NCBI GenBank assembly: GCA_024641545.1
Contig: JAHECW010000029.1
Span: 1 to 40,967, forward strand
Direction of reading: 5' to 3'
DNA from: Acidobacteriota bacterium
Lineage (GTDB): Bacteria; Acidobacteriota; Thermoanaerobaculia; Thermoanaerobaculales; Sulfomarinibacteraceae
Length of the DNA: 40,967 nt
Below are positions 1-40,967 of the stretch, in pieces. The notes beneath the pieces were generated by a model. It was not told the origin of the DNA, did no database searches, and worked only from the letters and a program-made list of their open reading frames with translations. Both the position numbers and the translations under genes were made by a program. How positions within the stretch are numbered: position 1 is the stretch's first letter; each line of letters begins with the position of its first letter.

Positions 1-1467
1 CGATGGCAGGGGGGGGAGCTCTCGGAGTCGCTCTATATCGAGCAATTCGACCCGGACGGCGAAGCGATTCGGAGGGGCGGTGTGTTCCTCGAAAAACAGG
101 TGTGCAAGGCGGTGTTTCAGACGATCTACGACGCGCGCGCCCGTCGGGCCGGCCTCGAGACTTCCCCGTTATTTCTCGAGGCGCTGGCCGGGTGGCGGGA
201 GCGAAGGCTTGCGGCCGCCTACGAACGGCAGCATCAGCCGCAGCCCGGTGAGCTGGTCGCCGAGTCCGATCTGCGTCGGCACTACGAGGACAACCTCGTC
301 CGGCTCTACACATCATCCGGTAATGCCGACATCGAGGTGATCTTCATTCGCTGCGGTTCCAATGCTGCGAATCGTGAGGACTGCCGCGCGAGAATGGACG
401 GCTACCGCGAGCGGATGGAGGCCTCCGGGGGTGCCTTTGCCGAGCTGGTCGCCGAGGAAAAGGTCGTCAGCGGCGCCGCCAACGGGAGCTTTCCCGACGT
501 GCCGCTGACGAGCCTGGCGCCCGAGTTGCGCCGGGCGGTTCTCTCCACCCCGGCAGGGTTCACCTCGCCGGTCGTCGAGACCCCGGTCGGGCTCTTCTGG
601 ATCAGGGTCCTCCGCCGGACCGACCCGGCGCCGATCCCATTCGAGTCCGCAAAGCCGCATATCCGACAGATCCTCGTCAAGGAAGCCGGGTCAACGTGGC
701 GTGCCGGCGGCGCCGCTCGCGCCCGCGCCGAGCTCGACCTCGGTCCGGCGCTCTCCGAGGACGCCTGCCTGGCGGCAGCGGCGGTCGCGGAGGGCCTCGA
801 CCGCGAGGCGGAGTTTCTCGCCGCCGAGCGGGAGTTCATTGCCTGGAAGCTCGCCGATCTCGGCTTCCTCGCGGATGACGAAATCCTCCCCGACGATGCC
901 GAAATCGCGGCTCGGATCGCAGGTTCGGGCGTCGGCCCCAGCTTCCGACGATTCGACATCGACCTGGTGATCGTCGCCGTGGATGCCGATCGCTACGCGG
1001 CCCTGGACAAAGCAGAGGCCGTGCACCGCGCCCTCGAAGGGGGGGCGGATTCCGCCGATTTCGGCTCGATCGGCGGGGTTGAGCGAATCGCCATCTCGAG
1101 TGCGACCTCCGACGATCTTCAGCGGATCAGCCGGCAGCTGGCCGAGAAGGTCCTCGACCTCCCCGAAGGGGGTTTCGCGGGTCCTCTGGCCTATCCGAGA
1201 GGGTTCGTTCTTCCGGCGGCGGCGACCGGTCGCGAGGAGGACTCGGCCCTGCCGGCGTGCATGGTTTTCGTCCTCGTCCGCTCCTCGCGCATGGCGACCG
1301 TCGACGAGGTTCGGGCGAAGGTCCGGGAGTCGTTCCGCAACGAGATCACGACCGTCGACCGCTTCACCGAGGCCTTCGGGGCCCGGTGGGGCTTCGAGCT
1401 GCTGGTCGGGTCGGAGGGGATCGAACCCGTCGCTGAGGAGGCGGCCCAAGGGGAAGGTGTCCGTTGA
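1..1467 (+). CDS. PpiC/SurA-type peptidylprolyl isomerase (5' partial)
   Basis: The reading frame is open from base 1, so the N-terminus lies outside the window; 488 codons remain. The first ~100 residues look like a SurA_N-type helical chaperone segment. Residues about 110-205 fit a parvulin (PpiC rotamase) domain: a stretch with AFAELV, then SGAANGSF where the family has a Gly-rich turn, and a closing strand VVETPVGLFWIRVL. A second, more degenerate rotamase-like segment follows (GPLAYPRGF). Such proteins assist folding of exported proteins in the periplasm. The TGA stop overlaps the TTG start of the next gene (TTGA), so the two are probably translationally coupled and the secreted VCBS protein may be its client. 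The GTG at 82 is a possible internal start, but homology-like sequence continues upstream of it. Confidence 0.75.
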   Translation, partial: RWQGGELSESLYIEQFDPDGEAIRRGGVFLEKQVCKAVFQTIYDARARRAGLETSPLFLEALAGWRERRLAAAYERQHQPQPGELVAESDLRRHYEDNLVRLYTSSGNADIEVIFIRCGSNAANREDCRARMDGYRERMEASGGAFAELVAEEKVVSGAANGSFPDVPLTSLAPELRRAVLSTPAGFTSPVVETPVGLFWIRVLRRTDPAPIPFESAKPHIRQILVKEAGSTWRAGGAARARAELDLGPALSEDACLAAAAVAEGLDREAEFLAAEREFIAWKLADLGFLADDEILPDDAEIAARIAGSGVGPSFRRFDIDLVIVAVDADRYAALDKAEAVHRALEGGADSADFGSIGGVERIAISSATSDDLQRISRQLAEKVLDLPEGGFAGPLAYPRGFVLPAAATGREEDSALPACMVFVLVRSSRMATVDEVRAKVRESFRNEITTVDRFTEAFGARWGFELLVGSEGIEPVAEEAAQGEGVR

Positions 1468-4400
1468 GAACGGACCTTCGAAGCACCCTGTTTGCAAGCT
1501 CGCTCGTGGTGGTGGCGGCGGTGGTTTCGGCAGCGTCGCCTGCCGCCGCGGCAGAGCCGATCTTCGAGGAGGTCGCGATCGCGGTCGGCCTCGATTTCGT
1601 CCACTTCAACGGCATGAGCGGCGGGATCTACATGTCGGAGATGATGGGCTCCGGCGCCGCGTTCTTCGACTACGACAACGACGGCGACGTCGACGTCTAC
1701 CTCGTTCAGGGCGCGATGCTCGAAAAGGACATGCCGCCTTCAGCGGCCGCTTTCCCGCCGATCGGGGACGCGGTCCCGTCCGACCGGTTGTTCCGCAACG
1801 ACACCTCGGTCGGGCCGGATGGCGGGGTGAGACTGCGATTCACCGATGTGACGGCCGCCGCCGAGCTCGACGTCCGGGGCTACGGGATGGGTGTCGCCGC
1901 CGCCGACTACGACAACGACGGGTGGGTCGATCTCTATGTCACCAACCTCGGGTCCAACGTCCTGCTGCACAACGAAGGAGACGGGACGTTTTCCGACCGC
2001 ACCGCCGCCGCAGGGGTCGACGACCCACGCTGGAGCGTCTCGTCCTCGTTCTTCGACGCCGACCGGGACGGCCGGCTCGACCTCTACGTCACCAACTATG
2101 TCGACTTCGGTCTCGACAACCACAAGGTCTGTCGCGACGGTTCGGGCGCCCGGGACTATTGCGGTCCCATGGCCTACGGGAAGCTCCCCGACCGGCTCTT
2201 CCGCAATCGCGGCGACGGGACCTTCGAGGACATCTCCGCCGCCGCGGGCATCGCCCGGGTGAAGGGCGCAGGTCTCGGAGTGGTCGCCGCAGATTTCGAC
2301 AACGACGGTTGGCTCGACCTCTACGTCGCCAACGACCGCGACGAGAACCGACTGTGGGTCAACCAGAGGGACGGCACGTTCAAGGACAACGCCCTGCTCG
2401 CGGGGTGCGCGGTCAACCTCGACGGCCGCACCGAGTCGAGCATGGGAGTCGCGGCCGGCGACCTCGACGAGGACGGCGACGAGGACCTGTTCACCACCCA
2501 CCTCGGCGGCGAAACCAACACCCTGTACGTCAACGACGGGAAGGGCAACTTCACCGACGGCACCATCGCCGCCGGGCTGGCCGGACCGAGCCTGCGGTTC
2601 ACCAGCTTCGGCACCGATTTCCGCGACCTCGACAACGACGGCTGGCTCGACCTGCTGGTGGTCAACGGGGCGATGATCCGCAAACCCGAGCTCGTCCGCG
2701 CCGGCGACCCGTACCCGCTGCACGAACCCAACCAGTTCTTCCGGAACCTCGGTGGCGGCCGTTTCGACGATGCGACCGCCCTCGGCGGACCGGCCCTCGC
2801 CCTGTCCGAGGTCAGCCACGGCGCCGCCTTCGGTGACATCGACAACGACGGTGATGTCGACGTGGTTGTGACCAACAACAACGGACCGGTCAGACTGCTC
2901 GTCAACCGAAGCGCTCCCGCCCGCCCGTGGATCGGTCTCGAGGTGGTGGACCCCACCCTCAAGCGGTCCGCGCTCGGCGCCCGGCTACGAGTCATCCAGG
3001 GCGATGTCGTCCGTCACCGGCGGGTCGCCGCCGACGGCAGCTACGCCTCGGCGAGCGATCCGCGGGTGGTGGTCGGCCTCGCCGGCCGCACCGAGGCCGT
3101 CTCGGTGGTCGTGACCTGGCCGGACGGTCGGGTCGAGGGTTTCTCGAAGCTCGAGATCGGCGCGTACAACCAGCTGCGCCGCGGCGCCGGCCGGATCGAG
3201 GGCGTCGAGCTCGATGAGACCCCAGCTCCGGTTCTGTCGGGCGTCCCAGACACCGTGCTCGACCACGTCGCGGAACAGACCGCGGCGCTGGCCGCCGCCC
3301 GGGCGGATCGATCGGTCTCGTCGATCGAGCTGGCCGAGTCCTTCGGCGAGACCGGCAGGGTGTACCAGGCCTACGACCTTGTCGACGAGGCCGCGCCCTG
3401 CTACCGCAACGCCGGCCGGCTCGATCCGGAAGACAGCCGGTGGACCTACCTGCTCGGGACGGTCGAGCTCGAGCGCGGCCGGATGGCCGAGGCCCTCGAT
3501 GCATACGACCGTTGTCGCAGGCTCGGTGAAGATGGGCCGATCGTCCTCACCCGACGCGCGGAAGCGCTCCTCCAGCTCGGTCGTTTCGACGAGGCGGAGG
3601 CCTCGGCCCGGGCAGCCCTCGAGCTCGATCCGGCGCTCGCAGCGGCGTATTCGCTCGCCGGGCAGGCGGCGGTGGCGAGAGGCGATCCCGCTACGGCGGC
3701 CGACCACCTGATGACGGCGTTGGAGCTGCAACCCCAGGCGACCAAGCTGGTGTACCCGCTGGTCGCCTCGCTGCGTCGGCTCGGACGGGACGAGGAGGCC
3801 GAGGCCTGGGCGGCGCGGCGGGGCGAGGGCAGTGTGGTCTTCCCCGACCCCGAGCTGGCGGCCATCGAGGACCTCAACCGCAGCTCGAGCCACCAGACCG
3901 ATCGCTGTCTCGAGGCGTTGGATGCCGAGCGGCCGGATCGGGCGGCCGGCTACTGCCGCAGGGCGCTGGTAGTCGACGGGGCGAACCTCGAGGCGCGAAT
4001 CAACCTCGCGGTGGCCTTCGCCCGGCTCGGGATGAGCGACCGGGCAATTGCGGAGAACCGCGAGGTGCTCCGCACCGCGCCCGCCAACCTCACCGCGCGG
4101 TTCAATCTTGCCGCGCTGCTCGGCGAGGCCGGCGACGACCGGGCGGCGCTCTTCCACCTCGACCGGCTGGTGTCGGACGACCCGGACCACGTCGACGGGA
4201 GGTTCAACCGGGCCAACGCCCTGCGCCGGCTCGGCCGGTGCGACGAGGCGGTCGGGGACTACCGGGTGGTGATCGGGATCGATCCCGGCAGATCCGCGGC
4301 CGCGATCGGCGAGGCGATGTGTCTCGTGACGCTCGGCCGGTTCGGCGAGGCGCGGTCGCGGCTCGAGCAGGCGCTCGACGCAGACCCGGACGATCTCGCG

Positions 4401-4694
4401 GTCGCCGACGCCCTCGCGCGGGTTCTTTCGACCGCCGCCGCCGACCAACTGAGGGACGGGGCGCGCGCGGTGGAGCTCGCGCACCGGGTCGTCGCCGCGG
4501 AGCGCGGCTGGCCTTCCCTCGAAACCCTCGCCATGGCGCTGGCCGAGACCGGCGACCTCGGAGCGGCGGCGGAGGTCCAGGCCGAAGCGGTCGAGGCGGC
4601 TCGGTCGGCGGACCTCCCCGGGAGCGTCGACGCCCTCGAGGCGCGGCGGCTGGAGTACCTCAGCGGGTCGCCGTGCCGGATCCCGTGGCGGTGA
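1464..4694 (+). CDS. Secreted VCBS/FG-GAP-ASPIC (CRTAC1-type) protein with C-terminal TPR repeats
   Basis: A 1076-residue protein with TTG start overlapping the previous stop. Residues 1-30 form a Sec signal peptide ending in a run of Ala. Seven DxDxDG-type calcium-loop repeats (for example YDNDGDVDVY, FDNDGWLDLY, IDNDGDVDVV) mark an FG-GAP/VCBS beta-propeller over about residues 35-480. An ASPIC/UnbV domain (LGARLRV ... VTWPDGRVEGF) follows at about 490-590. From about 620 to 1050 the chain is Ala/Leu/Arg-rich helical repeats of TPR type (for example LEPGR-like turns and ALELDPALAAAYSLAG). The family is common in Acidobacteria and Planctomycetes; its biochemical role is not established and a binding or scaffolding role outside the inner membrane is inferred. 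Its 3' end overlaps the end of the opposing operon by 35 bp. Confidence 0.85.
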   Translation: MRTDLRSTLFASSLVVVAAVVSAASPAAAAEPIFEEVAIAVGLDFVHFNGMSGGIYMSEMMGSGAAFFDYDNDGDVDVYLVQGAMLEKDMPPSAAAFPPIGDAVPSDRLFRNDTSVGPDGGVRLRFTDVTAAAELDVRGYGMGVAAADYDNDGWVDLYVTNLGSNVLLHNEGDGTFSDRTAAAGVDDPRWSVSSSFFDADRDGRLDLYVTNYVDFGLDNHKVCRDGSGARDYCGPMAYGKLPDRLFRNRGDGTFEDISAAAGIARVKGAGLGVVAADFDNDGWLDLYVANDRDENRLWVNQRDGTFKDNALLAGCAVNLDGRTESSMGVAAGDLDEDGDEDLFTTHLGGETNTLYVNDGKGNFTDGTIAAGLAGPSLRFTSFGTDFRDLDNDGWLDLLVVNGAMIRKPELVRAGDPYPLHEPNQFFRNLGGGRFDDATALGGPALALSEVSHGAAFGDIDNDGDVDVVVTNNNGPVRLLVNRSAPARPWIGLEVVDPTLKRSALGARLRVIQGDVVRHRRVAADGSYASASDPRVVVGLAGRTEAVSVVVTWPDGRVEGFSKLEIGAYNQLRRGAGRIEGVELDETPAPVLSGVPDTVLDHVAEQTAALAAARADRSVSSIELAESFGETGRVYQAYDLVDEAAPCYRNAGRLDPEDSRWTYLLGTVELERGRMAEALDAYDRCRRLGEDGPIVLTRRAEALLQLGRFDEAEASARAALELDPALAAAYSLAGQAAVARGDPATAADHLMTALELQPQATKLVYPLVASLRRLGRDEEAEAWAARRGEGSVVFPDPELAAIEDLNRSSSHQTDRCLEALDAERPDRAAGYCRRALVVDGANLEARINLAVAFARLGMSDRAIAENREVLRTAPANLTARFNLAALLGEAGDDRAALFHLDRLVSDDPDHVDGRFNRANALRRLGRCDEAVGDYRVVIGIDPGRSAAAIGEAMCLVTLGRFGEARSRLEQALDADPDDLAVADALARVLSTAAADQLRDGARAVELAHRVVAAERGWPSLETLAMALAETGDLGAAAEVQAEAVEAARSADLPGSVDALEARRLEYLSGSPCRIPWR

Positions 4695-5892
4695 CAGCTC
4701 CGACGGTCTGAGACAGCACCGGTCGCGCCGCCGTGTTGCCGCCGCCGGTGTCCCACGCGATGGTCCCGCTGGTTCCCGTGAACGGAGCGGTTTTGGCGAT
4801 CCGGTCGACCAGCTCGACGCGGCCTGAAGCGCCGGATCGGATGGCGTCGATGAGGATGCGGGCGGCGTCGTAGCCGTAGACCGCCTCCTGCGTCGGCGCC
4901 TCGCCGTGGCGCTCGATGAACGCGCGGACGAGCTTGAGGGTGGGTCCGCAGGCGTGAGCGGTTTCGAAAGGCACCACCGAGATCACCGAGCCGGAATAGG
5001 CGAGGGGAAACTGGCGCAGGTCGAGGCCGGGGATCCACGGCAGGAAGAGCGGGATCTTGAGACCCGCCGTTCCGAGGGTGTCGGTCAGACGCCGGAGATC
5101 GGTGCGGGGCACCCGGATGACGAGGCCGTCCGGCTTGAAACCGGCGGCCCTCGATGCGAGATCGGCGAGATCCGCCGCATTCGGCGCGAGCTCGAGATGG
5201 AAGGCGGGCGGTACACCGGCTCGTTCGAGGGCGGCGGTCACCTCGGCGGCAACGGTGCGGCCGTCGTGGTCGGTCGAGGTCAGAAGCCCGATCCGCTCGA
5301 GTCCCCGGGGCCTGATTCCCTCCGAGACGAGCAGGGTCGCCTGGGCGCCGTCGTCGGGCGGCAGGCGGAAGATCCAGGGCACCCGGGTGCGGGTCAACGT
5401 GGGATCCGACGAAACGGGCGCGATGAGGGGGATGTGGGCCTTGGTGGCGACCTGCTGCGCGATGTGTGTGCTGGCGCCGTCGGGGCCGCCGATCATCGCC
5501 CATGCCTGGTCTTCGAAGACCAGTTTGATCACCTCGTTGGCGCCGGCGCCCCAGGGGTCGTCGGCCCAGCGCCGCACGAGACGGATCGGTCGGCCGCCGA
5601 TGCCGCCCGCCGCGTTGGCCTGGTCGACGGCGAGGGCCGCGCCGCGGACCATAGCGCGTCCTACGGGGTGGTCGTCGTCATCGGGAGCGAAGATCCCGAT
5701 GACGATCTCGCCGTTCGAGACTCCGCTGCCGGGCAGGGTCTCGGATCCGGTGAACTCGAGCGGATCGTCGAGCATCCGCTTGTAGGGCTCGTCGGCAGGG
5801 GCCACAACGGCACTGCCGAGCAACGCAGCTAGGGTGAAACCGATGGCCGGAAACCGGCGCCTTCGACGATCGTCAGGCGGGCGGCCTTTCAC
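4660..5892 (-). CDS. LivK-like periplasmic substrate-binding protein, copy B
   Basis: A periplasmic binding protein of the branched-chain amino acid type (Peripla_BP_6). The GTG start at 5892 overlaps the upstream stop (GTGA) and gives a 410-residue protein with a signal peptide (hydrophobic core IGFTLAALLGSAVVA). An ATG at 5931 would overlap the upstream gene by 43 bp and is less likely. The ligand-binding fold shows GAALAVDQANAAGGI, a GGPDGASTHIA segment and YGYDAARIL near the C-terminus. It is a clear paralogue of the gene immediately upstream: both share a short (D/E)PYK start, W-G-x-x-x-NE, and DPTxxxTRxPWxxR. No lipobox is present and no Liv permease or ATPase gene is in the window, so a sensory or delivery role for the redox operon is more likely than classical ABC import. 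It is the last gene of the operon. Confidence 0.85.
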   Translation of the reverse strand: MKGRPPDDRRRRRFPAIGFTLAALLGSAVVAPADEPYKRMLDDPLEFTGSETLPGSGVSNGEIVIGIFAPDDDDHPVGRAMVRGAALAVDQANAAGGIGGRPIRLVRRWADDPWGAGANEVIKLVFEDQAWAMIGGPDGASTHIAQQVATKAHIPLIAPVSSDPTLTRTRVPWIFRLPPDDGAQATLLVSEGIRPRGLERIGLLTSTDHDGRTVAAEVTAALERAGVPPAFHLELAPNAADLADLASRAAGFKPDGLVIRVPRTDLRRLTDTLGTAGLKIPLFLPWIPGLDLRQFPLAYSGSVISVVPFETAHACGPTLKLVRAFIERHGEAPTQEAVYGYDAARILIDAIRSGASGRVELVDRIAKTAPFTGTSGTIAWDTGGGNTAARPVLSQTVGAVTATGSGTATR

Positions 5893-7214
5893 GAGTCTCC
5901 ATGCACCTCGTCGAGGTGCCTGAAGACCCATCCGCCGTTCTCGATCAGGGCGAGCAGCGCGGGACTGCGGTTGGAGCAGACGGCGTCGTAGGTCTTCTCC
6001 CCGGTGACGCCGTGCCAGGCCTTGACCGACATCAGCTCGTCGCGGATGAGGGCGCGATTGAGACCGGCCTTCTCGATGGCGTCGATGAGCTGGGCCATGC
6101 CGTCGTAGGCGTGCGCGGCGTAGGCATCGGGAGGCCCGCCGAAACGGTCGGCGAAAGCCTTGACGAAGGCGGTGTGAGCGGGATCCGTGCTGGTCGGATC
6201 ATAAGGATAGCCCGCCACCACCGGACCGGGATCGGGTCCGACCGTTTCGAGAAACTCGGCGGTCGCCATCCGGTCGGAACCGATGAAGAGCTGGTTCATC
6301 CCCATCGCGCGCATCTGGGAGAGGATGAGGGCCGACTCGGCGGCGTCGCCCCAGGTGATGACCGCGTCGGGCTTGAGGGCCTTGATCCGCTCGAGCTGGG
6401 GCGAGAAGTCGGTCGCTCCGAGGGGGTAGTTGAGCTCGGCGAGAAAGGGGTGGCCGAGACGGGTCGAGGCGTCGCGGAACTCGTCGATGCTGATCCGGCC
6501 GTAGCGGTTGTTCGCGCGCAGCGCCGCCACCCGTTTGAACCCGAGAGTGCCGTAGACGTATTCGGCCAGGGCGTAGCTCATCTGGCGGTCGTCGGTGATG
6601 TTGCGGCAGACCCACGGGATCCTGGTCTCGATGAAGGTCGGGTCGGTGTCGCCGGTGTTCATCATCGGGACCTCGGCCTTGAGGGCGACCCGGATGGCGA
6701 TGTGGCTGTTGGCGCCGTCGATGGTGCCGAGGATGGCCCAGACCTTCGCGTTGTAGGCGAGATCGACGATCTCGTTGCCGCTCGAGCCCCAGAGGCCGTT
6801 GTCGTTGCGGACGACGAGCTCGTAGGGCACGGCCCGGGGCCGGTATCCGCCGCGCGCGTTGGCATGCTCGATGGCGAGCTCTGCGCCGTGCAGCATCATC
6901 ACGCCGAGGGGCTCCTCGTGCGAGGCGCCGCCGGTGGCCACCGAGACGGTCGACTCGATGGGCCCGAGGAAGCCGATTCGGACGCTGTCGACCTGTTTCG
7001 GCTCCGCCAGCTCACGGCCGTAGCCGCGGTACTCGTTGGGCTCGAGAAAGAAGGTCTTGTAGGGCTCGGTGAAGCGGCCGTAGGGGACCAGTTCCTCGGG
7101 AGTGTCTCCGTAGACCTGGGGTTTCTCGGCCGCGGTCGTGCCCGGGTCCTCGGCGGCGACGGGTCCGGCCGCAACCGCCATCGCGGCCGCCAGCGCGACG
7201 GGGGCGATTCTCAT
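5889..7214 (-). CDS. LivK-like periplasmic substrate-binding protein, copy A
   Basis: A 441-residue Peripla_BP_6 protein with a signal peptide (APVALAAAMAVAAGPVAA) and no lipobox. Its ATG overlaps the upstream stop (ATGA at 7211-7214). Family features are the first strand VRIGFLGPIE, HGAELAIEHANARGGY, IDGANSHIA, DTDPTFIETRIPW and AAHAYDGMAQLIDAI. It has an N-terminal extension of about 75 residues before the first strand of the fold, which the general LivK family lacks, partly shared with copy B. The lone LivK-type proteins associated with PQQ-alcohol-dehydrogenase loci are a known parallel for permease-less members next to redox genes; whether this one belongs to that group is not shown. Confidence 0.85.
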   Translation of the reverse strand: MRIAPVALAAAMAVAAGPVAAEDPGTTAAEKPQVYGDTPEELVPYGRFTEPYKTFFLEPNEYRGYGRELAEPKQVDSVRIGFLGPIESTVSVATGGASHEEPLGVMMLHGAELAIEHANARGGYRPRAVPYELVVRNDNGLWGSSGNEIVDLAYNAKVWAILGTIDGANSHIAIRVALKAEVPMMNTGDTDPTFIETRIPWVCRNITDDRQMSYALAEYVYGTLGFKRVAALRANNRYGRISIDEFRDASTRLGHPFLAELNYPLGATDFSPQLERIKALKPDAVITWGDAAESALILSQMRAMGMNQLFIGSDRMATAEFLETVGPDPGPVVAGYPYDPTSTDPAHTAFVKAFADRFGGPPDAYAAHAYDGMAQLIDAIEKAGLNRALIRDELMSVKAWHGVTGEKTYDAVCSNRSPALLALIENGGWVFRHLDEVHGDS

Positions 7215-8425
7215 GGCGTGTCCCCCTGCGGTTCGGCGGCGCTCGCCGGCGGTCGGACCCCGTCGTAGTAGCCGACGCCGCGGCCGCGGGCGAGCCCGTG
7301 GCCGGTGCCGATCCAGACATCGTCACCCTGGATCTCGGCGGCGATGACGAAGTGGTTGGGAAGATCGAGGTTGGTGGCGATCGTGGCGAGCTCGTCCGCC
7401 CCGGTCCAGACGTGGGCGGACCAGGTGGCGGCGTCCTCGGCGTCGCGCCGGTAGGAGACCCAGGTGTCGCTCGCGAAATCCACCAGCACCGAGAGCCCGA
7501 GGTCGGTCGCGTTGACCGAGCTCGTGGCGCTCCGACCGACGGTGAAGTTGATGAAGTTGCTCGCCAGGCCGCTGTCGTGGTCCATCCAGCCGCGCCAGTG
7601 GCGGCCGTCGTAGCGGCTGAGGCCGAAGTAGGTGGAGGCCCAGAGCACGCCGTCGACATAGGAGGCCGAGGTGGTGATGATGTGGATCAGCCCGTCGTCG
7701 CGGTAGAGGTCGATCTCCATCTCACGGTCGGGGTCACGGTGGGCGTTCCAGCGCCGGGTGGCGACGTCCCACTCGAGTATGCCGCCGCCCCAGACCGCGG
7801 CGAAGACCTTGCCGTCGGCGGCGTCGACGCTGTAGCACCAGATCTCCTCCATCGGCGCGTTCTTCTCGGTGTAGATCTCCCACTCGCCGGTGACGGTGTT
7901 GAGGGCGTTCATCCCGGCGGTGGTGGCGACCCACACCGTGTCGTCGAGCACCGCCACCCCGTAGACGACGTCGTTGACGAGCCCGCTGTTGAACTGGTTG
8001 AAGTGGTCGAAGCGGCCGCCCGAAAAGCGTGCGAGACCGCCGCCGAAGAGGCCGAGCCAGACATCGCCGGTCTTCGCGCTGACCGCGATGGCGCTCACCA
8101 CCCGCCACGGCAGGCCGTCCTTTTCGCCCCAGCTCTTCCAGGTGCCGCCGTGGTAGAGGGCGAGCCCGTTTTCGGTGCCGACCCAGAGTCGATCGCCATC
8201 CGCGCGAAGCGCGAAGATGTGGTCGTTGGGCAGGCCGCCCTCCTCCGCGTAGAACGTCTCCCACAAAGTGTAGACAAACGGCGCGGCTTCGTCGCCCGGC
8301 GCCTCTCCATGTGCGTTCGAGACGACGACGGTCAACGGCAGACACGCAACGAGCACTGCGAAAACCAGGCCGCCCGGTAATCGGCGCGTCGATTTACAAC
8401 GTCTTGAGGTATTCAACGAGGTCAT
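7211..8425 (-). CDS. Secreted beta-propeller protein with two-component-regulator-propeller (Reg_prop) repeats
   Basis: A 404-residue protein with an N-terminal signal peptide or anchor (hydrophobic core GLVFAVLVACLPLTVVV at about residues 19-33). The body is a chain of propeller strands of the Reg_prop kind: GLPNDHIFALRADGDRLWVG, DGLPWRVVSAIAV, GLVNDVVYGVAV and GLASNFINF, each followed by a W-x-G/A/S-T motif and a short loop. In known proteins these repeats form the periplasmic sensor of hybrid histidine kinases; here there is no transmembrane helix after the propeller and no kinase, so only the binding part exists. It lies between the ten-haem protein (32 bp overlap) and LivK copy A (4 bp overlap), which indicates the same transcript. 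The ligand is unknown. Confidence 0.75.
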   Translation of the reverse strand: MTSLNTSRRCKSTRRLPGGLVFAVLVACLPLTVVVSNAHGEAPGDEAAPFVYTLWETFYAEEGGLPNDHIFALRADGDRLWVGTENGLALYHGGTWKSWGEKDGLPWRVVSAIAVSAKTGDVWLGLFGGGLARFSGGRFDHFNQFNSGLVNDVVYGVAVLDDTVWVATTAGMNALNTVTGEWEIYTEKNAPMEEIWCYSVDAADGKVFAAVWGGGILEWDVATRRWNAHRDPDREMEIDLYRDDGLIHIITTSASYVDGVLWASTYFGLSRYDGRHWRGWMDHDSGLASNFINFTVGRSATSSVNATDLGLSVLVDFASDTWVSYRRDAEDAATWSAHVWTGADELATIATNLDLPNHFVIAAEIQGDDVWIGTGHGLARGRGVGYYDGVRPPASAAEPQGDTP

Positions 8426-11204
8426 TGAGCTGGTCCTTGGTCATGTCGTTGGTCACGCCGTGTCGGTCGGTGCGGTTGAACCGGGTCCAGATCTCCTCCA
8501 GGGTCTCGGCTCGGCCGTCGTGGAGATAGGGCGCCGATTCGTAGATGTTGTTGAGGTGCGGGACGTCGAAGACGTCCTGCGTGTCGAGCTCGGTTCCGGT
8601 GCCGACCGAGTTCTTCTCGCGGTTGGTGAAGTAGGGGCCGGTGTGGCAGCCGCTGCACCTCTGGTTGGCGGTCAGCGGTTCGCCCGAATTCGAAAACTCC
8701 CGTTCGAAGAGCCGTTTGCCGCGGCGTTGTGCCGGGGTCAGGGTGTCGCCCGTGCGGTGGCGGTTCGGGTTCCTCGGAATCGTCTGGATGTAGCGTTCGA
8801 GCGCCACCACCTGGTCGGGCGTGAAGGGATCGATCCGGGTGAAGAAGACCGCCAGCCGCGGACCGCACTGACGGCCGATGGTGCGGTTCTTGCCGGTCCA
8901 CTTGAAGGGCGCGGTGTCGAGGATGCCGCGCAGCGAACGGTTGTCCACCGGGTTGAGTCCGATGCCGTCGGGCTCGATGTCGTAGGTGATGCCGTCGACC
9001 CCACCGTCGGGGTGGCAGGAGTGGCACGAGAACTGACCACCGAAGGTGACCTCGGCGGAGTGGAAGATCCGTTCGCCGGAGCGCGCGAGAGTGAGGTCCG
9101 AGGGCCCGCCCAGGTCGATGGTCGCAACGCGTTCACGACGCGACACGTCGATGACGCCGACGGCGTCGGCGAGAGCCTCGGCGACGTAGACGAAGCGGCC
9201 GTCGGGCGAAATCGCCAGACCGCGAGGATTGGTTCCGACGGGTATCCGTCGTTCCACGTACTCGGTCGAGACCCCCATGTGGTTCGGCAGGGTCTCGGCG
9301 CGGTCCCGGTCGGTGGCCGCGGCGAGGGTCGCGGCCATCCGGTCGAGATCGACCACCGCGACCGCATCGATCCCCCCGCCGCTCACGAAGGCGAGGCGCC
9401 CGTCAGGGGTGATCACCACGTCGGTGGGATCGGCGAAGTAGTTCTCCGGCTCGTCGAGGAGGAGTTGGTCGACCCGGCCGTCCCGCCACACGATGCCGAG
9501 GCCGTTGGTCATCACCCAACCCTGCATGACCCGGGTCATGGGCACCAGGTTTTTTGTCCGGATCAGGGTCACCAGCGCGTACTCGCCCGAGGGGGCGGTC
9601 GAGATCCCTTGAACGAGATTGGCCTCGGTGATCACGGCGCGGTCGAGGATCACCGACCGCTCGGTCTCGATCACCGTGACCTCGGACCGGGAAGGCGTCC
9701 TGAACGGCACGAAATGCGACAGGTTGTTGGTCACCAGGACCGCTGCGCCGTCGGCGGAACGGGCGACGTCCCACGCACCGCGTCCGGCCGCCAGCCGCTT
9801 GGTCTCCAGGCCGCGGGCGAGGTCGACGATCGAGACGTCGCCGGACCCGGCGTTGGCGACGTAGAGCGTGCCGCCGCTCGCGTCGGTGGTCAAGCCGTGC
9901 GGCTCGTCGCCGACGGCGATGGTCTGCTCAACCGTGAGCTTCGTCGTGTCGATCACCGACACCGTGTCCGAGCCCCGGTTGCTGACGTAGGCTCGAGCGC
10001 CGTCGGGCGACAGGCAGACCCCGTGCGGAAGCTGGCCGACCGCGACCTCGGCGACGACGGCCCGGGTCGTCGTGTCGATGACGACGAGGCTGCCCGACGC
10101 CTCGCACGCGACGAAGAGCCGTTCGCCGTCGGGACTGACCACCAGATTGAACGGGGTCTTGTACGGCGTCGCCGCCGCCACAGCCTGGGCCAGGGTGGGC
10201 AGACTGTGGTCGATCAGGGATTGCCGGTCGTCCCAGTCGGCGGTCGGCGGCATGCCGTGGATGCCGGGTGTGTGGCAGCGTTCGCAGGTTTCCCGGTTCG
10301 GTCTCGCCGGGGGCGCGGCGTCGATCCCGGCGGCGGCGTGGCCGGCGCCGGGTCCGTGGCAGCTTTCGCACTGGACTCCGAGCGTCGGGTCGAATCCGGG
10401 GCCGAGTCTCGAGCTCCCGGAAGCGGTGCTGTGGCACCGCAGACAGGCTTCGTCCCGCGCCGGATCTCCGGCGACGCCTTCGCTCGCGGCGATCCGACGG
10501 CCCCGCGGTCCGGTGAGAACCGCCCAGGCGTCGGCGTGCCCGGTCAGCCGCCAACCGCTGAAGATGTAGTTGCCCTTCCCGGCTTCGTGGCAGGCTGCGC
10601 AGGCGCGGGCGCCGACGAAGTCCGGATCGGATGATCGGGGCAGCGGTGGCGGCGGGTCGAGCTCGCCGCCGCGGCCGGTGTGGCTGATGCGGCCCAGAGC
10701 TTCGTCGGGGTCGAACGGTCGAACGTCGATGACCGCGGTGTGCGATCCCTTCTCCTTGTGGCAGATGAGGCAGGTCACGGCGGTCGGGCTCCGCAGACCG
10801 GCGGCCGCGGCCCGGTCGGGGTCGCTCATGACCTCCGCCGAGGAGTACTCGCTGCCGGGGCCGTGGCAGAGCTCGCACTGAACGCCGTCGGCGAGGTCGA
10901 AGGTCGCGTCCCGTTCCCACTCCTCGGTGTCGGCGGCGGTCGCGTGGCAGCCGAGGCAGACCGGGTTCGCGAACGGGTTCTCATGAATACCGGACAACCG
11001 GGCGATCTCGAGCGACTCGGGTCTGGCCAGAGCGGCCCAGGCGCGGGCGTGCGGCGAGCGCAGCCACGCGGCGTACTGGTCGCGGTGGCCGCCGCCGTGG
11101 CACTCGCGGCAGACCGCCGTGCCGACGTAGGTGCGATCCGCGCCGAGGGCGCCGGCAGCGACGGCGACCACGGCGACGACGAGGGCGAGCCGAGATCGGG
11201 GCAC
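8394..11204 (-). CDS. Ten-haem fusion: octahaem cytochrome c + YVTN beta-propeller + MauG/CCP dihaem domain (HzsBC-like)
   Basis: A 936-residue exported protein (GTG start, signal peptide of about 22 residues) lying 3 bp after the upstream gene. Eight CxxCH haem sites occur in residues 32-311, with cysteines starting at 32, 83, 110, 145, 202, 254, 279 and 307. This part resembles cytochrome c554-type multihaem modules (VGTAVCRECH ... SPHARAW). Residues about 335-715 are YVTN-type seven-bladed propeller repeats (VSPDGERLFVA, LSPDGARAYVSN, ISPDGRFVYVAE). The C-terminus holds two more haem sites (C727HSCH and C850SGCH) in a MauG/cytochrome c peroxidase frame, with the family ending APYLHDGRAETLEEIW. 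Propeller plus MauG-type dihaem domain is the architecture of the HzsB and HzsC subunits of hydrazine synthase. Its neighbour at 12869-14308 resembles HzsA. A role in periplasmic multi-electron chemistry or electron transfer is inferred; the substrate is unknown. Confidence 0.85.
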   Translation of the reverse strand: MPRSRLALVVAVVAVAAGALGADRTYVGTAVCRECHGGGHRDQYAAWLRSPHARAWAALARPESLEIARLSGIHENPFANPVCLGCHATAADTEEWERDATFDLADGVQCELCHGPGSEYSSAEVMSDPDRAAAAGLRSPTAVTCLICHKEKGSHTAVIDVRPFDPDEALGRISHTGRGGELDPPPPLPRSSDPDFVGARACAACHEAGKGNYIFSGWRLTGHADAWAVLTGPRGRRIAASEGVAGDPARDEACLRCHSTASGSSRLGPGFDPTLGVQCESCHGPGAGHAAAGIDAAPPARPNRETCERCHTPGIHGMPPTADWDDRQSLIDHSLPTLAQAVAAATPYKTPFNLVVSPDGERLFVACEASGSLVVIDTTTRAVVAEVAVGQLPHGVCLSPDGARAYVSNRGSDTVSVIDTTKLTVEQTIAVGDEPHGLTTDASGGTLYVANAGSGDVSIVDLARGLETKRLAAGRGAWDVARSADGAAVLVTNNLSHFVPFRTPSRSEVTVIETERSVILDRAVITEANLVQGISTAPSGEYALVTLIRTKNLVPMTRVMQGWVMTNGLGIVWRDGRVDQLLLDEPENYFADPTDVVITPDGRLAFVSGGGIDAVAVVDLDRMAATLAAATDRDRAETLPNHMGVSTEYVERRIPVGTNPRGLAISPDGRFVYVAEALADAVGVIDVSRRERVATIDLGGPSDLTLARSGERIFHSAEVTFGGQFSCHSCHPDGGVDGITYDIEPDGIGLNPVDNRSLRGILDTAPFKWTGKNRTIGRQCGPRLAVFFTRIDPFTPDQVVALERYIQTIPRNPNRHRTGDTLTPAQRRGKRLFEREFSNSGEPLTANQRCSGCHTGPYFTNREKNSVGTGTELDTQDVFDVPHLNNIYESAPYLHDGRAETLEEIWTRFNRTDRHGVTNDMTKDQLNDLVEYLKTL

Positions 11205-11207
11205 GGG

Positions 11208-12866
11208 TTACTTGACCGCTTTCTCGACCGGTGCGTCCACCGGTTCGGTGACGGTGAGCACCTGGTCCGCGGCGACGTTTTTCAGCGTCTGGGTCCGGCC
11301 GCCGGGCCAGCGGATCTCCACGGTGTCCGCGGTCGTCGAGGCTCCGAGCCCGAAATGGGCGCGCGGGTCCGACTGGGAGAGATAGCCCGAGCTCGATCTG
11401 ATCTCGCGGGTCTGGCTGAGCTCGCCGACGGTGAGCCGGATGCGGGCGCCGATGGCGTCGCGGTTGGCGGTCGACCCGATGCAGCGGATCATCAGCCAGT
11501 GACGGCGGTTGCCGCCGTCGTTGCGGTAGAGCCGGGGCGGGCCGTTGAGGTTGAGGACCAGCAGGTCGAGATCGCCGTCGTTGTCGATATCGGCGACCGC
11601 CGAACCGCGGCCGACGCCCTTGGCCTGAAAGTCCTTTCCGCTGGTCGCCGAGACATCGACAAATTTCGTACCGCCGTCGTTGTGCAGGAGGATGTCCTCC
11701 TCGGCCTCGAGGTGGTGGGCATCACCGTTGGCGATGAAGATGTCGAGCCACCCGTCGTTGTCGAAGTCGGCGAAGTTGCCGGACCAACTGGTGTACTGGC
11801 CGAGGGCGCGGGCGACGCCGAGGGCGGCGCTCTTCTCCTCGAAGAAGCCGCGTGCGGTGTTGCGGTAGAGGCAGCCGTACCCCATGTCGGGGACGAGAAG
11901 GTCCATGAGACCGTCATTGTCGAAATCGCCGAACTCGGGCCCCATCGCCGAGGTCGCTTCGCCGTTCTGACCGAAGGCGGTGCCGGTCTCGAGCGCGATG
12001 TTCTTGAAGGTTCCCTTGCCGGTGTTGCGGTAGAGGTAGTTCTCCATCCCGTCGTTGGCGACAAAGAGATCCTGGTGGCCGTCGTCGTCGATGTCGCACG
12101 ACGACACGCCCATGGCCCGGCCGGCGGCGGCGAGACCGGCCGACTTCGTCACGTTTTCGAAGCTGCCGTCGCCGCGGTTGCGGTACAGGATGTCGGTCTC
12201 GCCCGGGTAGGCGAGCGGGCCGGGAAACGCCTCGGCGGCGTAGTAGAAACGGTAGTCCGGGTCGAACTTGAGATAGCCGCCGACAAAGATGTCGAGGCGT
12301 CCGTCGCCGTCGGCGTCGAAGAACGTGGCGCCGACGCTCCACCGCTCGCTGCCGACTCCCGCGCTTGCCGTGACATCGGTGAAGGTGCCGTCGCCGTCGT
12401 TGCGGTAGAGGGTGTCGCGGCCGTAGTTGGTGATGAAGAGATCGGCGTCGCCGTCGTTGTCGACGTCGGCCGAAACCACGGCCATGCCGAAGCCCCTGTC
12501 TCCGACGCCCGCGGCCTCGGTCACGTCGGTGAACGTCCCGTCGCCGTCGTTGCGGTAGAGGGCGTTGCCGAGCTTGCCTTGGAGATGGCGGCCCTTGACC
12601 GAGCTGACGCCCTTGAAATAGCACCCGTTGACAAGGTAGATGTCGAGATCGCCGTCGCCGTCGTAATCGAAAAAGGCGCACCCCGCTCCGGTCGACTCGA
12701 CGATGTTCGAGAGCTCGTCGTCGCCGATGCTGTGGACAAAGCCGATCCCGGCTGAGGCGGTGATGTCGACGAAGATCGGGCCGGCGGTCTGGTCGGCGCC
12801 GAATGCGGCAGCGGCGACGAACGCGGCGCTGGCAACGGCGATGACCATGAGCATGGATCGAGGCAC
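11208..12866 (-). CDS. Secreted VCBS/FG-GAP-ASPIC (CRTAC1-type) protein
   Basis: I place the start at the GTG at 12866 because AAGGAG lies 7 bases upstream; the GTG at 12872 overlaps the previous stop but is only one base from that ribosome-binding site. The protein is 552 residues, with a signal peptide (MLMVIAVASAAFVAAAAFGA). Seven calcium-loop repeats of type DxDxDG (YDGDGDLDIY, VDNDGDADLF, FDNDGWLDIF and others) make an FG-GAP/VCBS propeller. The last ~100 residues are an ASPIC/UnbV domain (IGARIRLTVG ... VEIRWPGGRTQTL). It has the same design as the protein at 1464-4694 but without the TPR tail. It sits between the HzsA-like gene and the ten-haem gene, so it is probably a structural or partner protein of that complex (inference). 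Confidence 0.85.
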   Translation of the reverse strand: MPRSMLMVIAVASAAFVAAAAFGADQTAGPIFVDITASAGIGFVHSIGDDELSNIVESTGAGCAFFDYDGDGDLDIYLVNGCYFKGVSSVKGRHLQGKLGNALYRNDGDGTFTDVTEAAGVGDRGFGMAVVSADVDNDGDADLFITNYGRDTLYRNDGDGTFTDVTASAGVGSERWSVGATFFDADGDGRLDIFVGGYLKFDPDYRFYYAAEAFPGPLAYPGETDILYRNRGDGSFENVTKSAGLAAAGRAMGVSSCDIDDDGHQDLFVANDGMENYLYRNTGKGTFKNIALETGTAFGQNGEATSAMGPEFGDFDNDGLMDLLVPDMGYGCLYRNTARGFFEEKSAALGVARALGQYTSWSGNFADFDNDGWLDIFIANGDAHHLEAEEDILLHNDGGTKFVDVSATSGKDFQAKGVGRGSAVADIDNDGDLDLLVLNLNGPPRLYRNDGGNRRHWLMIRCIGSTANRDAIGARIRLTVGELSQTREIRSSSGYLSQSDPRAHFGLGASTTADTVEIRWPGGRTQTLKNVAADQVLTVTEPVDAPVEKAVK

Positions 12867-12868
12867 GG

Positions 12869-14308
12869 TCACTCTCCTTCTCGGCTCCCGGGCGATGCGA
12901 GCCCGATTGGGATCGCGGGCCGGACGATGGCTTGACCAAGGGTGTTCGGGGCGACCATCTCGCGATCCTCGTGACAACCGATGCAGCCGCGCCACTCGCG
13001 CGGCATGACCCAGGTCCAGGACTGCTGTTCGGCCAGGGTGCCGCCGTCGGCGTCGAGGAGCTCGAACCGAAGCGGCGTCCGGGCGGGGACCTCGATGTGG
13101 AAGGAGCCGTCGGCCGCGATTTCAGCTTCACCGAGAATCGCTTCCTCGGGTTCGGAGCCGCCCGCGTCGTCCGTCGACCCCGCGATCACCCGCAGCCGCC
13201 GCGCCGCGCCGCCGGCGAGGTGCTCGAGCCCGGGCCGGTCGGTGATGTGCGAGCTGATGCAGAAAAAGACACCGCTGGCGCGCTCGAGGTCCACCACCGT
13301 GGAGCGACCCTTGACCCGAGGCCGGGGGACGAGTTCGTGGGCGTCGAGACAGTGGTCGCCCTCGGCGCTGAACAGGGTTGCTCCGATCGTGCCGTCGTCG
13401 GGATCCACTTGAACGAGATCGAAGGTCGACGAGCCGGACCGCCGGTAGGAGGCGAGGAGGCCGCCGTCCGCCAACGGCAGGGGATCGAGGAACGCGCCGT
13501 CGGCGGCGCCGGCAAGGACCGAGTACGAGCGTAGCGGTCGTCTCAGCGTCACGAACGCCAGGTCGCCGCCGGCCAGTGCCGGGGTGGCCGAGTCGATGAA
13601 GTAGACGCGGCCGTCGCCGCCGACCCGGACGGCGTGCGGATACGTCGGGCCGGAATGCGGGTCGGCGAAGGTCATGAGATCGGTTCCGTCGATGTTCAGC
13701 CCCATGAGGGAAAGCCCGGTCGGCCCCCACGACGGATAGACCAGCCGGCCGTTGGGCAGGACATCGGCATCAAGGTCCGGGGCCGGCGAAAACGAGATCC
13801 TCACCGGGTCGTTGCCGTCGAGTTCGGCGGTGTGGATGGAGGTCGCGCTGCGGTTCTCGAGAGTGGTCGCGAGGTAGGAGATCAGCGCTGTCGGCGCGTC
13901 GTCGTCGAGGTGAAAGATGGACCCGATCCACAGCGGCGCCGTCGCGTCACCGGTCTCGGCGGTAAGCCGAACGGCGCCGGTTCCGTCGGAGTTCATCCGC
14001 CAGATCTGCCACGCCTCCTCGCGCGCTTTCCTCGCGGAGAAGAGGATCCGGCTGCCGTCGAAGGACACGGCGGGGTCGCAGGCGCCGTCGAAGTCGGGCG
14101 TCAGCGTCCGGGAAGCGCCGGTTGCGTCGAGGCGGACGATCCGGCTGCCGGAGACGCAGCGGGAAAACTGCGGGGACCCGCCCCCATCCGGATCGGCCGG
14201 TCGGAGCACCAGCACGAGATCAACGGCGATGCAGGGGCCGGCGATGAGGGCGGCGATCACCGCGACGGCGAGCGTCCGGCGGCGGCGGGCGCAGCGGAGG
14301 CTAGCCAT
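12869..14308 (-). CDS. HzsA-like (hydrazine synthase alpha-related) monohaem cytochrome
   Basis: A 479-residue exported protein with an N-terminal signal peptide (TLAVAVIAALIAGPCIAV). The first part carries TolB/PD40-like propeller strands (DGACDPAVSFDGSRILFSAR and IWRMNSDGTG), the pattern usual in HzsA-related proteins. The C-terminal part has a small beta-domain (GSFHIEVPARTPLRFELLD) followed by SWTWVMPREWRGCIGCHEDRE, with one haem c site, C442-C445-H446. This matches the haem-alpha-I region of hydrazine synthase alpha as I know it. The second haem domain of genuine HzsA (about 800 residues) is absent, so this is a shortened relative. HzsA-related proteins occur widely outside anammox bacteria without known function. 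The start overlaps the upstream stop by 8 bp and the stop is coupled to the next gene. Assignment rests on remembered motifs, not on a search. Confidence 0.7.
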   Translation of the reverse strand: MASLRCARRRRTLAVAVIAALIAGPCIAVDLVLVLRPADPDGGGSPQFSRCVSGSRIVRLDATGASRTLTPDFDGACDPAVSFDGSRILFSARKAREEAWQIWRMNSDGTGAVRLTAETGDATAPLWIGSIFHLDDDAPTALISYLATTLENRSATSIHTAELDGNDPVRISFSPAPDLDADVLPNGRLVYPSWGPTGLSLMGLNIDGTDLMTFADPHSGPTYPHAVRVGGDGRVYFIDSATPALAGGDLAFVTLRRPLRSYSVLAGAADGAFLDPLPLADGGLLASYRRSGSSTFDLVQVDPDDGTIGATLFSAEGDHCLDAHELVPRPRVKGRSTVVDLERASGVFFCISSHITDRPGLEHLAGGAARRLRVIAGSTDDAGGSEPEEAILGEAEIAADGSFHIEVPARTPLRFELLDADGGTLAEQQSWTWVMPREWRGCIGCHEDREMVAPNTLGQAIVRPAIPIGLASPGSREGE

Positions 14309-15449
14309 TGTCCGCTGAACGAAGTGGGATCACGGCGGTCGCGTCGATCTCGACCAGGAGATCCTCGCGACAGATGTCGTCGATGGTGCAGATGACCGGC
14401 AGGTCGGCGAGGCCGCGGGCCTTCAGGATCGATCTCAGACGCCCGATGTTGCCGCGCTCCTTGACGAAGGCGGTGGCCTGGCAGATGTTCTCCATCACCG
14501 CGCCGCGAGAGGCGAGCAGCGACTCGATGTTGTCGAGGGTGCGTCGGGTCTGACTCTCGAAATCGGCGGTGTGGACGGTCGCGCCGGTCTCATCGATGGA
14601 TGCGGTGCCCGAGACCAGGAAGGTCCGGCAGCTCGCGGTCGCCACGGTGAGTCCGCGCGAGAACGCCGAGCCGTAGTCGGGGGCCTCGTTCTGCAGGGGG
14701 TTGTGGAGCATCTCGATGGTCAGCGGTCGTTCCGGACGGGGTCTGACGGCCAGGAGGTCCAGAGTGCATCGGTGTCCGCGTGGATTTCGGCCGCAAATGC
14801 CGGTGCTCGCCGGGATGGTCCCCGGGCGCGAACCGTTGAGCAGACCGAGGCCGGCGAAGAACTCGTTGCGGGACGCGTTGAACTCGTCGTACCAGGAGAG
14901 GATGTCGTCGAGGTAGAACCAGGTTCGGCAGACATCGTTGAAGGACCAGCTCTGGGTCTCGAGCAGCCGAGCGGCCAGCAGCAGCGTGTCCCGCGTCTCG
15001 TCGGCCGGCGTGTCGTGGTCGCCCGCGCCGAGCGCCCGCCCGACATCGGACAGACCGAGGTAGTCCGCTTCCGCTCCCGAAACCCGGACGCCGCACGCCC
15101 GCTCGTCCCAGGTGATGGTCGCGATCGGATCCCGGCCGGAGGGGCGGACGGCGATGACGTGGATGCCCGCGACGAGACCGCCGTGGCTCGGTGCGCCCTG
15201 AATCAAGGTCGGCGGGACCCGGCCGGCACCGGTGCGGCCGATAACATCGGCACGGATGCGAAGAATGTCGTTCTCGGCTTCGAGGTCGCAGAATACCCGT
15301 TCCTGAATCGCGACCGCGCCGTGGGCCTCGAGGTGTCGGGAGATCGCTTCGTAGGCACGATGCATGCTTGCTTCGAGGTCGTCATCCGCCTCGTCAGGGA
15401 GCCAGGTCAGGAAGACCAGATCTCCGGAGCTGTTGGAACCAATCATCAT
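14301..15449 (-). CDS. Two-domain RidA/YjgF-like protein (FkbO/Hyg5 chorismatase-like)
   Basis: The C-terminal ~130 residues show a RidA/YjgF fold: FLVSGTASIDETG, a histidine a few residues on (TVHTADFESQT), RRTLDNIESLLASRGA and a final strand VEIDATAVIP. The N-terminal half is a second, diverged domain of the same kind with SWSFNDVCRTWFYLDDI and PASTGICGRNPRG. This two-domain layout is that of the chorismatase (FkbO/Hyg5/XanB2) group, which hydrolyses chorismate, but many relatives have unknown substrates. No signal peptide is visible, so it is probably cytoplasmic, unlike the rest of the operon. Start is uncertain: ATG at 15449 or 15446, or a GTG at 15485 that would run through a G8 tract; none has a convincing ribosome-binding site. 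It is the first gene of the operon. Confidence 0.65.
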   Translation of the reverse strand: MMIGSNSSGDLVFLTWLPDEADDDLEASMHRAYEAISRHLEAHGAVAIQERVFCDLEAENDILRIRADVIGRTGAGRVPPTLIQGAPSHGGLVAGIHVIAVRPSGRDPIATITWDERACGVRVSGAEADYLGLSDVGRALGAGDHDTPADETRDTLLLAARLLETQSWSFNDVCRTWFYLDDILSWYDEFNASRNEFFAGLGLLNGSRPGTIPASTGICGRNPRGHRCTLDLLAVRPRPERPLTIEMLHNPLQNEAPDYGSAFSRGLTVATASCRTFLVSGTASIDETGATVHTADFESQTRRTLDNIESLLASRGAVMENICQATAFVKERGNIGRLRSILKARGLADLPVICTIDDICREDLLVEIDATAVIPLRSADNG

Positions 15450-15698
15450 GATATCGGTGTTTCCCCCCCCAACCCGGATGATCACTGGATCGAAACAGTG
15501 GAAAATGTGAATCCCTGCCCGGTGGCCGCCTCAGGTTGAGGCTCATCTTAATCGAGATTGCCGGCGGTGCCAACGGGGCGGTTCCTGGAGCCGAGCCGCA
15601 AAATCACTGATTCTAAACAACATCCTTCTTTTGGAGTGGTTTTGATGCGCCGGCGTCCGGCGATGTTCGGGCGAAAGCCGCGGGTGGAAAGCCGGGGC

Positions 15699-16955
15699 TC
15701 AGATGGCGAAAAATGCGGCGATACTCACCGCCCCGAGGCCGGTGAGTACGGCGAGGGCGGTTTTCCCGGTGGTTCCCGATCCGAAGATGACGGCGTAGAA
15801 CCCCTTCATGAGGTTGTTGGTGGCGGCGGCGAGGACCACCGCGAGGGCCGCGGTTTCGAGCGCCAGCGACGTCCCGACCTGCTGGGTGATGCCGAGGATG
15901 AAAGGGTCGACATCGGCGGCGCCCATGACGGCGGCCAGGATCAGCACCCCGGTGCCGCCGAAGCGTTCGGCGACCAGACGAGTGCCCACCAGGACCGCCA
16001 GGAAGATCCCGGCGAAGGTGACGGCCGAGCGGATCTCGAGGGGGTTGGAAGGAGCCGACTGGGTGTCTCCGTTGCCGCGGCCGCTGCGTCCGATCCGGGT
16101 CAGAATGAAACCGAGGATCAACGCGGTCGCGCTCAGCCCGCAGAAGAGAATCGCCAACTGTCTCCCCAACGCCGGTGCGAAGAGCGAGACCAGGACCCAG
16201 AGCCTGATGTACATCACCCCGGTGGCGGCGACGATGGCGCCGGAGTAGGAGAGGGCGGGGTGGCAGCCGCCGTTGGATTGGCGGGCGAGGACCACCGTCG
16301 TCACGGTCGAGGAGTAGGCGCCGCCGAGGATGCCGGACAGGAGCAGGGCCCGGTCGCCGAGCCTGAGTTGCAGCAGGTAGCTCGCGTAGGACACCCCGGA
16401 GACCGCCACCACCACCAACCAGATCGTGAACGGATTGATCTCGAAGGTGGTGAAGGATTGATTCGGCACCGCGGGCAGGATGACCGCGGTGAGGACCAGA
16501 AACCGCAACAGGGTCCGCAGCTCCTTCGGAGGGACCCTCAGGGCGAGCCCTTCGAGGCCCTGTTTTTCGTGCAGCAGGATGACGGCAACGATCCCGACGC
16601 TGAGTGCGAGCCAGTACATTTCGTGCGACGCGGCGGCGCCGAGCGAGAACGTCAGCAGGGCGGCGAACTCGGTGGTCAGGCCGAGGTCATTGGCCTGGAC
16701 GCTGCCCCAGTGCGTGACCGCGAGCAGGAGTCCGAGGACCAGCAGCCCGACGGCAAACGGAATCGGCGTGTCGAAGACCCTGACCAGCAAGAAGCCGAGG
16801 AGTCCGATCATGGGGAAGGTGCGGATGCCGCCGAAGAAGCCCGCCGGGTCGTCGGGCCGCTGCTCCTCGCGCTCGAACCCGATCAGGAGCGAGAGCCCCA
16901 GGGTCACGGCAAAACCCGCCAGCTCCGGCGGCAGATGTTGGAACAGCGTGTCCAT
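15699..16955 (-). CDS. MgtC/SapB and DUF4010 family membrane protein
   Basis: A 418-residue polytopic inner-membrane protein with about 12 hydrophobic segments. The N-terminal third has the MgtC/SapB signature: LGLSLLIGFEREEQ, then FFGGIRTFPMIGLLGFL. The remainder corresponds to DUF4010 (GGAYSSTVTTVVLARQS, and near the end AAATNNLMKGFYAVIFGS). Function of this fused family is not established; MgtC proteins affect magnesium adaptation and ATP synthase, and a transport role is suspected. It stands alone on the (-) strand, with the hairpin at 16981-17061 between it and hutU upstream. No obvious Shine-Dalgarno precedes the ATG at 16955. Confidence 0.85.
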   Translation of the reverse strand: MDTLFQHLPPELAGFAVTLGLSLLIGFEREEQRPDDPAGFFGGIRTFPMIGLLGFLLVRVFDTPIPFAVGLLVLGLLLAVTHWGSVQANDLGLTTEFAALLTFSLGAAASHEMYWLALSVGIVAVILLHEKQGLEGLALRVPPKELRTLLRFLVLTAVILPAVPNQSFTTFEINPFTIWLVVVAVSGVSYASYLLQLRLGDRALLLSGILGGAYSSTVTTVVLARQSNGGCHPALSYSGAIVAATGVMYIRLWVLVSLFAPALGRQLAILFCGLSATALILGFILTRIGRSGRGNGDTQSAPSNPLEIRSAVTFAGIFLAVLVGTRLVAERFGGTGVLILAAVMGAADVDPFILGITQQVGTSLALETAALAVVLAAATNNLMKGFYAVIFGSGTTGKTALAVLTGLGAVSIAAFFAI

Positions 16956-16980
16956 AGTGTAAGTTTATGCCATCAACGCT

Positions 16981-17061
16981 CTTCTTTCTTCAACATTGGA
17001 ATCACGGGTGAATCGATGTCGCTGCTGCGATCGTGGTGATTCCAATGCCGAAGAAAGAAAG
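16981..17061. terminator. Long inverted repeat downstream of hutU
   Basis: Two arms of about 25 bases, 16981-17005 and 17036-17061, pair with two internal mismatches over their 24 innermost bases and enclose a 30-base loop. The arms end in TTCTTTC / GAAAGAA. It begins 11 bases after the hutU stop on the (-) strand, where it would end hutU transcription and separate it from the DUF4010 gene. The stem is long for a simple intrinsic terminator, so it may also be a dispersed repeat element. Confidence 0.5.
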
Positions 17062-17071
17062 ATGACCAGGT

Positions 17072-19063
17072 TCAGTCGAGCAGGCTCTCCAGGAACGCCT
17101 CGTCGGCGACTCTCGGGACCGTGACATGACCGCGCGCGTTGTTCGCCGCATTCCAGACATCGACAGTCTTGATCGCATTGGCGTTTCGCGCCCAGGCCCG
17201 GCGCGCGACGCCGCCCATGGCGTCCCACTCGAGGGCCGAGTCGAGGATTCGATCGACCCGGTCGGAGCCGTCAAGCACGAGACCGAATCCGCCGTTGACG
17301 GCCTTGCCGGTGCCGACGCCTCCGCCGTTGGACAGCACCGCCATCGTCATGCCGCGGGCGGCGTTGCCGGCCCAGCACTGGTGCGACATGTCGGCGACGG
17401 TGGAGGAACCGTCGTAGATGTTTGCGGTTTCCCGGTACGGCGAGTCGGTTCCGCCGGTGTCGTGGTGGTCGCGGCCCATCATCACGGGTCCGATCTCGCC
17501 GTCCCGGACCATCGTGTTGAAGCGGCGGGCGATCTCGGTCCGGCCCTCGGCGTCGGCGTAGAGGATCCGCGCCTGGGTGCCGACCACCAGGGCATTCATC
17601 CCGGCATCGTGGATCCACTGCCAGTTGTCGCGGTCCTGGCCGCGCCGGGTCGGGTCGATGCAGGCCATGGCGGCGGCATCGGTGGCGCGGAGATCTTCGG
17701 CCCTGCCCGACAGGCAGACCCAGCGGAAGGGGCCGTAGCCGTAGTCGAAACACATGGGGCCCATGATGTCCTCGACGTAGGACGGCCAGATGAACCCCTC
17801 GGAGGGATCGACCCCGTTCCGGGTGATCTCCGGGACCCCCGCGTCGTAGACGGCGCGAAGAAAGGCGTTGCCGTAGTCCCAGAAACGGGCGCCCTTTTCG
17901 GTCAGGCGTCTGAGGACCCGGTAGTGGCGGGCGAGGCTCTCATTCACCATGGCCTTGAAGCCTTCGCGGTCGCCGGCGAGGAGGGCGCGCATGGTGTCGA
18001 AGCTGACCCCGGCGGGGCAGTAGCCGCCGTCGTAGGGGACGTGGCACGAAGTCTGGTCGGAGATGAGATCGACGGCGATGTGTTTGCTGTCGATGTACTC
18101 GAGCAGGTCGACGATGTTGCCGTGGAAGGCGATGGACAGAGGCGAGCCTGCCGAGGCGGCGTCGAGCATCCAGCCGACCGCGGTGGCGAGGTCGTCGGTG
18201 ACCTTGCCGACCCAACCCTGGGAGTGCCGCGTTTCGATGCGGGAGGCATCGACCTCGGCGACGATCCCCGCGCCGCCGGAGATCTCGAGCGCCTTGGGCT
18301 GGGCCCCCGACATTCCCCCGAGCCCCGATGTGATGAAGGTGTGGCCGGCGAGGTTGCCGTCTTCGGGAACCCCGAGATAGAGCCGGCCGGCGTTGAGCAG
18401 GGTGATGTAGGTGCCGTGAACGATGCCCTGGGGGCCGATGTACATCCAGCCGCCGGCGGTCATCTGACCGTAGTTGACGCAGCCGAGCGCGGCGAGGCGG
18501 TGGAAGTCCTCCGGGGTGTCGAACATCCCGACCATGAGTCCGTTGGTGATGATGGCGCGGGGCGCCTCGGGACGTGACGGGAAGAGCCCGAGAGGGTGGC
18601 CCGAGCTGACGACCAGGGTTTGGGTGTCGTCCATGATCTCGAGATAGCGCTTGATGAGCAGGTACTGCATCCAGTTCTGGCAGACCTGGCCGGACTCGCC
18701 GTAGGTGACGAGCTCGTAGGGGTAGAGCGCGACGTCGAAATCGAGGTTGTTGTCGATCATCACCTGCATCGCTCTGGCCTCGGTGATCATCCCGGTGTAG
18801 CTGTCGATGGGCCGGCCGGTGAGACGACCGTGCGGGCGGTAGCGGTAACCGTAGATCCGGCCGCGGGTCCGGAGCTCCTCGAGGAACTCGGGAGCGACGA
18901 CGGCGTGGTGTTCCGAGGGAATGTAGCGCAGGGCATTGGCGAGGGCGATCTTGGTTTCGCGGCGGCCGAGGGTGCAGCCGCGGTCGGGCGCGCGGCGGAT
19001 TCCGGGCTCGAAGGAACCGGGCTCGGGGAGCTCGGTCAACTCGACGGTGAGTCGTTCGGTCAT
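17072..19063 (-). CDS. hutU: Urocanate hydratase (long form)
   Basis: Converts urocanate to 4-imidazolone-5-propionate in histidine breakdown, using tightly bound NAD+ as an electrophile; cytoplasmic. The sequence shows hallmark stretches: YGYRYRPHGRL, SGHPLGLFPS, NYGQMTAGGWMYIGPQGIVHGT, the NAD-site loop TSGLGGMSGAQPKA, and GPVMMGRDHHDTGGTDSPYRET. At 663 residues it belongs to the longer form (about 660-680, as in animals and some bacteria) rather than the ~550-residue form of Bacillus and Pseudomonas. The ATG is preceded by AGGAGG at a 6-base distance. No hutH, hutI or hutG lies in the window, so the rest of the pathway is elsewhere. Confidence 0.95.
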   Translation of the reverse strand: MTERLTVELTELPEPGSFEPGIRRAPDRGCTLGRRETKIALANALRYIPSEHHAVVAPEFLEELRTRGRIYGYRYRPHGRLTGRPIDSYTGMITEARAMQVMIDNNLDFDVALYPYELVTYGESGQVCQNWMQYLLIKRYLEIMDDTQTLVVSSGHPLGLFPSRPEAPRAIITNGLMVGMFDTPEDFHRLAALGCVNYGQMTAGGWMYIGPQGIVHGTYITLLNAGRLYLGVPEDGNLAGHTFITSGLGGMSGAQPKALEISGGAGIVAEVDASRIETRHSQGWVGKVTDDLATAVGWMLDAASAGSPLSIAFHGNIVDLLEYIDSKHIAVDLISDQTSCHVPYDGGYCPAGVSFDTMRALLAGDREGFKAMVNESLARHYRVLRRLTEKGARFWDYGNAFLRAVYDAGVPEITRNGVDPSEGFIWPSYVEDIMGPMCFDYGYGPFRWVCLSGRAEDLRATDAAAMACIDPTRRGQDRDNWQWIHDAGMNALVVGTQARILYADAEGRTEIARRFNTMVRDGEIGPVMMGRDHHDTGGTDSPYRETANIYDGSSTVADMSHQCWAGNAARGMTMAVLSNGGGVGTGKAVNGGFGLVLDGSDRVDRILDSALEWDAMGGVARRAWARNANAIKTVDVWNAANNARGHVTVPRVADEAFLESLLD

Positions 19064-19093
19064 GGCTACCTCCTACGGGAGTGCCATTCTAAC

Positions 19094-19160
<67 letters not shown>

Positions 19161-19267
19161 CGATGCTGGATACCGGATGAACGGTGAGCGTATTCGCCTG
19201 GCACACGGTTCAACAAAGGTCGAAGGGTTCCCGATGCTCGGAAGGCATCGTTTCCAAGATCGGTTGA

Positions 19268-19295
19268 TCCAAAATCCAAGATCCAGCATCCAACA
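19268..19295. repeat. Tandem heptanucleotide array (TCCAAAA family)
   Basis: Four degenerate 7-bp units in a row: TCCAAAA, TCCAAGA, TCCAGCA, TCCAACA. One of several heptamer arrays with unrelated sequences in the spacers of this window. Confidence 0.75.
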
Positions 19296-19491
19296 CCGGG
19301 TCGATTTCGGGAGCTGATTTCGATTCTCAGTTGAGTCCTTGTTTCTGCAACAACATTGAATCACCATTCATTTTTGCGGAGAGCAGCTAAGTATATGAAA
19401 AATAGGACCCATGCGGATTGCTTTCCCGGCGAAACAAATCGTCCGGTCCTGAGGTATGATGCCGGGGCTGGGGGGAGGGGGCCGCCACTCG

Positions 19492-19770
19492 ATGATGACG
19501 CTCGACGCCGTGGGGATCCATCGCGAAGCCCGGGTGATCATGATCGACGGGGGCCAGAAGATCCGTTCCTACCTCAATACTCTCGGCATCCACATCGGAG
19601 ATTGGCTGACCGTCGTCCAGCGCGCACCCTTCAGGGGCCCGGTCCTGGTTGAAATCCACGGCACCCGCGTCGCGCTCGGCCGCGGCGTCGCCAGCAAGAT
19701 CCAGGTCGACATGGACGGTGTCGTCAGACAGCTGTCCGGAACGATGGAGGCGGTCGGGGCCGGAAAGTGA
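19492..19770 (+). CDS. feoA: Ferrous iron transport protein A
   Basis: A small SH3-like FeoA protein of 92 residues from the ATG at 19492. It begins MMTLDAVGIHREARV, then LNTLGIHIGDWLTVVQ, a diverged form of the family's R-L-x-x-L-G-x-x-x-G-x-x-V core, and ends in the usual strand RVALGRGVASKIQV. FeoA binds the cytoplasmic part of FeoB and supports Fe(II) uptake. ATGs at 19456 and 19459 would add 12 or 11 Gly-rich residues of no family likeness; a G-rich GGAGGGG lies 11-12 bases before 19492. The stop overlaps the start of feoB by one base (TGATG). Confidence 0.85.
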   Translation: MMTLDAVGIHREARVIMIDGGQKIRSYLNTLGIHIGDWLTVVQRAPFRGPVLVEIHGTRVALGRGVASKIQVDMDGVVRQLSGTMEAVGAGK

Positions 19771-21689
19771 TGCGTTTTGTCCTCGCGGGTCAGCCCAACT
19801 CCGGCAAGAGTTCGATCTTCAACTCCATCGCCGGCTACCGCTCGGCGACGGCGAATTTTCCCAAGTCTTCGATTTCGTTCACCACGACCAAAGCGCTGAT
19901 TGCCGGCCGCGAGGTGGAAGTCGTCGATCTTCCCGGCATCTACTCGCTGACCTCGTCCGACGCCGTCGCCGGTCCCGCGGAACGCTATCTTCTCGATGAG
20001 AAGTACGACCTCATCATCAACGTCGTCGATGCGAGCCGTCTCGGGCGCTCACTCGAGCTTACCTTCCAGTTGCTCGAGTTCAACCGGCCCATGATCGTCG
20101 CCCTCAATATGATGGACGAGGCTCGACGGCGGGGCAGCGAGATCGACCACCAGGAACTGTCGAGACAACTCGGCGTACCGGTGGTGACAACCACTTCCCG
20201 GCTGGGGATGGGCTTGAAGCAGCTGTTCCGCGAGGGTCTCCGGCACGCGGTTTTTGCCGTGCCCGCAGTATCGCCCACCTACGACAGGGAGGTCGAGGAC
20301 GCGATCGGCAGAGTGGTGACGCTCATCGACAGTCGTGATTCGGTTCCCGGGGTCCCCGCCAGGTTGGTGGCGACCAAGCTCCTCGAGTCCGACCCGCACC
20401 TGTCCCTGCGCGCGTATCGCCTCGCCCCTGATCTGGAAGCCGGGGTGGCCGAGGTCGGCAGCCTCCTCGAATCGACGCACGGTTGGAGCGCCGACCAGGT
20501 CGTGTCGGGCAGCCGCCACGCCCTGGCCCATGCGGTGGAGGAGCGGGTGGTGACCCATCAGCGCCCGGATGTGGGATGGCGCGACCGGGTCGACCTGCTG
20601 CTCCTGAACCAGTGGACCGGCGGTCCGCTCATGGTCGCGATCCTCGCCGGGTTCTTCTGGGCCGTCTTTGGTGTCGGTCGGCGCGTCGAAGCGCCCCTGG
20701 GCGAGGCATTCAATTGGTTGCAGGGATCGGTGGCCGATCAGTTCGTTCCGGGAAGCCTCGCGGCCACGGTTGCCGACGGCCTGGTCATGGGCCTCGGCGG
20801 CGGCGTGGCCATCGTGCTGCCGTATCTGATTCCGTTTCTGATCGGTCTCGCCATCCTCGAGGACACCGGCTATCTTCCGCGGCTCGCCTACATCCTGGAC
20901 AGCTTCATGCACCGGATCGGACTGCACGGCAAGTCCGTGCTGCCGCTGATTCTCGGTTATGGCTGCTCGGTGCCGGCCATCATGTCGACCAGGATCCTCG
21001 AGTCGGAGAAGGACCGGCGCATCACCGCGGCCCTGACCTCGTTCATCCCGTGCTCGGCTCGGACGGTGGTGATCTTCGGGTTGGTGGCGGCCTTCATGGG
21101 CCCGCTCTGGGCGCTGGCGATCTACCTTCTGAATATCTTCGTCGTCGTCGTCCTCGGCACGGTGATGGCGAAATGGATGAAGGGGGCGTCCCCGGGCCTG
21201 GTGCTCGAAATCCCCGAACTCAGCCTGCCGGATCTCAAAACTCTGTCGGCGAAGACCTGGCTCGCGCTGAAGGAGTTCATCGTCATCGCGTGGCCGCTGC
21301 TCATCGCATCGTCGATCGTTCTCGGTGTCCTCGAATGGGCCCACGCCGCCGACTCGATCAACGCGTTGCTGTCTCCCATTACTGTGTGGCTGCTCGGTCT
21401 GCCGGTGGCCGTGGGGATGACCCTGGTCTTCGGGGTCCTGCGCAAGGAGTTGACGCTGGTCATGCTCGTTCAGGCGCTCGGGACGACCGAGGTCAATACG
21501 GTGATGACGACCCAGCAGCTCTTGACCTTCACCCTCTTCGTCGTCTTCTATGTGCCCTGCATTGCCACCATCGCGGTGCTGGCCAAGCAGTTGGGCTGGC
21601 GGGGAGCGGCCATGATCTCAGGAATAACGGTCGTCGTGGCGATGATCGTGTCGGTGGCGGGGCGGATCGCGTACGGGCTGTTCAGCTGA
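19770..21689 (+). CDS. feoB: Ferrous iron transport protein B (GTPase-permease)
   Basis: Inner-membrane Fe(II) transporter with an N-terminal G domain. G1 is GQPNSGKS at residues 7-14, G3 is DLPG, G4 is NMMD and G5 is the SRLGMG stretch. The membrane part has the two Gate domains with the conserved cysteine motifs GYGCSVPAIMSTR and FIPCSARTVV. From the ATG at 19770 it has 639 residues, shorter than the 700-770 of Escherichia coli-type proteins; a GTG three bases upstream is an alternative start. Odd point: the switch-I/G2 region, normally N-W/F-P-G-V-T-V-E, reads NFPKSSISF, so the usual Gly and Thr are Lys and Ser. No feoC was seen. It is coupled to feoA and converges on queC. Confidence 0.93.
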   Translation: MRFVLAGQPNSGKSSIFNSIAGYRSATANFPKSSISFTTTKALIAGREVEVVDLPGIYSLTSSDAVAGPAERYLLDEKYDLIINVVDASRLGRSLELTFQLLEFNRPMIVALNMMDEARRRGSEIDHQELSRQLGVPVVTTTSRLGMGLKQLFREGLRHAVFAVPAVSPTYDREVEDAIGRVVTLIDSRDSVPGVPARLVATKLLESDPHLSLRAYRLAPDLEAGVAEVGSLLESTHGWSADQVVSGSRHALAHAVEERVVTHQRPDVGWRDRVDLLLLNQWTGGPLMVAILAGFFWAVFGVGRRVEAPLGEAFNWLQGSVADQFVPGSLAATVADGLVMGLGGGVAIVLPYLIPFLIGLAILEDTGYLPRLAYILDSFMHRIGLHGKSVLPLILGYGCSVPAIMSTRILESEKDRRITAALTSFIPCSARTVVIFGLVAAFMGPLWALAIYLLNIFVVVVLGTVMAKWMKGASPGLVLEIPELSLPDLKTLSAKTWLALKEFIVIAWPLLIASSIVLGVLEWAHAADSINALLSPITVWLLGLPVAVGMTLVFGVLRKELTLVMLVQALGTTEVNTVMTTQQLLTFTLFVVFYVPCIATIAVLAKQLGWRGAAMISGITVVVAMIVSVAGRIAYGLFS

Positions 21690-21710
21690 CTCGGCCGCGA
21701 TCAGGTGAGA

Positions 21711-21759
21711 AGGTCAGCGCTCGCTCTGCTCGCTGTGAGGGGTTCGAAAGTCAGCGCTC
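21711..21759. repeat. Direct repeat in the feoB-queC spacer
   Basis: The 12-mers AGGTCAGCGCTC (21711-21722) and AAGTCAGCGCTC (21748-21759) differ at one base. Between and after them are CTCGCT/GCTCGC-type self-complementary stretches. The function is not evident. Confidence 0.6.
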
Positions 21760-21819
21760 CCTTCGGTCGCGGGTCTGTGCTCGTCTTCCCGCTGGTCAGG
21801 GGTGAGACACACTCTCCGC

Positions 21820-21847
21820 CTAACTCCTAACTCCTAACTCCTAACTC
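21820..21847. repeat. Perfect tandem heptanucleotide array (CTAACTC x4)
   Basis: Four identical 7-bp units, CTAACTC, end two bases before the queC stop codon, in the spacer between convergent feoB and queC. There is no accompanying inverted arm of the kind seen at 27366-27466 and 28831-28923. Confidence 0.9.
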
Positions 21848-21849
21848 CC

Positions 21850-22536
21850 TCACCCATACCTCGTCGGATCGGGCACCCCGGCCTCCTCGAACCCGCGCTT
21901 CCTCAAGGTGCACGAATCACAGTCACCGCATGCGCGACCGGCGGCATCGGGGTCGTAGCAGGAGTGGGTGAGCCCGTAGTCCAGCCCGAGCTCGACGCCG
22001 CGAAGGATGATCTCGGCCTTGGTCAGCTCGATCAGCGGTGCGTGAACCTGAAAGCGTGCCCCGTGCTCGGCCCCGGCGACGGTGCCGAGATTGGCGAGTT
22101 GTGCAAAGGCGTCCAGGAACGCCGGTCGGCAATCGGGGTAACCGGAGTAGTCCACGGCGTTGGCGCCGATAAAGAGATCGACGGCGCCCGTGACCTCGGC
22201 GTGGCCGAGGAGCAGCGCGAGCAGCACGGTGTTCCGCGCCGGGACGTAGGTGACCGGAACGCCGCCAACGCCGGGGTCGCCACCGTGCGGAACATCGATT
22301 TCGTCGGTGAGAGCCGAACCGCCGATGGCGCGGAGGTCGAGACTGAGAACCCGGTGGGACGCAGCCCCGACGGCGGCGGCGACGCGCGCGGCGGCGGCGA
22401 GTTCCACCCGGTGCCGCTGGCCGTAGTCCACGGTCAGACAGTGGCATTCGAACCCATCGGCCCTGGCGATGGCCAGCACCGTCGCCGAATCGAGCCCCCC
22501 GGACAGCAATATCGAAGCTCGCCGCACTGTGTTCAT
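21850..22536 (-). CDS. queC: 7-cyano-7-deazaguanine synthase
   Basis: ATP-dependent conversion of 7-carboxy-7-deazaguanine to preQ0 in the queuosine (or 7-deazaguanine DNA modification) pathway; cytoplasmic. A 228-residue protein with the N-type PP-loop [11 protein letters not shown] at about residues 12-22, [35 protein letters not shown], and the C-terminal zinc site with cysteines 193, 203, 206 and 209 (CGDCDSC). Length and motifs are complete. It starts 4 bases after the nagZ stop and is the last gene of the mutS-nagZ-queC run. No other que gene is in the window. Confidence 0.95.
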
Positions 22537-22540
22537 CGGA

Positions 22541-23575
22541 TCATTGCGCCGCTTCCGCCCGCGCCCGGTCCCAGAGCTGCTCGACGGTGGTGTCGTCGGG
22601 TGCCGGGATGGCGGCGGCGCCGCGGCAGAGCTCGCGCCTCAGGGTGCTCATGCAGGCGGCCATCTCGAGCAATCGGGTGCTGAGCGACGAATCGGTGGCC
22701 ATGCGCTCGGCGAGGTGGGCGGCGATCTCCGGCAGCCGGTCGAACGCCTTGCAGACGAGAACCCCGTGGCTTCGCGCGGCGAGGGCGTCTTCGACCAGCT
22801 CGGGGAGGTCGCCGCAGCTCACGAGGGCGCCCATCTCGATGTCATCAGAGAGAATGACGGGCGAGCCCGGAAGCTGAGCCGCCAGCCGGATGAGCGCCGG
22901 CGACAGGGAAGCCGGGCGGGTGGTGTCACCGAGGCCGGGTGCGATGACGTGACCGACCATGACCAGGGGGATCTCGGCGGAGAGCATGGAAAACGCCTCG
23001 AGGTGCTGTCTGAAGCTGGATTGGGGGCCATCGAGCACCGGCAGTTCCTCGTGGGTGTCGAGTGCGACTTCGCCGAGGCCGGGAAAGTGCTTGAGACAGC
23101 CGCGGATTCCCCACGTCGCGAGACCCTGGTTGAAGACCCTCGCGAGGACCGCGACCCGCTCCGGATCGGCGGCGAAACAACGCCCCTGCTGGGTCAGGAG
23201 CGCGTGCGGCCGTTCGAGGTCGACCACCGGCGCGAGATCGAGGTGGATGCCGAGACAACGGCAGGCGGCGCCGGCTGCTTCGCCCAGAGCGTGCACCGCC
23301 CTTCGACCCGCCGCTGCGGCAGCCGCCGGGCTCGGGAGCTCACCCCAGATGGGTCGGAGTCGGTTGACCACGCCGCCTTCGAGATCGACCGCGACAAACG
23401 GTCGCGGATCGAGTTCGACGAGCTGGGAGACGAGCTCGCGGACCTGACCGGCGGACTCGATGTTGCGTTGGAAGAGGATCACACCGGCGGGTTGGATGTC
23501 TTCCAGAATGCGGAGTTCATCCGGCCCCAGGTCCGGCCCCGGCACTCCCACGATCAGGGGCATGCACTCAATCAT
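22541..23575 (-). CDS. nagZ: Family 3 glycoside hydrolase, beta-N-acetylhexosaminidase (NagZ-like)
   Basis: Likely cytoplasmic hydrolase removing beta-1,4-linked N-acetylglucosamine from anhydro-muropeptides during peptidoglycan recycling. A 344-residue single GH3 catalytic domain: [25 protein letters not shown], the diagnostic [14 protein letters not shown] with the catalytic-loop His, and [11 protein letters not shown] with the nucleophile Asp. It has no signal peptide, which agrees with NagZ. Its ATG overlaps the 3' end of mutS by 8 bp; an ATG four codons on (23563) is an alternative. Wider substrate range within GH3 cannot be excluded. Confidence 0.85.
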
Positions 23576-26174
23576 CGCTCTCGGTCTTTCTCTTGAGCTC
23601 GGCGAGGGCGTTGAGGGCCCCGATGGGGGTCAGGGAATCGATGTCGATGCTGCGAAGCTCGCGGATGATTTCATCGGAGGGCGGCCGGAAGAGCTCGAGT
23701 TGATGGGTGCGTTCGGCGCTGCCGTCGGCGGGGGTGGAGATCACCGGGTCGCCGGTCACGTTGATCTCGTGGCGCTCGAGGTTGCTCAGGATCTGCTCGG
23801 CTCGGCGGCAGACCGCTTCGGGGACGCCGGCGAGTTCGGCGACATGGATTCCGTACGACCGGTCGGCGGGTCCATCGGTGACCCGGTGGAGGAAGAGGAT
23901 CGAACCGCGCCATTCCTTGACCGCCATGGAGCGGTTGACGAGGATCGGCAGCAGACGGCTCAGCTCGGTCAGCTCGTGGTAGTGGGTCGCAAAGAGAACG
24001 AGCGCTGCGTGCTCGGCGCGGTCGTGGAGATGCTCGACGATGGCCCACGCCAGCGACAGCCCGTCGTAGGTTGCGGTGCCGCGGCCGACCTCGTCGAGAA
24101 TCACCAGCGACCGGGGGGTGGCGTGGTTGAGGATGTTGGCGGTTTCGATCATTTCGACCATGAACGTCGACTCGCCGCGGGCAAGCGCATCGGAAGCCCC
24201 GACCCGGGTGAAGATCCGGTCGGTGAGACCGATCCGAGCCTCGGCGGCGGGCACGAAAGACCCGCAATGGGCCATCAGGGTGATGAGCGCCGTCTGCCGG
24301 AGATAGGTCGACTTGCCACCCATGTTGGGCCCTGTCAGCAGAACGATCCGACTCCGCTCCGGGGCGAGGTCGGTGTCGTTGGGGATGAACGGCGGGTCGC
24401 GCTGGGCCTGTTCGAGGACCGGGTGACGCCCTTCGCTGATGAAGATCCCGGTTTCTTCCTCGATCACGGGCCGGCAGTAGTTCCAGCGTCGGGCGCGGTC
24501 GGCGAATGCCGTGAGGACATCGAGTTGGGCGATGATCCCGGCGGTTTCGGCGATCCGTCTGGCGTGGTCCGAAAGGGTGTCGAGCAGTTCGCTGAAAAGC
24601 TCCCGTTCGCGGGCGAGGGAGGTCTCTTCGGCGGAAAGGATTTTCGACTCCAGCTCCTTGAGCTCGGGGGTGACGAAGCGCTCGGCGTTGGTCAGGGTCT
24701 GCCGTCGTTCATAGTCGGCGGGCACGCGGCTGAGCTGCGACTTGGAGACTTCCAGAAAATAACCGAAAACCCGGTTGTACTTGATCTTGAGAGTCGAGAT
24801 TCCGGAACGGCTCCGTTCGCTCGCCTCGATGCCGGCGAGCAGCTCTTTGCCGCCGCGAGCGAGCTGCCGTTGTTCATCGAGCTCGGCGTCCCAACCGGTA
24901 GCGATCACCCCGGGTCCGACAACGTGCGGCGGTTCCGCGGCGAGCCGGGTGTGGAGGAGCTTCCGGAGGTCGGTGAGGGGGTCGAGGCCGGTGGCGAGCC
25001 GGCGCATGCGGGGTGACGTCGCCTGCCCGGCGGCGGCGGCCACCGCCGGGAGCATGTCGAGGGCGGCCCGCAGGGCGGCGAGCTCGCGCGGCGTGGCGAG
25101 GGCCATGCCGACCCGCCCGGCGAGCCGTTCCAGATCTGGGATCCCGTCAAGACTCGAAGCCATGGCGGTCAGGAGATCGGCATCCTCCACGAGTTCGGCC
25201 ACGGCGCGTTGGCGTTCGCCGATCTCCTCGATGTCGATGCTCGGCACCGTGATCCAGTCGCGCAGCAGTCGAGACCCCATCCGGGTGGCCGAGTGGTCGA
25301 GGACCGACACCAGCGAGGTTGCTCGGGAACCATCCGCGCCCTGCTCGATCTCGAGATTCCTGAGACTGGCGCGGTCGATGACAAGGGCGTCGCCGGTTGA
25401 TCGGCGGACGAACCGCCGCAGGTGATGGAGCGCCCCCTTCTGGGTCGACTCGACATATCCGAGGAGAGCGCCGGCCATCCCGACGAGCTTTTCGCCGGAC
25501 TCGAGTCCGAAACCGCGCAACGAGGAGACCCCGAGCACCCGTCTGAGGCGCTGCTCCCCGGCTGACGGGGAGAAGAGCTCCGGCTCCATCGGCGACAGCG
25601 TCGGCAGCGGAAGATCGGCGGGCCAGAGGTTCTTCCAGTCGTCCCATCCCTCGGCCACGAGGAGTTCCCGCGGCCGGATTTGCGCGAGGTGCTCGGTCAG
25701 CACCCGAGGGTTGTCGCAGCGAAGGCCCTCGAAACTCCCGGTGGAAACCTCGATCCATGCCAGGGCCAGGCTTTCGCCATCGCCGCCGTACGCGGCGAGG
25801 TAGCAGCGCTCGGAGCCCTCCAGGAGGTCGGTTTCGGAAACCGTGCCGGGCGTGTGGGTGCGGATGATCTCCCGTCGAACCAGGCCCTTGGCGGTGGCCG
25901 GGTCTTCGACCTGTTCGGCAACCGCGACCCGGAAGCCGGCGTCGAGGAGCTTGCCGATGTAACTCCCGAAGGCGTGGTGGGGCACCCCGCACATGGGTGC
26001 CTCGACGGTGTCGTTGTGCCGTCTCTTGGTCAGCGCGATCCCGAGGACCGGCGCCGCGACCTGGGCGTCCTCGAAGAACAGCTCGTAGAAGTCGCCCATC
26101 CGATAGAACAGCAGAGCGGCGCCGGCCTGCTGCTTGAGATCCAGGTACTGTCGAAGCATGGGGGTCATCTTCAC
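23568..26174 (-). CDS. mutS: DNA mismatch repair protein MutS
   Basis: Mismatch-recognition ATPase, 868 residues, full length. Domain I carries the Phe-x-Glu mismatch reader in GDFYELF (F29, E31) and CGVPHHAF. The connector, core and clamp regions follow. The ATPase near residue 610 has Walker A TGPNMGGKSTYLRQ, then the signature FMVEMIETANIL, Walker B LVILDEVGRGTATYDG and the FATHYHELTEL His switch. Starts at GTG 26174 or ATG 26168; both give a normal N-terminus. It heads the mutS-nagZ-queC operon. No mutL is in the window. Confidence 0.97.
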   Translation of the reverse strand: MKMTPMLRQYLDLKQQAGAALLFYRMGDFYELFFEDAQVAAPVLGIALTKRRHNDTVEAPMCGVPHHAFGSYIGKLLDAGFRVAVAEQVEDPATAKGLVRREIIRTHTPGTVSETDLLEGSERCYLAAYGGDGESLALAWIEVSTGSFEGLRCDNPRVLTEHLAQIRPRELLVAEGWDDWKNLWPADLPLPTLSPMEPELFSPSAGEQRLRRVLGVSSLRGFGLESGEKLVGMAGALLGYVESTQKGALHHLRRFVRRSTGDALVIDRASLRNLEIEQGADGSRATSLVSVLDHSATRMGSRLLRDWITVPSIDIEEIGERQRAVAELVEDADLLTAMASSLDGIPDLERLAGRVGMALATPRELAALRAALDMLPAVAAAAGQATSPRMRRLATGLDPLTDLRKLLHTRLAAEPPHVVGPGVIATGWDAELDEQRQLARGGKELLAGIEASERSRSGISTLKIKYNRVFGYFLEVSKSQLSRVPADYERRQTLTNAERFVTPELKELESKILSAEETSLARERELFSELLDTLSDHARRIAETAGIIAQLDVLTAFADRARRWNYCRPVIEEETGIFISEGRHPVLEQAQRDPPFIPNDTDLAPERSRIVLLTGPNMGGKSTYLRQTALITLMAHCGSFVPAAEARIGLTDRIFTRVGASDALARGESTFMVEMIETANILNHATPRSLVILDEVGRGTATYDGLSLAWAIVEHLHDRAEHAALVLFATHYHELTELSRLLPILVNRSMAVKEWRGSILFLHRVTDGPADRSYGIHVAELAGVPEAVCRRAEQILSNLERHEINVTGDPVISTPADGSAERTHQLELFRPPSDEIIRELRSIDIDSLTPIGALNALAELKRKTESDD

Positions 26175-26260
26175 TCAGGCATTATCCCGCAGCTGAGAAT
26201 TCTGTCCACTCCGGACGGCGGTTCTGCTCCGATCCCGAGGCAACCGGTTTTCCGGCGGCA

Positions 26261-26842
26261 TCAGCCCTTGCCGCCCCGGATCCACCAGCTCGAGTCGCGG
26301 TCGAACCACCACCGCGAGCTGTCGCCTTCGAGGATCGACTGGGCCAGCTTCCGGCCGCCTTCGGTGCGCAGCCGTTTGAGAACAAAGGGCACCCAGCCCT
26401 CTGTCGACGGAACCCCGGCGTCGCGCTGCTCGACCAGTTGGAGCAGCAGCTCGAGCTGGTCGGCGTCGTGGGCCACCACGGACTCCAGGGTTTCTTCCCG
26501 TCGGTACTCCTCCAGCAGGGCCGCGAGTTCGTCGGCAAACGGCAGGCCGTCGACCATGTCCGCGGCGGCGCGCGCCTCGTCGACCCGGACGTACTTCTGG
26601 TTCATATAGTTGAGGTCGCCGGTGCGGGCCTCGGGAAGGTCGTGGAGCAGGGCGAGGCGGAGCACACGGTCGGCATCAAGCGCGTCGTCTTCGAGACGCG
26701 ACAGCACAAAGGCGATCATGGCGACTCGGAACGAGTGGTCGGCCACGCTCTCGCCGTCGGCCCCGGCCAGGAACTGCCAGCCCGACCGCGGCGTCCGTTT
26801 GAGCATGCCGACCTCGAAGAGAAAATTCGCGATTCGATCCAC
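26261..26842 (-). CDS. HD-domain protein, YfbR/HDDC2-like 5'-deoxynucleotidase
   Basis: A metal-dependent HD phosphohydrolase of 193 residues, probably acting on (deoxy)nucleoside monophosphates. Metal ligands visible are H36 (VADHSFRVA), H67-D68 (LALLHDLPEA) and a downstream Asp in AHDADQLE (D126 or D128). The start at GTG 26842 is chosen because GGAGG lies 5 bases upstream; the frame stays open to 27100, but that extension is only the translated hexamer repeat (Arg/Val-rich) and has no coding character. The size and motif spacing fit the YfbR/HDDC2 group. The exact substrate is not determinable here. Confidence 0.8.
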   Translation of the reverse strand: MDRIANFLFEVGMLKRTPRSGWQFLAGADGESVADHSFRVAMIAFVLSRLEDDALDADRVLRLALLHDLPEARTGDLNYMNQKYVRVDEARAAADMVDGLPFADELAALLEEYRREETLESVVAHDADQLELLLQLVEQRDAGVPSTEGWVPFVLKRLRTEGGRKLAQSILEGDSSRWWFDRDSSWWIRGGKG

Positions 26843-26909
26843 GGGCACCTCCGGAGGGAGAGTGTAGCTCGGCCTGCGCCGGCCGCTGCAACGGACGCTG
26901 GTGCGCCCC

Positions 26910-26945
26910 CTGCCGCTGTCCCCGCCGCTGTCCCTGCCGCTGCGT
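26910..26945. repeat. Tandem 12-bp repeat (CTGCCGCTGTCC family)
   Basis: Three 12-bp units: CTGCCGCTGTCC, CCGCCGCTGTCC and CTGCCGCTGCGT. It lies in the divergent spacer between the HD-domain gene and the small protein gene, next to the hexamer array. Confidence 0.65.
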
Positions 26946-26982
26946 TTCGGGAGCGGGCAAAGGAGAGGGAGAGGGTCATGCC

Positions 26983-27030
26983 GGAGACGGACGCGGACGC
27001 GGACGCGGTCTCGGACTCGGGCACGGACGC
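26983..27030. repeat. Tandem hexanucleotide array (GGACGC and variants)
   Basis: Eight 6-bp units: GGAGAC, three GGACGC, GGTCTC, GGACTC, GGGCAC, GGACGC. Read on the other strand these are the GCGTCC, GAGTCC and GTGCCC units seen at 19095-19160, so this is a second copy in opposite orientation. Confidence 0.85.
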
Positions 27031-27099
27031 GGGAGGTGCGGGAAATACCCGCAGCCGCGTTTTCGTTTTCCCATCGACAGCCGTTTGGAGGACCACGCA

Positions 27100-27354
27100 A
27101 TGGCCATCGATCTCGACACCCTCGATCCCGTTACCCGCGAAGCGTTTGAACGTCTGCGCAGCGTCAACATGTCCATGGGTGCGTATCTGAAGATCGTCGA
27201 GGGTGCGCTGCTCGCCGCCTGGACCGCCGGTGAAGGGCCGCGCAACACGCTGCTGGCAAGAAACGACAGCGAGCTCACCGTCGAGGAGAGAAAGACCCGC
27301 AGTGCCTGGGAGCTGGTTCGCGAGATCGTGATGAGGGTGCCGAACGAGCGCTGA
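27100..27354 (+). CDS. Small protein of unknown function (84 aa)
   Basis: Not recognised. The ATG at 27100 has GGAGG 8 bases upstream, and the product is acidic to neutral and predicted mostly helical: MAIDLDTLDPVTREAFERLR, then a hydrophobic stretch YLKIVEGALLAAW, and a charged C-terminal half with ELTVEERKTRSAWELVREIV. There is no signal peptide, membrane segment or metal motif. It is divergent from the HD-domain gene and convergent with mtaB. The good ribosome-binding site and codon pattern support it as a real gene. Confidence 0.65.
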   Translation: MAIDLDTLDPVTREAFERLRSVNMSMGAYLKIVEGALLAAWTAGEGPRNTLLARNDSELTVEERKTRSAWELVREIVMRVPNER

Positions 27355-27365
27355 GCCCGCGGCCG

Positions 27366-27466
27366 ACGTGAGCCGTAAACCGTGAGTCGTTTCTCTGAAA
27401 CCGACCTCGTTCGCCGCGACTACTGAAGTCTCTCTTCGCTCGCGACTTACGATTCACGACTCACGA
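27366..27466. terminator. Hairpin built from heptamer arrays between convergent genes
   Basis: The left arm 27366-27389 contains GTGAGCC-GTAAACC-GTGAGTC; the right arm 27443-27466 contains CGACTTA-CGATTCA-CGACTCA. The 24-base arms pair at 19 positions. It lies between the convergent 84-aa gene and mtaB and overlaps the mtaB stop codon, so a bidirectional transcription stop is likely. Confidence 0.55.
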
Positions 27467-28816
27467 TCCCCCAAGCACCGGCAACCTCCCGGACTCGCGC
27501 TGCGGTTTCTCCGCGAAAGGCGGCCGCGAGACTCCGGGGACCGACCCGAGCACCGCGCCCGGAACACACGCCTCGAGATCGACCTCGGTGACCGTGTTGG
27601 TGAGATCCGTGCCGGCATCGGTTTCTGCGAGCACACGGATATAGTTGTCGGTCAAACCGCTCCAGCGAAGGTCGTCTCCGTGCGCCTCCGCATCCTCCCA
27701 GAGAACCCGCAGACGACGGCCGAGAAAACGCTCGTGGAAGGCGGACATGAGGTGCTGCCCGACGGCGTGCAGCCGCCGGCTCCGCTCCTGGGCGACCGAT
27801 CCCGGAATCTGGTTCGGGAGTCCCGCCGCCCGAGTTCCATTGCGGCGGGAGAAGCGGAAGACGTGGAGCCGAGAAAAAGCGATGTCCTCGACCGCCGCGA
27901 TGGACGCCTCGAACTCGGCGTCGGTTTCGCCCGGGAAGCCGACCATGATGTCGGTCGAGATCGAGATATCGGGGACGGTGGTTCGGGCGGAACCGACCAG
28001 ATCGGCAAACTCGCGCATGGTGGTCCTGCGCGCCATGCGCGCCAAGGTGGCGTCGCAGCCGCTCTGCAGCGGGAGGTGGAGGTGGGGGAGGAGGCGACGG
28101 TTGCCGAAGATCTCGAAGAACCGGGAATCGAGGTCCCAGGGTTCGAGGGAAGACAGCCGGAGTCGTTGAATGTCGGTCTCGCCGAGAATCCGCCGGACGA
28201 GGGCCTCGAGACCGCGCGATTGTCCGAGGTCGTGACCGTAGGATCCGAGGTGGACCCCACTGAGGACGACTTCCCGGTATCCCAGAGATTCCAGGCTCCG
28301 AACCTCGGAGACGATGTCGTCGGCCCCCAGGCTGCGGCCGCGGCCGCGAGCGATGGTCACGACACAGAAGGCGCACTTGTTGTCGCAACCGTCCTGGACC
28401 TTGAGAAACGCCCGGGTCCGCCCGGAGAAAAGGGAATCGCCGGGTCCGGAGGATACGGCGTCGTCCGGTTTCGACTCCAGAACTCCGCGCTTTTCGAGAA
28501 TCTCGGGAAGATGGTCCTTGTCGGCATTCCCGACGACCATGTCGACGTCGAGCGCTCGGAGACCCGCGGGCTCGAGTTCGGCCAGACAACCCGTGACCAC
28601 GACCTTGGTCTTTGGGCTGCGTCGCCTGAGTTGGCGGATGAACTGGCGCGACTTGCTCGATGCGGCAGCCGTGACCGTGCAGGTATTGAAGACGCAGAGA
28701 TCAGCTTCGTCGCCCTGGCCGACGATCCGATGTCCGCCGGCTGCAAAACGGCGGGCCATGGCTTCGATTTCACCGATATTGAGCCGGCAGCCGATGGAGT
28801 CGAGTCTGATTCGCAA
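27461..28816 (-). CDS. mtaB: tRNA t6A37 methylthiotransferase MtaB
   Basis: Radical-SAM enzyme that adds a methylthio group to N6-threonylcarbamoyladenosine at tRNA position 37. A 451-residue protein with the three family modules. The UPF0004 domain has cysteines 10 (SIGCRLN), 46 (FNTCTVT) and 76 (VTGCLAE) for the auxiliary cluster. The radical SAM core has C143-x3-C147-x2-C150 (DGCDNKCAFC). A TRAM-like C-terminus follows. The IGCRLNIGEIEAM start points to MtaB rather than MiaB or RimO. The start codon is TTG at 28816, the only option upstream of the conserved N-terminus because an in-frame TGA lies three codons before it. That TTG sits in the centre of a palindrome (28806-28826). Confidence 0.9.
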   Translation of the reverse strand: MRIRLDSIGCRLNIGEIEAMARRFAAGGHRIVGQGDEADLCVFNTCTVTAAASSKSRQFIRQLRRRSPKTKVVVTGCLAELEPAGLRALDVDMVVGNADKDHLPEILEKRGVLESKPDDAVSSGPGDSLFSGRTRAFLKVQDGCDNKCAFCVVTIARGRGRSLGADDIVSEVRSLESLGYREVVLSGVHLGSYGHDLGQSRGLEALVRRILGETDIQRLRLSSLEPWDLDSRFFEIFGNRRLLPHLHLPLQSGCDATLARMARRTTMREFADLVGSARTTVPDISISTDIMVGFPGETDAEFEASIAAVEDIAFSRLHVFRFSRRNGTRAAGLPNQIPGSVAQERSRRLHAVGQHLMSAFHERFLGRRLRVLWEDAEAHGDDLRWSGLTDNYIRVLAETDAGTDLTNTVTEVDLEACVPGAVLGSVPGVSRPPFAEKPQRESGRLPVLGGS

Positions 28817-28826
28817 TGCGAATCAG
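28806..28826. promoter_or_regulatory. Perfect palindrome covering the mtaB start codon
   Basis: CTGATTCGCA (28806-28815) and TGCGAATCAG (28817-28826) are exact reverse complements around one central base. The mtaB TTG start codon (28816-28814) is inside it. In RNA it would form a 10-bp hairpin hiding the start codon; in DNA it could be an operator. No regulator is identified. Confidence 0.5.
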
Positions 28827-28830
28827 CCCA

Positions 28831-28923
28831 ATTATGAATTATGAATTATGAATGACATCGCACATGCCCAATGTCTCTGGGGCGGGTCCGGTGCGATGAA
28901 ATTCATAATTCATAATTCTCAAT
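28831..28923. repeat. Long hairpin with heptamer arrays (ATTATGA / ATTCATA)
   Basis: The left arm 28831-28863 begins with three ATTATGA units and ends CATCGCAC. The right arm 28891-28923 begins GTGCGATG and continues with ATTCATA units. The 33-base arms pair at 29 positions around a 27-base loop. It lies 15 bases after the stop of the (-) strand lipoprotein gene and upstream of mtaB, so it may end the lipoprotein transcript. It is much AT-richer than its surroundings. Confidence 0.75.
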
Positions 28924-28938
28924 TCATCATTTGTGACG

Positions 28939-30120
28939 TCAGCCGCCCTGCCCGTCGAGCAGCTTCCTGATCTTCTCGCGGATCTTTTCCTTTTCGATCT
29001 CGAGGTAGCTGGTGTAGTTCAGGACGACGCCGTCCTTGACGATGAACATCACCGGGTTGTGGCGAACATCGCCGTAGTCGTCGAACTGGATCGGACCGGT
29101 GACGCCGGGAAACTCTTTGATCTCGAACTGGAGGGCCCTGCGGATCTCGTTGGCATCCCAGGAACGAACGAGTTGCGGGATCTCCATGGCGACCCGCATC
29201 GCATCGTAGGCGTGGGCCGCGTAGATATCCGGGTCGTGACCGTACTTGGCGCGAAAGGCATCGACAAAGACGCGACTCACCTCGAGATCGGACTGGATCT
29301 CGAACGCCGGTTGCGGGAAGAAAACCCCGTCCACCAAATCGGGCTCCTGCTCGAGCACTTCACCCGAGTAGAACGCGGAGGTCGCGCAGATGGTGCCCGT
29401 GTAACCCTTGGACTTGAGGTGGCGGAGGACTTCGAGGGTCTTGTTGGCATAGGCGATGATGTAGACCGATTGCGGCTGACGGGCGGCGATGAGATCCGAG
29501 CACTTTTCTTGCCAGTTGTCGTCGCTGATGAGAACACGTCCGACGACGGTCCCCCCCATGGCGCCTTCGTAGACCTGACGGAAGAACGGCTCGATGCCGC
29601 GCGCCTGCTCGGAGTCCTGCGAGAAGATCAAGACGGTGCTCTTGTTCTGATCCTCGACGAGGAACCTGCCAGCGCGCTGGCCTTCGAGCTCATCGGAAGC
29701 AAACAGGCGGAAGAACCGCCTCGAGTCCTTTGTCAGGTTCGGCGCCGACGCCGACGGACTTAGGGCGATGACATCGCTGTCCTCGAGATCCGGGAGAAAC
29801 GCCTTGGCGGTTCCGCTGGTCGTGCCGGCCACGATGAGCTTCGCTCCTTGGTCGGCAAGTCGTCGGACCTCGGTCCGGCCGGTTTGAGGGTCGGTCGCAG
29901 AGTCGGCCCACACCAGGGTGAGATTGGCCGGGAAGGTCCCGTCCGCCTTGGCCTGGGCGACGGCCAGGTCGATGGCTTCTTTCATCGATTCACCATAGCT
30001 GGCGGCCTCCCCGGTCATCGGGAGGAGGATGCCCACCACGGGTTTTCTGCCGCAGCCTACAAAGATGAGAAACGCAAAGAGCAGAACGATCAGCCTGGAA
30101 GCCAGGAAACGAGCGTGCAC
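28939..30120 (-). CDS. LivK-like substrate-binding lipoprotein
   Basis: A 393-residue periplasmic binding protein of the branched-chain amino acid/amide type (Peripla_BP_6), membrane-anchored: the hydrophobic leader LIVLLFAFLIFVGC ends in a lipobox cysteine at residue 23. The fold shows VVGILLPMTGEAASYGESMKEAIDLAVAQA, VAGTTSGTAKAFLPDL, LSPSASAPNLTKDSRRFFR and YAAHAYDAMRVAMEI. The GTG start at 30120 has GGAGG 7 bases upstream. It stands alone with no permease or ATPase nearby. It is not a close copy of the two LivK-like proteins at 4660-7214, which lack lipoboxes. The ligand is not predictable. Confidence 0.88.
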   Translation of the reverse strand: MHARFLASRLIVLLFAFLIFVGCGRKPVVGILLPMTGEAASYGESMKEAIDLAVAQAKADGTFPANLTLVWADSATDPQTGRTEVRRLADQGAKLIVAGTTSGTAKAFLPDLEDSDVIALSPSASAPNLTKDSRRFFRLFASDELEGQRAGRFLVEDQNKSTVLIFSQDSEQARGIEPFFRQVYEGAMGGTVVGRVLISDDNWQEKCSDLIAARQPQSVYIIAYANKTLEVLRHLKSKGYTGTICATSAFYSGEVLEQEPDLVDGVFFPQPAFEIQSDLEVSRVFVDAFRAKYGHDPDIYAAHAYDAMRVAMEIPQLVRSWDANEIRRALQFEIKEFPGVTGPIQFDDYGDVRHNPVMFIVKDGVVLNYTSYLEIEKEKIREKIRKLLDGQGG

Positions 30121-30198
30121 GATGGCACCTCCAAGTTACGCGATCGGCGCGGCTGCAATCATACAGAAGAATCCCCGTCGGTGGGAATTTCTCAGCTC

Positions 30199-30227
30199 TG
30201 GGCAGGCCGGGCGGGACCGGCTATAAT
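30199..30227 (+). promoter_or_regulatory. Sigma-70-type promoter candidate for pckG
   Basis: A perfect -10 hexamer TATAAT (30222-30227) stands 17 bases after TGGGCA (30199-30204), which matches four of six -35 positions. It lies about 60 bases upstream of the pckG start in an otherwise GC-rich spacer. Confidence 0.5.
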
Positions 30228-30289
30228 TTCCCCACAACGATCACCTGGGGTGACTCCCAGTGACAACCCGCGTGAATGGAGGCTGATCA

Positions 30290-32245
30290 ATGCTCGAACT
30301 CGGCAAGGGCACGGAAATCCTCGAAAACATCGGTGGCATTGAGACGATCGACGAAGCCTGGGAGCTTTTCCGGGCGAAGATGGGCCGGACCGAGATCGCC
30401 AAGCTCGAGAAGATCACCACCACGAAGGCGCTTCTCAAGATTGCCAACTCGATCGCGGTGTGCCGTCCGGATCGGGTGATGATCAACAGTGGGAGCGAGG
30501 CCGATCTGGAGACCCTCCGCGCGCTGAGCATCGCCAAGGGTGAAGAGCGCGCGCTGGCCATGCCCGATCACACCATTCACTTCGATCTCGCCCAGGAACA
30601 GGCGCGCATCGTCGACCGGACCTTCTACATCGTCAACCCGGATGAGAAGCTCAGCGTGCTCGCCAAGAAGATATTGCGCGACGACGCCCACGCCTACATC
30701 AAGGACAAGATGGTCGGCGTCATGGCAGGCAAGGTCATGCTCGTCGGCTTCTTCAATCGCGGGCCGGCGGGCGCTCCGGCCACCATTCCGGCGATCGAGA
30801 TCACCAGCTCCGGCTATGTCATGCACAGCGCGGACATGCTCTACCGAAACTCGTACAACACCTTTGACCAGCAGGTCGAGGAGACCGGTTTCTTTTTCAC
30901 CAACCTCCACTCCGAAGGTCCGTGGCGAGTCGAGGATCTCCCCTACGCCAGGGTCTTCATGGATCGTTCATGGCTGACGACCTACTCGATGTTCTGCACC
31001 TATGCGGGCAATACGTTGCTGATGAAGAAGGGCAATCATCGGTTCGCGGTTGATCTGGCGACCTACTTCAGGTCGGGCCAACAGCTTTCAGAGCACATGT
31101 TCATCACCGGGTTCAACGGACCCGGGGGGAGGGCGACCTATTTCTGCGGTGCCGCACCGAGCGGATGCGGCAAGACCACCACCGCCATGGCCGGCGACCG
31201 GTTCGTGGGAGACGATCTCGCCCAGATGTGGTTGGCGGACGATGGTTCGTTGCGAGCCATCAACCCGGAAAAGGGAATCTTCGGCATCGTCAATGATGTC
31301 AACCGGGATGGTGATCCCTACCTCATGAAAGTGCTGCGCGAGCGTGGGGAGGAAGTGATCTGGACCAACGTGCTGGTGGATGAGGATCGCAAACCGCACT
31401 GGGAAGGCAGCGGCGAGGAGCCGCCGGCGAAAGGACGCAACTTCCAGGGTGACTGGTGGGAAGGGATCGCCGACGCCGATGGCAAGAGAATTCCGATCTC
31501 CCACGGGAACGCCCGGATTACGGTGCGCAACGAAGCCATCGGGAACTACGATATCGCGGCGGCTGAATCGCCTCAGGGGGCTCACGTCAAAGTCATCACC
31601 TACAGCGGTCGTGATTCAGACACCATGCCACCGATTTGGGTCGCCAAGAATGCGGATCATGGTGTGGTCATCGGCGCCTCCATCGTCTCCGCCGCCACCG
31701 CGACCGAACTCGGCGTGACCGGGGTTCGCCGGCAACCCTGGGCCAACGCCCCGTTCATTCCGGGCGCCCTCGCCGACTACATGACCGCCCAGTTCAAGTT
31801 CTTCAACTCACCGGAGCTCACCGATCGGCCGATTCTCGCCGGATTGAACTACTTCCTCACCCACCAGGCGCGAGGAGGAGAGCGCCCGGGGCTGCTCGGC
31901 GAGAAGCGGGATGTCAAGGTCTGGCTCGGCTGGCTCGAGCGACGGAGCCACGGTGAGGTGGATGCCATCGAAACGCCCATCGGTTTTCTCCCGAAGTACG
32001 ACGACCTCAAGACCCTGTTCCGCAAGATCATCGACAAGGACTACCCGCGCGAGCTCTACGACATGCAGTTCTCGCTTCACATCGACAAGATCCTCGCCCG
32101 GATCGAGCTTCAGGAAGAGGCCTACGGCAAGGAGGAGAACCTGCCGGCCAAGCTCTTCGAGGTCTATGCCGAGCAGCGCGAGGGCCTGCTCGCCATGAAG
32201 GCCGAGTTCGGTTCAGTGGTCAAGCCGGAACAGCTCGGCGGGTAA
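30290..32245 (+). CDS. pckG: Phosphoenolpyruvate carboxykinase (GTP-type)
   Basis: Interconverts oxaloacetate and phosphoenolpyruvate with GTP/GDP; the main entry to gluconeogenesis. A 651-residue protein with the nucleotide P-loop FCGAAPSGCGKTTTAMAGD at about residues 285-303, including the P-loop cysteine characteristic of GTP-type enzymes. The kinase-2 motif is VGDDLAQM. Other family segments are NPEKGIFGIVNDVN, the PISHGNARIT stretch, and WANAPFIPGALADYM. It differs from textbook members (APSACGKTNLAM, DDIAWM) and is somewhat longer than 590-620 residues, so it belongs to a diverged branch. ATG with GGAGG 8 bases upstream; the promoter candidate is at 30199-30227. It converges on the channel gene. 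Confidence 0.9.
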   Translation: MLELGKGTEILENIGGIETIDEAWELFRAKMGRTEIAKLEKITTTKALLKIANSIAVCRPDRVMINSGSEADLETLRALSIAKGEERALAMPDHTIHFDLAQEQARIVDRTFYIVNPDEKLSVLAKKILRDDAHAYIKDKMVGVMAGKVMLVGFFNRGPAGAPATIPAIEITSSGYVMHSADMLYRNSYNTFDQQVEETGFFFTNLHSEGPWRVEDLPYARVFMDRSWLTTYSMFCTYAGNTLLMKKGNHRFAVDLATYFRSGQQLSEHMFITGFNGPGGRATYFCGAAPSGCGKTTTAMAGDRFVGDDLAQMWLADDGSLRAINPEKGIFGIVNDVNRDGDPYLMKVLRERGEEVIWTNVLVDEDRKPHWEGSGEEPPAKGRNFQGDWWEGIADADGKRIPISHGNARITVRNEAIGNYDIAAAESPQGAHVKVITYSGRDSDTMPPIWVAKNADHGVVIGASIVSAATATELGVTGVRRQPWANAPFIPGALADYMTAQFKFFNSPELTDRPILAGLNYFLTHQARGGERPGLLGEKRDVKVWLGWLERRSHGEVDAIETPIGFLPKYDDLKTLFRKIIDKDYPRELYDMQFSLHIDKILARIELQEEAYGKEENLPAKLFEVYAEQREGLLAMKAEFGSVVKPEQLGG

Positions 32246-32350
32246 CGGCCGTCGGATTGCGATGGGAGGGGACGTCAGGGACTCCAATAGAGCTGGAGCT
32301 GACGGAACTCAGCAACCGTGACCGCGTCCGGGACAGCGCTCGGGGAAGCC

Positions 32351-32387
32351 GCGGCCGGGGGCCCCGCGTCCCAGCCCCCACGGCCGC
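32351..32387. terminator. GC-rich hairpin between convergent pckG and channel gene
   Basis: GCGGCCGGGGGC (32351-32362) pairs with GCCCCCACGGCCGC (32374-32387) apart from a two-base bulge, with an 11-base loop. It lies between two convergent stop codons (32245 and 32394). No T-tract follows on either strand, so this is a position-based assignment. Confidence 0.4.
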
Positions 32388-32393
32388 ACGCCC

Positions 32394-33086
32394 TCACTCC
32401 CGAGACCGGGCGATGTGGATCCCCACCAGGGCGGCGACGGTGATCGCGAGATAGAGCTGTCCGAGGACGGCCTGAATCCAGGCGACGGTGCGGGCCATTT
32501 CCGAGACCGGCGCGATGTCGCCGTATCCCAGTGTCGACATGGTGACAAAGCTGAAATAGGTGAAGACGCCGAAGCTCCGGCCTTGCTGTTCGGCCGTCAG
32601 AGATGCCGCCAGCGGATCGCTGTAGGCGAAGGCGCCGGGATCCATCAGAGAGATGAAGCCGTAGATGCTCGAGAACATCAGCCCGATCAGGAGGTAGGCG
32701 CTGACCGCGCCGGCGATCTGCTCGGATGTCGTTCTGGTTCCGGCGAGGACGTCCTTCAGGATTCTCCAGATCAGAAACCCGAGAAACAGGGCGCCGAGTA
32801 TGGTCGGGACCGCATTCATCGTCGGCGTGTCTGGGGTGGCGGCGTCGACGATCCCGCCCGCAACAGCCGGAATCCCGAGCACCAGGCCGATGACCACGTC
32901 GGCGGGCCGACGGGTGATCTGGTAGAGGGCAAAGAGCAGGAAACCGGCGATCAGATAGCTGTCGATCTTCGCCGATCCGACGATGAAATCGAGTATCGGA
33001 GCGGCGACGAAGAGGAGCACCAGGGCGACGGCCAGATCGCGATGGACGTTGTCTTTGGACGGGACCCCTCGTTCTCTTGCGGTCAT
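32394..33086 (-). CDS. Potassium-channel-like protein (Ion_trans_2)
   Basis: A 230-residue inner-membrane protein. Hydrophobic helices lie at about residues 18-37, 44-60, 65-80, 92-110 and 123-145. A pore helix with the K+ selectivity filter follows (FVTMSTLGYGDIAP), then a last helix (IQAVLGQLYLAITVAALVGIHIA). The filter TLGYGD predicts potassium selectivity. There is no RCK or other cytoplasmic regulatory domain. The ATG at 33086 has GGGGAG about 8 bases upstream. The gene starts inside or right after the truncated CBS-like remnant at 33087-33390, which is in another frame. Confidence 0.85.
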   Translation of the reverse strand: MTARERGVPSKDNVHRDLAVALVLLFVAAPILDFIVGSAKIDSYLIAGFLLFALYQITRRPADVVIGLVLGIPAVAGGIVDAATPDTPTMNAVPTILGALFLGFLIWRILKDVLAGTRTTSEQIAGAVSAYLLIGLMFSSIYGFISLMDPGAFAYSDPLAASLTAEQQGRSFGVFTYFSFVTMSTLGYGDIAPVSEMARTVAWIQAVLGQLYLAITVAALVGIHIARSRE

Positions 33087-33390
33087 GACGGTTGCTCCCC
33101 TTCATGTGGTGGACGCGTTCGATGGCGTTCTCGTCGAGCAGGTCGGGCGTATCGAAGGGTCTGAGATGGCTGCCGCAGGTGCCGTCCTTGAGGTCCCGGC
33201 GGAGTACGTATCCCGCCACCGAGCCCGCCACCCGGACTCCGGCCGCGTCGAAGTCGAAGTCGGCCATGAGGTGACCGGCATGAAAGGCGGAGGACTCGAA
33301 GTCGAAGGAGATGAGCGACTCGGCCACATCGAGAGCGGAGAAGCCGTCGAGGAACAGCTGTTTGAGCCGGGTGCGGTTGGAGGGGATCAT
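33087..33390 (-). pseudogene. Truncated CBS-like protein remnant
   Basis: About 95 codons have normal coding character and resemble the N-terminal part of a CBS-type regulatory protein: RLKQLFLDGFSALDVAESL, VRVAGSVAGYVLRRDLKDG and TCGSHLRPFDTPDLLDENA. After VHHMKG the frame stays open by chance to 32275, but there it only reads the channel gene out of frame (Arg/Pro/Ser-rich), so the natural C-terminal part is missing. Either a deletion fused this gene head to the channel gene, or it is a short functional remnant. The first ATG (33390) has no clear ribosome-binding site. The family assignment is from remembered motifs. Confidence 0.5.
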
Positions 33391-33508
33391 CCGGACGATT
33401 ATGAATGATGAATCTCGTTCCTGGATCTCGGTTGGTGACTCAAGAATGGCGTCCCGATTCTACCCGGGGCGCCTGCGACCCGATTCAAGGTTCATGATCA
33501 TTGTGATC

Positions 33509-34039
33509 TCAGTGCTTCTTGAATACCTGCGACAGCTGGGCTCTGGTGTGCGATGCGGCAACCTGCTGCATGTGTTGAATGGCAGACGGACGCTCGTGAC
33601 CCGAAGTCGTATTGAGCCGCAACTCGCGCTCGCGGTCGATGGCGGTGGCCCAGCCGTCGATGGCCTTGAGTACTTCGTGGCGGTGGATGAACCCGACGAG
33701 ACGGTCGTTTTCGGTGACCGGCAAGCACGAGAAATTGCACTCGAGGAACGCTCGAGCTGCGTTCAACAGGTCCATCTCGGGTGTGATCCGGACCTCGATG
33801 TCGGACATGTGATCGCCGACGGTGCCGCCCGAGACCCCCTCGTACGCCCATTGGCTGACGGTGCGGAGGCAGTCCTTTTCGGTGAGCATGCCGACAACGA
33901 CCCCGAGATCATCCACAACGGGGAGGGCCGGAAACGGGGACCGGGCCAGGTCGTGCATGGCCACCTTCATTGGGTCGCCGACCTTGAATGATCGGGATGA
34001 TCGTCCCATCGCATTTCGAACAATCGGTGTCGTCGCCAT
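33509..34039 (-). CDS. CBS-domain pair protein
   Basis: A 176-residue protein made of two CBS domains: DLARSPFPALPVVDDLGVVVGMLTEKDCL for the first and AARAFLECNFSCLPVTENDRLVGFIHRHEVLKAI for the second. Such stand-alone Bateman modules bind adenosine nucleotides and regulate partner enzymes or transporters. ATG with GGAGG 6 bases upstream. It is divergent from nqrA. A link to the neighbouring potassium channel or to Na+-NQR is possible from position only. Confidence 0.88.
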   Translation of the reverse strand: MATTPIVRNAMGRSSRSFKVGDPMKVAMHDLARSPFPALPVVDDLGVVVGMLTEKDCLRTVSQWAYEGVSGGTVGDHMSDIEVRITPEMDLLNAARAFLECNFSCLPVTENDRLVGFIHRHEVLKAIDGWATAIDRERELRLNTTSGHERPSAIQHMQQVAASHTRAQLSQVFKKH

Positions 34040-34122
34040 CCGGTTCCTCCAAGCGGACCGTCGGAAATCCTGTTTAGCAACCTCAGAGTAATCGACTCCG
34101 AGTCATGATTTGAACATCTTCT

Positions 34123-34150
34123 TTAACGAAGACGAATTCCGGTTTATTCT
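34123..34150 (+). promoter_or_regulatory. Weak promoter candidate for the nqr operon
   Basis: TTAACG (34123-34128) and TATTCT (34145-34150) are 16 bases apart in the AT-richer part of the divergent CBS-nqrA spacer, 87 bases before the nqrA start. Each hexamer matches the sigma-70 consensus only partly. Confidence 0.25.
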
Positions 34151-34236
34151 TGGTCGGCGTTTTTCGCAGGGATCGGGGCCGTCGATCGACGGCGACCTCG
34201 GTTCGATTCGATGAGGCGGGAGGTGAAAGAACCGAG

Positions 34237-35619
34237 ATGGCCGTTCACACGATCAAGAGAGGGCTCGACCTCCCGATTTCAGGGGAGCCAATCCAGGTCG
34301 TCGAGACTGGGCCGCCGACGACGTCGGTGGCTCTGCTCGCACACGACTATCACTTCATGAAGCCGAGGATGCACGTCGCGGTGGGCGACCGGGTCAAACG
34401 CGGCCAACTGCTCTTCGAAGATCGAAAGACCGATGGAGTCCGATTCACCGCTCCCGGGGCCGGGATCGTGGTTGCGATCAACCGCGGTGACCGTCGAGCT
34501 TTACAGTCGCTCGTGATCGAGCTGAGCGATGGCGAGCGCGCCGGCGAACCTACCGACGATGACTTCATGCCGTTTGCCAGCTTCACCGGCAATGATGTTG
34601 CCACCCTCGACGCCGATCAGGTGCGGGCGTTGCTGGTGGAATCCGGACAGTGGGTTTCGCTTCGGACCCGCCCGTTCTCCAAGGTGCCGGGCCCGACGGA
34701 GAGCTGCCACTCGGTTTTCGTGACAGCGATGGATACGAGTCCGCTCTCGCCCGATCCCGAGGTTGTCATCGCCGGCAGGCTGGAGGATTTCAGCCGCGGT
34801 GTCGAGGCCCTGACGAAGTTGACCGATGGACCGGTCTATGTCTGTTGCTCACCGGGTTCAGCGCTCGGTGGCGGCCACGTTGCCGGCGCCCAGGTCGAGA
34901 ATTTTCAGGGCAGACATCCCGCCGGCCTCGCCGGCACTCACATCCACACCCTCGATCCCGTCCACCGTGAAAAGACCGTCTGGTATGTCGGTTACCAGGA
35001 TGTCGCCGCCATCGGAGCGCTCTTCTCGACGGGAAGGCTCGATGTCGCCCGGGTGGTCGCACTCGCCGGACCGGTTGTGAAGCGCCCGCGACTGCTGGCA
35101 ACCCGTCTCGGCGCTGCGACGGCGCCGCTGGTCGACGGTGAGCTCGACGCGGGCGTCAATCGAGTCGTCGCCGGATCGGTGCTGCACGGGTTCCCTGCCG
35201 CCGGTGAGGTTTTCGGCTACCTCGGCCGTTATTCGAATCAGATTTCGTGCCTGGCGGAAGACCACGAGCGGAAGTTCTTCGGCTGGATCTGGCCCGGGTT
35301 CGACCGTTTCTCGTTGAGCCGAGCATTCGGTTCGGCCTTCCGCGGCCGATCGGCACGATACGACTTCACCACAACAACCAACGGAGCACACCGAGCCATG
35401 GTCCCGATCGGGCTCTTCGAGAAGGTCATGCCGCTTGACATCATGCCGACCTTTCTCCTGCGAGCGCTGCTGATGGATGATCTCGAGCGTTCGGAGGCGC
35501 TGGGTTGTCTGGAGCTCGACGAAGAGGATCTCTCGTTGTGTGCATTCGTCAGCCCGGGCAAGGAGGACTATGGACCGGCGCTGCGGCGGAATCTCCTCGA
35601 GATTTGGAAGGAGGGCTGA
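34237..35619 (+). CDS. nqrA: Na+-translocating NADH:quinone reductase subunit A
   Basis: Peripheral cytoplasmic subunit of Na+-NQR that contributes to the quinone site. 460 residues from the ATG at 34237 ([16 protein letters not shown]), against about 446 in Vibrio. Family segments are [45 protein letters not shown] and [17 protein letters not shown]. The frame is open upstream to 34150, but those residues are not family-like. The TGA stop overlaps the nqrB start (TGATG). It is the first of six nqr genes plus apbE on one transcript. Confidence 0.95.
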
Positions 35620-36851
35620 TGCGGTTCCTTCGCACTCTCCTCGATAAGTTGGAGCCGCATTTCGATCGCGGCGGGAAGCTCGAGTTCTTCTACCCGCTCT
35701 ACGAGTCGGCAGACACCCTGTTCTACACGCCTGGAAAGGTCAACCGCGGCACCGTCCACGTCCGCGACGGTCTCGATCTGAAGCGGATGATGATCACGGT
35801 CGTCATCGCTCTGATGCCCATCGTGTTCATGGCGATGTACAACACCGGCCTGCAGGCCGTGCGGGCCATCGCGGCCGGCGCCACGCCGCTGGACAACTGG
35901 CAGACCGGGCTCTTCCACGCCATGGGCTTCGACTTCACCAGCGATTTCGTGGCCTGTTTTGTCTACGGCTCGCTTTATTTCATCCCGGTGTTTGTGACCG
36001 GATTCGCGGTCGGCATCGGCATCGAGGTGCTCTTCTGCATGATCCGCGGCCACGAGGTCAACGAAGGGTTCTTCGTCACCGGCTTCCTGCTGCCGCTGAC
36101 ATTGCCGCCGACCATTCCCTTGTGGCAGGTCGCCACCGGCGTCGCCTTCGGTGTGATCATCGGCAAGGAGGTTTTCGGCGGAACCGGGATGAACTTCCTC
36201 AACCCGGCGCTCACCGCGCGGGCTTTTCTCTTCTTCGCCTATCCGGCCCAGATCTCCGGCGACGCGCCGTGGATCGCCGCGAACTTCGTCGGCGTCGACG
36301 GTTTCTCGGGCGCGACCTGGCTGGCACGGGCGGTGGGCAATGGGCCGCAGGCTCTGGGTCCGGTTGGGTCCGATGCGTGGTGGCAGGCCTTCAACGGTCT
36401 GATTCCCGGTTCCATGGGTGAGACTTCGACGCTGTTGTGCCTGGTCGGCGCGTTCATCCTGATCGCGACCGGCATGGGTTCCTGGCGGACCATGGCCGGG
36501 GTCACGCTCGGCACTCTGGGAATGGCGAGCCTGCTCAATGTCGTCTCTTCGACGACCAACCCGGCCTTCGCGATCCCCTTCGGTTGGCACGTGGTGCTCG
36601 GCGGCTGGGCCTTCGGTACGGTCTTCATGGCCACCGACCCGGTGTCGTCGGCCTTCACCAACACGGGACGGTGGATGTACGGCTTCGGTATCGGCGTGAT
36701 GGTGATTCTCGTCCGGGTTGTCAACCCGGCCTATCCCGAGGGAATGATGCTGGCCATTCTGTTCATGAACATGTTCGCCCCGTTCATCGACTATTTCTTT
36801 GTCCAGGCGAACATCAAAAGGAGGTTGGCGCGAAATGCAGCAGCAAAGTAA
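35619..36851 (+). CDS. nqrB: Na+-translocating NADH:quinone reductase subunit B
   Basis: Integral membrane subunit carrying covalent FMN and riboflavin and forming part of the sodium path. 410 residues with about 10 hydrophobic segments. The FMN-attachment motif SGAT is at residues 230-233 (DGFSGATWLA; T233 is the expected phosphoester site). Other conserved stretches are GGTGMNFLNPALTARAF and MATDPVSSAFTNTGRW. The start overlaps the nqrA stop by one base, with AGGAGG just upstream. The 3' end overlaps nqrC by 17 bp. Confidence 0.97.
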   Translation: MRFLRTLLDKLEPHFDRGGKLEFFYPLYESADTLFYTPGKVNRGTVHVRDGLDLKRMMITVVIALMPIVFMAMYNTGLQAVRAIAAGATPLDNWQTGLFHAMGFDFTSDFVACFVYGSLYFIPVFVTGFAVGIGIEVLFCMIRGHEVNEGFFVTGFLLPLTLPPTIPLWQVATGVAFGVIIGKEVFGGTGMNFLNPALTARAFLFFAYPAQISGDAPWIAANFVGVDGFSGATWLARAVGNGPQALGPVGSDAWWQAFNGLIPGSMGETSTLLCLVGAFILIATGMGSWRTMAGVTLGTLGMASLLNVVSSTTNPAFAIPFGWHVVLGGWAFGTVFMATDPVSSAFTNTGRWMYGFGIGVMVILVRVVNPAYPEGMMLAILFMNMFAPFIDYFFVQANIKRRLARNAAAK

Positions 36852-37620
36852 CGCCTATATCGTCGGTTTTGCCGCGGTGGTGTGCCTTGCTTGCTCCATC
36901 GTCGTTTCGAGCTCGGCGGTAGCCCTGCGCCCGCGCCAGAACCAAAACAAGGAGCTCGATCGGCAGAAGCAGGTGCTCACGGTGGCAGGCCTGATCACGG
37001 CCGACCAGACTGTCGACGCGCCCGAGGTCAAACGACTTTTCGACGAGAACATCGTCGCGAGATTGGTCGAGCTCGAAACCGGCGCCTACGTCGACTCGGA
37101 ATCGGCCGCGGGCTACGACCAGCGCAAGGCGACCAAGGATCCTGCCCTGAGTCGACCGGCCGGCCCGAACAGCGCCGGCCTGCGACGGCTGCCGAAAAAG
37201 GCGGTGGTCTACGAGAGGGTGACCGACGGCGCCGTCGAGATGTTGATTCTGCCCATCGAGGGCAAGGGCCTGTGGTCGACGCTCTACGGTTTCATCGCTC
37301 TGGCGCCCGATACCACGACCATCGAGGGCATCACCTTTTACGAGCACGGGGAGACCCCGGGTCTCGGCGGCGAGATCGACAACCCGTCCTGGAAGGCGCT
37401 GTGGCCGGGACGGCGGGCTTTCGACGATCGCGGTGAAACGGCCATCGAGGTCATCAAAGGCCACGCGGGACCGCCCGCCGAGGACCCCTACAAGGTCGAT
37501 GGCCTGTCGGGCGCGACCCTCACCGGTCGCGGCGTATCCCACCTGGTTCGTTTCTGGCTCTCCGAGGATGGATTCGGTCCATTCCTCGCCCAGGTCCGCG
37601 CCGCCGAGGGGGGTGTGTGA
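36835..37620 (+). CDS. nqrC: Na+-translocating NADH:quinone reductase subunit C
   Basis: Membrane-anchored periplasmic subunit with a covalently bound FMN. 261 residues: one N-terminal transmembrane helix ([25 protein letters not shown]), then an FMN-binding domain with [25 protein letters not shown] and the attachment motif SGAT at 225-228 (T228; Vibrio T225). AAGGAGG is 10 bases before the ATG at 36835. Modified by the ApbE encoded at the end of the operon. Confidence 0.96.
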
Positions 37621-38240
37621 TGAACCAGAAGCAGCAGCGGGCGCTTCTTGACCCGGTCTTCAAGAACAACCCGATCGCGACCCAGGTTCTCGGGATCTGT
37701 TCGGCGTTGGCGGTCACCACCAAGCTCGAGACCTCGGTGGTGATGTCCATCGCGGTGATCGCGGTGGTGGCCCTGTCGAATTTCTCCGTGTCGCTGGTCC
37801 GCAATCTGATCCCTTCCTCGATCCGGATCATCGTCCAGTTGACGATCATCGCGTCGTTGGTGATCGTCACCGATCAGATCCTCCAGGCTTTTGTCTACGA
37901 CATCTCGAAACAGTTGTCGGTCTTTGTCGGCCTGATCATCACCAACTGCATCGTCATGGGTCGGGCGGAGGCCTTCGCCATGCAGAACCCGCCCCTGGAC
38001 AGCCTGCTCGACGGGATCGGCAACGGGCTCGGCTACAGCGTGATCCTCATCGTCGTGGGCTTTTTCCGGGAGTTGGTGGGCTCGGGCAAGCTCTTCGGCC
38101 ACCAGGTTCTTCCGTTGATCACCGACGGCGGTTGGTATCAGCCCAACGGTCTCTTCGTTCTCTCGCCGGGGGCTTTCTTCCTGATCGGCGGTTTGATCTG
38201 GTGGCTTCGAACCTGGAAGCCGGAATTGCAGGAGGACTGA
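37620..38240 (+). CDS. nqrD: Na+-translocating NADH:quinone reductase subunit D
   Basis: A 206-residue six-helix membrane protein of the NqrDE/RnfAE family. The half-helix cysteines that hold the intramembrane iron site with NqrE are present: C27 in [13 protein letters not shown], and the later one in [15 protein letters not shown]. The ATG at 37620 overlaps the nqrC stop (TGATG); a GTG three bases upstream is an alternative. Confidence 0.96.
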
Positions 38241-38241
38241 G

Positions 38242-38859
38242 ATGCTCGAACACTACCTCAGCCTCGCCGTCAAGGCCATTTTCGTCGAGAACATGGCCCT
38301 CGCATTTTTCCTCGGTATGTGCTCGTTCCTCGCGGTTTCAAAAAAGGTGGAAACCGCGGTCGGCCTGGGCGCCGCCGTGACCTTCGTGCTGACGGTGACG
38401 ACGCCGCTCAACAACCTGCTCTACAAGTACCTCCTCGCCGAGGGCGCCTTGACCTGGCTCAATCCGGCGTGGGGCTCGGTGGATCTGAGTTTCATCCGTT
38501 TCCTCGCCTTTATCGGGTCGATTGCGGCTTCGGTGCAGGTCGTCGAGATGGCCCTCGATCGCTACGCACCCGGACTCTACTCCGCGCTCGGCGTCTTTCT
38601 GCCGCTGATCGCGGTGAACTGCGCCATTCTCGGCGCCTCGCTCTTCATGGTCGAGCGTGACTACAACGTCGGCGAAAGTGCGGTCTTCGGTTTCGGTTCG
38701 GGAGTCGGTTTCTGGCTCGCCATCGTCGCCCTCGCCGCTATCAGGGAGAAAATGATTTACTCCGATGTGCCCCCCGCCCTGCGTGGTCTCGGGATCACGT
38801 TTCTCGTCACCGGTCTGATGGCCATCGCCTTCATGGCCTTTGCCGGCATCCAACTGTAG
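38242..38859 (+). CDS. nqrE: Na+-translocating NADH:quinone reductase subunit E
   Basis: A 205-residue six-helix membrane protein, inverted-topology partner of NqrD. It has cysteine 27 in [17 protein letters not shown] and the second cysteine in [15 protein letters not shown], the ligands of the iron site in the membrane centre. Its start is one base after the nqrD stop, with GGAGG immediately upstream. The length equals the family norm (about 200). Confidence 0.96.
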
Positions 38860-38871
38860 GTGGGGGCGCCG

Positions 38872-40098
38872 ATGGTCACCATCATCCTCGGAGTCGCCGT
38901 CTTCGTCATCGTCATCGTGGCCCTCGTGGTCGTGTTGATGTTCGCGAAATCAAAACTCGTCGCCTCGGCCGATGTCACGATTACGGTGAACGATGATCCC
39001 GACAAGGCCATCGTTGCCGCGGCCGGAGGCACGCTGCTCAACACCCTCGCGGCGCAGAAGATCTTCATCCCCTCGGCCTGCGGCGGCAAGGGGACCTGCG
39101 GGGTGTGCAAGGTCGAGGTCCACGCGGGCGGCGGCGCGCTGCTCCCCACCGAGACCTCGCACATCAACCGCGGCGAAGCGCGTCGCGGAACCCGCCTGTC
39201 ATGCCAGGTCAAGGTCAAGCAGGACATGAAGATCGAGCTCGAGCCCGAGATCTTCAACGTGCGCAAGTGGCGGTGTCGGGTCCGGTCGAACCGGAACGTC
39301 GCCACCTTCATCAAAGAGCTGGTCCTGGAGCTGCCCGAGGGCGACGCGGTGCCGTTCCGCGCCGGTGGTTACATCCAGATCGAGTGCCCGCCGCACGAGG
39401 TCCGCTACAAGGACTTCGTCATCGAAAAGGAGTACCGGGCGGACTGGGACAAGTACAACGTCTGGCAATACACCTCCAAGGTGTCCGATGGCGTCACCCG
39501 CGCCTACTCAATGGCGAACTACCCGGAGGAAGCGGGCATCATCATGCTCAACGTGAGGATTGCCTCGCCGCCCCCGAACATGCCCAACGTGCCGCCGGGG
39601 ATCATGTCGTCCTACATCTTCAGCCTCAAACCCGGCGACGAGGTGACGATCTCCGGGCCCTTCGGCGAGTTTTTCGCCAGGGAAACCGACAACGAGATGG
39701 TCTTCATCGGCGGCGGCGCCGGAATGGCGCCGATGCGGTCGCACATCTTCGACCAGTTTCGACGTCTGCACACCGATCGCAAGGTGTCGTACTGGTATGG
39801 TGCGCGGAGTCTCTGCGAAGCCTTCTACCAGGAGGATTTCGATTCCATCGCCGCCGAGAACGACAACTTCCAGTGGCACCTCGCGCTCTCCGAACCCCTG
39901 CCCGAGGACAACTGGACCGGAGATACCGGGTTCATCCACCAGGTGGTCTACGACAACTACCTCAAGGATCACCCGGCGCCGGAGGATTGCGAGTACTACA
40001 TGTGCGGGCCGCCGATGATGAACTCGGCCGTCATCCGGATGCTGACCGAGCTCGGTGTTGAGCCCGAGAACATCATGTTGGACGACTTCGGCGGATAG
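38872..40098 (+). CDS. nqrF: Na+-translocating NADH:quinone reductase subunit F
   Basis: Entry subunit: oxidises NADH with FAD and passes electrons to a 2Fe-2S cluster. From the ATG at 38872 it has 408 residues. It has an N-terminal transmembrane helix (residues 3-23), then the ferredoxin domain with ligands C70, C76, C79 and C111 ([12 protein letters not shown] ... LSCQ). The FAD site RAYSMANYP, the NADH site [17 protein letters not shown] and the terminal YMCGPPMM follow. A GTG at 38860, directly after the nqrE stop, would add four residues. Confidence 0.97.
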
Positions 40099-40120
40099 CC
40101 TCGGCCGCGCGGAGAAAAGA

Positions 40121-40967
40121 ATGAGCCCACCGAAGTCCGGACCGCCGCGTCTTCGGCGGATGATCGTGCCGGCGCTCTTCGTCGGCGCGCTCTTCGCCGT
40201 CGTCTTTCTTCGCCAACCCAACGGTCCCGAGTTCCCGGATCAGTGGGTGCTGACCGGGCGAACCATGGGCACCGTCTTCACCGTCAAGGTCGTGGTCGCG
40301 CCGGGATCCGACGTCAGCCGGAACACGGTTGAAAGCGCCATCCGCGATGCGGTCGATGGTGTCGATTCATCCATGTCGACCTATCGGGAGGACTCGGAGC
40401 TGAGCCGGTTCAACCGGGCCGGCACGGAACCGTTCGAGGTCTCCGACTCCATGCTCGAGGTCATCGCGGAAGCGCAGCGCGTCGCCGAGCTCTCGGCCGG
40501 CGCGTTCGATATCACCGTGGGTCCGCTGGTGGACGCCTGGGGTTTCGGGCCCGATTCGAGGACGGAGCCGCCGGATGACCAGACCATCGCGGCGTTGCTG
40601 GCCGTCAGCGGGCACCGGTACCTCGTGCTGGATCGCGTCCGCCGCACATTGAGCAAGGAACATCCCGGGCTGGCCTGCGATCTCTCCGCCATCGCCAAGG
40701 GTTACGCCGTCGACAAGGTGGTGTCGAGCTTGAGCGATCTCGGGTTGGCCGACATCATGGTCGAGATCGGTGGTGAGGTCAGGGCGACGGGAAGGAACGC
40801 CGCCGGAGAGTCGTGGCGGATCGGGATCGAGCGGCCGGAGATCGAACGGGGCGGCCTGTGGTCGGCGGTTGAGTTGGTCGAGAGCGCCATGGCCACGTCC
40901 GGCGACTATCGAAACTACTACGAGCGCGACGGCGTGCGGATCTCGCACACCATCGATCCGCGAACCG
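40121..40967 (+). CDS. apbE: FAD:protein FMN transferase ApbE (3' partial)
   Basis: Transfers FMN from FAD to a threonine of the SGAT motif in NqrB and NqrC. The frame is open from the ATG at 40121 (GGAG about 6 bases upstream) to the window end, 282 codons. An N-terminal hydrophobic segment (MIVPALFVGALFAVVFL) anchors or exports it to the periplasmic side, where the flavinylation sites lie. Family motifs are GRTMGTVFTVKVV, MSTYREDSELSRFN, AGAFDITVGPLVDAWGFG, DLSAIAKGYAVDKV and, at the very end, SHTIDPRT, the metal-site loop. The stop lies outside the window. It follows nqrF by 22 bases, as the last gene of the operon seen here. Confidence 0.95.
   Translation, partial: MSPPKSGPPRLRRMIVPALFVGALFAVVFLRQPNGPEFPDQWVLTGRTMGTVFTVKVVVAPGSDVSRNTVESAIRDAVDGVDSSMSTYREDSELSRFNRAGTEPFEVSDSMLEVIAEAQRVAELSAGAFDITVGPLVDAWGFGPDSRTEPPDDQTIAALLAVSGHRYLVLDRVRRTLSKEHPGLACDLSAIAKGYAVDKVVSSLSDLGLADIMVEIGGEVRATGRNAAGESWRIGIERPEIERGGLWSAVELVESAMATSGDYRNYYERDGVRISHTIDPRT

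Follow-up and report, generated by a model that had tools for sequence, protein, structure and literature searches.

The operon analysed here very probably encodes an exported multihaem complex that has the ancestry and architecture of hydrazine synthase (HZS) and is not a hydrazine synthase. It was found in a 40,967-nt stretch of DNA from an Acidobacteriota bacterium (the window), and it opens with a chorismatase-like gene. The association of an HZS-like operon with such a gene is new; no report of a link between HZS homologues and chorismate was found in a search of freely accessible, non-preprint literature. To our knowledge, HZS was long thought to be without relatives, and we know of no function for the relatives that were reported in 2025. 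With a clue to the substrate, ideas on the role of the HZS relatives and on how anammox chemistry arose can be put to the test.

The operon comprised seven ORFs, all on the (-) strand, which formed one coupled unit spanning 15485-4660 according to the ORF check and the junctions (Table 1). The stop of the chorismatase-like gene overlapped the alpha ATG by 8 nt, the alpha stop overlapped the CRTAC1 GTG by 4 nt, and the betagamma GTG lay 3 nt beyond the CRTAC1 stop. The RegProp/LivK1 and LivK1/LivK2 junctions were ATGA and GTGA overlaps, respectively. These tight junctions bear out the single coupled seven-gene operon of the original prediction, and the CRTAC1-type, Reg_prop and LivK-type secreted proteins that it listed were all present. 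The pairing of alpha with betagamma, on which that prediction depended, was seen in 64/64 loci with enough flank in the locus survey. The partners near alpha in these 64 loci were RegProp (62), LivK1 (61), CRTAC1 (59) and LivK2 (51).

Table 1. Features of the operon in the window, listed in the order of transcription.
Feature	Positions	Strand	Remarks
Chorismatase-like protein (Hyg5/FkbO fold)	14301..15485	(-)	start GTG 15485 or ATG 15449; signal peptide not seen
HzsA-like alpha	12869..14308	(-)	signal peptide, six-bladed propeller, HZS_alpha middle domain, one haem
CRTAC1-type FG-GAP / UnbV_ASPIC propeller, exported	11208..12872	(-)	probable start GTG 12872
Octahaem c554 + HzsB + HzsC fusion (betagamma)	8394..11204	(-)	10 haems; profile matches and motifs
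Octahaem c554-type electron wire	10200..11204	(-)	aa 1-335, eight CXXCH
Gamma-like di-haem domain	8394..9110	(-)	CHSCH (727), Trp769, Cys780, CSGCH (850), His915
Reg_prop propeller, exported	7211..8425	(-)	in 62/64 loci
LivK-type substrate-binding protein 1 (LivK1)	5889..7214	(-)	conserved N-terminal PYK..FL....Y.GxGR extension
LivK-type substrate-binding protein 2 (LivK2)	4660..5892	(-)	probable start GTG 5892

The alpha subunit is a relative of HzsA that lacks the C-terminal haem domain. It matched Pfam HZS_alpha above the cut-off (1.8e-19), and the match to HzsA that had been anticipated for this gene was highly significant: the E-value against 5c2v_A was 2.6e-16 for the single sequence and 9e-61 for an 18-member profile, and the model superposed on the HzsA fold with Z 37.7 over 441 aa. 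Its only CXXCH was CIGCH at residues 442-446. The profile alignment and the CXXCH count indicated that the protein stops after this first haem and that the alpha-II bis-His haem domain is absent. Moreover, no counterpart of the alpha-I proximal Tyr591 was seen, a Tyr within 6 residues of CXXCH being found in 0/97 homologues. The genome, 5.4 Mb in size, held no second HZS_alpha gene. A further set of PF18582 proteins, 700-1400 aa long (L052-L071), had no operon-type betagamma gene near them and was set aside as a different use of the domain.

The betagamma protein carried 10 CXXCH motifs, eight in two c554 modules and two in the gamma part, and the predicted fusion of beta and gamma with an extra octahaem cytochrome was thus confirmed. 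A seven-bladed propeller like that of HzsB, blade-6 loop included, occupied aa ~340-690 and an HzsC-like di-haem domain aa ~700-936. The fusion matched NF052342 hydrazine_BC at 2.4e-63; the single sequence matched 5c2v_B at 1e-43 and 5c2v_C at 3e-18, and the corresponding profile values were 3.4e-73 and 1.3e-35. Together with the alpha results, these Pfam, profile and fold matches establish homology to all three HZS subunits, as had been proposed. The HZS-specific blade-6 loop was retained in the alignment of relatives (K 77/79, P 79/79, G 79/79). In the gamma part, Trp769, Cys780 and His915 were the column equivalents of gamma-His144, gamma-Cys165 and gamma-His332. The gamma-His144 column was Trp in the window and in 77/77 readable relatives, and the gamma-Asp168 column was Leu in the window and Asp in none of the relatives examined. 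By computation, CXXCH and the additional Cys were retained at the gamma-I haem, as were both histidines at gamma-II. The gamma-Cys165 column was Cys in the window and in 70/78 relatives, a residue match that predicts the third bond of the gamma-I haem. Because the HZS catalytic residues are missing, the complex probably performs other chemistry than HZS, which supports the earlier suggestion of another reaction. The statement that the operon contains exactly the parts of HZS did not hold: alpha lacks the alpha-II haem domain, and the gamma pocket contains the MauG/CCP Trp. Besides the N-terminal arrangement, the c554 haems were C-terminal in three loci (L036, L037, L042), encoded by a separate gene in L032 and reduced to one haem in some relatives; this variable position and number fits a swappable electron module. 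Because its branch is very long, HZS could not be placed with certainty in the betagamma tree.

Kuenenia hydrazine synthase (PDB 5c2v) shares with the window the HzsA propeller and middle domain, the HzsB propeller with its blade-6 loop and the HzsC di-haem fold. In contrast, the window lacks Tyr591, His144, Asp168 and the alpha-II domain, and has the beta-gamma fusion, eight more haems, the reverse gene order and extra genes. Clusters of alpha, CRTAC1, betagamma and substrate-binding proteins were published in December 2025 as HZS-like clades I-III (Hagglund et al., PMC12758564); the connection to HZS is therefore not a new finding in its own right. According to that paper, the clades have alpha upstream of a fused betagamma with CRTAC1 between them, two substrate-binding proteins, Trp for gamma-His144 and the retained gamma-Cys165. 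The N-terminal octahaem c554 on betagamma and the CRTAC1 position are shared with clade I. However, in the window the clade I octahaem occurs together with an alpha that has no alpha-II domain, whereas most clade I members are described there as having the alpha-II site; its absence is reported for clades II/III and for O. terrae, a clade I exception. The main text makes no mention of chorismatase-like (RidA) or regulator-propeller genes, and DAHP synthase was not encountered there. The hzs-like genes of Phycisphaerae UBA1845 (PMC10732223) also have alpha upstream of a fused betagamma, but they have no CRTAC1 between the genes and belong to another tree branch; three of these genomes, OFTM285, OFTM5 and OFTM371, were among the loci surveyed here (L106, L127 and L129).

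The first gene was read by Pfam as RidA-like (L-PSP, 3.8e-16). A 27-relative profile placed Hyg5 (PDB 5ag3, a 3-hydroxybenzoate synthase; 4.5e-21) ahead of RidA (1e-14), and the model (pLDDT 88.6) matched Hyg5 with Z 32.8 over 299 aa, the next unrelated fold reaching 13.5. Arg105 of the PAR motif, which we take to be a functional residue of the RidA imine deaminase, was Ser (PAS) in the single-domain members, of which there were many among the relatives, and no Arg stood there in the window. RidA-type imine chemistry, suggested by Pfam and the amine-binder look of LivK, was dropped once the profile, the fold and the motifs had each pointed to chorismatase. The window protein shares the whole fold with Hyg5, and its VSGTAS and DICREDLLVEI segments (D(V/I)CRxDLLVEI in the shared form) lined up with the Hyg5 Gly, Cys and catalytic Glu. 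The corresponding G293, C372 and E379 were invariant in 27 sequences, and the roles of Hyg5 Glu334 and of the CH-II Gly and Cys are described in PMC7170507. The gene product is a chorismatase homologue with these residues of the 3-hydroxybenzoate-forming Hyg5. The two proteins are 24% identical, and Hyg5 lies in an antibiotic cluster whereas the window gene lies in a haem operon. The match to TIGR04444 (1e-15) gave 57.8 bits against the 325 needed, and so fell a long way short of the curated threshold that proven chorismatases reach.

The chorismatase-like gene was in the operon on the same strand in 36/64 loci; nearly half of the loci had none adjoining alpha. A DAHP synthase was in the operon in 16/64 loci, lying between LivK1 and LivK2 in three of them, and these operon copies were extra copies in their genomes; the window itself has none. 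Among the sampled Acidobacteriota, the chorismatase-like gene was present in 19/19 genomes with an operon-type alpha versus 20/377 others (Fisher 6e-22), and at the genus level in 15/15 versus 12/195 (6e-16). Away from the operon, it was paired with DAHP synthase (L165, L172, L178, L179, L182), and in L152 it lay 79 nt ahead of a c554-TPR multihaem protein. About half of the chorismatase-bearing Acidobacteriota had no alpha, which implies that the aromatic has uses outside this complex as well. In the flanks of the loci, recurrent neighbours besides DAHP synthase reflected local synteny only. The strongest clues to the substrate come from the chorismatase-like gene and its link to DAHP synthase, both absent from the original prediction.

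LivK1 ranked closest in the PDB to branched-chain amino-acid binders and not to aromatic binders; because the best matches were amino-acid binders, this ranking leaves the LivK ligand undecided. No LivKHMGF permease or ATPase family was recurrent in the flanks, which disfavours a membrane ABC importer encoded beside the binding proteins. A PQQ-alcohol-dehydrogenase system, suggested by TIGR03866 and a LivK partner, was dropped because the operon has no PQQ enzyme.

As the best explanation of the whole, the handling of a chorismate-derived aromatic by the HZS-like complex is proposed tentatively, with a little less than an even chance. That the complex has a chorismate-derived partner is about evenly balanced, and the direction and product of its reaction are doubtful. 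DAHP synthase would push carbon into chorismate, which the chorismatase would cut into pyruvate and a hydroxybenzoate-type acid, with 3-hydroxybenzoate as the first guess. The acid would exit the cytosol and then be held by LivK1 and LivK2, which, with no permease alongside, may act as periplasmic presenters. The gamma-I haem, wired to the c554 haems by way of Trp and gamma-II, would carry out one- or multi-electron redox on the acid, probably phenol oxidation with electrons leaving via the octahaem. At the far end of a path through beta like that of HZS, the alpha haem would act on the intermediate. CRTAC1 and Reg_prop may be structural propellers; a quinone-like shuttle or a coupled aromatic is conceivable as the product. 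No acid exporter was identified, which counts against this explanation, as do the loci that have no chorismatase-like gene adjoining alpha, the lack of a DAHP synthase in the window, the Acidobacteriota with the chorismatase-like gene but no alpha, the LivK1 ranking, the low TIGR04444 score and the many single-domain relatives. Several host groups are probably anaerobes and ill-suited to MauG-type oxidation with O2 or peroxide. We know of no relative of the operon proteins with a known function. It is conceivable, though rather unlikely, that the nearest living relatives of HZS are dedicated enzymes for chorismate-derived aromatics and that the N-N-joining fold began as a periplasmic haem machine for a small phenolic acid whose synthesis the same operon encoded.

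The retained gamma-I with its extra Cys and the bis-His gamma-II, as in HzsC, would also suit a reductive nitrogen enzyme, a half-HZS in which c554 brings in electrons, gamma-I uses them to reduce NO (or nitrite/hydroxylamine), the product is completed or detoxified by alpha and the chorismatase is a side partner. The c554 proteins are an N-cycle cytochrome family, and NO is bound by HzsC gamma-I (PMC12607021). Asp168, His144 and Tyr591 were nevertheless lost in all relatives, and the recurrent neighbours were chorismate enzymes, with no nitrogen-cycle genes recurrent in the flanks; this possibility is considered unlikely. A Trp lies between the two haems, as it does in MauG and CCP (PMC12758564). 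Together with weak profile matches to MbnH and MauG, this suggests instead a maturation machine, in which gamma would oxidise an aromatic residue of CRTAC1, Reg_prop or LivK to a protein-derived cofactor. MauG and the bacterial di-haem peroxidases share the two CXXCH motifs with the window, and several exported partners occur in fixed order. The window gamma, however, is fused to an HzsB-type propeller and has the extra Cys near gamma-I and an HzsC-like gamma-II distal His; the HZS-type beta loop and alpha are retained, both absent from MauG, there is no candidate quinone subunit, and the chorismatase is left unexplained. Such a machine is improbable.

It is equally improbable that the chorismatase and DAHP synthase supply quinone or pigment synthesis and share only regulation with an electron-transfer complex. 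XanB2-type chorismatases also serve ubiquinone synthesis in other bacteria. They serve pigments there as well, according to PMC3949708, and the chorismatase-like gene occurs without alpha too. The 19/19 co-occurrence and the loci in which a DAHP synthase gene parts LivK1 from LivK2 argue against this view, and no quinone or pigment genes were recurrent in the flanks. Finally, since all three subunits are related, an unrecognised hydrazine synthase was considered and is extremely improbable: the active-site residues and the alpha-II domain are absent, the scores against the curated HZS equivalogs were 79/800 and 214/1250 bits and did not reach the thresholds, and the same conclusion is drawn for relatives in PMC12758564. 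Whichever chemistry applies, the operon is widespread, with at least 563 alpha relatives in a single scan and the same gene order in at least 6 phyla, and may be the sign of a redox process that has been missed in soils, sediments and groundwater.

Seven closely packed open reading frames were found on the (-) strand of the window from 15485 to 4660, with stop and start codons overlapping at most junctions. A signal-like N-terminal stretch was read from the sequence of six of the seven proteins, the exception being the first. The reading frames and the domain searches (see table) agreed with the original prediction, which had described this operon correctly. The MgtC/DUF4010, urocanate hydratase and FeoB genes elsewhere in the window gave no sign of operon membership.

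Operon genes (assigned by domain searches) and neighbouring genes in the window
Feature	Position	Strand	Assignment or remark
Operon gene 1	14301-15485	(-)	L-PSP/chorismatase-like
Operon gene 2 (alpha)	12869-14308	(-)	HZS_alpha
Operon gene 3		(-)	FG-GAP + UnbV_ASPIC (CRTAC1)
Operon gene 4 (betagamma)	8394-11204	(-)	c554 x2 + YVTN propeller + di-haem
Operon gene 5		(-)	Reg_prop
Operon gene 6 (LivK1)		(-)	Peripla_BP_6
Operon gene 7 (LivK2)		(-)	Peripla_BP_6
Second CRTAC1-type protein	1464-4694	(+)	Fused to TPR repeats; convergent with operon, overlaps LivK2 end
PPIC-type prolyl isomerase	82-1467		Overlaps start of CRTAC1-TPR gene
MgtC/DUF4010 membrane protein, urocanate hydratase	15699-19063	(-)	Upstream of operon
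FeoB	19767-21689	(+)	After MgtC/DUF4010 and urocanate hydratase genes

The kinship with hydrazine synthase (HZS) was evaluated by profile and structure comparison. Alpha matched Kuenenia HzsA at 2.6e-16 as a single sequence and at 9e-61 as an 18-sequence profile, and the profile match spanned the propeller and middle domain and ended at the alpha-I haem motif. The AlphaFold2 model of alpha (pLDDT 88) gave Z 37.7 against HzsA over 441 residues, and the next-best fold was TolB (Z 27). The betagamma profile matched HzsB at 3.4e-73 along 343 columns and HzsC at 1.3e-35, so that the predicted relatives of all three subunits were recovered. The HzsB match included the blade-6 loop, which in HZS sits in the gamma-alpha tunnel (PMC12758564). 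The likeness of alpha and betagamma to HZS is one of common descent, beyond a shared propeller.

The catalytic residues, with roles taken from PMC12607021 and PMC12758564, were compared in about 80-97 relatives aligned with HzsC and HzsA. Gamma Cys102, Cys105 and His106 were kept in all relatives, His229 and His332 in nearly all, and Cys165 in the window and 70 of 78. Gamma His144 was replaced by Trp in 77/77 readable relatives; MauG likewise has a Trp at its di-haem centre, as in betagamma here. Gamma Asp168 was present in no relative in the HzsC alignment, and alpha Tyr591 was absent from all relatives aligned with HzsA. Judged by sequence, the operon complex is not a hydrazine synthase. The HZS-like cluster itself is already published: PMC12758564 described these HZS relatives with their octahaem and their neighbouring CRTAC1 and substrate-binding genes, and found the same residues lost. 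The present census, which covers more relatives, most of them different, thus confirms published work.

The scan of 84,980 species gave at least 563 alpha loci. The 80 taken for analysis came from Omnitrophota, Gemmatimonadota, Planctomycetota, Verrucomicrobiota, Acidobacteriota, Bacteroidota, Marinimicrobia and Desulfobacteraceae. Gene order was counted in 64 loci (including the window) that reached 8.5 kb or more downstream of alpha, chosen by likeness to the window's alpha and hence favouring its type. Betagamma lay on alpha's strand in 64/64, and the two genes thus stay together in these homologous operons as predicted. The counts for the other parts were 62 for RegProp, 61 for LivK1, 59 for CRTAC1, 52 for a c554 part, 51 for LivK2, 36 for the chorismatase-like gene and 16 for DAHP synthase. 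An order identical to that of the window occurred in 15 of the 64, and in three more with DAHP synthase added. PF18582 was found in 47/396 genomes of the window's phylum, Acidobacteriota, 19 of them with the operon type, and in 2/20 genomes of the window's own family. In the betagamma tree the own-family relative L032 (G003:C350) was placed on a distant branch, suggesting that the operon moves between lineages by horizontal transfer. The operon of L131, on a contig filed as Arcobacter, nested within Bryobacteraceae, and the record is probably mis-assigned. Loci L052-L071 encode long proteins (700-1400 aa) in which an HZS_alpha domain occurs with no betagamma gene nearby, a further use to which Acidobacteriota put the domain.

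The product of the first gene is labelled L-PSP/RidA by Pfam. Its 27-sequence profile, however, ranked the chorismatases Hyg5 (4.5e-21) and FkbO (2.7e-18) over RidA (1e-14). Its model gave Z 32.8 against Hyg5 over 299 residues and 32.2 against FkbO, with the next unrelated fold at 13.5 and single RidA domains at about 11. It shares the motifs VSGTAS and D(V/I)CRxDLLVEI with Hyg5. In the mapping made here, these include Glu334, which protonates chorismate in Hyg5, and two residues of the trio reported to distinguish the 3-hydroxybenzoate-forming subfamily (PMC7170507). Cys372, Gly293 and Glu379 were invariant in 27/27 sequences. A threshold of E < 1e-45 set the gene clearly apart from ordinary RidA; it was present in 19/19 Acidobacteriota genomes with operon-type alpha versus 20/377 others, and by genus in 15/15 versus 12/195, as raw counts uncorrected for shared ancestry. 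One of those 20 genomes, G298, did carry part of alpha, at the end of a contig (L162). The gene lay away from alpha in 9 of the 19, sometimes paired with DAHP synthase (L172, L178, L179), as was the second copy in L182. In genomes without alpha it adjoined other exported redox-type proteins, and in L152 it lay 79 nt before a c554-TPR protein. Such a multihaem protein accompanied it in L152 (9150-12749), L153, L156, L158 and L159, and a PD40-TPR protein lay near it in seven other loci; these may be a second family of exported redox systems tied to a chorismatase.

DAHP synthase, the first enzyme of the shikimate path, was the most recurrent neighbour beyond the seven operon genes and scored above cut-off for both TIGR01361 and NF006421. 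It adjoined the operon at about 20 loci and sat between LivK1 and LivK2 in L047, L147 and L150; the loci that carry it were spread across the betagamma tree. At least two other genes of its family were found in 9/9 such genomes tested, indicating that the operon-linked gene is an extra copy. In the literature searched, no report was found of the first gene's chorismatase identity or fixed presence, or of the extra DAHP synthase or Reg_prop partner in HZS-like clusters.

Beyond the observed parts, fold, residues, gene order and co-occurrence, we infer a mechanism in which the chorismatase-like enzyme would form a hydroxybenzoate-type acid and the LivK pair, with no permease beside it, would present this acid. 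The di-haem centre with its MauG-like Trp and the octahaem wire would then perform redox chemistry on the acid, and alpha may act on the intermediate like the second haem of HZS. By lineage, the c554 part comprised eight N-terminal haems, four C-terminal haems, a separate protein, a single haem or none, as expected of an electron link adapting to the host's partner. A c554 tetrahaem stood at the C-terminus of betagamma, not the N-terminus, in L036, L037 and L042, whereas in L032 c554 had a gene of its own, placed between those of the LivK pair. The window's own genome contained haem-copper oxidase subunits and two HAO-fold matches outside the operon, and thus the host can probably respire oxygen.
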